In this document: positions 1-52,023 of the stretch, one piece after another
How the letters are laid out: the number at the start of each line of letters is the position of its first letter
How positions within the stretch are numbered: position 1 is the first letter of the stretch
Notes under the pieces: model-generated
Told to the model about the DNA's origin: nothing
The model's input: only the letters and a program-made list of their open reading frames with translations
Database searches by the model: none
Program-made: the position numbers and the translations under genes
Assembly: GCA_015065505.1 (NCBI GenBank)
Contig: SVQE01000010.1
Location: 1-52,023 of the forward strand
DNA length: 52,023 nt
DNA from: Oscillospiraceae bacterium
GTDB lineage: Bacteria > Bacillota > Clostridia > Oscillospirales > Acutalibacteraceae
Reading direction: 5' to 3'

Positions 1-262
1 CCGGATAGAATTATTAAAACCATTTTGCCTTCCCCCTCGGGGGAAGGTGGCTGCGAAGCAGTCGGATGAGGGGTTAGCAATCAATTATTTCCCCTCATCA
101 GTCGCCTATGCCGACAGCTTCCGGATAGAATTATTAAAACCATTTTGCCTTCCCCCTCGGGGGAAGGTGGCTGCGAAGCAGTCGGATGAGGGGTTAGCAA
201 TCAATTATTTCCCCTCATCAGTCGCCTTTGGCGACAGCTTCCCCCGAGGGGGGGAAGCCTTG
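1..262. repeat. Tandem 120-bp palindromic intergenic repeat
   Basis: Bases 1-120 and 121-240 are a head-to-tail duplication differing at two positions near the unit end. The two changes turn a broken stem in copy 1 into a perfect GTCGCC/GGCGAC hairpin in copy 2. Each unit holds a CTTCCCCC/GGGGGAAG hairpin and a GGATGAGGGG/CCCCTCATC pair around a 17-nt AT-rich loop. Copy 2 with the bases to about 262 therefore folds as one long palindrome, like REP/BIME elements. Related half-elements lie near 49801-49856 and 50218-50265. No convincing gene is seen; the open frame here is repeat sequence. Confidence 0.85.
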
Positions 263-315
263 ATAGGTTTGATTGATTTTATTCGGGAAGCTATTATAGG
301 TTAAAGGAGTTTTAT

Positions 316-1692
316 ATGAAAGAATACAATGTTATGCAATACGGCGCCAAGGGCGACGGCAAAACAAACGATGCATTTGCAATTCAGCACGCTATTGATG
401 ACTGCGCTAAAAACGGCGGAGGTCAGGTTGTTTTGCAGAGCGGAAAGGTTTTCTACAGCGATTCAATTCGTCTGAGAGCCAATGTTGACCTTCACATTCA
501 GAAGGGCGCAAAAATCAAGGCGACAAGCAATATAGACGGATATATTCGTCCAAACAAGCTTATAAACGACCCTAAAACCGCGCTCATAGGCAACCCCGTA
601 ACGGGCAAGCCGAGCTTTGTTTTCATCTACGCCTACGAGGCTGATAACTGCACGATAAGCGGTGAGGGTACGATTGACGCGAACGGACACGCATTTGTTC
701 AGAGAAAAGACCAATACTATGTTACGGGCGACTTTTATCCGCGTCCTACTGCAATTTATGTTGAAAAAAGCAATCATATAACCTTTAAGGATTTTACGGT
801 TGTTGACGCCCCGTTCTGGACGCTTCATCCCGCAGGCTGCGACGATGTTCTGATAGACAGAATCAGAATTTTAAACGACCTTGATGTTGCAAATTCAGAC
901 GGAATAGACCCCGACCACTGCTCAAATGTTCGCATTATCGGATGCCATATAACCTGCGCTGATGACTGCATTTGCCTTAAAACCTCGAAGGGCAACAGCG
1001 AATACGGTCCGACAGAGAATGTTGTTATCGACGGCTGCACGCTTGTTTCAACCTCTGCGGCAATCAAAATAGGCACTGAGGGCGTTGGCGATTTCAGAAA
1101 TGTTATTGTTTCAAACTGCATTATCAGCAAATCAAACCGCGGTCTTTCAATTCAGATTCGCGACGGCGGAAATGTTGAAAATGTTACCTATTCAAACATT
1201 ATAATAGAAACACGCCGTTTCTGCCCCGACTGGTGGGGAACCGCCGAGCCCATTGTTATAACAACCTTCAACCGCGATGAAAACACAAAGAGCGGAACAA
1301 TTAAGAACATCCGTTTCTTCAATGTTACCGCAAAGGGCGAAAACGGAGTATTAATTCACGGAAATGCAGAAAGCATCATTGAAAATGTAACCTTTGAAAA
1401 CTGCCAAATCGAGCTTACAAAAACATCAAAATGGGACTGCGGACTTTACGACCTTCGTCCCTGCCTCGACTGGGGCGTTGAAAAATACAACAACTCGGCA
1501 TTTTTCATCAGATACGCAAAGAATGTTTTAATTGAAAAAACAAAAACATCCTGGGGCAATCTCTGCGAGAGCTATAAATATGCGCTTGATGCCGAGAATG
1601 TTGAAAATCTTGAGCTTCTTCGCTTCAGCGGAAAGGCTGCAGATGAAACGGACGACGATATTAAATTAAACAATGTTAAACTTGTGAGGTAA
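316..1692 (+). CDS. Glycoside hydrolase family 28 (polygalacturonase-like)
   Basis: Right-handed beta-helix hydrolase of the GH28 pectinase group, expected to act on galacturonan or rhamnogalacturonan fragments. The N-terminal pattern YGAKGDGKTNDAFAIQHAI is the usual pectate-lyase-fold start. The catalytic region carries NSDGIDPD near residue 195 and ADDCICLK near 216, matching the family's three acidic residues. The fungal GHG motif is replaced by IKIGTEG, and IQIRDGGNVENV stands at the usual RIK position, as in many uncharacterised bacterial members. No signal peptide is visible, so it is probably cytosolic and acts on imported oligosaccharides. AAAGGAG lies upstream of the ATG. It is first of a four-gene run. 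The fold is secure; the exact substrate is not. Confidence 0.88.
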   Translation: MKEYNVMQYGAKGDGKTNDAFAIQHAIDDCAKNGGGQVVLQSGKVFYSDSIRLRANVDLHIQKGAKIKATSNIDGYIRPNKLINDPKTALIGNPVTGKPSFVFIYAYEADNCTISGEGTIDANGHAFVQRKDQYYVTGDFYPRPTAIYVEKSNHITFKDFTVVDAPFWTLHPAGCDDVLIDRIRILNDLDVANSDGIDPDHCSNVRIIGCHITCADDCICLKTSKGNSEYGPTENVVIDGCTLVSTSAAIKIGTEGVGDFRNVIVSNCIISKSNRGLSIQIRDGGNVENVTYSNIIIETRRFCPDWWGTAEPIVITTFNRDENTKSGTIKNIRFFNVTAKGENGVLIHGNAESIIENVTFENCQIELTKTSKWDCGLYDLRPCLDWGVEKYNNSAFFIRYAKNVLIEKTKTSWGNLCESYKYALDAENVENLELLRFSGKAADETDDDIKLNNVKLVR

Positions 1693-1697
1693 TAAAA

Positions 1698-2108
1698 ATG
1701 GTTGAACTCAAAGCATATAAGGTTAATTCAATTTCCTTTGAAAATAAGGTTAAAAACGGAACCGAGCTCAAGCTTCAGAATCAGGTTAAATACAATGTTA
1801 ACTATATGGAAGCAGATAACAGATGCGTTGGCATTCTTGATTTCAGAGTAAGCGATTCGCAGATGAATCCCTTCGAAATCAGAATTGAAATGGCTGCTGA
1901 ATTTGCATATGAGCCCGGTGATGAAAAGCCCGATATCCACACAGGAAGCTTCGACCAGCTTTTCCCCTTCCTTCGTCAGATTATCAATAATTTAACATCA
2001 ATGAGCGGTATGCCGGGACTTCTTATTCCGATTATGAAGCTCAGACGCGATTCTGTTTCGGTTGGCAAACCCAAGGAGGAGGACGAGGAAAACTCGCCCT
2101 TGAACTGA
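1698..2108 (+). CDS. SecB-like chaperone domain protein
   Basis: 136 aa. The C-terminal half reads FDQLFPFLRQIINNLTSM followed by a Gly/Met/Pro stretch and LLIPIM, close to the SecB signature (LFPYAR...IS.L...G.FP.L.L.P.N). The N-terminal half has alternating beta-strand character. SecB proteins are tetrameric export or folding chaperones; SecB-like homologues in Gram-positives are sporadic and often orphan or linked to toxin-antitoxin modules. Its ribosome binding site (GAGG) overlaps the end of the GH28 gene and its stop overlaps the next start (TGATG), so translation is probably coupled. A highly charged tail (KPKEEDEE) ends the protein. Which client it serves is unknown. Confidence 0.68.
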   Translation: MVELKAYKVNSISFENKVKNGTELKLQNQVKYNVNYMEADNRCVGILDFRVSDSQMNPFEIRIEMAAEFAYEPGDEKPDIHTGSFDQLFPFLRQIINNLTSMSGMPGLLIPIMKLRRDSVSVGKPKEEDEENSPLN

Positions 2109-2287
2109 TGAATAATCTCTGCGACGAATGCTTTTATAACACCCTTGATGAAGAGAGCGAGGAATATTTCTGCTCGCTTACACTTGATGAGGATGAATAT
2201 GCAAAGCTGCTTTTTGAGAACAATTCTCAGTGCAAATACTTCCGCCCCGATATCGGAGAATACGGAATTGTAAGAAAGCAAAACTAA
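2108..2287 (+). CDS. Small Cys-containing protein, DUF6472-like
   Basis: A 59-aa protein starting MNNLCDECFYNTLDEESEE and ending YGIVRKQN. It has a CxxC pair near the N-terminus, a further Cys in YFCSLTLDEDEY and another in QCKYFRPD, the pattern of the small Clostridia family usually labelled DUF6472. Four spaced cysteines suggest a bound metal. No function is known. It overlaps the SecB-like gene by one base (TGATG) and the next gene by one base (TAATG), so it is the third cistron of a tightly coupled operon. Confidence 0.72.
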   Translation: MNNLCDECFYNTLDEESEEYFCSLTLDEDEYAKLLFENNSQCKYFRPDIGEYGIVRKQN

Positions 2288-2643
2288 TGATAAATGAAAT
2301 AAAATACATTCACGAGCCAACCGACCTTCAATGCGGTCAGGCTGTGCTTGCAATGCTTACGGGCATTGATGTTTTCGAGGTTGCAAAACAGCTTGATAAC
2401 AGCCGTGAAACGAATTTAAAAGAAATGAAAAGCTTTCTGCGTGCAAACGGTTTTGAAATTTCAGACGAACGCAGATGCGCCGAAAATAAAGGCGACCTTC
2501 CGAAAACCTGCCTGCTCAGCCTTGAAACTCCGCGCTGCTGGCACTGGTCGCTTTATTCCTGCGAAACCTTTTACGACCCCGAGCACGGAGTTATGCAGGA
2601 TTTTCCCGTTTGCAACAGAAAATACTACTGGGAAATAAAATAA
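2287..2643 (+). CDS. Papain-like C39-family-like cysteine peptidase
   Basis: 118 aa from the ATG that overlaps the preceding stop; a longer frame exists upstream but runs through the previous gene. DLQCGQAVLAMLTGI at residues 13-27 matches the QCGxA.L.M nucleophile helix of C39-like peptidases (oxyanion Gln15, Cys16). WHWSLYS (His86) and FYDPEHG (Asp97) complete a plausible Cys-His-Asp triad. No signal peptide is visible. The protein is short for an ABC-transporter peptidase domain and no transporter is linked. Either a small intracellular peptidase or a peptide-binding relative is possible. Confidence 0.66.
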   Translation: MINEIKYIHEPTDLQCGQAVLAMLTGIDVFEVAKQLDNSRETNLKEMKSFLRANGFEISDERRCAENKGDLPKTCLLSLETPRCWHWSLYSCETFYDPEHGVMQDFPVCNRKYYWEIK

Positions 2644-2648
2644 ATTTT

Positions 2649-2686
2649 AAACTGCACTTTCGAAAAAACGGAAGTGCAGTTTTTTT
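2649..2686 (+). terminator. Intrinsic terminator of the GH28 operon
   Basis: ACTGCACTTTC / GGAAGTGCAGT stem with a short A-rich loop followed by a run of Ts, directly after the 2287-2643 gene. Confidence 0.85.
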
Positions 2687-2818
2687 GATTTTGGATGTCT
2701 GAAAAAATTTTTCAAAAAATGTTTTTGTTTAATCTTCGTTTAACCAAAAGGGTTTATGCTGTGGTCAATCTCGAGAGAGAAATAATTCAGGCAAACGCCT
2801 AAAGGAGTAAAACAAACT

Positions 2819-3472
2819 ATGAAAAAATCGATTAAAAACACCATTATGATTGGTATGGCGGCAGTGCTTATCGGCACAAGCGCAGTTACTATCAGCTACG
2901 CAAAGGGAAGCAGAAGCATGCAAATGCCAAATCCCCCATCGCAGTCACAGCAATTTGACGGACAGCAAAGCGGCGAGCAGTTCGGCAAATTTGAACAAGA
3001 CAATCAGCAAAATAACGGCTTCAGTCAACATCAAAAGCCCGGAAATCAGCAAAACGGCAGCAGCTCACAGCAACCGCAAATGCCGAATAATCAAGGCGAG
3101 AACAGCTCTCAGGAGCAAGCGCCGAACAATCAAAACGACAGCGCACAAACACCCGATAATTCTCAAAACAGCTCGGAAAACAGCTCTTCATCGGCAAAAA
3201 ACACCTCTTTAAGCGTTGAAGCATTAGCAGCTGAGGACGGCAATCTTCAGGCAGTTGATGAAAGCGCAGCAAAGAAGAGTCTTCCGTCAAGCAGCTTCAG
3301 CCGCAATGGCAGTATTGTTCCTGCACTTTGCTATATGTTTGCCGCTGTTCAGATTGCAATCATCCTTTCAATAATCGCATATCTCATCATTTCAAAAATG
3401 AACAGAATCAGCTTCAACGAAGTTCTTGCAAATATGAGAAAAACAAGTAAAGAACAAGTTGAAAATCAATAA
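2819..3472 (+). CDS. Secreted/membrane Gln-Asn-Ser-rich protein of unknown function
   Basis: 217 aa. The N-terminal hydrophobic segment (NTIMIGMAAVLIGTSAVTI) looks like a signal peptide or anchor. It is followed by about 110 residues very rich in Gln, Asn, Ser and Pro, and then a second hydrophobic segment (VQIAIILSIIAYLIISK) near the C-terminus with a short basic tail. A disordered extracytoplasmic stalk between two membrane passes is the simplest reading. No domain is recognised. AAAGGAG stands 9-10 bases before the ATG. It is monocistronic between the upstream terminator and a shared downstream hairpin. Confidence 0.7.
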   Translation: MKKSIKNTIMIGMAAVLIGTSAVTISYAKGSRSMQMPNPPSQSQQFDGQQSGEQFGKFEQDNQQNNGFSQHQKPGNQQNGSSSQQPQMPNNQGENSSQEQAPNNQNDSAQTPDNSQNSSENSSSSAKNTSLSVEALAAEDGNLQAVDESAAKKSLPSSSFSRNGSIVPALCYMFAAVQIAIILSIIAYLIISKMNRISFNEVLANMRKTSKEQVENQ

Positions 3473-3483
3473 TTTATAATAAA

Positions 3484-3515
3484 GCGCAGCTTCAAAACGA
3501 AGCTGCGCCTTTTAA
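3484..3515. terminator. Bidirectional terminator between convergent genes
   Basis: A perfect 10-bp stem GCGCAGCTTC / GAAGCTGCGC with loop AAAAC, a T-rich flank on the right and As on the left. It lies between the plus-strand gene ending at 3472 and the minus-strand gene ending at 3519. Confidence 0.85.
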
Positions 3516-3518
3516 GTT

Positions 3519-5258
3519 TTATTTGATTTTTTTGTAATTCAAATCATTGTCTTCAAAGAACTCTTCAACCGTGCTTCCGTAGTAGAAATCGCTATAATAA
3601 TACGAAGCGTTGTAATCGACCTTTCCGTCTTTACCGATAATATCCAGGTATTCAACGCAGATATAATATGTTGTAACCTCATTAGTCCAAGAGTCTGTAT
3701 ATTTATATGAATAAACAACATATAAAGCGTTTTTGAAATCAGATTCTTCTGTTTTGTCTTTCAAATCTGCGATATAAGCACAGTTGAAATTGAAATCGGA
3801 ATAAGCGTCATATCCCTCAAAATCATCCACAACAATGGAATATGCATCTTTTCTGAACTTTTTCAAATCTTCGTCCGACATTTTGAAATCCTTTGTGACA
3901 TATTCACCAAGGTCTTCAACGGTGTATGTTTTATCATACTTTGCGATATAAAGATTATATTCATCAATAAGCTTTGCAGTGTCGGAACAGTAGCAATTCA
4001 ATACCACAGTGTCGCCGTTGCGAACATAATTATAATCTTCGGGCAGTTCAAACGAAATCTTTGAAACGATATAATCGTTTTTGCATATGCTGATGGTTAC
4101 ATCATCGTAATACTTAACCGTCATTCCCTTAACGCCGTCAACCTTCTGATTAAGACTGCTGTCAACTCTGGGATATGTTGTTGTGTCTCCGCTTGCTCCT
4201 ACGCAATAGAGAGTTACATATTTGAATGGGTCAATAGTGGTAACTGTTTTAAGAGAATCAACTTTATAGCTCTGCTTTGCTTCTTTGAACTTAATTGTTA
4301 CATCCCCGTTCACATATTCGGCAGATGAGGTTGAAACCTTAACAGTTATTGTGTCGCCGTTTGAGATATCTTCTTTTTTATCTGCAGTGAACAAAAAGGT
4401 GTCATTGTTTAAAAAATCATGATACGAATATGTTTCGTATCCCTTTTTGTTTTTTATTTCTTCATCTACTTTTTTGAACAGACTATCCCAGTCAATTACA
4501 TTAATTAAATCATATTGGTCAATATATGCATATCCGTCATATCCGTGAACAGGAAGCCTATGACCGTAGTATTCATTGTTGCAATAAATCCATTCATCAT
4601 CGTAATCATCGTATTCGCCATCATCATAATAGTAGTCTTCGTCACTCTCTTCCGACTGAGTTTGAAGCTGCTGATCGTTAACATATTCTTCGGTTATGTA
4701 ATCGTTTAAGTTGATTTCGATGGGCTTTTTAAGCTTATGATTGGAATATATTTTTAGTCCGACAATCAAGGCAACAACCGCAACAATAACCGCCGCTAAA
4801 ATTATAGCGATGGTTTTCATTTTGCTTTTGCTCAGATTAAATGTAATTTTGTTGCGCTGTGCGTTTGGCGGAACATTCTGAGGCTGCCCTGTGTAAGCGC
4901 CTGAAGGCTGAACATTGCCGTTTTGAACCGGTCTCACAGGCGCTGCCGGTTGTTGGGGCACTCTTGGCTGCTGAAATACTCTTGTCTGTTGGGATTCATC
5001 CGGCTCTTTGTATTCACCTGAATACGAGTCAAAGCTCTTTTCGATGTCGTTTTCAGGCTGAATATCGCCGTTTTGGGGCGCTTCGTCAGCTATACTTTTT
5101 TCCGGCTGTGCGCTTTCCTGTATGTTTTCTTCGGAATACGGATTAAAGCTGTTTTCGCTGTTGCTTTCCGGCTGTGGCTCTCGGTTAACAGGGGTTCCGC
5201 ATTCGCCGCAGAACAAATCGTCGTCATTAAGTTTAGCACCGCAGTTTTTGCAATTCAT
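3519..5258 (-). CDS. Zinc-ribbon, single-pass membrane protein with large outer domain
   Basis: 579 aa. A zinc ribbon lies at the N-terminus (MNCKNCGAKL...FCGECGTPV, CxxC pairs at residues 3-6 and 17-20). It is followed by a Pro/Gln/Glu-rich linker to about 145, one TM helix at about 149-171 (TIAIILAAVIVAVVALIVG) and an extracytoplasmic region of about 400 residues. That region begins with an Asp/Tyr-rich patch (DEDYYYDDGEYDDYDDE) and may hold two related modules, judging by NLNDYITEEY and DLGEYVTKDF. The topology places the ribbon in the cytosol. It is the last gene of the minus-strand cluster, 18 bases after the ATPase gene, with AAGGAGAATAATT before its ATG. It could be a sensor or tethering subunit; its role is unknown. 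Confidence 0.75.
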   Translation of the reverse strand: MNCKNCGAKLNDDDLFCGECGTPVNREPQPESNSENSFNPYSEENIQESAQPEKSIADEAPQNGDIQPENDIEKSFDSYSGEYKEPDESQQTRVFQQPRVPQQPAAPVRPVQNGNVQPSGAYTGQPQNVPPNAQRNKITFNLSKSKMKTIAIILAAVIVAVVALIVGLKIYSNHKLKKPIEINLNDYITEEYVNDQQLQTQSEESDEDYYYDDGEYDDYDDEWIYCNNEYYGHRLPVHGYDGYAYIDQYDLINVIDWDSLFKKVDEEIKNKKGYETYSYHDFLNNDTFLFTADKKEDISNGDTITVKVSTSSAEYVNGDVTIKFKEAKQSYKVDSLKTVTTIDPFKYVTLYCVGASGDTTTYPRVDSSLNQKVDGVKGMTVKYYDDVTISICKNDYIVSKISFELPEDYNYVRNGDTVVLNCYCSDTAKLIDEYNLYIAKYDKTYTVEDLGEYVTKDFKMSDEDLKKFRKDAYSIVVDDFEGYDAYSDFNFNCAYIADLKDKTEESDFKNALYVVYSYKYTDSWTNEVTTYYICVEYLDIIGKDGKVDYNASYYYSDFYYGSTVEEFFEDNDLNYKKIK

Positions 5259-5276
5259 AATTATTCTCCTTTTCCC

Positions 5277-6590
5277 TTATTTATATTCATCAAATCTGAA
5301 AACAAATGGTTCAACATTTGGCATTCCGATAATTGCCTGACCAATCAAAAGATTATTAACATCCCAATCTTCAATAACGGATGATTCGCGCTGATTTTCA
5401 ACTATTCCTTTGCTTTGGTTTGTCGGAATATACGATTCAATCTTCTGGCATTTGCCGTATCTTTGCTGAATGTATTCTCTTGATTTATCGTCATTAACGC
5501 GGAACATAATTCCTGTTAAAAATCCGCTGAGAATGCTTCTTGCGCGTTCTTCGCCGTAGTTTTCATATATTTGTTCAACGTTCTGAATGCCTATCATAAA
5601 CTTTATGCCAAGGCTTCTGCCGAAATTAACCGCGTCGTCAACATGTTCAAGATTCGGAAGAAGGCTGAACTCATCCGTTATAAAGAACACATTGCCGTCG
5701 CTTTTATTCCTTGATAAAGCCTCTTTTATTGCAAAATCAAACATCAGGCTGTATATCGGGGTTAGCATTTTACCTACGGACAAATCATATTCAATAAATA
5801 TTTTTCTTCCGCCTTTTTGCTTAACAAGATTTTTTAACGAAAGCGTTCCTGTTTTGCAGAAGTTTCCTACAAATACTTCTCTTACAGTCTGGTCAAGAAC
5901 GGATTTAACACCCTGTGTCTGAGCGGATTCATCCTTTTCGATATAGCTTATCATGCCTTTAAGGTCTTTATGCTGTGACAGCATTTCTCTTAAATCGGCT
6001 GTTGTTGAGGAAAAAATGAATTCCATAAGGTTTTTATTTGTTCTCTCAACAGGGGGCTTTTTTCTTATGAAATGCAGTATGCAAGCCATAAACAAATCCT
6101 TAGCGGCATTCGGGAAAAAGATTTGGTTTGTTTTTTGTATTTGCTCGGCAAACAAGCTTTTGCAAATCTCGATAACGCTTTCCATCATATGGTCGCCATA
6201 TGTTATTTCATTGAAGATATTCCAATAATTCAAACCGTTTGGACCTGTTGAAGTGTTATCGTTGCTTATTACAACATCGCCCTCAGAATAAAATTCCTTA
6301 TAGAAATCGCCCTTTGTATCAAAGATAATCATAACATCATCTTTGGTAAACTTTTGGTTTATTCTCGAAACAATCTGAAAGAACGCATTTGTTTTACCCG
6401 TTCCGATTCCGCCTAAAAGCATAATATGCTTGCTCAGTATTCCTGAATCGAAAGGAATAAAAGCTCTGTTTCCCATTCCGTCGGTTCCTGATAAAACGCA
6501 AACGGGCGTTTTTGTATTTATAGGCGGAATGGTTTTCCATAAGCTGTCGCCGTATAAAACACCTGATTTTTGATTTTTATTTACTAACAT
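5277..6590 (-). CDS. VirD4/TraD-like coupling-type ATPase, soluble
   Basis: 437-aa P-loop ATPase. The Walker A motif GGIGTGKT is at residues 60-67 and Walker B VFFITDEFS at 300-308. MIIFDTKGDFYKEF near 87-100 matches the strand after the P-loop in type IV coupling proteins. IGIQNVEQIYENYG near 333-345 resembles the sensor strand of TraD/TraG. FTSK/TraD relatives pump DNA or hand substrates to secretion channels as hexamers. The N-terminal membrane helices usual for VirD4 are missing, so membrane recruitment would need partners such as the flanking zinc-ribbon proteins. GGAGTAAGTAT precedes the ATG. No relaxase, VirB4 or mating-channel gene is in the window, so ordinary conjugation is not supported. 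Confidence 0.82.
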   Translation of the reverse strand: MLVNKNQKSGVLYGDSLWKTIPPINTKTPVCVLSGTDGMGNRAFIPFDSGILSKHIMLLGGIGTGKTNAFFQIVSRINQKFTKDDVMIIFDTKGDFYKEFYSEGDVVISNDNTSTGPNGLNYWNIFNEITYGDHMMESVIEICKSLFAEQIQKTNQIFFPNAAKDLFMACILHFIRKKPPVERTNKNLMEFIFSSTTADLREMLSQHKDLKGMISYIEKDESAQTQGVKSVLDQTVREVFVGNFCKTGTLSLKNLVKQKGGRKIFIEYDLSVGKMLTPIYSLMFDFAIKEALSRNKSDGNVFFITDEFSLLPNLEHVDDAVNFGRSLGIKFMIGIQNVEQIYENYGEERARSILSGFLTGIMFRVNDDKSREYIQQRYGKCQKIESYIPTNQSKGIVENQRESSVIEDWDVNNLLIGQAIIGMPNVEPFVFRFDEYK

Positions 6591-6608
6591 ATACTTACTC
6601 CATTACTA

Positions 6609-9137
6609 TTACATAGACATATCCGATGAATAATCAGGACCGCCGACTTGAGCAGGTCCGTCGTCCTGTGCAGGTGACTCATCCTGAGTGGGCGTGCTGT
6701 CTTGAGCAGGTGACTCATCCTGAGTGGGTGTGCTGTCTTGAGCAGGCTCATTATTCTGCTCAGGCGCATCGTTCTGTTCAGGTTCTTTTCCTGCTTCTTC
6801 AACGCTGCCGTTGCTCTGCTCAGGTTGGTTTTCCTGTTCGGGTTGCTCCCCTGCTTCTTCAGCGTTACCGTTGTTCTGCTCGGGTTGGTTTTCCTGTTCA
6901 GGTTGCTCCCCTGCTTCTTCAACGCTGCCGTTGCTCTGCTCGGGTTGGTCTGCCTGTTCAGGTTGCGCGCCTGCTTCTTCACCGTTACCGTTGTTCTGCT
7001 CGGGTTGGTCTGCCTGTTTGGGACTATCCTCCTGCTCGGGTTCGTCTTCCTGCTCGGGCTCACCCTCCTGTTCGGGTTCATCCTCCTGTTCAGGCTCGTC
7101 ATCCTGTTCAGGTTCGTCTTCCTGTTCTGGCTCGCCCTCTTGCTCAGGACTATCTTCCTGCTCAGGTTCGTCTTCCTGTTCGGGAGCATCTTCCTGCTCG
7201 GGACTATCTTCCTGCTCAGGTTTGCCTTCCTGTTCAGGTTCGCCTTCCTGCTCAGGTTCGTCTTCCTGCTCGGGTTCGTCCTCTTGTTCAGGTTCGTCCT
7301 CCTGTTCAGGTTCATTATTTAGATTCTGTTCACTTTCGGGTGTTTCGGATTGATTCTCATTACCTACACCCGGAAGAGTCGGTGCTTCTTCAGGAGCAGC
7401 TTCCTGCTCGTTTTTCGGAGCTTCAGTTTGATTCTCTTCACCTACGCCCGGAAGAGTCGGTGCCTCTTCGGGAGAAGCTTCCTGCTCGTTTTCCGGAGCT
7501 TCAGTTTGATTCTCTTCACCTACACCCGAAAGAGTCGGCGCTTCTTCAGGAGCAGCTTCCTGCTCAGTTGTTTGTGCGTTTTGAACTCTTACCGGCATAT
7601 CGTATCCGAGTTCCTGAGCAGCGGCAATACGGTGTCTTCCGTTGTCGATGTAATCATATCCGCCATCGGGTCTTTGTTCAACCTGAACCATATTATCAGG
7701 GTCATAATATGCCATTGCTGCATCGTGAAGTTGAGGATCGTTCTTTATCTGTTCGAAAGTTTCACCATTGTTCATACGGTCCTGTATTTCGGGGAGCTTT
7801 TCAGCAAGATTCATATAATCCTGCTTTGTGTTTCCGTGATGATCCCAAAAATGAGGACTGTCCATACCCATGGCAGTATCAGTATTAATATCCGAAGCAT
7901 TAATCTGTCTTACAGGTGTTTTCGATGGCTGTTCAGAAACATCTGACGGCAGAATTTTACCTCTTTGCGAGTTATCATAACCTTGATGGGCATTAAGGTC
8001 TTTTGCCTCATCAATTGCCTCTTCAAGTCCAATTCTTCTTTGACCCGATGAAACATCATAAGCATTCTGAGAAACCGGCCCGGGTTTCGCATCCGGATCG
8101 CTCAGAATATCAAGATTTGTGCAATGCGGTTCGATAGCTCTGTCCGGGTATATAGCACTGTTATTATAATTTTGAAGCTGAGCGCGTGTTGGATTATTGC
8201 AAAAGTATTTGTCACGCTCGCTTTTGTTTTCAGCTCCGCTGCGCGCTAAGCTGTTCCCTGCTTTTTCAATATCGAATTCACCGTTGCTGTTATAGAAATC
8301 GTTATTAATTTTATCATAGTTTGCTTTTGCGTTCTGAGCATCCCTTAACGCGTTTTCTCTTTCAAGAGCGGACGCATTGGGATTATTTAAAGCTTCGTTA
8401 TACTTATTAATTTTGTTATTTAAATCGTCCCTTGCATACTCCCTTGAAATACCTGCAACCTTTTCGCAATCCGCTGTTCTTCCGTCAAGATATGCTTTCT
8501 GAGCATTGCAATAGTTTGAATAGTTTTGTTCGCCCCCCAAATGGCTTGTAAATTCGGGAGATGACATAACCTCGTTAGCAAAGGTGTGGGCATCATATTC
8601 TTCCGGCTGCATAAAGTATTTTATTCCGCTGCCATAATAATTGCCGTACGCCTGATTATCCCTAATTCCCTGCATATTGTTTGCTATTTTGGCATCGGGG
8701 GAAGCAAAGCCGTTTTTGCAATCACTCTGATATGCATGCCTGCCTTCATGAATAACGGTATCCATTCCGTCGAACGGATTCATCCTGCCGTTAATATAGC
8801 CCTCATCCATATACAGCTTATCAGTATTCGGGTCATAATAGCCGACTGCGCCGTTTTCGCGCGCACTTACATCGGAAAAAACAATCTGCCTTTCAGCTCT
8901 TCCCTCTGCCTGAGCCATATGATGCTCCAGCGCCTGGTATGCATTCATTCTTTCCTGATATGAAGCATTGTTCCAGTTATCCGATTTGAATGAATCGAGA
9001 AAATCATAGGAATTTCCTGGTGCGCTGTTTGGCGCTGTATCAGGGGTGCTCAATATTTGATTTTTAACCATCGGCTCATCAGCATTATTAATGCTTGGAT
9101 TATTGTGCGAGCCAAATAAACCATTAAAAATTGACAT
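6609..9137 (-). CDS. HExxH metallopeptidase / ParB-like protein with Glu-Pro repeat tail
   Basis: 842 aa, not assigned to a named family. An N-terminal zincin-like region has VIHEGRHAYQ at about 128-137 (HExxH, His130 and His134). QPEEYDAHTFANEV near 177-190 is a likely third-ligand helix. Residues 230-290 are helical and charged. Residues about 455-520 resemble a ParB/sulfiredoxin-like fold with DNGRHRIAAAQELG then PVRV. From about 525 to the end the chain is low complexity: three copies of a 26-residue unit with APTLPGVGEENQ, over 20 EPEQED-type hexapeptides, larger EAGEQPEQENQPEQ units, then TPTQDESPAQD units. No signal peptide is visible. It overlaps the 104-aa gene (TAATG) and lies 18 bases before the ATPase gene. 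It may be a secreted effector or a scaffold protease. Confidence 0.72.
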   Translation of the reverse strand: MSIFNGLFGSHNNPSINNADEPMVKNQILSTPDTAPNSAPGNSYDFLDSFKSDNWNNASYQERMNAYQALEHHMAQAEGRAERQIVFSDVSARENGAVGYYDPNTDKLYMDEGYINGRMNPFDGMDTVIHEGRHAYQSDCKNGFASPDAKIANNMQGIRDNQAYGNYYGSGIKYFMQPEEYDAHTFANEVMSSPEFTSHLGGEQNYSNYCNAQKAYLDGRTADCEKVAGISREYARDDLNNKINKYNEALNNPNASALERENALRDAQNAKANYDKINNDFYNSNGEFDIEKAGNSLARSGAENKSERDKYFCNNPTRAQLQNYNNSAIYPDRAIEPHCTNLDILSDPDAKPGPVSQNAYDVSSGQRRIGLEEAIDEAKDLNAHQGYDNSQRGKILPSDVSEQPSKTPVRQINASDINTDTAMGMDSPHFWDHHGNTKQDYMNLAEKLPEIQDRMNNGETFEQIKNDPQLHDAAMAYYDPDNMVQVEQRPDGGYDYIDNGRHRIAAAQELGYDMPVRVQNAQTTEQEAAPEEAPTLSGVGEENQTEAPENEQEASPEEAPTLPGVGEENQTEAPKNEQEAAPEEAPTLPGVGNENQSETPESEQNLNNEPEQEDEPEQEDEPEQEDEPEQEGEPEQEGKPEQEDSPEQEDAPEQEDEPEQEDSPEQEGEPEQEDEPEQDDEPEQEDEPEQEGEPEQEDEPEQEDSPKQADQPEQNNGNGEEAGAQPEQADQPEQSNGSVEEAGEQPEQENQPEQNNGNAEEAGEQPEQENQPEQSNGSVEEAGKEPEQNDAPEQNNEPAQDSTPTQDESPAQDSTPTQDESPAQDDGPAQVGGPDYSSDMSM

Positions 9138-9451
9138 TATTTCTTACCAAAATTCATAAAACCGAAGTATTTGCAATAGTTTTCGTCAGTCATAATTTTG
9201 TTGAGCTCATTAAACACATCAAGAACTTCGTAATTCGTGTGTTCGGCGATTTTTGTTAAAGACCATCCCTCATATTCAAAATCAGGGTATTCACCGCTTT
9301 CAAGATAATTGTCAAAAAGCTCCTGTACCTTAGGTACAAAGCCTTCAATCATTTTTTTCCAGACATACATCTCAAAATCCAGATTGCTTTGAGGAACGGG
9401 CGCAACGCCTTTGCTCTTGCAGATAAGTTCTTTTAATTTGCTGTCATCCAT
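9137..9451 (-). CDS. Conserved-looking 104-aa protein, unknown
   Basis: An acidic, helical small protein with several aromatic residues (YVWKKMIEGFVPKVQELF; YPDFEYEGWSLTKIAEHTNYEV). The second stretch could be a small helix-turn-helix-like segment, but this is weak. No cysteine motif or membrane segment stands out. AGAGGTGTTACA precedes the ATG, and its stop overlaps the start of the metallopeptidase gene (TAATG). Translational coupling suggests an adaptor, chaperone or immunity-like partner of the 842-aa protein. That role is inference from position and size only. Confidence 0.66.
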   Translation of the reverse strand: MDDSKLKELICKSKGVAPVPQSNLDFEMYVWKKMIEGFVPKVQELFDNYLESGEYPDFEYEGWSLTKIAEHTNYEVLDVFNELNKIMTDENYCKYFGFMNFGKK

Positions 9452-9463
9452 TGTAACACCTCT

Positions 9464-9492
9464 TTAAAAATGCCTCAGGTCACCCTGAGGCA
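9464..9492 (-). terminator. Intra-cluster terminator or attenuator hairpin
   Basis: TGCCTCAGG / CCTGAGGCA stem with a 4-nt loop, followed on the minus strand by TTTTTAA. It lies between the 371-aa gene and the 104-aa gene, so it may set the ratio of the first gene to the rest of the cluster or split it into two transcripts. Confidence 0.72.
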
Positions 9493-9504
9493 AAATCAAG
9501 TTTG

Positions 9505-10620
9505 TTATTGTTTCCATTTTTCTATTGCGGCATCGCCGAGAGTTCGGATATCATCAATCATTGTTCCAACTTCTTTGATAGCAATATCTGTGTCAACCCA
9601 AGGCAAAACCTCAAGGAATCCTGAGCTTTCTTCTCTGTTCTTTCCGAATAAGAAACCTAATAATGCGATTGGCTGTTCTTTCATAACTTCAATTCCTGAA
9701 AGCGCACCCTTGGTTTTAATCTTAATAACAAGATTCGGAACAAAGGCGATAAGGAAAATGTTTAATAATGCAATAAGAACCATAACCGAAAGAATTATTG
9801 CGCAAATAACAGCAGTAACTTTATTAATATCGCTGCTATAATAGCCTACGTGACCCACTGCTCTTTGAGCCACAGAGCCGCCAATAAAAGAAAGAACAAT
9901 AAGCCTTAAAGTGTAAAACCTGTTATAAGTTTTCTTTTTTCTTAAATATATTGCAAGGAATATCCATGCTCCGATTGCAAGTATGCCAAAAACCACAATG
10001 AAAAATGTTATGATTCCGTTAAATACAGGCGCTCTGTCTCCGTCGCATAAATTTGCGATTAAAAATCCGGGTGTAGCAAACAAGCCTGTAAGTATTATTG
10101 CAATAAGGAAATTGAAAAAATTGAATTCAGGTCTGTTTCGGAATTCAGCACCTGCAATCTCATCAATCTTAAACTCTTCGTGCAGAGTAACCTTGCCCAT
10201 AATGGAACGGCCTGTAGCTCTGAAAATAACTCTTTTGTTTGTAACCTGAAGCTTTCCTTCAGCCTTTGAAAGAGTAATTCTTGTTCTGAGTCTTGCAATT
10301 TTGTATTGCTTTATAGGAATTTCTCCGTCGTTTGCATTAATAACATCGGGAACAATATCTAATCCGCGTTCAAAGCTGTTTCCAAGTGAGTTTCTAACCT
10401 CGTTGGTTGCGTCTCCAACCTGTGAAACGAAATCGTTATATTTGGTTTTAACAGCCTCTTTATCGATTGAAACACCGATAGTATCTCCTTCTTCTTTAAA
10501 ATCAACGGAGCGGTTGTCTGTGGACGGTTTAGGTCTAACAGGAGGAGTGTTGTTGGCGGCTGGGCAAATATGCTGCTGACCGTCAATTAATTCCTGACCG
10601 CATTTTGTACAAAATCCCAT
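9505..10620 (-). CDS. Zinc-ribbon, GRAM/PH-like multi-pass membrane protein
   Basis: 371 aa. MGFCTKCGQELIDGQQHICP is a compact zinc ribbon (Cys4, Cys7, Cys19 and a nearby His). Residues about 105-160 read LQVTNKRVIFRATGRSIMG, the usual bacterial PH/GRAM-type pattern (L.VTNKRVIF) linked to membrane-surface binding. Four predicted TM helices follow: about 167-191, 203-226, 238-255 and 268-294. After these comes a cytosolic C-terminus. AGGAGAGAATTAT precedes the ATG. It heads the minus-strand cluster under a good sigma-A-type promoter. A terminator-like hairpin separates it from the next gene, so it may be co-expressed or only neighbouring. Its function is unknown. Confidence 0.75.
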   Translation of the reverse strand: MGFCTKCGQELIDGQQHICPAANNTPPVRPKPSTDNRSVDFKEEGDTIGVSIDKEAVKTKYNDFVSQVGDATNEVRNSLGNSFERGLDIVPDVINANDGEIPIKQYKIARLRTRITLSKAEGKLQVTNKRVIFRATGRSIMGKVTLHEEFKIDEIAGAEFRNRPEFNFFNFLIAIILTGLFATPGFLIANLCDGDRAPVFNGIITFFIVVFGILAIGAWIFLAIYLRKKKTYNRFYTLRLIVLSFIGGSVAQRAVGHVGYYSSDINKVTAVICAIILSVMVLIALLNIFLIAFVPNLVIKIKTKGALSGIEVMKEQPIALLGFLFGKNREESSGFLEVLPWVDTDIAIKEVGTMIDDIRTLGDAAIEKWKQ

Positions 10621-10652
10621 ATAATTCTCTCCTTTTTTATATATATAATAAC

Positions 10653-10681
10653 ATTATAGTACTAATAATATACAAAGTCAA
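10653..10681 (-). promoter_or_regulatory. Sigma-A-type promoter for the 3519-10620 cluster
   Basis: On the minus strand TTGACT and TATAAT are separated by exactly 17 bases. The -10 box lies about 33 bases before the ATG of the 371-aa gene. The surrounding 80 bases are strongly AT-rich. Confidence 0.75.
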
Positions 10682-10757
10682 TATTTTAATAAACGTGTCA
10701 AAAAAAGCAACAAAATTCATCAATCAGGTGCGGCTCATTGCGGTGCGTGATTAAAAA

Positions 10758-10796
10758 TTAAACGCCGAAAGTCTTTTTTCAGTCTTTCGGCGTTTT
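10758..10796 (-). terminator. Terminator after the HAD/nucleosidase pair
   Basis: AACGCCGAAAG / CTTTCGGCGTT, an 11-bp stem with A- and T-rich flanks, just downstream of the minus-strand gene ending at 10805. Confidence 0.85.
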
Positions 10797-10804
10797 AGTA
10801 TTTA

Positions 10805-11374
10805 TTATTTTATTTGGGTTACGGTGTTCTTTTTAACAACAAAGGCGTGGTTTGCTTTTTCAATCAGCACAGCATCATTTTCGGGCGAATCGGTGTAAAA
10901 ATTCTCAATCGGAATATCGCCGTATTCCCTTTCATACGCCTTAATTTTGTTTTCGCGGATGTTGACAAAAAGGATTTTTCCGCTTTCTCTGTCAACGCGC
11001 GAGGTAAGGTGCCTTTTAATGCCGAGGCGGCGGCAGATTTCCTCAATATTGAAGTCGGGCGAAGCTGTTATAATCAAATCATCATCAGAGCGCAGCTTTT
11101 CGTAAAGCGGCTTGATTTTCTTTTCGTGCTTATCCCAGAACACCTTCGGGTCGTTTTCAAAATCAAAGACGCGAAGGGAATCTTTCTCAACAATCGGAAC
11201 ATAGTGCTCAATAACCTCGCCAAGTGATACATCGCCCTTTTTGTAGCGCGCAAAGGCTTTTAAAACCGTTGGCAGAAGCTTTATCAGCCACGGCTTTCGC
11301 ACAATGTAGAAAAAGAACAAATCAAGCGTGCTTTCGCCGTCGTATATGGTGTTATCAAAATCAAAAACATTCAT
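10805..11374 (-). CDS. HAD-superfamily phosphatase (HAD-IB, SerB-like)
   Basis: 189-aa haloacid-dehalogenase-type phosphohydrolase. Motif I is DFDNTIYDG (nucleophile Asp5, acid/base Asp7), motif II is IITASPD and motif IV is TDSPENDA. A helical cap of moderate size lies between motifs I and II, as in subfamily IB (phosphoserine phosphatase and related polyprenyl- or lipid-phosphate phosphatases). Hydrophobic stretches in the cap (LDLFFFYIV, LIKLLPTVL) hint at a membrane-near or lipid-like substrate. It lies 18 bases downstream of the nucleosidase-like gene on the same strand, so the two are probably one transcript. The substrate is unknown. Confidence 0.82.
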   Translation of the reverse strand: MNVFDFDNTIYDGESTLDLFFFYIVRKPWLIKLLPTVLKAFARYKKGDVSLGEVIEHYVPIVEKDSLRVFDFENDPKVFWDKHEKKIKPLYEKLRSDDDLIITASPDFNIEEICRRLGIKRHLTSRVDRESGKILFVNIRENKIKAYEREYGDIPIENFYTDSPENDAVLIEKANHAFVVKKNTVTQIK

Positions 11375-11392
11375 AGTTCAAATAAATCTTAG

Positions 11393-12154
11393 TTAATAAG
11401 GCAGGTGGTTTTCAAAAAGATATTTTGCAAAGCGCGAGCTTGTATATGCCGCGAATTTCTGATACTTATCGCTTTTTTCGGCATCAGCAAAATCGCAGAT
11501 GCTTTTAATAACTATTGCCTTTGGCTTTGGCTCTGTTGAATTCTGCGCCGCATAAAAAACGCTGTAGGATTCCATATCAAGGCCAACGGTTTTCGGGAAG
11601 AGAGAATGAATCTGCTTGCTTACAACATCGCGGTTTGCAACAACGCTGTTGCCGCACGCCATAGGTCCTATATGAACAAAAAACTCATTATCGGGGTTCT
11701 TTTTTATTCCGTAAATAATTTCAAGAATATCGCTGTCCATATGAATTGCAACAGGTCTCGGAAGAAAGCCGATATCGCCGAAGGTAATCTCGGCATTATC
11801 AGCGCTTACAAACTTACCCGAAGCATAGTTCCAGATAACATCGGGAACTATAACATCGCCGTATATCTGCTCAGCGCCTATTCCTGCAGCAATTCCCGTC
11901 ATAATAAGATATCGGGGTCTGAACTTATTAATAATCTTTGAGGCAAGATGCGATGCCGCCGTCATACCCATTTCTTTTTGCTTTGCGGTTATAACACGGT
12001 GCTGAACGCCATCCTTAACGAATGCTGCTTCGTAATAAATCTGATTATCATCGTGCTGCTTAATTTCTTTCCAGGAAGCATAAAGGCTTTTAACGCTTTC
12101 CTCTTCGATATCAACAGCCGTAACAATCGCAACATCATAAATATAATCCATCAA
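11393..12154 (-). CDS. Nucleoside phosphorylase / MTA-SAH nucleosidase family
   Basis: 253 aa of the PNP/UDP phosphorylase fold. IMTGIAAGIG near 108-117 is the Gly-rich substrate loop, GDVIVPD follows, GLDMESYSVFYAA holds the purine/ribose-binding Met-Glu pair, and ICDFADAEKSDKYQ carries the catalytic Asp region. These features fit MTAN-like enzymes that cleave N-glycosidic bonds. Similar domains also occur in signalling or defence proteins, but here it stands alone without a fused effector domain. The next gene downstream is the HAD phosphatase, so nucleotide or nucleoside salvage is the simplest reading. Confidence 0.8.
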   Translation of the reverse strand: MMDYIYDVAIVTAVDIEEESVKSLYASWKEIKQHDDNQIYYEAAFVKDGVQHRVITAKQKEMGMTAASHLASKIINKFRPRYLIMTGIAAGIGAEQIYGDVIVPDVIWNYASGKFVSADNAEITFGDIGFLPRPVAIHMDSDILEIIYGIKKNPDNEFFVHIGPMACGNSVVANRDVVSKQIHSLFPKTVGLDMESYSVFYAAQNSTEPKPKAIVIKSICDFADAEKSDKYQKFAAYTSSRFAKYLFENHLPY

Positions 12155-12357
12155 GCCACCCCCATTTCGTCATAAAAGAATTTTAACATAACAAACGGGC
12201 ATTTGCAAACGGAAAAATAACTGTTGTTTAATAAAATAACGGCTTTAAACATAGATTCTCAGTGTTCAAATCAATAACTATCGGCTTTTATTTTACAATA
12301 TGCTGTTTCTTTTCAAATAAAAATATGCTAATATACTATTAGACGGGAGGCGATATA

Positions 12358-13977
12358 ATGGCATTAGAAATGAGAACGAGGCAATATGCCGAAACCGACA
12401 CCGATTTAAAAGCACAAAGCATTGATGAGTTTTCAGAATGGCTATATGAAAATCTCAGCGCTGTCGGCATTGAAAAAAGAAGCTGCATGAAAGCCCGCCT
12501 GCTCACCGAGGAATTATTACTTCGCTTGCGCGATAAGTTCGGAGAGGATGTTTGCATTAAAGCAAATATTGAAGGCTCATTTCACCATCAAAGATTGCGT
12601 ATGGTGCTTGACGGAGAGCCGTTTAACCCATTGAGCGAAACGAACGCGGAGCTTGGCGAATGGAATTCTTCGTTGCAAACCGCCGTTGGCTTATACTTCA
12701 AATACACATATTCATGGGGTAAAAACATTCTAAGGCTGAACTTCCCCATGAAGAGAATGAATCAGGTATTAAAAATATTCATATATATTGCCGTTGGCGT
12801 TCTTTTGGCTGTTGCAGGCTTGATGCTTTTGCCGCAAGGAGCGCAAAAAGACCTTACAACATATGTTTTAAAGCCGACCTACACTATCTGGAACAACATT
12901 TTAAATACGATTTCCGCTCCGATTATCTTTTTCACAGTCATAACAACCATGCTGAACACCAAACGCATTGACCGACAGGGCGGAAACGCCTCAAATGTTG
13001 TGCTGCGCTATTTTGTTTTAAGCTTTATAATTACCGCTGCCGCAGCTCTTATTGCAATACCTGTTTTTCTTCCAAATTCTTCCTTTACGCATATCAGAGA
13101 CAGCCTGCTGTCGGATATAACCGGCTATTTTTCAGGCTTTGTTCCATCCAATATAGTTGAACCCTTTTTAACCTCAAACACACCGCAGCTGCTTTTGATG
13201 GCTTTTGTTGTCGGAGCAGCGTTGATAGTGCTTGGCAACAGCGTTGCAGCTGTTAAGGAGATTGTGCGTGAAATCAATATTGTTGGTTTAAAGCTTGCCG
13301 ACTGGGTCAGCAGGCTTGTGCCGCTCTTTGCCGCAATTCTTTTGATTTTCGGAATTTTAAAAGGCGAACAAAAGGTGTTTATCAATATGTGGATACCCCT
13401 GCTGCTTTCTGTAGGGCTTTCCGTTTTTGTTATGGGTGCAATTCTGGTGATTGTCGGCATTATTCTGAAAATAAAACCGCGATTGCTCGGCAAAAAGATT
13501 CAAAAGCCCTTCTACACTGCGCTTAAAACAGGCTCGCTCGATGCGTCATTTGAGCAAACGAAATTTTCCTGTGTTAACAGACTCGGGATTGATTACACCT
13601 ATACCAACATCAGTCTGCCGCAGGGTTTAGTTCTTTATATGCCCGTCAGCGCTATCGGAACTCTGATTTTCACAGTTTACACCGCAAGCGTTTACGGGGT
13701 TAAGGTTGATGCCTTCTGGATTATCTGCACCATAGTTCTTGCTGTTTTGCTTTTTGTTGCAACCCCACCTGTGCCCGGAGCTAACCTGCTTGCATATGTT
13801 GTTTTCTTTTCAGCACTTAAAATTCCTAATGAAGCGCTGATGGGCGCAATGATTTTCGACATTATTTTCGGAATTTTCGCAGGCGCAGGAAATCAGTTCC
13901 TGCTGCAGCTTGAACTTATTTGGCAGGCAAAACGCATCGGACTTTTAGATAAAGAAAAGCTAAGAAAGAAAATATAA
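12358..13977 (+). CDS. RsbW-like ATPase domain fused to SDF dicarboxylate/amino-acid symporter
   Basis: 539 aa. Residues about 1-135 look like a GHKL ATPase of the anti-sigma type: TEELLLRLRDKFG stands at the N-box and MVLDGEPFNPLSE matches the D.G.PF.P G1 box of RsbW-like domains. The usual N-box Asn is not evident, so ATP use is doubtful. From about 142 to the end is a sodium:dicarboxylate/amino-acid symporter (SDF family) with eight or so TM helices, re-entrant loops and the late segment ATPPVPGANLLAYVVFF. GGGAGG stands just before the ATG. It is divergent from the nucleosidase gene and monocistronic, with a terminator at 13985. Regulated uptake of an acidic amino acid or dicarboxylate is inferred. 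Confidence 0.78.
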   Translation: MALEMRTRQYAETDTDLKAQSIDEFSEWLYENLSAVGIEKRSCMKARLLTEELLLRLRDKFGEDVCIKANIEGSFHHQRLRMVLDGEPFNPLSETNAELGEWNSSLQTAVGLYFKYTYSWGKNILRLNFPMKRMNQVLKIFIYIAVGVLLAVAGLMLLPQGAQKDLTTYVLKPTYTIWNNILNTISAPIIFFTVITTMLNTKRIDRQGGNASNVVLRYFVLSFIITAAAALIAIPVFLPNSSFTHIRDSLLSDITGYFSGFVPSNIVEPFLTSNTPQLLLMAFVVGAALIVLGNSVAAVKEIVREINIVGLKLADWVSRLVPLFAAILLIFGILKGEQKVFINMWIPLLLSVGLSVFVMGAILVIVGIILKIKPRLLGKKIQKPFYTALKTGSLDASFEQTKFSCVNRLGIDYTYTNISLPQGLVLYMPVSAIGTLIFTVYTASVYGVKVDAFWIICTIVLAVLLFVATPPVPGANLLAYVVFFSALKIPNEALMGAMIFDIIFGIFAGAGNQFLLQLELIWQAKRIGLLDKEKLRKKI

Positions 13978-13984
13978 GCAAAGA

Positions 13985-14016
13985 AGAGCAAGGAGAAATT
14001 CTTGCTCTTTGTTTAT
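13985..14016 (+). terminator. Terminator of the symporter gene
   Basis: AAGAGCAAG / CTTGCTCTT stem with an 8-nt loop, followed by TGTTTATT. Confidence 0.75.
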
Positions 14017-14121
14017 TAATATATTGTTCTATTATCAATTAACCTATTCTTGCCTCCCTTTCGTCTAAACATATGGAGCGAAGCGACCGGCTAAACCCTA
14101 ACACCTAAAACCTAACAAAAA

Positions 14122-14150
14122 CCACGAAGCGAACGCTTTGTGGCATTTTT
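14122..14150. terminator. Bidirectional terminator beside the decayed peptide gene
   Basis: CCACGAAGCG / CGCTTTGTGG stem with one G-T pair and a two-base loop, flanked by CATTTTT on the right and AACAAAAA on the left. It sits just past the stop of the minus-strand remnant at 14153. The bases between 14017 and 14121 hold a short CCTAA-type repeat and no gene. Confidence 0.65.
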
Positions 14151-14152
14151 GT

Positions 14153-14239
14153 TTATACTCCTACAAACGGAATGTTTTCCGTTTCAAAACTGTCGGGTGT
14201 GTAGGCTGCTCCGCCCTTACAATTGCCGTGCGCAACACA
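14153..14239 (-). pseudogene. Decayed copy of the 43-aa peptide gene
   Basis: Reading the minus strand, the last codons give AAYTPDSFETENIPFVGV and a stop. This matches the end of the intact small gene at 14297 (YTPGTFETDAIPLE). Upstream the frame meets a TAG at 14240-14242, and no start or ribosome binding site is visible, so the N-terminal half is lost. It lies beyond the terminator hairpin of the intact gene and has its own terminator at 14122. This indicates a former tandem copy. Confidence 0.6.
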
Positions 14240-14257
14240 CTAAATTCGTAATTAAGC

Positions 14258-14290
14258 AAAAAACTGCAGCAGCTTTCGCCACTGCAGTTA
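14258..14290 (-). terminator. Terminator after the 43-aa peptide gene
   Basis: AACTGCAG / CTGCAGTT stem with a short GC-containing inner loop and a T-run on the minus strand (complement of GCAAAAAA). Confidence 0.72.
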
Positions 14291-14296
14291 TTTTGT

Positions 14297-14428
14297 TTAC
14301 TCAAGCGGAATCGCATCTGTTTCGAAGGTTCCGGGAGTATAGTCCATCGGGGTTTCCGATGTTGTTATAACATCCTGTGAGGAGGTTATAACAACTTTTA
14401 GAACCGGCTCATTATATTCTATGTTCAT
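14297..14428 (-). CDS. 43-aa acidic peptide, DVITTS type
   Basis: A short gene reading MNIEYNEPVLKVVITSSQ, then DVITTSETP, then YTPGTFETDAIPLE and a stop. TAAGGAGGTAAAACAAT immediately precedes the ATG, and the TAA in that string is the stop of the 1784-aa secreted protein, so the two are translationally coupled. The pattern (a Pro near residue 8, a hydrophobic strand, DVITTS, an acidic end) recalls many unannotated small Clostridia proteins. It has no signal peptide. Its position suggests a tail partner, a precursor-like peptide, or a modifier of the large protein. The decayed tandem copy downstream supports it being a real gene. Confidence 0.7.
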   Translation of the reverse strand: MNIEYNEPVLKVVITSSQDVITTSETPMDYTPGTFETDAIPLE

Positions 14429-14442
14429 ATTGTTTTACCTCC

Positions 14443-17400
14443 TTAGCCAAAGAATGCGTTTGCAGCCTGACCATAGAGATACATTGCTTTTGCAAGTGTT
14501 ACCATATTTGCATTACTGTTGTTTGTCATTATCTTCATAATGGTATTTGCCGTAAATGTAAACGTTGAACCGTTAACAGTAACAGTAATTGTTTTATTCA
14601 TATTTGCCGGCTCAATACCTGAAATGTGAATAACGTTATACCTACCGTTCTTCGCACCCTTTGTAACAGAGAATCTGTTTCCGCCTTTGCTTGTTGCAAG
14701 ACTGCCGCTAACTGTATTAATTTCTGCCGTTGTAAGAAGATTGATTTCAAGGTCTGACTTAACAACAACTGTTGCGCTTGTTATAAAGGTGGGTTTTGAA
14801 TTGAATCCACCAACGCATGAAAAATCAGCACTTGCAACTTCGTCGTAAAATGCATTGCCTACATTGTTCTTTGTTGCCATATTTCCTATATTGTAACCGA
14901 AATATGTCTGAGCTGCTGCTGCGTAGTCGAGAGTTGCCTTTGCAAGTGCTTTAAGATTGCCTGCATATTTGCCCGTGATAATCTGACAGCAGTAATCGTA
15001 AACGCTGTATTCAATAGGTTCGCCTACCCTGTTTGTTCCTGCGTCAGCATCCTCCTGAGAAGGATAAACATTGATTGTGATAGTTTCTGTAATCTGCGCA
15101 GGAGCCTGCAATACGGAAATTTTTCTTGCGCCGTTGTATTCGCTGCTTGGGTCGTTAAGAACAGGAAGATCGGTTATTGCCTTTGTTTCGGTTTTGAAAT
15201 CAGCAGTTTCACTTGCATTACTGTTGTGATTATAGTTAATAACCACATAAGAATCCTCTCCGTAGAAATCAACGTCAAGATAGAAGTTCTGGCTGATTGT
15301 GTCCGTAACTGTTATGCTTGCGCCGTTATCGGGCACTTCGGGAGTTATCGGGTCAACATAAGAATCAACATAAACATCCCCGCATTTTGAACAGGTGTAT
15401 GTTGTATAGCCCTGCTCCGTATAAGTAGGAGGCGTTACAACCGCTTCATAACTGTGATTTACGGGCTCAATTACCCAACTGTCTTTTTCAATTTCATTTT
15501 CTGAATTTGCATCGGAAAAATACTTTTTGCAGGCATCGCATTCCCAGTAAGCGGTGTTGCCGTAACCCTTGCAGGTGGGAGCTGTTGCGCTGACCGCCTT
15601 AAGATGTCCGTTGCTATGGGAGCAGGTTCCGATAATTTCAATATCCGTCCACTCGGTGAGCATCTGCAGATTGCTTGAGTTCTGTCTTGAACAGCAGATA
15701 GCCGCAACGCGCAGTGTTACGCTTTCGCCTGCAGCGGGTGCGCCGCCCGTGATATACCAGTAATACGGTCCGTAGGTTTTATCCTGCCCTGTTACTGCTG
15801 TTGCTTCGCTTGTAAAGTCACCGCCTGCCGTTTCTGCACAGCGAAGCTCGCCGTCAACGGAGCCGTAATGAAGCTGATAGGTGTAGTCGTTATCATTCGT
15901 TCCTTGGAGCGTTACGGTTTTGCCGACTGTGTTGCCGAGGGCTCCGAGATTTTCGGGAGCACTTTCGGAATACGGGAAGAGCTCAATACCCCAGCGAACG
16001 CCGCCGAGCGGAGTAAAGATAAACGGACTGTATTTAATGTACATTCCCGTCTGTTCCACCTTGTCGAGCTTTGAACGGTCAATCTCAAGAGTACCTGTTG
16101 ATACGCCTGTTACATTGTTGTTTGCGCTGCTTTGACAGCTCTTTCTTGTAACACCATTGCTCACGATGTACTGCGTTGCAGGAGTGCCGTTAAGATTGCA
16201 ATCCGAACCTGAGGTTAAATTGTAAATGGTATAGTTAACGCCCGTGCGGTAATCAGAGCTGTTTGTATCGGTTGCCCACATTGTTGCAGTATCGTTATAC
16301 GCGAAGTCGTCGGACTTTTTGAGCTTAAGCTCTGTTTCGCCGTCGGGCTTGTAAACCGTATTGTAACCCGATGCTTTAAAGTAGGTTTCGGGATTTGCGT
16401 TATTCTGCATAACATTCCATCCGCTTGTGATGAATTGGTCGGGGTTTTCCGCCTCAACCTCTATTGCCGCTGCGAGCAGAGAATTGCTGAGCGTAACAAC
16501 TTTACCGTCCGTCAGATACAAATTGTCGCCGAGAGTATCGGATTTGTTATCCTGAATTGTAACAATATCACGAACAGACATTGTATTGGCGTTATAAACA
16601 CCGCCGCCGATACCTGCTGAATGGTTTTCCTGAACCAAGAGCATTGTGGTGGCACGAAGGGTACCGTTATTCATAATACCGCCGCCGTTGGTAGTGGCTT
16701 CGTTTCCGTAAAAAATGTTTCCGTTTCCGCCGAGGTTTGCAGTTGCACCATCAAAAATCTTGAGTCCGCCGCCATTGGTGGCGCTGTTGTTGCTGAACGT
16801 GCTGCCCGATGCGTTAAGCACGCCCTGACGCAGGCATATTCCGCCACCCGTCTCCTCACAGCTGTTGCTGCTGATATCGCAGTTCGTAACGGTGAGCGAA
16901 GCACTGTCACTACCGCCCGACCAAATTGCGCCGCCGTTAGTTTTGGCACTGTTGCCCCATACATCACAATCAGTCAGCGTTGCCGTGCCGTAGTTTGTAA
17001 CAGCACCGCCGCCGCGAACAGTGGTGGTGTTGGAGTTAACAGAAACGTCGCTGAGGGTTATTGTTCCGCTTGAAGTGTTATAAATCGCGCCGGCGTCCTT
17101 TGCAGTGTTTTCGGCAAATTTGCCGCCTGTAACTGTCACCGAGCCAGAGTTATAAATAGCGCCGCCGTTTTCCTTTGCTGTATTATCTTTAAAAGTACAC
17201 TTGTTAAGGGTGAGCGTACCTTCGTTAGCAATAGCGCCGCCATAATAATTAACAGATTCGTTTTCCTTGAAGGTAACGCGGTTTAATGTCGCTGTGCCGC
17301 TTGAGGTGTTGTAGATTGCGCCTCCGTTGTCTCCGCTGTAGTTATCACTGATTTCGACGTCCGTTACGGTAAGCGTTCCTTCGTTATAAATTGCGCCACC

Positions 17401-19797
17401 TATAAAATCAAAAGAAGAATTATCGACATCATTGGTGTGATTATCGGTTATAGTAATATCTTTAACAATCAGTGTGCCTTCGTTAAAAAACGCACCGCCT
17501 TTGAAAACATAAGCGCCTGTTATGGTGCCTGTTTTACCGCTGCTTGAATCGCAAACTGTCAGCGTTGCACCTGCTGCCACCTTGAAAGCACTTCCGAAAA
17601 CAAGAGCACCGGTTTGATTTCTGTCGAGCGTATAGCCGTTAAGGTCAACCGTAACAGACTTGTTGCCGCTGACAGTAACCTCAAAGTCGTTGCTTTCTGC
17701 TGTCAGGTTCTGACCGAGATAAATGGTGTCGCCATCTTCAGCTTCTGCAACTGTATCTACTAACTGCTTCCAGGTTGTAATAGATGCATTCCAAATTGCC
17801 TTAACCGTTGTGTCGCCCGAAACAACAAGCTCATCGCCGGGCTGCATAGTTTTTGCAGATTTACCCTGTGTTGTAACGAGCCAGCCGCCAAAGGATTTGC
17901 CTGTCGGTGCAGTGAATTCATTATCGGGAAGTGTATACGTATCAAACGAGGTTACGGTTTCAGCCGTCATAGTGCCGCTGCCGCCGCCGTTTTCAAAGCT
18001 AACGGTGTACTCCGTTTTCCAGATTGCCGTAACGGTTGTATCCGCGTTAACAAGGAGCTTTTCGCCGGGCTGCTTGTATTCCGTATCGTTATCGCCGACC
18101 TTAACGCTCCAGCATATAAAAGGCTCTTCGGAGGAAGGTGCGGTAAAATCACATTCGGGCAAAGTGTATGTTCCGCCTGCAACCTTCTCATTTGCCATGC
18201 TGCCCGTGCCGCCGTTTTTGTCAAAGGTAACGTTCCAGATACCCGCAGTTTTAGGAACAATCGTTTCGGCAATACTATTGCAGGAAACACCGCCGTTATA
18301 AGTGCGGGTTTTTGATAAGCCAACACTGATGAAAGGCTTCAGAAACTTTGCCGATGTCGGTCCCGCATAACCGGAGGCGGTAATGCGCATGTCATATCCG
18401 GGCTCCGTATAGTTAAAGCGAAGGGAGTAACCGAAACCGCCTACCGCAGCTGTCTTGTTTCCTGCGCCGCGCTCTGCGTTGACGATGCCGCCGTCAAAGC
18501 GAACAAAGCCGTAACCGCCGCCGTAACCTGCACCGATGCCTGCAGCGTTATCGCCGCCCTGTGCCTGAACAACACCGCCTCCTATAGTAATTCGGCTTTC
18601 GCCGCCGCCATAACCGCTGCCGATACCTGCGCCGTTTGCGCCGCCCGTTGCAGTAACGTTGCCGCCATTAATGTTAATCGTTTCGCCGTTGCCTAAACTA
18701 CCGCCGCCGATACCTGCGCCGTTTGCGCCGCCTTGTGCAGTTACGGTTCCGCCGTTGATTGTAATGATGCTTGCGGATCTTTCATTAGAACCGCCGATTC
18801 CGGCACAATTGACAGCACCTGTTGCATTGATAATACCGCCGTTTACGGTCAACTCACCTGCGGTATTTTTAACAATTGCACCGCCAACCTTGTGCGTTCC
18901 TGAATCACCGCTTGAACCGATGCCGGCGCCTTCATGGGAATTATCCCCGTTGCCTTTTGCAATAAGCGTGCCGGTGCCGTTTTTCTGCGCCCATATTGTA
19001 AGTGAACAGCCCTCATAGATAAGAACGCCTTTATTTGCGTTCAGAGTAGCGCCGTCGCATAGAATCAGATTAACATTGTTGCCCTTAACTTCAACTTTGC
19101 CGCCGTAAGTAACATTGTTTTTCAGAACGTACCAGCCGTTAGTCCACTCGGTAACATTGTTTGTAAGAGTGGTGTAATCCGCAATCGGCTCCTGCGCCTC
19201 GCCTGATGCATTCACATAGTTAGCGGGCGTGTCCACACGCTTATAGAGCTGAACGAACAGCTGCCAGTCGTTCTTATAGTAACGGAAACGATGCCCATCG
19301 TTACTGTAATGAAGCATATAATGATTAGCAGTACCCTGATGGCCTGCTTCAAAGTCGCCGTCGTCAAAGCCGATTTCATTCACAAAATCAGATGTTGTAC
19401 TTGTCAAAAGCTTGTTTTGTGAATCGGCGCTGCCGATATAGTAGCCCGAAACGCTTTGGATTGTGCCTTCGCTCGCGTCAATATAAAACGCTGCTGCGTC
19501 AAGCTCCTCGGTTGCCGCAATTCTAAAGCTGTCAAAATCGATATCGACCTCGATATAGTTGTACGCACTATCCATATCCTCGCCGAGCGAGCCGTCGAGC
19601 GCATAGCAATAGTTTTCACATACTATAAGATACCTTGCACCGCTTTCCATCTGCGAGGTAGAGGTAATTTTCTCATAGTAATCGCCTGTTGTACTATCTC
19701 CGTCTGCCAATGCTGTAATCGATGATAACGGCATCATTGACACAACCATTAACACTGCAAGAAAAGCACTGATTGTTTTTTTAGCAATTTTTCTCAT
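14443..19797 (-). CDS. Giant secreted beta-helix / InlB-repeat surface protein
   Basis: 1784 aa from the ATG at 19797, chosen because AAGGAGTGATTGT precedes it; a start seven codons earlier lacks a site. Signal peptide: KKTISAFLAVLMVVSMMPLS...ALA. The middle has a Gly-rich parallel beta-helix with repeated GAGIGSGYGGG turns (about 270-480). Two InlB/Listeria-Bacteroides repeats follow (VTFDKNGGTGSM ... TTVTAIWK). Then come many GGAIYNEGTLT-type pectin-lyase-fold coils (about 720-1080), a CxxC ribbon repeat (YTTYTCSKCGDVYVD), and a C-terminal beta domain ending YGQAANAFFG. It is an extracellular adhesin or glycan-binding protein. No LPXTG motif or dockerin was noticed, so how it is retained is unclear. 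Confidence 0.85.
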   Translation of the reverse strand: MRKIAKKTISAFLAVLMVVSMMPLSSITALADGDSTTGDYYEKITSTSQMESGARYLIVCENYCYALDGSLGEDMDSAYNYIEVDIDFDSFRIAATEELDAAAFYIDASEGTIQSVSGYYIGSADSQNKLLTSTTSDFVNEIGFDDGDFEAGHQGTANHYMLHYSNDGHRFRYYKNDWQLFVQLYKRVDTPANYVNASGEAQEPIADYTTLTNNVTEWTNGWYVLKNNVTYGGKVEVKGNNVNLILCDGATLNANKGVLIYEGCSLTIWAQKNGTGTLIAKGNGDNSHEGAGIGSSGDSGTHKVGGAIVKNTAGELTVNGGIINATGAVNCAGIGGSNERSASIITINGGTVTAQGGANGAGIGGGSLGNGETININGGNVTATGGANGAGIGSGYGGGESRITIGGGVVQAQGGDNAAGIGAGYGGGYGFVRFDGGIVNAERGAGNKTAAVGGFGYSLRFNYTEPGYDMRITASGYAGPTSAKFLKPFISVGLSKTRTYNGGVSCNSIAETIVPKTAGIWNVTFDKNGGTGSMANEKVAGGTYTLPECDFTAPSSEEPFICWSVKVGDNDTEYKQPGEKLLVNADTTVTAIWKTEYTVSFENGGGSGTMTAETVTSFDTYTLPDNEFTAPTGKSFGGWLVTTQGKSAKTMQPGDELVVSGDTTVKAIWNASITTWKQLVDTVAEAEDGDTIYLGQNLTAESNDFEVTVSGNKSVTVDLNGYTLDRNQTGALVFGSAFKVAAGATLTVCDSSSGKTGTITGAYVFKGGAFFNEGTLIVKDITITDNHTNDVDNSSFDFIGGAIYNEGTLTVTDVEISDNYSGDNGGAIYNTSSGTATLNRVTFKENESVNYYGGAIANEGTLTLNKCTFKDNTAKENGGAIYNSGSVTVTGGKFAENTAKDAGAIYNTSSGTITLSDVSVNSNTTTVRGGGAVTNYGTATLTDCDVWGNSAKTNGGAIWSGGSDSASLTVTNCDISSNSCEETGGGICLRQGVLNASGSTFSNNSATNGGGLKIFDGATANLGGNGNIFYGNEATTNGGGIMNNGTLRATTMLLVQENHSAGIGGGVYNANTMSVRDIVTIQDNKSDTLGDNLYLTDGKVVTLSNSLLAAAIEVEAENPDQFITSGWNVMQNNANPETYFKASGYNTVYKPDGETELKLKKSDDFAYNDTATMWATDTNSSDYRTGVNYTIYNLTSGSDCNLNGTPATQYIVSNGVTRKSCQSSANNNVTGVSTGTLEIDRSKLDKVEQTGMYIKYSPFIFTPLGGVRWGIELFPYSESAPENLGALGNTVGKTVTLQGTNDNDYTYQLHYGSVDGELRCAETAGGDFTSEATAVTGQDKTYGPYYWYITGGAPAAGESVTLRVAAICCSRQNSSNLQMLTEWTDIEIIGTCSHSNGHLKAVSATAPTCKGYGNTAYWECDACKKYFSDANSENEIEKDSWVIEPVNHSYEAVVTPPTYTEQGYTTYTCSKCGDVYVDSYVDPITPEVPDNGASITVTDTISQNFYLDVDFYGEDSYVVINYNHNSNASETADFKTETKAITDLPVLNDPSSEYNGARKISVLQAPAQITETITINVYPSQEDADAGTNRVGEPIEYSVYDYCCQIITGKYAGNLKALAKATLDYAAAAQTYFGYNIGNMATKNNVGNAFYDEVASADFSCVGGFNSKPTFITSATVVVKSDLEINLLTTAEINTVSGSLATSKGGNRFSVTKGAKNGRYNVIHISGIEPANMNKTITVTVNGSTFTFTANTIMKIMTNNSNANMVTLAKAMYLYGQAANAFFG

Positions 19798-19856
19798 ACA
19801 ATCACTCCTTAAAAGCATTTATATACATAATTTTTATAATACAGTAATACATATTA

Positions 19857-19885
19857 AGTATACTAAACAATTACATTTTATTCAA
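19857..19885 (-). promoter_or_regulatory. Sigma-A-type promoter of the giant secreted protein
   Basis: On the minus strand TTGAAT and TATACT are separated by 17 bases, within a very AT-rich stretch. The -10 ends about 60 bases before the ATG at 19797. Confidence 0.7.
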
Positions 19886-19997
19886 TAGTATAAAATATAT
19901 AATTTTATCATTATATTTTTATAACATTTTCCTATAACAAAAATTAAGCGGTCTAAAAATCAAACGGCGCAGCTCCTATTTTGGAACTACGCCATAC

Positions 19998-20090
19998 ACA
20001 AAGCAAACGCTTAACCCTGCCGTGTACTTTATGCCCCATAAAGCAAACGCTTCTCCTATCCGTTTACTTTATACCCCACAAAGCAAACGC
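19998..20090. repeat. Exact-period 40-bp direct repeat
   Basis: AAAGCAAACGC recurs at 20000, 20040 and 20080, each preceded by a TTTAT.CCC(C/A)A-type string, giving two and a half 40-bp units with a few substitutions. The surrounding 19886-20290 holds no gene that I can support; the open frame crossing it is repeat sequence. Confidence 0.75.
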
Positions 20091-20288
20091 CTTTTTATTC
20101 CTTTCAGCCAAAAAGCCAAAACTTCCCATATCTCACCGACGAAATCCCACCATTTCCAATCTCCTATTCTACAATGTAAACGCTAAAACCATTCTGCCAC
20201 AAGGCTTTCGGGCAAAATGAAAAGGCAGCAGATATTCTATCAATATCTACTACCTTATTTGGAAAAGGTTGCACATTTTAATAGAATT

Positions 20289-20649
20289 TTGCAAATAGGG
20301 GTACGTCCCCAATTTGCATAGTGCATAGTTTCGGGTCGCTTCGCTCCGATTGTATTCCGGCGCCTACTGTAGGGCTCTCTTCTCAACTATCGAACAGTTA
20401 ATACAGATTCGGGAAATGATTGAAAGTTAAGAACCTACGACCCGCCCGACCAACGGTGCCCAAAAGCATTTACCGCCCTATGGGCGGTGCGCCTACTGTA
20501 GGACTCTCTTCTCAACTATCGAAAGCCCCACCGGGGCTTTCTCCCAAATTTTCCCAGCAAGGCATTGCACGAAAAATTTGGAGTTTCGTTTCTCGCCCTA
20601 CGTAGGCGCACAAAAAAAAGAAACACCCGATTTTGGGTGTTTCTTTTTT
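20289..20649. repeat. tRNA-Asn 3'-end fragments joined to a conserved module
   Basis: Downstream of the tRNA-Asn gene (minus sense) lie two displaced copies of its 3' end, GCGCCTACTGTAGG(A/G)CTC, at 20359-20377 and 20489-20506. Each is followed at once by TCTTCTCAACTATCGA. The second continues with AAAGCCCC...GGGGCTTT and CTCCCAAATTTTC. A further tRNA-like piece (GAACCTACGACCC) lies near 20431. A GGGG/CCCC palindrome sits at 20291-20317, and a fragment of the dispersed 111-bp element at about 20449-20464. No protein gene is supported. Confidence 0.7.
20618..20648 (-). terminator. Terminator of tRNA-Asn
   Basis: AGAAACACCC / GGGTGTTTCT stem on the minus strand followed by a run of Ts, starting two bases past the tRNA CCA end. 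Confidence 0.85.
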
Positions 20650-20725
20650 TGGCGCCTACTGTAGGACTCGAACCTACGACCCTGCGGTTAACAGCCGCAT
20701 GCTCTACCGACTGAGCTAAGTAGGC
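20650..20725 (-). tRNA. tRNA-Asn (GTT), CCA encoded
   Basis: On the minus strand the acceptor GCCTACT pairs with AGTAGGC, followed by discriminator G and an encoded CCA. The D-arm has TAGCTCAGTCGGTAGAGCA, the anticodon loop is CTGTTAA (anticodon GTT), and the T-arm contains GGTTCGAGTCC. 76 nt with CCA. Confidence 0.96.
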
Positions 20726-20866
20726 ATATGGATTATGCTCTTTAGTGCTTAAATATAATAGCAAATTATATTTTCAATGTCAACATCTTTTTTAAAAAAA
20801 TATATATTGGTTTCGGGTTCGGGGATAAAAGCACTTGAATACGGCATAATATTATCGGGTGATAAT

Positions 20867-21034
20867 ATGAAAAAGAAAAAATATAAGCTGAGCAAAATTG
20901 TTATAAATAATCCGCCAGTATGGGAATCAAATCCAACCGTTCAGGCAGATAGGCAAACCGAAATGGGCGTTCCGATTCCCGATGAAGCGAATGTTGAATA
21001 TTCAAAGGAATATCAGGAAGAAAACGAGCTTTAA
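20867..21034 (+). CDS. Small DUF3787-like (spore-surface type) protein
   Basis: 55 aa from the ATG preceded by GGTGATAAT; a frame open further upstream lacks a site. The sequence starts MKKKKYKLSKIV and has the pattern W...NP.VQADRQTEMGVPIPDEANV then EYSKEYQEENEL. This resembles the C-terminal block of DUF3787 / CDIF630_02480-type proteins of Clostridia, some linked to the spore surface (a Trp, then VPIPSE..V..AKEW...N). The family match is from memory of the pattern and is moderate. It is isolated and followed by an inverted-repeat element. Confidence 0.55.
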   Translation: MKKKKYKLSKIVINNPPVWESNPTVQADRQTEMGVPIPDEANVEYSKEYQEENEL

Positions 21035-21117
21035 TGGGAGACGCATAGTTTTCTCAAAAGATGCGACCCCTCGCAGCGGTGTGCAAAGCGCCCGCGTCGC
21101 GATACGAATCGGGGTTT

Positions 21118-21268
21118 CCAAAGGGGATTTGAAGAACTGTGGGGCTTGTCAATCTTCATAATGGTCTGATTTTGAATTCTTTAAGAGATGATAAGCACCG
21201 CGTTCTTCACTCCCCTTTGGTTGCTTTCTTGGCGTCACCGTTCTTTTGCAACACGAAAGAATGGTGAC
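21118..21268. repeat. Nested inverted-repeat element in a gene-free gap
   Basis: CCAAAGGGGATTTGAAGAAC at 21118-21137 is mirrored imperfectly by GTTCTTCACTCCCCTTTGG at 21202-21220. A second hairpin, GTCACCGTTCTTT / AAAGAATGGTGAC, lies at 21234-21268. The gap 21035-21329 contains no gene that I can support. The element could be a small non-autonomous repeat or a structured transcript end. Confidence 0.6.
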
Positions 21269-21329
21269 AAAACTATAATTTAACAATATAAAAATAGCCT
21301 TTAATGCGGCTCGCCGAGGGCGTCACCCC

Positions 21330-22361
21330 TTAAACAAGTTCATTTATTATAGTATTTGAAACAAGCATTCCTTTGGGTGTTAGGGCGATATTTTCGCCGA
21401 GGTCTTTAATATACCCCATATCAATAAACTGCTGATAGCTTTTTGTTATCAGCTTTTTATTTATACCCTTGGTAAGCCTTAAGCCGAGCATAATTCGTTC
21501 TTCAAGACTGCCGCCTTCGCCGTCTGGTATGATGTTAAAATCCCTGTCGGTGTAAAATCTTTTGCCCTGCCATAAGGAATGTGCGGAAGCACCGAGACCC
21601 AGGTATTCATCAAGCTCCCAATACTTTAAATTATGCTTGCTTTCATAGCCGCATTTTGCAAAATTACTGATTTCATACTGTGAAAAACCGAGCTGAGAGA
21701 GAAGCTCAACCGTTTTTAAATACATTTTTGAAACCTCGTCCTCATCCGGTAAATCAAGGCGGTTTTGCATTTCAAAAAACTTTGTTCCCTCTTCGATTTT
21801 CAGCATATATGCCGAGATATGCTTAACCTGCATTTTATCTATAAAATCAAAGGTTTCATCAAGCGAGTCAAGGGTTTGCTTTGGTGTTCCGAGCATCAAA
21901 TCAAGGCTGATATTTTCAATCCCTGCGTTTTTTGCGTCGCAAACAGCCTTTTCAACCTGCGCCTTGCCTGCGCTTCTGCCGAGGGCAAAGCGCTCCTTAT
22001 CAACCGCGCTCTGCATACCGAGGCTAATGCGGTTAATTCCGTATGCTTTATAGAGCTTAAAGCTCTCCTGCAAATCCTTTGAGGGATTGCATTCAATCGT
22101 TATTTCGCTGTTTTCGTCGATTTCAAAACGCTTTTTTGCTTCATCGAGCAGTTTGCCGATTAACTCTTCGGGAATAATGCTCGGCGTGCCGCCGCCGAAA
22201 TATACGGTGTTGAATTCGCCCTCAAAAGCCTGCATCTGAGAAATAAGCCTGCTGCAATATTCAACTGCCTCGTTTTCGCAGTATTTTTTGCTGTAAAAAT
22301 CGCAGTAGGGGCACTTGTTTTTGCAAAAAGGGATGTGAATATATAAACCTGCTTTGTTCAT
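21330..22361 (-). CDS. hemW: HemW-like radical SAM heme chaperone
   Basis: 343 aa from the ATG at 22361, preceded by GGGGATGTGAATTT; an ATG 18 bases upstream would leave no site. AGLYIHIPFCKNKCPYCDFY gives the HemW/HemN-type CxxxCxxC cluster (Cys13, 17, 20) that binds a 4Fe-4S cluster with SAM. YFGGGTPSIIP is the next conserved SAM-binding loop. HemW proteins deliver heme and are often mis-named coproporphyrinogen oxidase. The C-terminal HemN_C-type region (LGLGASAHSLWQGKRFY) is present. The length is slightly under the usual 370-380. It is downstream of typA across a 100-bp gap holding heptamer repeats. Confidence 0.88.
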   Translation of the reverse strand: MNKAGLYIHIPFCKNKCPYCDFYSKKYCENEAVEYCSRLISQMQAFEGEFNTVYFGGGTPSIIPEELIGKLLDEAKKRFEIDENSEITIECNPSKDLQESFKLYKAYGINRISLGMQSAVDKERFALGRSAGKAQVEKAVCDAKNAGIENISLDLMLGTPKQTLDSLDETFDFIDKMQVKHISAYMLKIEEGTKFFEMQNRLDLPDEDEVSKMYLKTVELLSQLGFSQYEISNFAKCGYESKHNLKYWELDEYLGLGASAHSLWQGKRFYTDRDFNIIPDGEGGSLEERIMLGLRLTKGINKKLITKSYQQFIDMGYIKDLGENIALTPKGMLVSNTIINELV

Positions 22362-22386
22362 AAATTCACATCCCCTCATTTTATTA

Positions 22387-22446
22387 ATTACGAATTACGA
22401 GTTACAAATTACGAATTTTGGTTTCTCGCTACGCTCGGTCAATAAT
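22387..22446. repeat. ATTACGA heptamer array with conserved 3' tail
   Basis: Four heptamers (ATTACGA, ATTACGA, GTTACAA, ATTACGA) are followed by ATTTTGG and TTTCTCGCTACGCTCGGTC. It fills most of the gap between typA and hemW. The same tail follows the array at 49740. Confidence 0.8.
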
Positions 22447-22483
22447 TCGCATTACATATTACGCACAACACAGAACCTGCCGT

Positions 22484-24313
22484 TTATTTTCTCGCGCGGC
22501 TCTCTGCCTTCAGTCTGAGTTCTTTATTAAGAATTGTTTTTCTGAGCCTGATTGACTTGGGTGTTACCTCTAAAAGCTCGTCATCGGCAAGGAATTCCAT
22601 GCTCTGTTCAAGCGAAAGAGTTGTTGGCGGAACGAGCTTAAGCGCTTCGTCCGAGCCGCTTGCACGGGTGTTTGTTACATGCTTTTTCTTGCAGACATTG
22701 CAAACGATATCCTCATCCTTTGCACATTCGCCCACAATCATTCCTTCATAAACATCAATACCCGGACCGATGAAAAGCTTGCCCCTGTCCTGAGTGTTCC
22801 AGAGTCCGTAGCCCGTTGTTGTTCCCGTTTCGTGAGCAACTATTGAGCCGCGGTTTCTTGTTTCTATATCGCCCTTATACGGCTCGTAGCCGCTGAAAAG
22901 CTGATTCATAATGCCGTTGCCGTTTGTATCGGTTAAAAACTCGCTTCGATATCCGATAAGTCCTCTTGACGGAATCTTGATTTCAAGGTGGGTCATACCT
23001 GTTGAGCGAGTGTCCATATTCTCAATTTCGCCCTTGCGCGAGCAGAGCTTTTCCATAACAACGCCAACATATTCCTCGGGAACTTCAATAATTGCAACCT
23101 CAACGGGCTCAAGCGTTTCGCCCGTGTTTGCATCCTTTTTAAGAATAACCTTCGGGCGTGAAACCTGAAATTCATAGTTTTCTCTTCTCATTGTTTCAAT
23201 AAGAATTGAAAGGTGAAGCTCGCCGCGTCCCGAAACCTTGAAGGTATCCATTGAATCGGTTTCTTCAACCCTCATAGAAACATTGGTTTCAACCTCTTTG
23301 AAAAGTCTGTCACGCAGGTTACGCGAGGTTACATATTTGCCCTCCCTGCCTGCAAAGGGTGAATCATTTACTATGAAATTCATACTAATTGTCGGCTCGT
23401 CTATCTTAACAAACGGAAGCGGCTCAACATTTTCGGGGTCGCAAGCGGTTTCGCCGATGTTTAAATCCTCAACGCCTGCAACGCAAACCAAATCTCCGAA
23501 TTCAGCGCTCTGGCACGCAACTCTTTTGAGCCCCTCAAACTGATATATCTGAGAAAATCTTATGTTTTCCCTGCTGCCGTCCTGCTTGCAGAGCACATAT
23601 GGGGTGTTAACCTTAATGCTTCCCCTTTCAACTCTGCCGACGCCGATTCTGCCAACATAATCATCGTATTCAAGCGATGAAAACAAAATCTGTGCAGGTC
23701 CGTTTTCGTCACCCTGTGGCGACGGAATAAATTCAAGAATTGCATCAAGCAGCGGACGCATATCGCCGCTTTTATCCTCGGGATTAAGGCTTGAATAACC
23801 GCCCCTTGCAGAAGCAAAAACAACGGGAAATTCAATCTGGTTGTCATCCGCTCCGAGCTCGATGAATAAATCAAGAACCTCATCAACAACCTCATAGGGT
23901 CTTGCGCCGTCGCGGTCTATTTTATTAACAACAACAAGCGGTGTTTTACGAAGCGCAAGGGCTTTGCTCAAAACAAATCTTGTTTGCGGCATACAGCCCT
24001 CAAACGCATCAACCAAAAGCAAAACGCCGTCAACCATGGTTAAAATGCGCTCAACCTCGCCGCCGAAATCGGCGTGACCCGGGGTGTCAACAATATTGAT
24101 TTTTGTGTCTTTATAGTGAATTGCCGTGTTTTTTGAAAGGATTGTTATTCCCCTTTCCCTTTCAAGGTCGTTGGAATCCATAACCCTTTCTGAAACAACC
24201 TCGTTTTCGCGGAAAATACCGCTTTGATGAAGCATTTCATCAACAAGGGTTGTTTTGCCGTGGTCAACATGGGCAATTATTGCAATATTTTTTATATCTT
24301 CTCTCTGTGCCAT
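22484..24313 (-). CDS. typA: Ribosome-associated GTPase BipA/TypA
   Basis: 609 aa, full family length. The N-terminal GTPase domain has [18 protein letters not shown] (P-loop), [14 protein letters not shown] (switch I), [15 protein letters not shown] (switch II) and [12 protein letters not shown] (NKxD). Domain II, an EF-G-like domain III and the BipA-specific C-terminal domain ([19 protein letters not shown]) follow. TypA is a translational GTPase binding 70S ribosomes and aids 50S assembly and stress responses. CAGGAAAACT precedes the ATG. A four-copy heptamer array lies just upstream of that site, separating it from glnS. Confidence 0.96.
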
Positions 24314-24328
24314 AGTTTTCCTGAAAAA

Positions 24329-24442
24329 ATTACGAATTACGAATTACGAATTACGAATTTCGGAACCTGCGGTTGGCTGATTATAATAGCCGTCTGCAAG
24401 ACCCTTGAACTCGCAACTCGGCACTCGGAACTCGCAACCGAA
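24329..24442. repeat. Heptamer array plus AACTCG-type array between glnS and typA
   Basis: Four perfect ATTACGA units at 24329-24356 are followed by the string ATAATAGCCGTCTGCAAGACC (also found near 50083 with one change). Then comes a run of GAACTCGCA / ACTCGGCA / CTCGGAA units at about 24408-24441. This 129-bp gap lies inside an apparent operon of same-strand genes. Confidence 0.75.
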
Positions 24443-26125
24443 TTAATTCTTTTTATTAAAGCTGTCCCTGAGTGCAACCGTTCTGTTGAAAACGATTTTA
24501 TCCTCGGTTGAATCGGTGTCGGTGCAGAAATAGCCGAGGCGCATAAACTGGTATTTATCGCCGGGCTTTGTTTCGCCGAGTGCCTTTTCAACATAGGCTG
24601 TTTTCTTAACAAGTGAATCGGGGTTAAGGTTATCCTCAAAAGAGCTTACGCCCTCTTCATCGCTCGGGTTTTCAACATTGAAAAGTCTGTCGTAAAGGCG
24701 AACCTCTGCTTCAACGCAGTTTCTTGCATTAACCCAGTGGATTGTTCCCTTAACCTTTCTTCCGTCGGGAGCGTCGCCGCCGAAGGTTTCGGGGTCGTAG
24801 GTGCAGTGAACAGCAACAACCTCGCCGTTTTCATCAAGGTCGTAGCCAGTGCATGTTACGAAATATGCCTTGTAAAGCCTTACCTCGTTGCCCGGATAGA
24901 GCCTTCTGTATTTCTTAATCGGCTCAATCATAAAGTCATCGCGCTCAATATAGAGCTCCTTTGAAAACGGAACAGTTCTTTTGCCGTATTCCTCGTGGTC
25001 GGGATGGTATTCAACCTCAAGCTCCTCGCACTTATCCTCAGGATAGTTATCGATAATAAGCTTAATCGGGTCGATAACAGCCATTGCACGGGGCGAATTC
25101 TGATTAAGATTATCGCGCACACAGCTTTCAAGCATTGCAAAATCGATAACCGAATACGCCTTTGAAACACCGATTTTTTCGCAGAATTCGCGAATTGCCT
25201 CAGCAGGATAGCCCCTTCTTCTCATACCCGAAAGGGTTGCCATTCTCGGGTCGTTCCAGCCGTCAACAATGCCGTCCTGAACAAGCTTTAAGCATTTGCG
25301 CTTTGAGGTTAAGGTGTAGTTGAGATTCATTCTTGCAAACTCAATCTGACGCGGCTTTTCGCCCTCGATAAGCTCGTTTACAAACCAGTTATAAAGCGGT
25401 CTGTGGTTTTCAAATTCAAGCGAGCAAAGCGAATGGGTAACATTTTCGCAAGCATCTGAAAGCGGATGCGCAAAGTCGTACATCGGATAAACGCACCACT
25501 TGTCGCCTGTTCTGTGATGGGTTGCATACATAATTCTGTAGATAATCGGGTCGCGCATATTGAGGTTGGGCGACGCCATATCTATTTTTGCTCTTAAAAC
25601 CTTGCTGCCTGCTTCAAATTCACCGTTGGTCATTCTTGCAAAGAGGTCAAGGTTTTCTTCAATGCTTCTGTCTCTGTAGGGTGAATTCTTTCCCGGCTCG
25701 GTGAGAGTTCCCCTGTATTCCCTCTGTTCCTCGGGTGTTAAATCGCAAACAAATGCCTTTCCCTTTTTGATGAGCTTGATAGCGCATTCATAAAGGAAAT
25801 CAAAGTAATCCGAAGCATAGTAAACATTGTCGTAGTCGAAGCCGAGCCACTTGATATCCTCTTCAATAGCTTCAACATACTCGGTGTCTTCTTTGGTCGG
25901 GTTTGTGTCGTCAAGGCGGAGGTTGCATATTCCGTGATACTTGTTTTTAACACCGAAATTAATGCATATTGCCTTTGCGTGACCAATGTGAAGATAGCCG
26001 TTGGGTTCGGGAGGAAAACGGGTCTGAATTCTTGAGTAAACGCCGTTTGCTAAATCCTCGTCTATAAATTCGTGTATAAAATTTGAGGAAACAACTTCTT
26101 CGTTCTTAATTTCTTCCGCTGCCAT
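24443..26125 (-). CDS. glnS: Glutaminyl-tRNA synthetase
   Basis: 560 aa, close to the E. coli enzyme length. The class I signature is [19 protein letters not shown] (HIGH motif near residues 43-50). [18 protein letters not shown] follows in the Rossmann fold, [10 protein letters not shown] stands at the KMSKS position, and [16 protein letters not shown] begins the helical part. A GlnRS-type anticodon-binding beta-barrel fills the C-terminus. It attaches Gln directly to tRNA-Gln, so this organism need not rely on GatCAB for Gln-tRNA. Its ATG overlaps the stop of gltX (TAATG), giving a coupled gltX-glnS pair. Confidence 0.95.
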
Positions 26126-27786
26126 TATTTCTCCTCCTCATAGTGTTTTATTGCCATATCAATTCTCTTCTGAACGGTTTCTTCACCCAGAAGAGCGGTT
26201 ATTGAGAATAAATCGGGTGTGTTAACCCTGCCTGTAAGCGCAACGCGGATAATCGTTGAAACATCGCCCACATGACCTCTGAATGCTTCGGGAGTTGCTT
26301 TAAATTCCTTAACATTCGGCGTGCAGCCAACCTCGGTGCATAAATCCTTGATTCTTGAAAACCAGGTGTCTTTATCATCCGAAAGGTTAACAACATCTTT
26401 GTATTTTTTAAGCACATCAACGGCAAGGTCACCGTCTGCATTTCCTGAAAGCTCATAGCAGGGCACAAAGGTTTCATCAAACATATAGCTGATGTAATCC
26501 TTAATATCGCTCCACTTTGCAATATCCTTTCTCGGCTTTTTGTTTTCCCTGTCGATATTCAGAATTGCGGTTGCCCTTTGAACATCCTTTTCATAAAGGG
26601 CTGCAAGCTCTTTATCGTATTCCTTCGCCCATTCATACGATAAATCAAAAACGGTTTGCGCCTTCATTGTTGAAACAACATTCTTTGAAACGTCGCTGAG
26701 CTTTGCAATATCGAAAAGTGCGCCCGAAACGCTCATTTTCTTAACATTGAACGGGAATTTTTCAAGGGGCTCGTCCTTGTTTACTCTGCGCCAGTCCTCA
26801 AAATTGGAATTTGCAAGAGTCATCATATATTCATTAACACTGTCGCTCGGATAGCCCTGCTCGATATAGTAGGTAACAGCAGCTTCGGGGTCTTTTCTCT
26901 TTGAAAGCTTGCGCTTGCCGCCGTTTTCTTCCTTCATAATCGGTGCAACATGAACATATTTCGGCGCTCTGAAGCCAAGCACCTTGAAAAGCTGAAGATG
27001 AATCGGCGCGCTTGAAATCCATTCGTCGCCGCGAACAACATGGGTTGTTCTCATAAGATGGTCATCAATAGCGTGTGCAAAATGATAGGTCGGAATACCG
27101 TCGGATTTCAGAAGAACTATATCCTGAACATTTTCGGGCATTTCGATTTTGCCCTTAATCATATCGTCGAAATAGCACTTGCCCTCAAGTGTTCCGGGTG
27201 ATTTAAGACGAAGAGTCCAGCTGTCGCCGTTTTCAATTTTCTCTTTGATTTTTTCATAATCCATTTCGCGGCATCTTGCGTATTTGCCCCAGATGCCCTT
27301 AATGCTTTCGTTTTCCTGCGACGCCCTGCACTGCTCGAGCTCCTCGGCAGTCATAAAGCAGGGATATGCAAGCCCCTGCTCAACAAGGGATTTTGCAAAG
27401 GTCTGATAGATTTCTTTTCTGTCGCTCTGATAATACGGACCGTAGATGCCCTTTTCAACTCTGTCGCCGATTACGCCCTCATCGGGAACAATGCCGTAAA
27501 CCGAAAGTCCCTTAAGCATAACCTCGATTGCGCCTTCAACGCTGCGCTTCTGGTCGGTATCCTCAACGCGAACATAGAAAACGCCGTCAGAGGATTTAGC
27601 CATTGAATACGAAACAAAGCAGGTAAAAAGATTGCCGAAATGCAGAAATCCCGTAGGGCTCGGCGAAAAACGGCAAACCTTTGCGCCTTCCTTCAGCTCT
27701 CTCTGAGGAAAAAGCTCTTCGTAATACTCAGGCGTTTTATCAATATGTGAAAATAAAAGCTGTGCAAGTTTTTTGTTATCATCCAT
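26125..27786 (-). CDS. gltX: Glutamyl-tRNA synthetase, long clostridial form
   Basis: 553 aa from the ATG at 27786, chosen because AAAGGA lies upstream. A longer open frame begins with a hydrophobic, AT-rich stretch that is untranslated leader. The chain has [19 protein letters not shown] (HIGH motif as HFGN, residues 49-52), [16 protein letters not shown], and [17 protein letters not shown] (KMSKS as KLSKR). The C-terminal helical anticodon domain follows. It is about 60 residues longer than common bacterial GluRS, with an N-terminal extension of about 35 residues. It lies upstream of and is coupled to glnS, so discrimination between the two tRNAs is probably divided between them. Confidence 0.93.
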
Positions 27787-27878
27787 AATAAAATGCGTCC
27801 TTTTGCTGACTTTTTGCTGTTTCTTAAAAAATTGATATAATATTATTGCATAAATTAATATAATAATCAATATAAAAT

Positions 27879-27925
27879 TAAAAAATTGTGATTTGTTGAG
27901 CCCTTTGGCTCACAAATCACAATTT
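27879..27925 (-). terminator. Strong terminator upstream of gltX
   Basis: AAATTGTGATTTGT...GAGCC / GGCTCACAAATCACAATTT, an almost 20-bp stem with one bulge, followed on the minus strand by TTTTTTAA. It ends the transcript of the 28085-28693 gene before the gltX leader. Confidence 0.85.
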
Positions 27926-27932
27926 AAGTTTC

Positions 27933-28046
27933 AAGTACCGAGCCCCGAGCTCCGAGTTGTCGGGTCGCTTCGCTCCGATTTTATTATTGTTTGAGCGCAG
28001 CGAGTAACCTGAACTCGGAACTTGGCACTCGCAACCAGCAACTCAA
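27933..28046. repeat. Octamer-type CGAGCTCCGAG / AACTCGGAAC arrays
   Basis: Short imperfect units of CCGAG and ACTCGGA/ACTCGCA type lie on both sides of GTCGGGTCGCTTCGCTCCGA, a string also present near 20333. The same unit style occurs at 24408, 49948 and 51897. Confidence 0.65.
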
Positions 28047-28084
28047 ATAATGATTTTTCGCACAAGCGATAAATCATTATTTGA

Positions 28085-28693
28085 TTATTCATTCAGCTCT
28101 TTTCCGGCATAGATATCGGTGAAGGTTTTATAATAGGGATTATCCCAGGTTATATCCTCGGTGCTGACATATGATTTAACGCAGGCTTTAACGGTTACAA
28201 TCTGGGGTTGATTGTTAACAAACATCAAAATATCGGTGCAGGTTTCGTTAGGGTTAAGCGAGGTTTTATCACCATTTGCCTTTGCATAATCATAAGTAAC
28301 CGTTCGGATATATCCGCCCTCGCCCGTTTCATTTGGCTGACGGATTTTAATCGGATTTCCGTCCTTATCAAACGCGCAGAATGCAACAATAAAGCTCTTT
28401 GCGCTGACATCCGAGCTGTTGAAAACGGAAGCGCCCATTGCATCGTGGGTAAAACGTTCTTCCGAGCCCTTATAGTAATAGTGAATACCGCTTACATACA
28501 TCGGCTGCTGCCTTAAAATCCCATCAAGCTCTTCGCCCGAAACAGAGCTTACCTGCTGTGTTACTTCCTTATCCTTGCTTAATCCCGGCAGAAAATCCCC
28601 GCCCTTCATAACAAATATTGCGGCAATAATTCCCAAAACGGCAACAATGCTTACAACAAGAATAATTATAATATTTCTTTCTTTTTTCTGCAT
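28085..28693 (-). CDS. Membrane-anchored protein, DUF5780-like outer domain
   Basis: 202 aa from the ATG at 28693, preceded by AGGTGATTTTT (an in-frame GTG three codons earlier is less likely). MQKKERNIIIILVVSIVAVLGIIAAIF is an N-terminal anchor. The outer domain (about 55-200) is beta-rich, with ILRQQPMYVSGIHYYYKG, FIVAFCAFDKDGNPIKI and a late NPYYKTFTDIYAGKEL. This pattern resembles the extracytoplasmic domain (DUF5780) found in Clostridia zinc-ribbon membrane proteins, here without the ribbon. Function is unknown. It is monocistronic, ending in a weak AATGATTT/AAATCATT hairpin. Confidence 0.7.
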   Translation of the reverse strand: MQKKERNIIIILVVSIVAVLGIIAAIFVMKGGDFLPGLSKDKEVTQQVSSVSGEELDGILRQQPMYVSGIHYYYKGSEERFTHDAMGASVFNSSDVSAKSFIVAFCAFDKDGNPIKIRQPNETGEGGYIRTVTYDYAKANGDKTSLNPNETCTDILMFVNNQPQIVTVKACVKSYVSTEDITWDNPYYKTFTDIYAGKELNE

Positions 28694-28801
28694 AAAAATC
28701 ACCTGAAAACAGTTTAAACAAATACTTAAACTATGTCAATGCATAAAAAATAAATTTATGCTTGACCAGAGAGCTTTTTTATGCAATAATAGTAGGGCAT
28801 T

Positions 28802-28878
28802 CGAGGTGTGGCTCAGTTTGGTAGAGCACTACGTTCGGGACGTAGGGGCCGCAGGTTCAAATCCTGTCACCTCGACCA
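28802..28878 (+). tRNA. tRNA-Pro (CGG), CCA encoded
   Basis: Acceptor CGAGGTG pairs with CACCTCG, followed by discriminator A and CCA. The anticodon arm is CTACG-TTCGGGA-CGTAG (anticodon CGG), and the T-arm is GCAGGTTCAAATCCTGT. 77 nt. Its 3' end is the apparent target of later insertions. Confidence 0.95.
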
Positions 28879-28917
28879 AAATGAGGGGAGTCCTTAATGG
28901 ACTCCCCTCATTTTGCT
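28879..28917 (+). terminator. Terminator of tRNA-Pro
   Basis: ATGAGGGGAGTCC / GGACTCCCCTCAT stem with loop TTAAT, followed by TTTTG, starting just after the CCA. Confidence 0.8.
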
Positions 28918-28936
28918 CTCGGACAGGATTTGAAAT

Positions 28937-29047
28937 GGTTCGTTTGCGACCGCTGCCAGTGGCAGATAAAGGGAGCAATAAGAACTGCCGAACGGTCAAA
29001 ATTTGTCGGCGCTCCAAGCCGTAACAAATTTTGGGGACCGTTGGTCG
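28937..29047 (+). repeat. Dispersed 111-bp hairpin element, copy 1
   Basis: Starts GGTTCGTTTG and ends CCGTTGGTCG. It contains a CTGCC/GGCAG hairpin and a long stem joining GAACGGTCAAAATTTGT to ACAAATTTTGG...ACCGTTGG. A second copy of identical length lies at 49440-49550 and a partial inverted copy at 51935-52003. Confidence 0.85.
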
Positions 29048-29089
29048 GATGACCGTTACCTCTTTGGCAACATTGTTAAGCACAAAGAA

Positions 29090-29152
29090 AATTTGGGAGA
29101 AAGCTCCAGTGGAGCTTTCGATAGTTGAGAAGAAAATCCTGGAACCTCGACG
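29090..29152. repeat. tRNA-Pro 3'-end scar with conserved module
   Basis: AATCCTGGAACCTCGACG (29135-29152) copies the tRNA-Pro 3' end with small changes. Immediately to its left is, in reverse sense, the TCTTCTCAACTATCGAAAG module, then the hairpin AAAGCTCCA/TGGAGCTTT and CTCCCAAATTTTC. This is the same order as beside tRNA-Asn at 20489-20550. Confidence 0.72.
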
Positions 29153-29185
29153 AAAACGGCAAGGGTTCGACGCCCTTGCCGTTTT
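29153..29185. terminator. Terminator of the tiny hydrophobic ORF
   Basis: A perfect 13-bp stem AAAACGGCAAGGG / CCCTTGCCGTTTT with a 7-nt loop, abutting the stop codon at 29185-29187. It works in either direction by base composition. Confidence 0.8.
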
Positions 29186-29250
29186 CAAATAATAGCTTTT
29201 ATAGTTGTTGTTACAATCACAAACCCTGCTAAAAATGCGATTTTATCCAT
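29185..29250 (-). CDS. 21-aa hydrophobic peptide (candidate small membrane or toxin-like peptide)
   Basis: The minus strand reads MDKIAFLAGF then VIVTTTIKAII and a stop, a single hydrophobic segment with two Lys. AAAGGAG sits 8 bases before the ATG and a strong hairpin terminator abuts the stop, an unusually complete set for so short a frame. A second copy at 33246-33299 keeps the C-terminal 17 codons, with one of its two differences silent (GTA to GTT). Type I toxin peptides and small membrane proteins share this size and build, but no antisense RNA is proven. A promoter is not clear, because a terminator lies just upstream. Confidence 0.5.
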   Translation of the reverse strand: MDKIAFLAGFVIVTTTIKAII

Positions 29251-29278
29251 TTTCTATGCTCCTTTCTATGTTCCTTTT

Positions 29279-29314
29279 CAAAAAAATAGAGCTAACACCT
29301 AATCGTGTTAGCTC
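29279..29314 (-). terminator. Distal terminator after the 205-aa gene
   Basis: GAGCTAACAC / GTGTTAGCTC stem with a 6-nt loop, followed on the minus strand by TATTTTTTT. Confidence 0.85.
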
Positions 29315-29316
29315 CA

Positions 29317-29370
29317 GACTGTAGAAAAACCTCTTGAAGAAATCAAACTTCAAGAGGTTTTTCTACAGTC
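29317..29370 (-). terminator. Proximal terminator, perfect 23-bp palindrome
   Basis: Two 23-base arms (outer GACTGTAG / CTACAGTC, inner CCTCTTGAAG / CTTCAAGAGG) match perfectly around an 8-base loop. The inner stem is flanked by TTTTT on both strands. It lies 25 bases after the stop of the 205-aa gene, and a second terminator follows two bases later. Confidence 0.82.
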
Positions 29371-29395
29371 CTCTTTAAGTAAAATCATGTAGTTG

Positions 29396-30013
29396 TCAAA
29401 AGCCTTGTTCAAAATTTCCTGGGACTTGAAACTTTTTTGGTGCTTGTATTTCGTCAATTCTCATATCTAAAATATTGAGTTTATATATAAACTCAACACA
29501 GATATCCTGCATATACTTATTACCAAGTAAATCGTCAAATGTTAGCGTAATTATTGCGGAAATAATATTCTCCTTGAATCCATTTGTATCGGCACAAAAC
29601 ATTGGATATAACATTATACATTTCTGCAAAGGCATTAGAGGAAATGTAGCTAAAACTTGCTCTTTAAGACTATCCGTGGATATACTACACTTTGTGTTTT
29701 TTGAAATCCCTTTTCCTATATTGTAAAGCTGAAGTTCATACGCTTGAATAACAATTTCTCCTCCCAACTTTTCTGTCAAATCTATTTCCTGAAAATCTCC
29801 AGTCTCACATGTTTTGATTTGTAAGTCAAAGCACGGTAAGCATTCCAACCGTTTCGTTTCTTCAAACTGCTGTTTAGATACTTCTAATTGTGAATATGCA
29901 GCTTTTTCAGATTTTCTGTTAGTTATGAAAATAGCTATCGTTGCTCCTACATATATAGCTGTTATAATAACCATAATCCAGTCAGCAAGATTGTTTCCAT
30001 TACAATTACACAT
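29396..30013 (-). CDS. One-TM protein of unknown function beside the R-M gene
   Basis: 205 aa. MCNCNGNNLADW precedes a TM helix (IMVIITAIYVGATIAIFI, about 13-31). A charged coiled stretch follows (EKAAYSQLEVSKQQFEETKR), then about 140 residues of beta-rich cytosolic domain with no motif that I recognise. Small proteins of this form (one TM, coiled linker, soluble domain) are frequent beside defence genes. It lies 49 bases downstream of the MmeI-type gene on the same strand, probably co-transcribed, and is followed by two terminators. Codon use looks more AT-rich than in flanking core genes, consistent with transfer. The role could be accessory or cargo. Confidence 0.65.
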   Translation of the reverse strand: MCNCNGNNLADWIMVIITAIYVGATIAIFITNRKSEKAAYSQLEVSKQQFEETKRLECLPCFDLQIKTCETGDFQEIDLTEKLGGEIVIQAYELQLYNIGKGISKNTKCSISTDSLKEQVLATFPLMPLQKCIMLYPMFCADTNGFKENIISAIITLTFDDLLGNKYMQDICVEFIYKLNILDMRIDEIQAPKKFQVPGNFEQGF

Positions 30014-30062
30014 ATCCTATCCTACCAATTCAAGTAATTATACTAATCCTTTCATACTATTT

Positions 30063-32837
30063 TTATTTTTCTTCAACTAATGCTTGATACATTTTCATTA
30101 ACTCGGCAACGCATTCGCTCTCGGTCATATTGCGCCAGTCAAAACCGTATGCCTGCATAACTGCTTTATCGTTTTCCTGATGTGCTTTACGAAGTTCAGA
30201 CGGCATAGTCAGCTCGTCGTATAAATCCGCAAGTGAGCAGTCAGGATATTTAGCCCTTGCGTCGAGTATTGCCTGTGCTGTTTGCTCAATCTTTGCCTTT
30301 TGCTCATCGGTAGGATTACACCATGGGAAATTGTTATATACAATATCTTTTGAATAACGGTAATCGCTTTTTAATCTACCTGCAACAGCACGCATCCAAG
30401 CCATATGAACATTTGATTCTAATATTCCTAAGTGATACAAAGTTGCATTAGGAAGTATTCTAACTGCATTACTACATAATGATGTGGGCTTCATAAAACC
30501 CATAGGTATATACTTTCTGCGTTCTGAACTTGTTTCAGGAATAATAATATAAGTATTTTTCGGGAAATTCTCAACGTGAAATCTTGTTGGGGTATCCGCA
30601 ATTTTTCTTGTTCCCGCACTTGGACTTTGAAGTCTATAATCTCTTACTGCTTGAACTCGTTTCATACACTCAGGCATTTTTCTTAATTCGTTTGGTGGAC
30701 AGTCACCAATCCATAAGCAATAACGAGGTTTATTATTAATGAATTCTGTTGAACCATACCATGGCATAAAGTATTTTTCAGATAATGGTTCTTTTTTTAC
30801 AAATTCAGCTTTTTCATCAGGCGTGAAAAGATAATTGCCTCCATCAATTGGTTTATTACCAATTCCAATTTGAGGAACATCACAAATCGGTTTGTTTCTG
30901 CTTTCCGCAAAAACATTGTTTGCGTTTAATAAATATCCATTGATATTGTCAACAATCTTATAATTATCAGATTCAAATAATCTTTTGCTTTGTTTTTCAA
31001 CATAACTAAACCCAATAATTACGCAGTGAACGTGGGCTTTAATATTAGCTTCACTATCCCATCTAAAAGTTCTATGTGCAAAATTGAATACAATTCCATT
31101 TTCAAAAAGTGGTTTCCACAGATTTGCGACACTTTCACCTTGAGAAACAGAATTTGTAGAAACAAGTGCAGCAAAAACACTTGTTTCTTTCATATAATCA
31201 GCGGATTTTTTATACCAACAAGAAACATAATCAAGATTGCCTGCGTTTTTCCATTCTTTTCCGAATACTCCAAGTAAATCTTCTTTTTGTTCTTTGCTCA
31301 TTAATCTTGCGCCTACAAATGGCGGATTACCCATAATGTAATTAAGCTCGGAAGCAGGTACAACATCATTCCAGTCTATACGCAGAGCGTTACCCTCAAC
31401 GATATATGCGTTTGTAGTAAGTGGCAGGAAGTCAATGTTAGTGTGAACAATATCCTCGGTCTGTTTCATCATCTGACTTTCGGCAATCCAAAGCGCTGTT
31501 TTTGCAACGGTAACGGCAAAGTCGTTAATCTCTATACCATAAAATTGGTCTATTTTTACTTTTATAATATCGCCCGAATCCAAAACAATCTGGTCTTGGT
31601 TTCTTAGTCCTATGGCTTCGTTTTCAAGTTTACGGAGTGATAAATATGTTTCTGTTAAGAAGTTACCCGAGCCGCACGCAGGGTCAAGGAATTTAAGACC
31701 TGAAAGCTTTTCGCAAAACTCGTCAAGTCTGCTGTTTCTTGTTTTAATCTGCTTTAACTCTTTGATTTCTTCAAGCTCAGCCTTTAAGTCATCAAGGAAC
31801 AGAGGGTCTATTACCTTGTGAATATTCTCAACAGAGGTGTAGTGCATTCCGCCGCTTCTTCTTGTTTCGGGATTCAAGGTGCTTTCAAATACAGCGCCGA
31901 AGATAGTCGGGCTGATTTCAGACCAATCGAAATCGGCACTTGCATTTTCAAGAATAAGCTTTATGATTTCATCGGTAAACTGCGGAATTTCAATATTATC
32001 ATCAGCGAATAAGCCGCCGTTAACATAGGGGAACGCAGCTAATTCATCATCCATATATGGGTCTCTATCCTCAATCTTTGTATTGAGAACACGGAACACA
32101 TCAATTAATGCTCTCCTGAAATTACGAGTATCAAACTGTTTCAAATAATCGTGGAACATTAAATGTTTACCGAAAACATCAGCATCCTCTGCATAGAAGC
32201 AGAAAACAAGGCGCACACACAGCACATTAAGGCTCTTTTGTGAATCTTCATTATCGGGATTAGCATACTGTTTACGCAGCGCATCATAGAGCTTACCTAC
32301 AATTTCACCCGCTTGAATTGATATTTCTTCTTCACGCTTAATGTTTTCATCCTTAGTGTCTACAAGGAAGTTAAGGCGGTAATATTCCTTAGGTAAATCC
32401 TCTAACAAAATGCTCTCAGGCTCGCCGTTAGGATTCTCCATATCATAGACAAGAAACTCCTTGAAGTTGCAGGTAACAATCCAGCGTGGGCGCTGTGAAT
32501 AGGGAAGCTCGGAGCTATAACGCTTAGCCTGTTGAAACGGCGTTAAAACAGAGCCGTCTGATTGCTTAATGCCTTTGCGTAAATCCTTATCAATGCTTTT
32601 CTGCTCAATCATTACATGGGTTGAGGGAATCATAACATCAATAAAGCTCGTATGGTCGAGTTTAACCTGCTCTTCAAAAGTTACATAGTGTGACGGTTTT
32701 TCAACACCGTAAACCTGACTTAATAGCTCAATCCAAAATTTTTGGCTTTCGCCTTTTTCGTAGCCCTTGCCCTTCCAGTATTCGGCAAAGCCTTTTGCAG
32801 CTTTTTTGATTTCTTGTTCTTTTCTTGTGTTCTGCAT
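30063..32837 (-). CDS. MmeI-like type IIL restriction-modification enzyme
   Basis: 924 aa, near MmeI (919 aa). A nuclease motif at the N-terminus reads FIDVMIPSTHVMIEQK, giving Asp67...Glu78-x-Lys80 of the PD-(D/E)xK type. A helical spacer spans about 170-370. The gamma-class N6-adenine methylase has LDPACGSGNFL at 384-394 (SAM site) and NPPF at 504-507 (catalytic). The target recognition region follows (about 600-850), then a helical end. Such single chains cut and methylate with one recognition domain and modify one strand. All key motifs are intact, so it is probably active. It starts after GGGGTATTAAT and lies in an islet beside tRNA-Pro with no integrase. Specificity cannot be read by eye. 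Confidence 0.9.
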   Translation of the reverse strand: MQNTRKEQEIKKAAKGFAEYWKGKGYEKGESQKFWIELLSQVYGVEKPSHYVTFEEQVKLDHTSFIDVMIPSTHVMIEQKSIDKDLRKGIKQSDGSVLTPFQQAKRYSSELPYSQRPRWIVTCNFKEFLVYDMENPNGEPESILLEDLPKEYYRLNFLVDTKDENIKREEEISIQAGEIVGKLYDALRKQYANPDNEDSQKSLNVLCVRLVFCFYAEDADVFGKHLMFHDYLKQFDTRNFRRALIDVFRVLNTKIEDRDPYMDDELAAFPYVNGGLFADDNIEIPQFTDEIIKLILENASADFDWSEISPTIFGAVFESTLNPETRRSGGMHYTSVENIHKVIDPLFLDDLKAELEEIKELKQIKTRNSRLDEFCEKLSGLKFLDPACGSGNFLTETYLSLRKLENEAIGLRNQDQIVLDSGDIIKVKIDQFYGIEINDFAVTVAKTALWIAESQMMKQTEDIVHTNIDFLPLTTNAYIVEGNALRIDWNDVVPASELNYIMGNPPFVGARLMSKEQKEDLLGVFGKEWKNAGNLDYVSCWYKKSADYMKETSVFAALVSTNSVSQGESVANLWKPLFENGIVFNFAHRTFRWDSEANIKAHVHCVIIGFSYVEKQSKRLFESDNYKIVDNINGYLLNANNVFAESRNKPICDVPQIGIGNKPIDGGNYLFTPDEKAEFVKKEPLSEKYFMPWYGSTEFINNKPRYCLWIGDCPPNELRKMPECMKRVQAVRDYRLQSPSAGTRKIADTPTRFHVENFPKNTYIIIPETSSERRKYIPMGFMKPTSLCSNAVRILPNATLYHLGILESNVHMAWMRAVAGRLKSDYRYSKDIVYNNFPWCNPTDEQKAKIEQTAQAILDARAKYPDCSLADLYDELTMPSELRKAHQENDKAVMQAYGFDWRNMTESECVAELMKMYQALVEEK

Positions 32838-33245
32838 ATTAATACCCCTATATTAATAAGAAACTATACGGACATAATAACATAAATAACAACATTATTC
32901 AATTATTTGAGCGCATTTGTTTTGCCGTAAAGGTTTACTGTCCAATTAATCCCCCCGTTTTCCCCGATTATTTCTGAGATAGTCCGAATCTTTGTAAAAT
33001 ATATTGGGCGCATTCAGCAGATACTCACGACCTCTCCCTCGAATATTTGCAACTGACTTTTTCCCTTATAAAACAAGGCTTTTAGGAGAATTGGTAATAT
33101 ATGTAATGGATATACTACCGAATCACTCCCAAAAGCCTATCTCGCAGGAATATTGATATTACTGTGATTAAGTTTCCTGCGTGGGTTTAATAAGTCGCAG
33201 TTCACCTCGACCGAAAAAAGCAAGGGTTTGATGCCCTTGCCGTTT
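32838..33245. other. Gap with possible gene remnant, hairpin and tRNA-Pro 3' copy
   Basis: The minus strand from 33065 to the stop at 32946 stays open and reads NIRGRGREYLLNAPNIFY and onward. It has no start and may be the end of a lost gene; I cannot name it. CGCAGGAA / TTCCTGCG pair at 33143-33181. TTCACCTCGACC at 33201-33212 copies the tRNA-Pro 3' end. No intact gene is seen. Confidence 0.4.
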
Positions 33246-33299
33246 TCAAATAATAGCTTTTATAGTTGTTGTAACAATCACAAACCCTGCAAAAAATGC
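33246..33299 (-). pseudogene. Truncated copy of the 21-aa hydrophobic peptide gene
   Basis: The last 17 codons of the peptide at 29185 recur with two differences (Leu to Phe at one codon, a silent change at another). The start codon and ribosome binding site are absent, replaced by unrelated CGTAATTAATAAG sequence. The same terminator hairpin follows (GCAAGGG / CCCTTGC). Confidence 0.62.
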
Positions 33300-33336
33300 G
33301 CTTCGTAATTAATAAGTTATAACACCAAATTTTAAG

Positions 33337-33359
33337 CCTCGGCTTTTGCCGAGGTTTTT
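33337..33359 (+). terminator. Orphan terminator
   Basis: CCTCGGC / GCCGAGG stem, loop TTTT, then TTTTT. No plus-strand gene precedes it, so it may be left over from a displaced gene. Confidence 0.7.
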
Positions 33360-33385
33360 GTTATTTCCCCTTAGCTTTTTCAAGT

Positions 33386-33414
33386 TTGCATAAATTATAA
33401 TTCTATGCTAAAAT
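33386..33414 (+). promoter_or_regulatory. Candidate promoter of budA
   Basis: TTGCAT and TAAAAT are separated by 17 bases and lie about 63 bases before the chosen budA start. Confidence 0.42.
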
Positions 33415-33476
33415 ACCTATGTACCTTCTATACCCCAAAAAACTATTTAACCCCACACTCAGCAAGGAGAAAAATT

Positions 33477-34205
33477 ATGAAATCAAACGCAATTTATCAG
33501 GTTTCAACGCTGCAGGCGTTAGCACTTGGATACACAAGACCCGTTGCAACGGTTAAGGAGCTGCTTGAGCACGGCGACACAGGGCTCGGCACATTTGAGA
33601 ATGTTGACGGCGAAATGATTATTTTAGACGGCGTGTGTTATCAGGCAAAGCAGGACGGAAGCATTGAAAGCTCGGACGATGAGGCAGGCGTTCCGTTTGC
33701 GGTTGCAGGCTTTGTTTCGGGCGGAAGAAGCTTTAATATGGGCGAAATGCCGAACATTGATTCCATAAAAACAGAGCTCACTCTTAAAATTGAAGAGGAT
33801 TTCGGGCTTAACAGCATTCATATTGCGCGTATTGACGGATTTTTTGAAACAATTCACGCACGCGCAGGCGCGCCATACCGTTCGCAGCACGTTTCTTTAA
33901 AGGATATTCTCTCTAAAACGCAGAAGGATTTTTCTTTTGAAAAAACATACGGAACACTTGTCTGCGTTTATTATCCGGACTATATGGACGGCATTAATGC
34001 TTCTGGCTGGCATATGCACTTTGTTTCAAAGGACAGAAAAAGCGGCGGCCATGTTTTTGAGGTTGCGATGAGCTCGGGCGAATGCCTGCTGCAGAAGATG
34101 GACAGAATTGAAATTCAGCTTCCGAGAGAGGCTGCGTTTGACACATATTCGCTTAAAGAAGCATCAAACGATGAAATTGCAAAGGTTGAGCAGGGTAACG
34201 GCTGA
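33477..34205 (+). CDS. budA: Alpha-acetolactate decarboxylase
   Basis: 242 aa from the ATG preceded by AAGGAGAAAAATT; an upstream in-frame ATG has no site. It converts 2-acetolactate to acetoin. Zinc ligands are visible in GWHMHFVSKDRKSGGHVFE (His179, His181, His192), and RAGAPYRSQ near 129-137 carries the conserved Arg of the active site. EGDGLG-type and FENVDGEMIILDG patterns of the first half fit the family, and the length is typical. It is a cytosolic enzyme that diverts pyruvate-derived acid into neutral acetoin, or limits acetolactate in branched-chain synthesis. The next gene, an FAD oxidoreductase, follows 60 bases later. Confidence 0.94.
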   Translation: MKSNAIYQVSTLQALALGYTRPVATVKELLEHGDTGLGTFENVDGEMIILDGVCYQAKQDGSIESSDDEAGVPFAVAGFVSGGRSFNMGEMPNIDSIKTELTLKIEEDFGLNSIHIARIDGFFETIHARAGAPYRSQHVSLKDILSKTQKDFSFEKTYGTLVCVYYPDYMDGINASGWHMHFVSKDRKSGGHVFEVAMSSGECLLQKMDRIEIQLPREAAFDTYSLKEASNDEIAKVEQGNG

Positions 34206-34265
34206 TTTTGAATGACGGTATCGGGAAAAAATTCTCGCATAAATATTGAAAAAAAGGTGATGTTT

Positions 34266-35585
34266 ATGGCAAAAAAGATTATTGTTGCAGGCGGCGGTCA
34301 CGGCGGAATTGCCTGCGCCATGCTGCTTAGCAAGGCAGGCTTTGATGTAACGGTTTACGAGAAGAACAGCCGTGAAAATATGGGCTACGACTGGACCGAT
34401 ATTTTCAACGGCAAATCCTTTGGCGATATAGGGCTTGCGCTGCCGCCGAAGGAAATGATTCTGCGCTCTGAGGAAATGAGCTTCCTTCCGCCTTCGGAAA
34501 GGCTTATTTTAAGAGCAGAGGGCAATAATTTTGAAAACTCCAACATTAAAATGGAGCGAAAGGAAATATATAACTACATTATTCCTGCAGCCGAGGAAGC
34601 AGGCGTTAAATTTGTTTATGAAACAGATATTATCTGCCCCGTTATGGCAGGCGACAGAGTTATCGGCATAAAAACCGACAAGGGCGATTTTCTCGGCGAC
34701 CTTGTTATTGATGCCTGCGGCTGCGATTCGCCCGTTCGAGCAAATCTGCCCGAGTGCTGCGGCGTTCAGGCTGAAACAAACGCATATGAAAAGTTCTATG
34801 TTTACAGGGGCTTTTACAACCGAGGCGATGCAGGCGAAATCAGGGATAAATACAAGGTTTATCTTATGCCGAAGGATGTTTTCGGCATTGCCTGGGTTGC
34901 CGATGACAAGGATTACAGCGATATTTTAATCGGAGAATTAACGCCGTTTTCAAAGGAAGAGGCGCTTGAAAAAACAGAGCGTTTCAGAAAAGAAAACCCC
35001 GTTCTCGGAAGCGAGCTTCTGCGCGGCGGCGATATGGTTACCATTCCCGTTCGGCAGACTCTTGCCGTTATGGTTGCGGACGGCTATGCCGCAATCGGCG
35101 ACAGCGCTTTTATGACCGTTCCGATTATCGGCTCGGGAATTGCAAACGCCTTCAGGGCGGCAAAAATCCTTGCCGACACGGTTATTGCGGACAAAACGCA
35201 GACTTATTCCGCTGAAACCCTCTGGGATTATGAATACAATTATCAGACAAGGATTGGCTTCGGGCTTTCCTCGCTTGCACTTGTTAAGCTTCTGCTTACA
35301 AAGCTGACAACCGAGCAGCTTGATTATCTGTTTGAAAGCAAAATAATAACAATCAAAGAGCTTCAGGTTTCGGACGAGCCGGGCGCTTCGCCGATAGACA
35401 TTAACTCAGAGCTTCTCGGCAAAGCCTCTGCACTGATTAAAAACAAAAAGCTGCTTTCGCTGATACTCGGGCTCGGCAAGGATATGGCGCTGCTTGCAGG
35501 AATTAACAAAACCCTTCCGAAATACTACAGCCGCCGTTCCGTTCAGGCATGGGCAAAAAGATACGAGGCAGTATTTAGGCATTAG
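34266..35585 (+). CDS. FAD-dependent oxidoreductase (PHBH / geranylgeranyl-reductase type)
   Basis: 439 aa from the ATG after AAAAAAGGTGATGTTT. IIVAGGGHGGIACAMLLSKAG gives the GxGxxG dinucleotide fold near residue 6-14, and an Asp/Glu (VYEKN) ends the second strand. GDLVIDACGCDSPVR and AAIGDSAFMTVPIIGSGI (GD motif contacting the FAD ribityl) are the other two flavin-binding signatures. The group includes aromatic hydroxylases and polyprenyl reductases; in an anaerobe a reductase or dehydrogenase role is likelier than oxygenation. A helical C-terminus follows. The last residues, -RH and stop, are supplied by the start of a palindromic repeat element (AGGCATTAG). It may be co-transcribed with budA. 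Confidence 0.8.
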   Translation: MAKKIIVAGGGHGGIACAMLLSKAGFDVTVYEKNSRENMGYDWTDIFNGKSFGDIGLALPPKEMILRSEEMSFLPPSERLILRAEGNNFENSNIKMERKEIYNYIIPAAEEAGVKFVYETDIICPVMAGDRVIGIKTDKGDFLGDLVIDACGCDSPVRANLPECCGVQAETNAYEKFYVYRGFYNRGDAGEIRDKYKVYLMPKDVFGIAWVADDKDYSDILIGELTPFSKEEALEKTERFRKENPVLGSELLRGGDMVTIPVRQTLAVMVADGYAAIGDSAFMTVPIIGSGIANAFRAAKILADTVIADKTQTYSAETLWDYEYNYQTRIGFGLSSLALVKLLLTKLTTEQLDYLFESKIITIKELQVSDEPGASPIDINSELLGKASALIKNKKLLSLILGLGKDMALLAGINKTLPKYYSRRSVQAWAKRYEAVFRH

Positions 35586-35849
35586 GGAATCGAACCCAGT
35601 AAGCCTTAAATTGCATATTTCACGCCCCTTTTTCCGCTTTTTGTTTTACCATACGACAGTATGCTTGCACCAAAAAACGAAAAAATGAACGCAAACTATG
35701 GAATTTAAGGTGCTTCGCAGTTTTGCCCTGTTCATTTTTTGCCAAGGCAAAGCGGTGAAGCAAGGCTGGCGCCTTACAAGACGCTTTAACACAGTATTTG
35801 TGAAAAAGGGACGGGCAAAACCTTGCTTGGTTCGAATCCCTAATGCCTA
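35576..35849. repeat. 274-bp element with T-arm-like inverted termini
   Basis: TAGGCATTAGGGAATCGAAC(C) at 35576 is mirrored by the complement ending at 35849, with 20 of 21 bases matching. Each arm contains a tRNA T-arm-like GGTTCGAATCCC string. The left arm provides the stop codon of the FAD oxidoreductase. No transposase-like frame lies inside; the open frames here look spurious. This resembles a MITE. Confidence 0.72.
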
Positions 35850-35990
35850 GACTTTGTATCCTTGTTTGCCTACACGCTGAAACGGGGAACTGCAAATGCA
35901 GTTCCTCGCTTGTTATTATATTGATTTGATGCTGAACAGCTTTATGATGAGCGCGCCTTTTTGATAGTATTAAAAAAGTATCAAATAGAT

Positions 35991-36019
35991 TTGACATTGC
36001 ACTAAAAAATGTTTACCAT
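35991..36019 (+). promoter_or_regulatory. Candidate promoter of the first acetyltransferase
   Basis: TTGACA and TACCAT are separated by 17 bases, about 40 bases before the ATG. A short TTGATA/TATCAA palindrome lies just upstream. The stretch 35850-35990 holds only a GGAACTGC/GCAGTTCC hairpin. Confidence 0.6.
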
Positions 36020-36058
36020 AATTAAATACGATTATTAATTCCGAGGTGACGTGTAAAA

Positions 36059-36571
36059 ATGATTATCAGAAGCGCAAATATAAACGATGCAAAGCGTTTG
36101 CTTGAAATATATTCCTACTATGTTGAAAACACGGCGATAACATTTGAATACGATGTTCCGTCAATAGAAGAGTTTTCAAAACGCATTGAAAATATTCTGA
36201 CAAAATATCCCTATCTTGTGCTTGAAGAAAACGGTGTTATTCAGGGATATGCCTATGCTTCCGCGTTCCGACCGAGAGCCGCTTATTCCCATTGCGCCGA
36301 GCTCAGCATTTATATTGCTAAGGCATCAACGGGCAGGGGATACGGCAAGGTGCTATATGCCGAGCTTGAAAAAGAGCTTGAAAAAATCGGAATAATCAAC
36401 CTCTATGCAAGTATTGCAAGCCCGATTGAAGAGGATGAATACCTTACAAATAACAGTGAGCAGTTCCACGCTCACCTCGGATTTAAAAAGGTTGGCGAAT
36501 TTCATAAATGCGGATATAAATTCGGGCGCTTTGATAATATGATTTTTATGGAAAAAATACTCAGGCATTAG
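36059..36571 (+). CDS. GNAT acetyltransferase, phosphinothricin/methionine-sulfoximine type
   Basis: 170 aa. MIIRSANINDAKRLLEIY and ENTAITFEYDVPSIEEF are characteristic of the PAT/Bar and MddA subgroup. The coenzyme A pyrophosphate loop is ASTGRGYGKVLYAELE, and YASIASPIEEDEYLTNNSEQFHAHLGFKKVGEFHKCGYKFGRF continues the family pattern to the usual WQ-type end. It acetylates amino groups of glutamate-like analogues or small amines. GAGGTGACGTGTAAAA precedes the ATG. Its last codons, AGG CAT TAG, lie inside a GGCATTAG palindrome, as for the gene at 34266. Confidence 0.84.
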   Translation: MIIRSANINDAKRLLEIYSYYVENTAITFEYDVPSIEEFSKRIENILTKYPYLVLEENGVIQGYAYASAFRPRAAYSHCAELSIYIAKASTGRGYGKVLYAELEKELEKIGIINLYASIASPIEEDEYLTNNSEQFHAHLGFKKVGEFHKCGYKFGRFDNMIFMEKILRH

Positions 36572-36609
36572 GGGTTCGAATCTCTAATGCCCAGAAATCC
36601 CTAATGCCT
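36563..36609. repeat. Short GGCATTAG palindrome cluster
   Basis: GGCATTAG / CTAATGCC forms a hairpin around GGGTTCGAATCT (36564-36591). A third arm, CCCTAATGCCT, at 36599-36609 is the exact complement of 36563-36573. It is the same motif as the termini of the 274-bp element and overlaps the acetyltransferase stop. Confidence 0.75.
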
Positions 36610-36625
36610 GAATAATCATTTTTTA

Positions 36626-37759
36626 TTATTCGCAAAGAAGCTTGCAAACCATATCAAGATTTTTGCGGATTTCAAGGTGCTGGGGGCATTTCTTTTCGCA
36701 AATACCGCAGTCCTTGCATTGCTCAAAGGTTTTGCCCTCGTTTTTAAGATAATCGCGCATCATATTCTTTGCGTGGTCTTTCAATCCGTAAACATTGTAA
36801 TAAGTAAACATTTCAAAAATTCTCGGAATGTTTATATCAGCAGGGCAGGGCTGGCAGTATTTGCAGCCTGTGCAGTATAATTCCGAAAACTTTTTGATTT
36901 CCTCAATCGCCTCGCCGAGCTGCTGCCATTCCTCTTCTGAAAAATATGTGCTGTCGGATGCAACCTCTATGTTTTGCTTAACCATATCAATGTTCTGCAT
37001 TCCCGAAAGCGCGCAGTTGAGATTCGGGTTGCCGAGGCAGAATTTGAATGCAAGCTCGTAGGTTGCAATGCTCGGTTTTCCCGTAAGCTTTGAATAAAGG
37101 TCGGTCGGTGCAGCAAGTCTGCCGCCGCCAACGGGTCCCATAGCTATGGTGCCGAGTCCCTTTTCATTGGCATATTTTATCATTTCTTCATTGGAACGGT
37201 CCAGCAGATTATACTGGCAGAGCATTGATTCCATTTTAACGCCCTGTTTTTCAGAGGTGTCTATAATATGCTTTATAACACTCGGGTTATCGTGAAACGA
37301 GAAGGAAATATGGCGGATAAGCCCTTCCTCTTTTGCTTTTGCCGCAGCCTCAAGAAGATTGTTTTTCAGCATAAGATTATCAAATTTATCGCGGTTAATT
37401 CCCCAGAAGTGATAAAAATCTATGCGGTCGGTGCCGAGGCGCGTTAAGCTTCTTTCAAGCAGACGGCGGTATTTATCGGGTGTTAAATCGTCGTCCATCG
37501 GGCACTTTGTTGAGATAAGAATTTTATCGCGGAAGTCCTTAACTGCATGACCAACGGCAGCCTCGCTGTTATGGTTGCAGTAATGGGGTGCGGTGTCGAA
37601 ATAATTAACGCCGTTTTCAAAGGCGTAAGAGAGCATTTCATCAACTTTATCCTGCTCAACGAAGTTTTTATCGCCCTCCTTGTATTCGGGGAAACGCATA
37701 CAACCGAAGCCGAGCGCTGAAATCTTTTCGCCTGTCTTGCCGAAATCACGGTAATTCAT
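36626..37759 (-). CDS. Aldo/keto reductase with C-terminal 4Fe-4S domain
   Basis: 377 aa. The AKR barrel starts LGFGCMRFPEY and has YFDTAPHYCNHNSE (catalytic Asp and Tyr), ISTKCP (Lys) and DFYHFWGIN (His). From about 290 a ferredoxin-like tail gives CTGCKYCQPCPADI and CKDCGICEKKCPQHLEI, two cysteine-rich motifs for 4Fe-4S clusters. This fusion is common in anaerobic Firmicutes and is thought to draw electrons from ferredoxin instead of, or as well as, NADPH. AAGGAGATATTACT precedes the ATG. The substrate is unknown. It is monocistronic, facing the acetyltransferase. Confidence 0.9.
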   Translation of the reverse strand: MNYRDFGKTGEKISALGFGCMRFPEYKEGDKNFVEQDKVDEMLSYAFENGVNYFDTAPHYCNHNSEAAVGHAVKDFRDKILISTKCPMDDDLTPDKYRRLLERSLTRLGTDRIDFYHFWGINRDKFDNLMLKNNLLEAAAKAKEEGLIRHISFSFHDNPSVIKHIIDTSEKQGVKMESMLCQYNLLDRSNEEMIKYANEKGLGTIAMGPVGGGRLAAPTDLYSKLTGKPSIATYELAFKFCLGNPNLNCALSGMQNIDMVKQNIEVASDSTYFSEEEWQQLGEAIEEIKKFSELYCTGCKYCQPCPADINIPRIFEMFTYYNVYGLKDHAKNMMRDYLKNEGKTFEQCKDCGICEKKCPQHLEIRKNLDMVCKLLCE

Positions 37760-37904
37760 AGTAATATCTCCTTTCGGGTATAAAAATCCTAATTTAATTG
37801 CATTGTAGCAAAGGGGAAATGCCTTGTCAATCTTCCTTAATGTAATACAAACAGTGTTTAAATAATGTAAAAAACATATTTATTTCAATAATACGGAGAG
37901 AATT

Positions 37905-38423
37905 ATGGAATTTATTATTTGCACATCAGAGCATCTGGATGCTGTTATCGAAATGTATTCAAAGGTTCTGAAAAAGCTTGAAGCAACTGTTAACTATCCC
38001 AAATGGAGCGAGGAGCATCCGAGCAGGGAATATATCTGTGAGTCCGCTGCAAATTCAGAGCTTTTTGCCTGCGTTGAAAACGGAGAAATTCTCGGCGCGG
38101 CAGTTTTAAGTGAAAACCCCGAGGGAAGCTATGAGCTCGGCGACTGGAAGGCTGATTTAAGCCGAGGCGAATACCTTGTTGTTCACACGCTTGCAGTAAG
38201 CCCCGAGCACGAGCGCAGAGGCGTCGGAAGCTTTATGGTTGACGGCTGCATAGCTTTTGCTAAGGAAAACGGATATAAGGCTCTGCGGCTTGATGTTCTT
38301 AAAGAAAACTTTCCTGCGATTAATCTTTATAAAAGCAAGGGCTTCATTTTTGCAGGAACAAAGGATTTGCTCAGAAATATTGAGGGCATTCCGTTTTTTG
38401 ATTTATACGAGCTGAATATTTAA
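37905..38423 (+). CDS. GNAT-family acetyltransferase
   Basis: 172 aa. The acetyl-CoA loop is VSPEHERRGVGSFMVDGCI (R.xGxG near residue 108), followed by ALRLDVLKENFPAINLYKSKGF, the usual strand-helix of GNAT motif B. The N-terminal part (EHLDAVIEMYSKVLKKLEA) is the substrate helix. GGAGAGAATT precedes the ATG. The acceptor cannot be read from sequence; small-molecule or protein N-acetylation are both possible. It stands alone between divergent and downstream secreted genes. Confidence 0.85.
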   Translation: MEFIICTSEHLDAVIEMYSKVLKKLEATVNYPKWSEEHPSREYICESAANSELFACVENGEILGAAVLSENPEGSYELGDWKADLSRGEYLVVHTLAVSPEHERRGVGSFMVDGCIAFAKENGYKALRLDVLKENFPAINLYKSKGFIFAGTKDLLRNIEGIPFFDLYELNI

Positions 38424-38529
38424 CATATAAAACCCTTTGACAAATAAAATGAAGAAAAAAGCTTATTTCACTTTATTATCATTTTGAAATGGTGTATAAT
38501 TAAGAAAAAATATATAAGTGGTGAAAAAT

Positions 38530-39708
38530 ATGAAAAAGAAAATTATTTCATTATTATTATCCGTTGCTGTGCTTATGACGGCGCTTATTCCTTTTGCCGC
38601 ATTTGCAAAAAGCAGCACGCCCGTCTGGGATAAATATTCAAAAGAGGGCAGCTACAAGGTGAGCTCGTTTACATTCACTATTCCCGAAAACGATTTCACC
38701 TATAAGGTCTGGTATCCGAAGGATATTAAGAATATGAGCAAACGCCCGATTATTCTTTACTGCAACGGAACAAGCGCAAACTACGAAAAAAAGCCGACAA
38801 CCGTTACATATCTTAAAAAGGCTGCGTCCTACGGCTTTGTTTGTTTAACAAACACCGATGAAAACACAGGACTCGGAACAAGTATGAACTTAGGAATGGA
38901 TGCGCTTATTATATTCAACGGCGATAAGAAGCACAGACTCTATAACAAGCTGAATCTCGATAAGGTTGGTCTTGCAGGTCATTCCCAGGGCGCAACCTGC
39001 TGTATGAATCTTGCAAGCAAGGGCAATTATGATAATCTTAAGCATTTCAAGGCTATTTATGCCTGCTCGCTTCCAAGCCCTGCAATAGCGGCGTCGGGCT
39101 TGCAGAACTGCCCCTATGATTCCTCGCTTGTTTCCTTGCCGACTCTGCTTGTTTCAGGCTCGGGAACAACCGATAACGCGTTTATTTCTCCGCTTGAAAG
39201 CAGCATAATTCCTGCGCTTAACAATATAAAGAATGATGTTTACGCGGCAAGAATGACGGATGTTGAACACGCCGACAGCATTTATGACACGCATCCGTAT
39301 ATGATTGCGTGGTTTGATTATAAGCTCAACGGGAATAAAACCGCCGAGAAGGCATTTGTCGGCAAATCCCCGGAGCTCAAAACAAACAAGAACTTCCAGG
39401 ATTTCAAAAGGAAGATATACTGCAAAAAGGTATCTCTTAAAGCGGTTAAGGCAAATAAAAAAGGCTTTAAGGCTGAATGGAAAACCGTAACGGGCGTTAA
39501 GGGCTATCAGCTTCAGTATTCAACCTCGAAAAGCTTTACTGAAAAAACAACCAAATCTATTACTCTTAAGAAAACAACTGCATCAAAAACAGTTAAAAGC
39601 CTTAAGGCAAAGAAAAGCTATTATGTTCGTATACGCACCTATCGAACGGTTGGCGGAATAAACTATTACGGCAAATGGTCTGCCGTTAAAACGGTTAAAA
39701 CAAAATAA
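38530..39708 (+). CDS. Secreted alpha/beta hydrolase with FnIII C-terminus
   Basis: 392 aa from the ATG preceded by GGTGAAAAAT; a GTG four codons upstream is part of that site. The signal peptide is KKKIISLLLSVAVLMTALIPFAAFA. The hydrolase domain has AGHSQGATCCMNLA (GxSxG nucleophile elbow), TLLVSGSGTTDN (acid strand) and VEHADSIYD (His), similar to PET-hydrolase or chlorophyllase-like esterases. The last 90 residues form a fibronectin type III domain (GYQLQYSTSKSFTEKT, YYVRIRTYRTVGG, WSAVKTVKTK). That domain is closely related to the end of the 820-aa secreted protein at 46915. It is probably an extracellular esterase held to surface glycans or matrix. Confidence 0.8.
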   Translation: MKKKIISLLLSVAVLMTALIPFAAFAKSSTPVWDKYSKEGSYKVSSFTFTIPENDFTYKVWYPKDIKNMSKRPIILYCNGTSANYEKKPTTVTYLKKAASYGFVCLTNTDENTGLGTSMNLGMDALIIFNGDKKHRLYNKLNLDKVGLAGHSQGATCCMNLASKGNYDNLKHFKAIYACSLPSPAIAASGLQNCPYDSSLVSLPTLLVSGSGTTDNAFISPLESSIIPALNNIKNDVYAARMTDVEHADSIYDTHPYMIAWFDYKLNGNKTAEKAFVGKSPELKTNKNFQDFKRKIYCKKVSLKAVKANKKGFKAEWKTVTGVKGYQLQYSTSKSFTEKTTKSITLKKTTASKTVKSLKAKKSYYVRIRTYRTVGGINYYGKWSAVKTVKTK

Positions 39709-39729
39709 CGGCTAAGAAAGGGTTAATTT

Positions 39730-40110
39730 ATGGACAGTCAGGATAAAAAGGCGTTTATAGGCTTTCAGCAGGGTGAGCTCAATGCCGTGCTGATGTATCG
39801 CAAATTTGCAGAGATAACAAAAAATCCCGAGTGGAGGGAATTATATCTTGAAGCCGCAAAGGATGAGGGGCGCCACGCCGCAATACTTAGCAAGTATACG
39901 GGTGAAACGCTTCAGCCCAAAGAGTTTCAGGCAAATCTGCTCGGCTTTCTTTACAGAATTATGCCGAAGAAAATTGTTCATTTCGGCGTTTCAAAGGGCG
40001 AATATGCAGGCGGCAACGGCTACCGCCCGTATGTCGGAGATAAATATCCCGAAATCAGCAAAATGATGGAGGATGAATACAGGCACGGCGATATATTCAA
40101 AGCTCTATAA
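39730..40110 (+). CDS. Rubrerythrin/ferritin-like di-iron protein
   Basis: 126 aa. The four-helix ferritin-like pattern shows ligand Glu residues in QGELNAVLMYRKFAE and ExxH pairs in AKDEGRHAAILSKY and MEDEYRHGDIF. It lacks the rubredoxin CxxC tail of classical rubrerythrin, and the middle (GFLYRIMPKKIVHFGVSKGE) may form a membrane-near helix. It is likely a di-iron oxidoreductase for peroxide or oxygen defence, although similar domains are found in demethoxyubiquinone-like proteins. AGAAAGGGTTAATTT precedes the ATG, 21 bases after the hydrolase gene, so they may share a transcript. Confidence 0.75.
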   Translation: MDSQDKKAFIGFQQGELNAVLMYRKFAEITKNPEWRELYLEAAKDEGRHAAILSKYTGETLQPKEFQANLLGFLYRIMPKKIVHFGVSKGEYAGGNGYRPYVGDKYPEISKMMEDEYRHGDIFKAL

Positions 40111-40124
40111 GTTATCAATATACA

Positions 40125-40157
40125 GCACTCCGTTAAGCTTTTTCGGAGTGCTTTTTT
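40125..40157 (+). terminator. Terminator after the ferritin-like gene
   Basis: GCACTCCG / CGGAGTGC stem followed by TTTTTT. Confidence 0.87.
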
Positions 40158-40171
40158 ATGCTTTGCATTTA

Positions 40172-40200
40172 TTGACAAATGCATATTTTTTGATTACAAT
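40172..40200 (+). promoter_or_regulatory. Sigma-A promoter of the GH95-esterase pair
   Basis: TTGACA and TACAAT at exact 17-base spacing, 41 bases before the TTG start codon of the GH95-like gene. Confidence 0.8.
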
Positions 40201-40240
40201 CAAAGTAGTATAATTTTATTTAAAGAAAGGTGGGTGTGTT

Positions 40241-42880
40241 TTGAAAAAACAGATAAAAAAGAGGCTGAAGGCTGCTGTTGCCGTTGTTGTTGCAGCAGGC
40301 ATTGTAACAGGAAGTGCCTGTTTGATTTTTAATTCCGACCGTTTTAAGAAAGGCGATATAGATATGATTAAAAACGACCACACAAAATCATTTGCAACCG
40401 AATACACCGAGCTTGTTGCTTATGCAGGCAATGATGAGGACAGCAAAAGCTGGATGCAGGGAATGGTTACGGGCAACGGCGAAAACGGCGCTGTTATTGC
40501 AGGCTCACCCTACGGCGACACGATTATCTATCAGAATATTAATTTCATTATGCCCTCAAACGACCCGAGATACACTCCCGATGAGGTAACAGGCGAGCTT
40601 GACGATGCAAGACAGGCAGTTATCAATATGGATGATTCGTGGGATATAAACGGCAGAAATCCGTCATATTTCTATGCTTTTCACCCGGGACCTGTTTTAA
40701 GATTCAAGAGCAAAAAGCATATCTGCCGCGATTATATCCGCTGGACTGATTTTGAAACTGCCGAGGTGGGCGTTAAATACACCGATATCAACGGAACATG
40801 GCAGCGAACAACCTTCTCTTCAAGAGAGGATAATGTAACCATCACCAAAATTGAAAAATCAAGCAGCGGCAAAAAGATTAACCTAACCATGTCGCTTGAC
40901 GATTGCTATTCAATGAGGGGCTTCAGGGACGACACCCAGAATATGCGCTATAAAAAGCTTGTTGAGGAAAATGCCGACTACATAGCTCAGATTGCGCATT
41001 ATCCCGATTACGAAAACAGCGAGCTTAAAGAGGGCGGTTACTGCGGCTTTACAAAGATTATCGTTGAGGGCGGCAGAAAGGAAAGAATTGTTCTAGATGA
41101 ATCAAACGATTCCGAAAATGTTGCAAAGGATAAGAATCCTGCCGTTAAAATCAGCGACGCCGATGCTGTTTATCTTATTACGAAGTCTGACAGAACCTTT
41201 GATATGGGAAAGATGGCTGATTTTGAAGGTGCTGAAAGCTATGACTTTCTTGATGAACTGAATGAATATACCTCCTCTGTTGCCGAAAAGTATACAAAGG
41301 ACGGCAAATTCAGCTATGAAAATGCGCTCAAGCCTCATCAGGAAAAGCAGTCCGCGCTCTTCAATGCAGTTAAATTCGACCTCGGAGACGATGAAAATAA
41401 CGCCCTTGCAAACGAAGCTTTGATTAAATCACAGCAGGAAAGCGATAAGCTTATTCCGACCATGGTTGAGCGTGCGTATAATCAGGGAAGATATGCACAG
41501 ATTTGCTGTGCAGGAACAACCTTCCCGAGACTCTACGGAATGTGGACGGGTGAGTGGAATCCTTCGTGGAGGGGCATTTATACAATGGACGCCAATGTTA
41601 ACCTGCAGTCCTCGGGAATGAATACGGGCAATATGCAGGTTGCAGGCGAAAGCTATATTAAATTCGTTCTTAAGCAGATTCCCGACTGGCAGGAAAATGC
41701 AAAGAAGGTTTACGGTATGGAAAACGCCATTCAGGTTCCCGTAAACACCGATGGCGACAGGGCAATGATGGTTGAATACTATAAGCCCTATCCGTTTGAA
41801 TACTGGAATGCAGGCGCAAGCTGGATGCTACTTCCCATATATGAATACTGGGAGTGCTACGGCAACACAACTATTGAATATTCGGGCAAAGAGCTCGACC
41901 TTGAAAACGATATTCTTCTTCCGCTTTTAACAATGCAGTCAAATTTCTGGGAACAGCTTGTAACCCCTGAATACTACACCGATGTAAACGGCAAGGCTTG
42001 CTATAAAAAAGGAAAGAAGAAGCTTGAAAAAGGCGAAAAATACTTAATTGTTCCCTCATATTCACCCGAAAATGCACCGCAGGGATATGATTCACCCATA
42101 ACAGCCAATGCAACAATGGATATTTCTGCTGCAAAGGACGGCATCAGAATGACAATCGAGGTTGAAAAGGCGCTGAAAAAAGACGGCTACGAGGAAAGAA
42201 TTGCAAAGTGGGAAAACCTTATGGCGCTTCTTCCCGATTATAAATATGATGAAACGGGCGCGCTTTGCGAATGGGCTATGGATGAATATAAGGAAAACAA
42301 TAAGCACCGCCACATCAGCCATTTATATGCCGCATGGCCTGCGTTTGAAACTCAGGATAATGAAAAGCTTGCCGATGCCTGCAATCAGGCAATCGAAAAC
42401 AGAAACAAAGAAAATCAGGGCGAGGACGACACAGCGTCTCACGGCTGGGTTCACAAGGCGCTTGTTGGTGCAAGACTTAAAAATTCCGATTCGGTTTATA
42501 ATTCGCTTTATATGCTTATGTCGGATAATCTCTATTACACCTCAATGATGACCGACCATTATACCCACGACGGCTGGGGCGTTTTCTGCACCGATACTTC
42601 AATCGGAACAGTCGGCATTATTGATGAAATGCTTCTTTATTCAAATCCCGGTGAAATTCAGGTGCTTCCTGCGCTTCCGGGTGAGTGGAAGGAAGGCAGC
42701 ATTGAAGGCTTAAGGGCAAGAACAAATGCCGAGGTTAGTATGAAATGGACTGAAAAAGAAGTAAAAATAACAATCACAAGCGATAAAAAGCAGGATATAA
42801 CAGTAAGCGTTTTCGGCGGTGAGGAACAGAAGCTTTCCTTTGCCGAAAATGAAACAAAGGAAATAACCCTGAAAAGATAG
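40241..42880 (+). CDS. GH95-like alpha-L-fucosidase / galactosidase, membrane-anchored
   Basis: 879 aa starting at TTG with AAAGGTGGGTGTGTT before it. KKRLKAAVAVVVAAGIVTGSACLIF is an N-terminal signal or anchor. The N-terminal beta domain has GNGENGAVIAGSPYGDTIIYQN, the GH95 opening pattern. The (alpha/alpha)6 part has CAGTTFPRLYGMWTGEWNPS, DANVNLQSSGMNTGNM, HRHISHLYAAWPA and DTASHGWVHKALVGARL. The C-terminus shows LPALPGEWKEGSIEGLRAR, typical of this family. GH95 enzymes remove alpha-1,2-linked L-fucose or L-galactose with inversion. The region around the NVNL motif is divergent, so specificity is uncertain. The carboxylesterase follows 30 bases later. Confidence 0.82.
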   Translation: MKKQIKKRLKAAVAVVVAAGIVTGSACLIFNSDRFKKGDIDMIKNDHTKSFATEYTELVAYAGNDEDSKSWMQGMVTGNGENGAVIAGSPYGDTIIYQNINFIMPSNDPRYTPDEVTGELDDARQAVINMDDSWDINGRNPSYFYAFHPGPVLRFKSKKHICRDYIRWTDFETAEVGVKYTDINGTWQRTTFSSREDNVTITKIEKSSSGKKINLTMSLDDCYSMRGFRDDTQNMRYKKLVEENADYIAQIAHYPDYENSELKEGGYCGFTKIIVEGGRKERIVLDESNDSENVAKDKNPAVKISDADAVYLITKSDRTFDMGKMADFEGAESYDFLDELNEYTSSVAEKYTKDGKFSYENALKPHQEKQSALFNAVKFDLGDDENNALANEALIKSQQESDKLIPTMVERAYNQGRYAQICCAGTTFPRLYGMWTGEWNPSWRGIYTMDANVNLQSSGMNTGNMQVAGESYIKFVLKQIPDWQENAKKVYGMENAIQVPVNTDGDRAMMVEYYKPYPFEYWNAGASWMLLPIYEYWECYGNTTIEYSGKELDLENDILLPLLTMQSNFWEQLVTPEYYTDVNGKACYKKGKKKLEKGEKYLIVPSYSPENAPQGYDSPITANATMDISAAKDGIRMTIEVEKALKKDGYEERIAKWENLMALLPDYKYDETGALCEWAMDEYKENNKHRHISHLYAAWPAFETQDNEKLADACNQAIENRNKENQGEDDTASHGWVHKALVGARLKNSDSVYNSLYMLMSDNLYYTSMMTDHYTHDGWGVFCTDTSIGTVGIIDEMLLYSNPGEIQVLPALPGEWKEGSIEGLRARTNAEVSMKWTEKEVKITITSDKKQDITVSVFGGEEQKLSFAENETKEITLKR

Positions 42881-42910
42881 AATTAAACATAATGCTTTTT
42901 GGAGGAGATT

Positions 42911-44746
42911 ATGAAAAAAGATAAAGAAAAGAGAAAAAAGATGGGCAGCGTTTTTTATATCATTGTTTTAGTTATTGCATCCCTTGTCGGCTTTGCTTTG
43001 CTTGAACTCGGCAAAAACACCCTGCTTGGATGGGGAATAGTTATTGCCGCATTGGCAGGGCTGATAGTTTTTGAAGTACTGAAAACCAAAAACAACGGAT
43101 TTTTGATTCACCTGCTTCTTGTTGCCTCCTTTTTCGGAATTATTGCAGGGGCGTTTGCGCTTTCAGCTCCTCCCTATAAACGCGTTCCTGCAGTTGATGT
43201 TAAAAACCCCGAAGTAACCGAGGTTGTTTCGGTTAATGAGGGCGATATAACGGGCGTTTTCAACGAGGATAAAAGCGTTGAGGTCTATGCAGGCATTCCC
43301 TATGCCGCACCGCCCGTAGGTGAGCTCAGATGGAAGGAGCCCCAGCCTGCCGAAAAGTGGGAGGGCGTTAAGGCTTGCGACACCTTTGCGCCTATGAGTA
43401 TGCAAAAGCAGGACAGCGAGATAATGAATTCCTTAACTCAGATAGTCGGCTACCGCAATTTTAAAATCAGCCTTAAGGATAACTACCGCGAAGCAGTAAG
43501 CGAGGATTCGCTTTATCTTAATATCTGGAAGCCCGCAGGCGAGGTTAAGGATGCGCCTGTTTTGTTCTTCATTCACGGCGGCTCTTTAACAAGCGGTCAT
43601 TCCTCGTTCAGTGAATACAGGGGCGAGAATTTGGCTAAAAAGGGAATAATTGTTGTTAATTTCGGCTACCGTCTTAATGTTTTCGGATATATGGCAAACG
43701 AAGAGCTTGCCTCTGAAAGCGAAAACAAAACAACGGGCAACTACGGTCTTTTAGACCAGATTGCCGCGCTTAAATGGGTTAACGAAAATATTGCTTCCTT
43801 CGGTGGTGACGCTTCAAAAATAACTATTGCAGGCGAATCGGCAGGCGCTTCAAGTGTAGGCGCGCTCTGCGTTTCACCGCTTGCTAAGGGGCTTTTCAGA
43901 TATGCCATTGCAGAAAGCAGCGGCATAACCCCGAAAACGCCTTATCACACCTTCAGAAATTATAACGACGCTCTTGAACAGGGCAGAAAAACAATGGAAG
44001 AGTTCGGCGCAAAAAGCGTTGATGATTTGCGTAAGCTTTCAGCAGAGGAGCTTGTTAAAACAACCGCAAACAACAGCGCAATGACCGTTGACGGCTATGC
44101 CATTGCAGAGCAGCCCTATCTAACCTATGAAAAGGGCGAGAATAACGAGCAGGCGCTTCTTAACGGCTATAATGCAAACGAAGCGGATGTTTTCAATCTT
44201 TTCACCGAGGTTAATGAAAAGGAATATAAAGAGGGACTTAATACCTTGTTCGGTAAATATGCCGATGAAGCGTTTGAGGCTTATCCCGTCGGAAGTCATC
44301 CGCTTGAATATGAGCTTGCCGTTGAAAAGGGCGGCAGCGCTAAGGGCGAATATAACCATATTCTCGGCGGAACATGGTTTGCCTACAGCCATAAAAAGTG
44401 GAGCGATTATATGGCAGCGCAGGAAAAGCCCGTTTATTTCTATTATTTCAGCAAGGATAACGGCTCCTTGCGCTCGTATCACGCTGGCGAAATGCCCTAT
44501 GCCTACGGCAATTTGTGGCGGCATGGCGATAAATATGATGACAGCGATTTTGCTCTTTCCGAAACAATGCAGAGCTATTGGGTTAACTTCGTTAAAACGG
44601 GCAATCCAAACGGAAACGGCTTACCGCAGTGGAATAAATACACCGCCGAGCAAACAAAGCTCTTGCAGTTTGATAATGAAGTTAAAATGATAGACGACCC
44701 GTATTCAAAGCTTTATCCGATAATTGATAAAGCTCAGAATCAGTGA
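42911..44746 (+). CDS. Type-B carboxylesterase with N-terminal membrane helices
   Basis: 611 aa from the ATG after TTGGAGGAGATT. Three TM helices lie within the first 90 residues (VFYIIVLVIASLVGFALLEL, GWGIVIAALAGLIVFEV, LIHLLLVASFFGIIAGAFAL). The carboxylesterase domain follows: VYAGIPYAAPPVGELRW, EDSLYLNIWKP, FFIHGGSL (oxyanion loop), AGESAGASSVG (nucleophile Ser near residue 310), and SYHAGEMPYAYGNL (His). The topology puts the catalytic part outside. It shares a transcript with the GH95-like gene and ends at a bidirectional terminator. De-acetylation of fucosylated glycans is a reasonable but unproven role. Confidence 0.85.
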   Translation: MKKDKEKRKKMGSVFYIIVLVIASLVGFALLELGKNTLLGWGIVIAALAGLIVFEVLKTKNNGFLIHLLLVASFFGIIAGAFALSAPPYKRVPAVDVKNPEVTEVVSVNEGDITGVFNEDKSVEVYAGIPYAAPPVGELRWKEPQPAEKWEGVKACDTFAPMSMQKQDSEIMNSLTQIVGYRNFKISLKDNYREAVSEDSLYLNIWKPAGEVKDAPVLFFIHGGSLTSGHSSFSEYRGENLAKKGIIVVNFGYRLNVFGYMANEELASESENKTTGNYGLLDQIAALKWVNENIASFGGDASKITIAGESAGASSVGALCVSPLAKGLFRYAIAESSGITPKTPYHTFRNYNDALEQGRKTMEEFGAKSVDDLRKLSAEELVKTTANNSAMTVDGYAIAEQPYLTYEKGENNEQALLNGYNANEADVFNLFTEVNEKEYKEGLNTLFGKYADEAFEAYPVGSHPLEYELAVEKGGSAKGEYNHILGGTWFAYSHKKWSDYMAAQEKPVYFYYFSKDNGSLRSYHAGEMPYAYGNLWRHGDKYDDSDFALSETMQSYWVNFVKTGNPNGNGLPQWNKYTAEQTKLLQFDNEVKMIDDPYSKLYPIIDKAQNQ

Positions 44747-44760
44747 TTTTCTGTAAAAAA

Positions 44761-44794
44761 ACACCGCACAGGATTTTTCCTGTGCGGTGTTTTA
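44761..44794. terminator. Bidirectional terminator between esterase and GH31 genes
   Basis: A 12-bp stem ACACCGCACAGG / CCTGTGCGGTGT with loop ATTTTT, As before and TTTT after. Confidence 0.9.
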
Positions 44795-44801
44795 GTCTTT
44801 A

Positions 44802-46751
44802 TTAAAAGCATTCAATAACATCCGAATCCGATTTAACAAATGCTATGAATTCATCGATTTCGGCTGATGTTTCCCAAAAGCCTTCCGTGAATTTTTCTTT
44901 TGTTTTTGTTAAAATCCATTCGCCCTTCGGAAGATAAACGGTTTTCTTCGTCTGCCCTCTGTTAACAATCGGGGCGAATAAAATATCATCGCCGAACATA
45001 TATTGCTCGCCGAGGCAGTAGCAGTTTTCATCCTCGGGGTAATCGAAAAACATCGGGCGCATAATCGGATAGCCCTTTTCGGCTGCGATTTTCATATGCT
45101 TTTCAATATAGGGTCTGAGGCGTTCGCGAAGGAACACTAAATCCTTTAGAATTGCAAAATTCCTCTCGCCGAAGCTCCAGATTTCATTCGGGTCGCCCGA
45201 AGCCTCTTTAACATCTCTTTTCTTTTCGCCGTGGCGGTTGCGGTTGCCGTGAAGGCGCATAACAGGGCAGAAAACCCCGTATTGAAACCATCTTACAATC
45301 AGCTCGCGGAACTCGTCGCTCTGTGTGTCGCCGCCCCAGAAGCCGCCTATATCAGTGTTCCACCAGGGAATACCGCACATTGCCATATTAAGCCCAGCCT
45401 TAACCTGCTCTGAAAGGCTTTCAAAGGTTGAGGGAATATCACCGCTCCAGACGAGTGAACCGTATTTCTGCGAGCCGAAATAAGCGCATCGAGTCAGAGT
45501 AACGGGCTCTTCATCGCTTATCTGCTTAAAGCCCTCATATGCCATTTTTGAATAGTAATAAGGATAAATCAGCGCGTATTCATCGCCCCTGCCGATATGG
45601 AAGGTTAAGTCCTTGAAATGCTCGGGGTGAATTTCGGGCTCAGCCTCGTCAAACCAAAGCGCGTCAATGCCGTTATCAAGGTAGTTTTCTTTTAATTTGC
45701 TGAAAACAAACTCCCTTGTTTTCGGGTTTGTTACATCAATTTCAGCCTGCGGACCGTAGAAATTGAAAACCTTTCCGGTGCCGTCGGCAGTTTTTATAAG
45801 CATACCGTTTTTCAGCATATAATCATAGTTTTCGCTGTTTTCGTTTATCGTCGGCCACATCGAAACAATAAGCTTTGTTCCCATTTCGTGAAGCTCGTTT
45901 GCCATTGCCTTTATATCGTGCCAATACTGAGGGTCAAATTTATAATCGCCCTGCTCGGTCCAGTGAAAATAATCGCAGATGATTGCGGAAAGGGGAATGC
46001 TCTCAGCCTTGTATCGCCTTGCAACCTCAAGCAAATCCTCCTGCGTTTCATATCTTAAACGGCTCTGCCAGAAGCCCGTTGCCCAGTGTGGCATAACGGG
46101 CGCATAGCCCGTTAAATCGGCGAGAACTTTTGCAGCCTCTTTGGGATTGCCTGCAATAACAACATAGTCGATTTTCCTTGCTGCAAAGGAGGTCCACCTT
46201 GTTCGGTTGTTTGAAAGCTCAACATTGCCGATTGAGGGGTTGTTCCAAAGAAAGCCGTAGCCGAGAGAGGAATAAACAAAGGGAATTGAGCATTTTGCGT
46301 TAACATGGCGCAAATCAAATGAGCTTCCCTTTAAATCAAACTGACCGCTTGCCTCGTGACCGAGTCCGTAGAAATGCTCATTATCGTGGGGCTCAAAGGT
46401 TGCCCTTGAATAATATGTTCCGTTTTCGTTGCTCTCGTAAAAACGAAAGCCCGAATCAAATGCAAGCTCGTGCTTTTCTTCAAGGAAGGGAACGCCGTCT
46501 TTATAAAAGGTAACCTTGCCGCGGCTTTCAAGCTTAACGCAAACAGAGCCGTTTTTTATTTCGGCAAAATGCTCGCTTTCAGTGATATTCATATCAAGCA
46601 TTTTCGGCATAAGCGTGAAATTTTCTTCAAAATATTTTCCGTCGGGGAACGCTTCAAAGCGAAGCGCATTTTCACCGCAGGCGGTTATTCTGATTAAATC
46701 TTCATTGCGTTTATAAATAACTTCATTGTTTTTTAAAGTCAGATTATTCAT
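44802..46751 (-). CDS. GH31 alpha-xylosidase/glucosidase-like enzyme
   Basis: 649 aa. The N-terminal beta-sandwich has EHFYGLGHEASGQFDLKG. The barrel carries FWQSRLRYETQEDLLEVARRY, IICDYFHWTEQGDYKFDP, DALWFDEAEPEI (nucleophile Asp368) and SLVWSGDIPSTF (acid/base Asp438), followed by WNTDIGGFWGG and RLHGNRNR. The CDYFHWT..GDY.FDP and WFDEAEPE patterns are closer to alpha-xylosidases than to starch-type alpha-glucosidases. It has no signal peptide and is probably cytosolic. AAGGAGGATACGCT precedes the ATG. It converges on the esterase gene and acts, by inference, on imported xylose-bearing oligosaccharides. Confidence 0.9.
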   Translation of the reverse strand: MNNLTLKNNEVIYKRNEDLIRITACGENALRFEAFPDGKYFEENFTLMPKMLDMNITESEHFAEIKNGSVCVKLESRGKVTFYKDGVPFLEEKHELAFDSGFRFYESNENGTYYSRATFEPHDNEHFYGLGHEASGQFDLKGSSFDLRHVNAKCSIPFVYSSLGYGFLWNNPSIGNVELSNNRTRWTSFAARKIDYVVIAGNPKEAAKVLADLTGYAPVMPHWATGFWQSRLRYETQEDLLEVARRYKAESIPLSAIICDYFHWTEQGDYKFDPQYWHDIKAMANELHEMGTKLIVSMWPTINENSENYDYMLKNGMLIKTADGTGKVFNFYGPQAEIDVTNPKTREFVFSKLKENYLDNGIDALWFDEAEPEIHPEHFKDLTFHIGRGDEYALIYPYYYSKMAYEGFKQISDEEPVTLTRCAYFGSQKYGSLVWSGDIPSTFESLSEQVKAGLNMAMCGIPWWNTDIGGFWGGDTQSDEFRELIVRWFQYGVFCPVMRLHGNRNRHGEKKRDVKEASGDPNEIWSFGERNFAILKDLVFLRERLRPYIEKHMKIAAEKGYPIMRPMFFDYPEDENCYCLGEQYMFGDDILFAPIVNRGQTKKTVYLPKGEWILTKTKEKFTEGFWETSAEIDEFIAFVKSDSDVIECF

Positions 46752-46847
46752 AGCGTATCCTCCTTTATTCGGGGCTTTCGGTGTGCTTGTTTTACATATG
46801 TATTATATATTTTCCATAAACTGTTTGTCAAACTGTGGCACAAACTA

Positions 46848-46876
46848 TTGACATAACCGATTATTTATTATAAAAT
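46848..46876 (+). promoter_or_regulatory. Sigma-A promoter of the secreted 820-aa protein
   Basis: TTGACA and TAAAAT at 17-base spacing, 38 bases before the ATG, with TGGAGGTAAAATT as ribosome binding site. Confidence 0.82.
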
Positions 46877-46914
46877 ACAAGGTGAAAAATTTTTAATTTT
46901 ATGGAGGTAAAATT

Positions 46915-49377
46915 ATGCAAAAATCATTTAAAAAGGCAATCGCATGTTTACTTGCAGTTCTCATGGTTGTCTTCTCAATGCCTTTCTCGGCATTGGCAGC
47001 TGTCGGCGATTATAATCCCGACATTCAGCTTCAGTTTTCATCATTCTTCAATGCTGAAGACGAAACAGACCCGACTGTAAAGGACGCATCTTCGGATACA
47101 TGTTATGAAAGCTCATGCCTTGCAGCATTCCCGATTCAGTATGATGCTGAAAACGGAACTCTCAAAGCAACAAAAGAGGATATCAGTACTTATAATACCT
47201 TCTGGGAAGCAGACGCAGTTGATGAAGATTGGGTACTTGGCGATGGCGATGTTTTCGCAGTAACAATCAGAATTGATAATGTTGACATTGCTGCATCAGG
47301 TAATATTAACATCAGATTTTCAGACAACATTACCCCTGCAGGTCTTTATTCCTACAAATCAGGTAAAACAACCAAATACGCTTTCGGAACACTTCCCGAG
47401 GGCGGAACCGAGGTTGTTGGATTTATGAAGCCCGTTGCAAAATTCTCGGCAAGCAAGCTTTATGACGGTATGAACGACACCATTCTCGGCGACTTAAGCT
47501 GCATTCAGGAAGACCCGAACGCTGCTGCAGACGACGGTTGGAGCGACGATATGATGAGCGCAACTCTTGTTTGCTCAGGCGACTATGTTAATGTTAGCTC
47601 AATCGATGCTTCAAACGGCTTCTTCAATATTTCAGACGGAACATACAGCGACACAAACGGCTACACTTATAACAATCAGTTCATCGTTGCAACATTTGTA
47701 TTTGAACTTACAGACGCTTCTAAGCCCGTTCGTTTCGCACTTCAGGACCCCACAGGTGAATTCGACAGCGAGCTTAACAACGCTTGCTACTTTGCTAAGA
47801 AGAGCGAAGGTCTTGCAAAAGAAAACGCAACAACCTATGCTCCCAACGGCAAAAATGCAGGCTCAATGAAGATGACCTTTATGGGCAAAAACGATAATAT
47901 CGTAACCGTTACATTCAAGAATGCAGACGGCAGCGTTATTTCTTCAGAAACTTACGCAAAGGGCGATGAATTAGTTGCTCCTGCACTTCCCGAAACAGCT
48001 GTAGGCGAACTCACCCACACAACTTATGCATGGGATACAGAGCTTCCTGCAACAGTTACAGGCAATGCAACATATCAGGTTGTTTCAACAGAGGAAGAAC
48101 ATGATTTCTCAATTGCCCATGTAACTAAGATGCCCACTTGCTCCGAAAAAGGCGTAATGACCTACACTTGCAGCGTTTGCGGTGCAACAACAACGGATGA
48201 AATTGAAAAATCCGCTCATGTTGAGGGAACAGCAGTAAGAGAAAATGAAGTTCCTGCAACCTGTGAAGCTGAAGGCTCATATGATGAGGTTATTTACTGC
48301 ACAGTTTGTAAAGCTGAAATTTCAAGAGAAAAGAAGACTATTGATAAGCTTCCTCACAGCTATGCTGCAGTTGTAACAGCTCCCACCTGCACAGAGCAGG
48401 GCTACACAACCTACACCTGTTCAGAATGCGGCGACAGCTACACAGGCGACTACACAACTGCACTCGGTCACGATTATGTTGCTGTTGTAACAGATCCCAC
48501 CTGCACAGCACAGGGATATACAACACATACTTGCTCAAGATGTCCCGACAGCTATGTTGATACTTACACCGACGCACTCGGTCATACAAATGCAGAAGCA
48601 GTTAAGGAAAATGAAGTAGCAGCAACCTGCACAGAGGGCGGTTCATACGACGAGGTTGTTTACTGCTCAAGATGTAAGATTGAACTTTCAAGAGAAGCTA
48701 AAACAACAGACGCTCTCGGTCACACACCTGCAGCTGCAGTAACAGAAAATAAAGTTGCAGCAACATATGATAAAGCAGGTTCATATGACGAGGTTGTTTA
48801 TTGCTCGGTATGTAATGAAGAGCTTTCAAGAGAAAAGAAGACCATTGCTAAGCTTCCAAAGACCTCACTTGCAAAAGCAACCGTAACAGGCGTTGCAGAT
48901 AAGGTATACACAGGCTCAGCAATCAAGCCTGCAGTAACAGTTAAGCTCGGTTCAACAACTCTTAAGAACGGAACTGACTATACAGTTACATACACCAACA
49001 ACAAGAATGTTGGCAAGGCAACCGTAACAATTACAGGTATTAAGAAGTATTCAGGCACCATTAAGAAGACCTTCAAGATTAATCCTAAAGCAACAAAGCT
49101 CACAAGCGTAGCTGCAGCATCTAAGGGCTTCACAGCAAAATGGAGCAAGCTTACAACTCAGACAACGGGTTACGAGATTCAGTATGCAACCGACAGCAAG
49201 TTCACAAAGAACAAGAAGACAGTTACAATCACAAAGAACTCAACAACCTCAAAGAAGGTAACAAAGCTTACAGCAAAGAAGAAGTATTATGTAAGAATCA
49301 GAACATATAAGACCGTAAGCGGAACTAAGTATTATTCAGCATGGTCAGCTTCTAAGACTGTAACAACAAAGAAATAG
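46915..49377 (+). CDS. Secreted multidomain protein with CxxC repeats and FnIII end
   Basis: 820 aa. The signal peptide is KAIACLLAVLMVVFSMPFSALA, very like that of the giant protein at 14443. Residues about 30-320 form a beta-rich domain with a cohesin/carbohydrate-module feel, not assigned. Five repeats of the form TCTEQGYTTYTCSECGDSY or ATCTEGGSYDEVVYC (about 395-650) carry CxxC pairs and may bind metal or form disulfides. A Big-like domain (KVYTGSAIKPAVTVKLG) and a FnIII domain (GYEIQYATDSKFTKNK, YYVRIRTYKTVSG) finish the protein. Codons shift towards ACA, GCA and AAG with few rare choices, suggesting high expression. It is probably an abundant surface or matrix protein. Confidence 0.8.
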   Translation: MQKSFKKAIACLLAVLMVVFSMPFSALAAVGDYNPDIQLQFSSFFNAEDETDPTVKDASSDTCYESSCLAAFPIQYDAENGTLKATKEDISTYNTFWEADAVDEDWVLGDGDVFAVTIRIDNVDIAASGNINIRFSDNITPAGLYSYKSGKTTKYAFGTLPEGGTEVVGFMKPVAKFSASKLYDGMNDTILGDLSCIQEDPNAAADDGWSDDMMSATLVCSGDYVNVSSIDASNGFFNISDGTYSDTNGYTYNNQFIVATFVFELTDASKPVRFALQDPTGEFDSELNNACYFAKKSEGLAKENATTYAPNGKNAGSMKMTFMGKNDNIVTVTFKNADGSVISSETYAKGDELVAPALPETAVGELTHTTYAWDTELPATVTGNATYQVVSTEEEHDFSIAHVTKMPTCSEKGVMTYTCSVCGATTTDEIEKSAHVEGTAVRENEVPATCEAEGSYDEVIYCTVCKAEISREKKTIDKLPHSYAAVVTAPTCTEQGYTTYTCSECGDSYTGDYTTALGHDYVAVVTDPTCTAQGYTTHTCSRCPDSYVDTYTDALGHTNAEAVKENEVAATCTEGGSYDEVVYCSRCKIELSREAKTTDALGHTPAAAVTENKVAATYDKAGSYDEVVYCSVCNEELSREKKTIAKLPKTSLAKATVTGVADKVYTGSAIKPAVTVKLGSTTLKNGTDYTVTYTNNKNVGKATVTITGIKKYSGTIKKTFKINPKATKLTSVAAASKGFTAKWSKLTTQTTGYEIQYATDSKFTKNKKTVTITKNSTTSKKVTKLTAKKKYYVRIRTYKTVSGTKYYSAWSASKTVTTKK

Positions 49378-49392
49378 TGACCGGTGATCAGT

Positions 49393-49419
49393 AAGGGCGG
49401 ATATCATCCGCCCTTTTTT
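49393..49419 (+). terminator. Terminator of the 820-aa protein gene
   Basis: AAGGGCGGAT / ATCCGCCCTT stem with a 3-nt loop and TTTTTT. Confidence 0.88.
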
Positions 49420-49420
49420 A

Positions 49421-50284
49421 ATTACGAATTACGAATTACGGTTCGTTTGTGAGCGCTGCCGGTGGCAGATGAAGCGAACAAAAAGAACTGCCGAACGGTC
49501 AAAATTTGTCGGCGCTCCAAGCCGAAACAAATTTTGGGAACCGTTGGTCGAGAATGACGAATTTCGGGGCGCGGAAATGCGCCGAAGGTTTAACATTTGT
49601 TTCATTTATCGAATTTGTAGGGCGCGACCCCCGGACGCGCCGCAGAGAAGAGTTCGTTTCATTCATCCGTTGTTGTAACAAATGCGTTATTGCAACGGCG
49701 CATTAGCGTATACAGGGGTCAGACCCCTGTATACGCTAAATGACGAATGACGAATTACGAATGACGAATTGTGGTTTCTCGCTACGCTCGGTCAATAATA
49801 AAAGCCTCCCCTGTGTAAGGGGAGGTGGCTGCCTTGGCAGTCGGAGGGGTTGTAACAAATGTGTTATTGCAACGGCGTGTCGAGGGCGTCGCGCCCTACA
49901 AATTCGTTAAATGATACGAATACTAAACTTTTGGCGCATTATTGCGCCCCGAAAACTCGAAACTCGAAACTCGCAACGCGCAACTACGTATACAGGGGTC
50001 TGACCCCTGTATACGTTAAGGTGTTATTGCAACGGCGCGTCGAGGGCGTCGCGCCCTACGATAGTTCGCCGAAACACATTATATAATAGCCGTGCGCAAG
50101 ACCATATAATTCCGCATTCAAAATTAAATCTAAATATTTCCGGTTGACAAAAATGAAAAAACGGGTTATAATGGAACAAATGTTCGATAAAGCGATGAGG
50201 GTTGACTTTTTAAACAATCCCTCCGCCTCGCAGGCTCGGCACCTCCCTTTGGTAAAGGGAGGCAAGAATAGGTTAGGTGATTAT
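49421..50284. repeat. Intergenic repeat mosaic
   Basis: No gene is supported here. In order: an ATTACGA array (49421-49440); the second copy of the 111-bp hairpin element (49440-49550); GC-rich GGGCGCGACCCCCGGACGCGCC; an 18-bp-arm palindrome (49703-49739) directly followed by four ATGACGA/ATTACGA heptamers (49740-49767) and the TTTCTCGCTACGCTCGGTC tail; a CCTCCCCT/AGGGGAGG repeat half (49801-49856); AACTCGAA arrays (about 49948-49984); a second 15-bp-arm palindrome (49986-50016); three copies of GTTATTGCAACGGCG; and a CCTCCCTTTGGTAAAGGGAGG hairpin just before dinB. Confidence 0.78.
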
Positions 50285-51514
50285 ATGGAAAGAACGATTC
50301 TTCATGTTGACTGCAATAAGTTCTATGCCTCTGTTGAATGCCTTTACAGACCCGATATAAGAAACAAGCCCGTTGCTGTTGGCGGAAGCCCCGAAAGCCG
50401 CCACGGAATAATCTTAACCAAAAACGAAATTGCATCAAAATACGGTTTAACTGTTGGTGAGCCTCTCTGGAAGGCAAGGCAGAAATGCCCCGATTTGATT
50501 ATTGTTCCGCCGAATTATCCGCTTTATCTGCGCTTTTCGAAGCTTGCAAGAATGATTTATGAGGATTACAGCGAATATATAGAGCCCTTCGGTCTTGATG
50601 AAAGCTGGCTTGATGTAAGCGGCGATATGAGAAGCGGTGAAGAGATTGCCGAGGAAATCAGGCAAAGGGTTAAGGATGAACTCGGAATAACGGTCAGCAT
50701 AGGCGTAAGCTTCAACAAAATATTTGCAAAGCTCGGCTCTGATTATAAAAAGCCCGACGCCATTACGGTTATCAGCAAAGAAAATTTCAAAGAAATTGCT
50801 TTCCCCCTTCCGTGCACTGATTTGCTTATGGTTGGCAGGTCAACGGGCAGAAAGCTTTTGTCCTACGGCGTAAACACAATAGGGGATATAGCAAATTCCG
50901 ATATTGAGTTTATGAAAAGTGTTTTCGGAAAACACGGCGAAATGCTCTGGAATTTTGCAAACGGGCTTGATGCATCACCCGTTAAGCACAAGGATGAAGT
51001 AACGCCCCTTAAAAGCGTTGGCAATTCAACAACAACTTCAAGGGATTTGGTTAATCTTAATGATGTTAAAACTGTTTTCAGGGTGCTTTGCGAAAGCGTC
51101 GGAACAAGGCTCAGAGAGCAGAATTTAAAGGGCAAAACAATAACAATATGGGTCAGGGACAGCGCCCTTAATTCATTCACAAGGCAAAAAAGAATGGCTG
51201 CCTATACGGATATAAGCACCGAGCTTCTTGATAATGCAATGCAGCTTTTTCTGAAAAACTACACGGGCAATTTCAAAATCCGTTCCCTTGGCGTTTCGGT
51301 TAATGATTTTGATTTTGAATACGAGCAGTTTGATTTTGCAAAAAGCGTTGAAAAAAGGGATAAGCTTGAAAAAATCGAAACAACAATAGATGTTTTAAAG
51401 CGCCGTTTCGGAAACTATTGCATTGTTCGCGCCTGCCAGCTCGGAGATAAAGAGCTTTCGGGCTTCAATCCCCACGATGAACACATAATCCACCCGATAA
51501 GTTACTTTGCATAG
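50285..51514 (+). CDS. dinB: DNA polymerase IV (Y family)
   Basis: 409 aa from the ATG after GGTGATTAT; an open frame extends upstream through a repeat hairpin but has no good site. ILHVDCNKFYASVECLYRP holds the first catalytic Asp and steric-gate region, GLDESWLDVSGD the second Asp-Glu pair, and TVSIGVSFNKIFAKLGSDYKKPDAI the thumb-palm boundary. The helix-hairpin-helix thumb and little-finger domain follow. It performs translesion synthesis. The last residues do not show a clear beta-clamp peptide. The small conserved protein downstream is a plausible partner by position. Confidence 0.92.
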   Translation: MERTILHVDCNKFYASVECLYRPDIRNKPVAVGGSPESRHGIILTKNEIASKYGLTVGEPLWKARQKCPDLIIVPPNYPLYLRFSKLARMIYEDYSEYIEPFGLDESWLDVSGDMRSGEEIAEEIRQRVKDELGITVSIGVSFNKIFAKLGSDYKKPDAITVISKENFKEIAFPLPCTDLLMVGRSTGRKLLSYGVNTIGDIANSDIEFMKSVFGKHGEMLWNFANGLDASPVKHKDEVTPLKSVGNSTTTSRDLVNLNDVKTVFRVLCESVGTRLREQNLKGKTITIWVRDSALNSFTRQKRMAAYTDISTELLDNAMQLFLKNYTGNFKIRSLGVSVNDFDFEYEQFDFAKSVEKRDKLEKIETTIDVLKRRFGNYCIVRACQLGDKELSGFNPHDEHIIHPISYFA

Positions 51515-51525
51515 AGCAAAGTAAA

Positions 51526-51553
51526 ATTACGAATTACGAGTTACGAATTACGA
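51526..51553. repeat. ATTACGA heptamer array between dinB and the small gene
   Basis: Four heptamers (ATTACGA x2, GTTACGA, ATTACGA) then ATTTCGGGTCGCAAGCGACG, with a GTCGC/GCGAC hairpin. Confidence 0.82.
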
Positions 51554-51621
51554 ATTTCGGGTCGCAAGCGACGATTATAATTTTCTTCTGCAAGACTCAA
51601 AACTTGAAAGGACTAAGTAAA

Positions 51622-51882
51622 ATGATAAAATTTGATGTTCCCGAATATAATAACCCCGATAAGCACTATACCGAGGTTAAAGCAATTTTTGATATGGAGG
51701 GCAATATTATGCCCATATCCATGAAATATAATGACGAAGAATTTGAAATAGACCGTATAACGGATATCCGTCCTGCCGCCTCGCTGAAATCGGGCGGTGC
51801 AGGCATCCGCTACACCTGCTTTATAGAAGGCAGGCAAACTTATTTGTTTTTAGAGGAAACTAAATGGTTTTATGAAAATTAA
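51622..51882 (+). CDS. Conserved 86-aa protein downstream of dinB
   Basis: 86 aa from the ATG preceded by GAAAGGACTAAGTAAA. The second half reads FEIDRITDIRPAASLKSGGAGIRYTCFIEGRQTYLFLEETKWF, a compact beta-rich pattern that I associate with small Clostridia proteins encoded beside dinB, from memory. No catalytic motif is apparent. It could regulate or assist the polymerase, but that rests only on position. Confidence 0.68.
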   Translation: MIKFDVPEYNNPDKHYTEVKAIFDMEGNIMPISMKYNDEEFEIDRITDIRPAASLKSGGAGIRYTCFIEGRQTYLFLEETKWFYEN

Positions 51883-52023
51883 AGCTTAAAATGAGCTGCG
51901 AGTTCCGCGTGCCAAGTTCCGAGTTTGAGGTATACGACCAACGGTGCCCAAAATTTGTTTCGGCTTGGAGCGCCGACAAATTTTGACCGTTCGGCAGTTC
52001 TTCGTCCAAAGATAATCCGCGAT
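51883..52023. repeat. AACTCG-type array and inverted partial 111-bp element
   Basis: GAGTTCCGCGTGCCAAGTTCCGAG-type units at about 51897-51928 precede an inverted copy of the dispersed element (51935-52003), starting CGACCAACGGTGCCC. The window ends inside this repeat-rich gap. Confidence 0.72.

Follow-up and report, generated by a model that had tools for sequence, protein, structure and literature searches.

A gene cluster of gut Clostridia around a VirD4-like ATPase looks like an undescribed bacterial weapon

A five-gene cluster of gut Clostridia has the look of a bacterial weapon not described before, apparently one without the usual secretion channel. The cluster (Table 1) lies in the window, by which is meant the whole stretch of 52,023 nucleotides that was analysed, and probably encodes a polymorphic toxin system whose polarity is reversed: immunity gene, toxin domain and C-terminal signal follow one another, and the product is exported by a VirD4-like ATPase. 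C would be the toxin, beginning with a variable toxic domain, continuing in a long linker that is mostly acidic and probably disordered, and closing with a short tag at the C-terminus; B, encoded just ahead of the toxin domain, would be the cognate immunity protein or, in some loci, perhaps an adaptor. D would recognise the tag, grip the linker and thread C across the membrane C-terminus first, kept at the membrane by the PH-like protein A and by membrane proteins that, like E, carry a zinc ribbon. Swaps would replace the immunity gene and the toxin domain jointly, upstream of a constant end made up of linker, tag and ATPase. Support at the level of sequence comes from A and D, which are fixed, from B and C, which are swapped, from a tag that tracks D, and from several loci with known families of toxins and immunity proteins. 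We further infer that in the window's C both the HExxH and the ParB-like domain would be toxic, that the tag would dock on D, that D would export C, and that the target would be a competing bacterium.

Table 1. Positions of the genes, domains and signals of the cluster (window coordinates unless residues are given)
Feature	Position	Strand	Remark
Promoter-like site TTGACT-N17-TATAAT	10653..10681	-	11/12 consensus matches; consensus only
Gene A	9505..10620	-	371 aa ORF
A, zinc ribbon	N-terminal	-	by eye
A, PH-like domain	residues about 86-166 and 293-362	-	split by helices
A, four membrane-type helices	residues 168-292	-	interrupt PH-like domain
Terminator-like hairpin, A-B interval	9471..9492	-	9 pairs then TTTTT
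Gene B	9137..9451	-	104 aa ORF
Gene C (cargo)	6609..9137	-	842 aa ORF
C, HExxH metallopeptidase-like domain	8490..9005	-	residues 45-216
C, HEGRH motif	8736-8750	-	
C, candidate third ligand Glu180	8598-8600	-	
C, ParB/sulfiredoxin-like domain	7572..7925	-	residues 405-522
C, acidic repeat linker (EPEQEDEPEQEG...)	6642..7571	-	residues 523-832
C, tag GPDYSSDMSM	6612..6641	-	last 10 residues; predicted D docking signal
Gene D	5277..6590	-	437 aa ORF
D, Walker A	6387-6413	-	intact
D, Walker B Asp306-Glu307	5670-5675	-	intact
Gene E (accessory)	3519..5258	-	579 aa ORF

A preliminary description of this DNA had proposed that a VirD4-like ATPase is the centre of a membrane-linked system not yet described, and that the 842-aa protein is its candidate substrate; both proposals are supported here. 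Its five same-strand genes are all present, as is its one-base overlap, which joins B and C; the gaps of 18 bases that it gave for the last four genes are therefore wrong for B-C and right for C-D and D-E (18 each). The sigma-A-type promoter that it placed before all five corresponds to a site with a near-perfect consensus, yet 27 such sites occur across the region against 23.3 expected, and the site is therefore weak evidence. Given that the 53-base A-B spacing contains a terminator-like hairpin, one transcript for all five genes is not certain.

By its sequence D is a member of the TrwB/VirD4-type ATPase family, as had been proposed. It matches TrwB_AAD_bind (PF10412) across residues 43-431 with E 2.1e-46, its profile matches the TrwB chain 1e9r with E 1.9e-16, and residues G63, G65, K66, D306 and E307 are invariant in 24 homologues. 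An N-terminal transmembrane segment is typical of VirD4/TrwB-type coupling ATPases, though not universal. D differs from the TrwB/TraD/VirD4 coupling proteins in that neither it nor any of 52 homologues shows a membrane-type segment in a hydropathy scan, in that its 19 NCBIfam matches all fall under their cut-offs, and in that it has no relaxase beside it among the ten window proteins scanned.

The predicted model of A resembles PH domains and has the PH-like/GRAM fold. Sequence searches detected no GRAM domain in A, and A, B and C match no Pfam family above cut-off; of the "zinc-ribbon/GRAM protein" described earlier, the zinc ribbon, as seen by eye, and a PH-like model stand and GRAM as a sequence match does not. 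In 23 of the 27 loci that could be compared, A is encoded on the strand of D and no more than 7 kb upstream of it, a grouping beyond chance; the count starts from 48 distinct loci, less 17 with under 5 kb upstream and four clade-2 loci, none of which has A. Loci with a partial or cut-off D (L057, L059, L060, L061) were excluded both here and from the comparison of tag with D below. Across 393 genomes D occurs in nine and A in seven, with both in six and A without D in one. A and D thus behave as the fixed parts of the cluster across the loci compared. Separate occurrence of the homologues, which the preliminary description had named as counting against it, is not seen for A and D (six of nine D genomes carry A) but it is seen for the families of the 842-aa and the 104-aa protein, both lacking in most loci; as read from these comparisons, that independent occurrence is the informative point. 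The zinc ribbon reported in the 579-aa protein E is confirmed by a Zn_Ribbon_1 match above cut-off, alongside one membrane-type segment and a large C-terminal part. Relatives of E among the loci are one strong (L014) and five weak, and a zinc-ribbon-pattern protein with one or two membrane-type segments lies at most six genes away in 18 of 27 loci.

In the window's C, a putative metallopeptidase as the preliminary description had it, the HExxH motif is accompanied by a conserved third ligand, H130, E131, H134 and E180 being invariant across 10 sequences. The ParB/sulfiredoxin-like domain is common to the cargos of L026, L029, L035 and L053; its eight best Foldseek matches belong to this superfamily, but with E above 0.05, and ParBc_2 matches one of five members at E 0.17. 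Within the linker, residues 523-590, the part modelled, have pLDDT mostly below 50, and linkers are net acidic in 29 of 39 cargos versus 49 of 437 controls. No membrane-type segment was found in the window's C, nor in 35 of 36 cargos. Alignment of 31 cargos gives a mean column identity of 11%, and the N-terminal domains of the cargos are unrelated: HExxH peptidase, ParB/sulfiredoxin-like, Tox-GHH (above cut-off in L033, L088 and L089, in L033 only when the first 139 residues were scanned alone) and GH-E (above cut-off in L048). Pfam searches with 31 full-length cargos at E<=0.01 name a single toxin domain, GH-E, besides two peptidase-like matches, both weak; only a minority of cargos show known families, and most cargo domains have none. 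Four loci with no D in the ORF list (L036, L052, L062 and, from genome G234, L086) stand outside every cargo count, and duplicate fetches of the same contigs were removed before counting.

The small protein ahead of the cargo changes with it. A family profile built from six B104 members matches eight ORFs in the scanned loci, all eight directly upstream of an HExxH cargo, and eight of the 10 HExxH cargos are so preceded; B104 is the predicted immunity protein for this cargo. Likewise, SMI1_KNR4 (SUKH-1) is above cut-off directly upstream of all three Tox-GHH cargos found, and IFS upstream of the L039 cargo falls below its cut-off (27.3 versus 30 bits), so that the known families behind predicted immunity amount to three SUKH proteins plus this single IFS match. 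Several loci, for example L031, L032 and L058, are without B. Where present, B appears to be a cargo-specific small protein. The loci thus show two marks of polymorphic toxin systems, exchangeable domains on a constant trafficking part, here the C-terminal tag, and adjacent immunity-type genes (SUKH 3/3, B104 8/10); toxicity and export of the protein are predicted.

A cross-validated model that learned from unrelated cargos alone scored 35 tails; it placed 21 of them, among them that of the window, above all 485 control tails, and 28 in the top 5%; eight of 43 loci, each with fewer than four usable training tails, were omitted. For the window's tail, which outscores all 485 controls, the model came from six unrelated cargos. 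The last seven residues have a mean pairwise score of 0.40 versus -6.24 (sd 0.42), and at 10 and 20 residues upstream the score is -1.27 and -3.16; because linkers share composition, the likeness of the tails is in part a matter of composition. Unrelated cargos whose D proteins are at least 70% identical have a tag score of 10.9 (88 pairs), against -0.9 for homologous cargos with D below 62% (9 pairs, among them L026-L017 with a truncated, linker-like cargo), and permutation gave 7 of 2000. L037, L044 and L049, where a gene other than a cargo adjoins D, were omitted from this comparison and count as misses in the tail scoring. The Curtobacterium plasmids L099 and L103 illustrate the pattern, with D 97%, A 91% and 10 of 11 aligned tail residues identical beside a B of 27% and a cargo start of 28%. 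The tag patterns were written after the tails had been seen; they match none of the D-adjacent genes in four later loci (L094-L097), they also missed L087, L089 and L090, and a Paenibacillus acidic protein has no such tag. In these comparisons the tag tracks the ATPase and not the cargo, with patterns that fail in some loci.

Carriers are mostly Clostridia and include a named Peptoniphilus isolate (L046); Paenibacillus and Curtobacterium have related forms on plasmids. In general the system appears not to ride on a T7SS or T4SS. The VirB4 searches covered NF045971 (CD1110 family) and AAA_10: NF045971 is above cut-off in six of 16 carriers and was not found in nine, AAA_10 is above cut-off in four of 10, and the window's genome (89% complete) matches neither. 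Among the ten window proteins Pfam detects no VirB3, VirB6, VirB8 or other channel subunit, a search that could miss divergent ones. WXG100, taken as the mark of a T7SS, was found in 0 of 10 genomes, in a search whose control was positive in two of 14 genomes, Bacillus subtilis among them.

Similar parts could serve other ends. Were the cluster an intracellular defence, a HerA/VirD4-like D would sense foreign DNA and hold tagged effectors that kill the infected cell, with B restraining them. Docking of an effector C-terminus on an ATPase fits defence equally with export, and D does match PADLOC mad8 (E 8.3e-14), HerA models weakly, and, by profile, chain 8j4u (E 3.8e-6), named a nucleoside triphosphate hydrolase, which we take to be an antiphage HerA. 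D is nonetheless far closer to TrwB_AAD_bind, and the conserved membrane protein A, the SUKH and IFS-like partners and the low B and C identity next to a 97% identical D all fit intercellular conflict better, which leaves defence unlikely. SUKH and IFS-like partners are associated mainly with exported toxins. It is rather more doubtful that the cluster is a decayed or unusual mobile element, whose conjugative coupling protein would be D and which would send C into recipients with the DNA as a "polyvalent" protein. D relatives from a haloarchaeon (L101) and Burkholderia (L102) adjoin annotated relaxases, and polyvalent proteins often contain zincin and ParB-like domains in the part of PMC5512222 available; against this, Pfam finds no relaxase or integrase among the ten window proteins, in agreement with the earlier statement that this is no standard conjugative module, CD1110-family VirB4 was not found in nine of the 16 carriers noted above, no relatives were found in viral contigs or phage records, and the paired immunity-type genes and ATPase-specific tag would be left unexplained.

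The fixed five-gene apparatus of the preliminary description, whose peptidase would process envelope proteins or leave with them, is very improbable. Its genes are close and co-directional and A and D are conserved jointly, but B and C are exchanged from locus to locus, E is barely conserved and the hairpin follows A, and the claim is not upheld. Scarcely to be credited is a likeness of tags that reflects only shared low-complexity linkers, the loci being a mixed set of genes that happen to adjoin an ATPase whose function is a different one. Linker composition is indeed unusual and weaker similarity reaches 20 residues upstream; the residue-position model, however, held homologous cargos out, Curtobacterium retains the tag while the cargo start differs, and the tag tracks D.

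The toxin-export reading has several known relatives. In the bacteria-killing X-T4SS of Xanthomonadales, as described in the part of PMC6536674 available, the C-terminal region of effectors (X-Tfe) binds VirD4 and the immunity gene (X-Tfi) usually lies upstream, both of which have predicted counterparts here. That system, in the same excerpt, has all twelve class A subunits, whereas CD1110-family VirB4 is often not found here; its XVIPCD spans about 120 residues, against a tag of about 7-10, and its hosts are Xanthomonadales and not mostly Clostridia. Polymorphic toxin systems (Zhang et al. 2012), including the T7SS LXG toxins, likewise have swappable toxin domains with adjacent immunity genes, and the SUKH, Tox-GHH and GH-E families are common to both. 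A Streptomyces alarmone-synthetase toxin beside TrwB, TrwK and TrwI similarly links a toxin to a TrwB-type gene in a Gram-positive; that locus carries TrwK, a VirB4 homologue according to the reference list of PMC12691689, and the available part of that paper describes no common tag or A protein. The Streptococcus suis 89K T4SS is claimed to export a subtilisin-like protease in a Gram-positive, VirD4-dependent manner, with six core VirB/VirD4 subunits, one protease and, in the excerpt of PMC12857230, no polymorphic cassette described. Polyvalent proteins of conjugative elements and phages also combine zincin and ParB-like domains, and the available text of PMC5512222 describes for them neither a paired immunity gene nor a tag specific to an ATPase.

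A 2025 review describes dedicated export of effectors through T4SS-type machinery of Gram-positives as a question of long standing and names the 89K system as apparently the first case (PMC12857230, in the part available). The locus is a compact, testable candidate for such export in gut Clostridia. If the toxin reading is true, it adds an unrecognised gut-bacterial weapon and a short portable secretion tag, and many cargo domains without a family become candidate toxins and immunity proteins. A bolder and more tentative proposal is that the cluster represents a new protein secretion machine, mainly of monoderms, in which a cytosolic VirD4-like ATPase with a PH-like membrane anchor and no VirB channel would read a tag of about seven residues and a disordered initiation region, and deliver swappable toxins. 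The tag might then be read much as unfoldases select ssrA-tagged proteins, an analogy that we put forward with similar reserve. Should this hold, protein exporters that read tags would form a wider family, in which the conjugative coupling ATPases are only a single branch.

The five open reading frames of the cluster were borne out at the positions that the preliminary description had given, when their coordinates were checked in the window. The genes for B, a small protein of 104 residues, and for the 842-residue cargo C overlap by one base, gaps of 18 bases each separate C from the ATPase D and D from the zinc-ribbon protein E, and the 53-base gap between the membrane protein A and B contains a terminator-like hairpin. 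Pfam scores above cut-off are limited in the cluster to D (PF10412, E 2.1e-46) and to E's zinc ribbon; the NCBIfam matches of D are all sub-cut-off, most of them to coupling proteins. D has intact Walker motifs and, like the 52 homologues checked, no membrane-type segment; B and C likewise have none, E has one, and A has four helices of this type, predicted to interrupt a PH-like domain. C is modular. Within residues 45-216 lie HEGRH and, 50 residues further on, a glutamate, and H130, E131, H134 and E180 are invariant across ten HExxH cargos (cargos being the variable genes adjoining D); residues 405-522, which resemble ParB/sulfiredoxin in a structure prediction of intermediate confidence, correspond to the main domain in three other loci (L029, L035, L053); residues 523-832 are an acidic repeat, and the last ten are GPDYSSDMSM.

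Coordinates of individual features in the window and in loci with relatives of D
Locus	Coordinates	Strand	Feature	Reading
Window	14443-19818	-	1791-aa protein; signal-peptide-like start, GGAIYN-type beta-helix repeats, other repeats (by eye)	suggests a surface or secreted protein
Window	30063-32837	-	924-aa protein, MmeI-type restriction-methylase look (by eye)	
L021	9507-9761	+	84-aa ORF ending SSGMGM, between 1293-aa cargo (ending SGQSM) and D	putative tiny second tagged protein
L027	9447-9983	+	178-aa cargo, ...AYFWSG...GG.TLE motif at its start; ADP-ribosyl cyclase matched weakly (E 0.024), no family above cut-off	
L096	12444-15248 (region 10444-15248)		934-aa gene resembling the window's 924-aa protein, near the system	
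L101	6964-9251	+	haloarchaeal plasmid; D relative directly after annotated relaxase	likely a conjugation pair

One scan of the genome collection yielded 49 loci with D relatives, mostly in metagenome-assembled Clostridia and many from animal guts; the labels Cloacimonadota, Chloroflexi and Bdellovibrionota on three of the records may be binning errors. Full-length D occurs in two of 37 genomes of the window's genus. Among 393 genomes of the class, D is found in nine (E<=1e-40) and A in 13 (E<=1e-6); six of these A matches are confined to its zinc ribbon end, within the first 70 positions, and the remaining seven comprise six long matches plus one, in G234, that is split. In the same 393 genomes A and D occur together in six, A alone in one (G247) and D without A in three (G225, G339, G442). 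Of 27 loci with a close D homologue and 5 kb or more of sequence upstream, 23 carry A upstream of D, co-directional and no more than 7 kb away; as for the exceptions, L021 has A at 7.5 kb, L050 a weak downstream match, and L025 and L032 no A. Although A and D are accessory and patchily distributed, the two are linked. In a second ATPase branch A was not found (L051, L054, L088, L089, L090, L094, L095, L097), and next after D comes a 344-469-residue protein for which no Pfam family scored above cut-off in six loci scanned; Hsp70-like genes were also seen by eye in L051, L054 and L094. Two Curtobacterium plasmids (L099, L103) extend the arrangement into Actinomycetota, and D also occurs on a Paenibacillus plasmid, together with a homologue of A and an acidic repeat protein.

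The number of genes separating A from D ranges from none to several, and which genes these are varies by locus; an alignment of 31 genes adjoining D, or nearly so, has a mean column identity of 11%. B was assigned in 16 of those 31 loci, a seventeenth (L016) being found later, and loci without B exist (e.g. L031, L032, L058). Tox-GHH scores above cut-off in the cargos of L033, L088 and L089, each directly preceded by a SUKH-1 (SMI1_KNR4) gene that is also above cut-off, and GH-E does so in the L048 cargo. Preceding the L039 cargo is a gene with a sub-cut-off match (27.3 bits, cut-off 30) to IFS, a streptococcal NADase immunity factor. A six-member profile of the B104 family, to which the window's own B belongs, run over ORFs of the window, L014-L062 and L084-L097, found eight members, two of them (L016, L090) from outside the profile, and all eight directly precede a cargo with an HExxH domain. 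This domain is present in ten cargos; the two without a B104 gene (L019, L095) are preceded by a DUF2225-like gene, in L095 by eye. Given that B104 stands only before HExxH cargos, and SUKH-1 with Tox-GHH, B tracks the cargo domain in the manner of an immunity gene. Most cargo domains belong to no known family, and the toxin label is thus an extrapolation from a minority. A small VGYPLG...EY.VW-like gene family (L029/L056 and L041/L045 linked by phmmer, otherwise by eye) precedes cargos of different kinds in L029, L041, L045, L056, L084 and L099; perhaps it is an adaptor, not an immunity protein.

Cargos with unrelated starts have similar ends. The tails of one ATPase group read YDYYNGYGY, DYDHYSGYGM and GYDYYNSYGM, those of another GTGMGM, SSGMGM, DQDMGM and SSDMSM. 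The last seven residues gave a mean pairwise score of 0.40, against -6.24 for other genes of the same loci (sd 0.42, maximum -4.73, 500 draws), and with one cargo per family -1.22 against -6.21 (sd 0.55). Tail patterns, composed after the tails were inspected, were matched by 35 of 43 genes adjoining D and by 8 of 557 controls. Fairer is a held-out model trained on cargos not detectably homologous to the test cargo, with D at least 62% identical: 21 of 35 tails, the window's included, outscored all 485 controls, and the top 5% held 28 of 35, three of the misses being non-cargo neighbours. L094-L097 were found once the patterns had been set, and there the genes adjoining D matched them in 0 of 4 cases; the L095 HExxH gene, one further upstream and ending EMDNGLSM, also fails, and L087, L089 and L090 miss as well. 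L084 and L088 match, their tails having been inspected beforehand. HExxH cargos are nonetheless present in the second ATPase branch (L090, L095, L097), with a B104-family gene in L090 and L097. Unrelated cargos whose D are at least 70% identical have a mean tail score of 10.9 (88 pairs), compared with -0.75 for unrelated (534 pairs) and -0.9 for homologous cargos (nine pairs) with D below 62%, and the rank correlation is 0.256, reached by 7 of 2000 permutations; since pairs are not independent, these figures overstate certainty. At the level of sequence, the tag follows the ATPase, not the cargo.

The Curtobacterium plasmids share the gene order membrane protein, A, B, C, D. Between them D is 97%, A 91% and the upstream membrane protein 84% identical, and the cargo ends (GQSWGGGWA, GQNWGGGWG) agree at 10 of 11 aligned residues, whereas B is 27% and the first 220 cargo residues 28% identical in the plus-strand frame taken for the comparison (the L099 record annotates an opposite-strand gene there; L103 is unannotated). 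Such a contrast would be the expected trace if a toxin-immunity unit had been swapped in front of a constant export end; ordinary fast divergence of B and cargo would leave a like picture.

With regard to export, 35 of 36 cargos have no membrane-type segment. The residues leading up to the tag are acidic in 29 of 39 cases (controls, 49 of 437), and in 28 of 39 (controls, 5 of 437) few of them are hydrophobic. These properties make Sec export unlikely and a disordered C-terminal part the usual feature. A would anchor D at the membrane, and D would pull the cargo in via tag and linker. None of ten carrier genomes yielded WXG100. CD1110-family VirB4 scored above cut-off in 6 of 16 carriers and was not found in 9, including the window's genome; neither a T7SS nor a CD1110-type conjugation channel is therefore a general requirement. 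Because VirB4 was looked for and not found in these genomes, the locus is not filed as a T4SS. The membrane insert of A and E-like proteins are channel candidates.

The present arrangement was not found in the open-access literature searched. In published excerpts, classical polymorphic toxins do not appear to use T3SS or T4SS (2012 survey, PMC3482391), a VirD4-binding domain is listed as one toxin-delivery mark (PMC12419801), and a Streptomyces toxin adjoining TrwB, TrwK and TrwI is reported (PMC12691689). The nearest functional parallel in these excerpts is the Xanthomonadales killing T4SS, whose effectors bind VirD4 via a C-terminal domain and whose immunity genes usually lie upstream (PMC6536674). 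D is classed here among the VirD4/TrwB-type ATPases, and the locus among polymorphic-toxin-like systems. The B-C unit is predicted with good confidence to be toxin-immunity in nature, and docking of the tag on D is predicted nearly as firmly; export by D, and hence the whole chain, is the somewhat favoured prediction.
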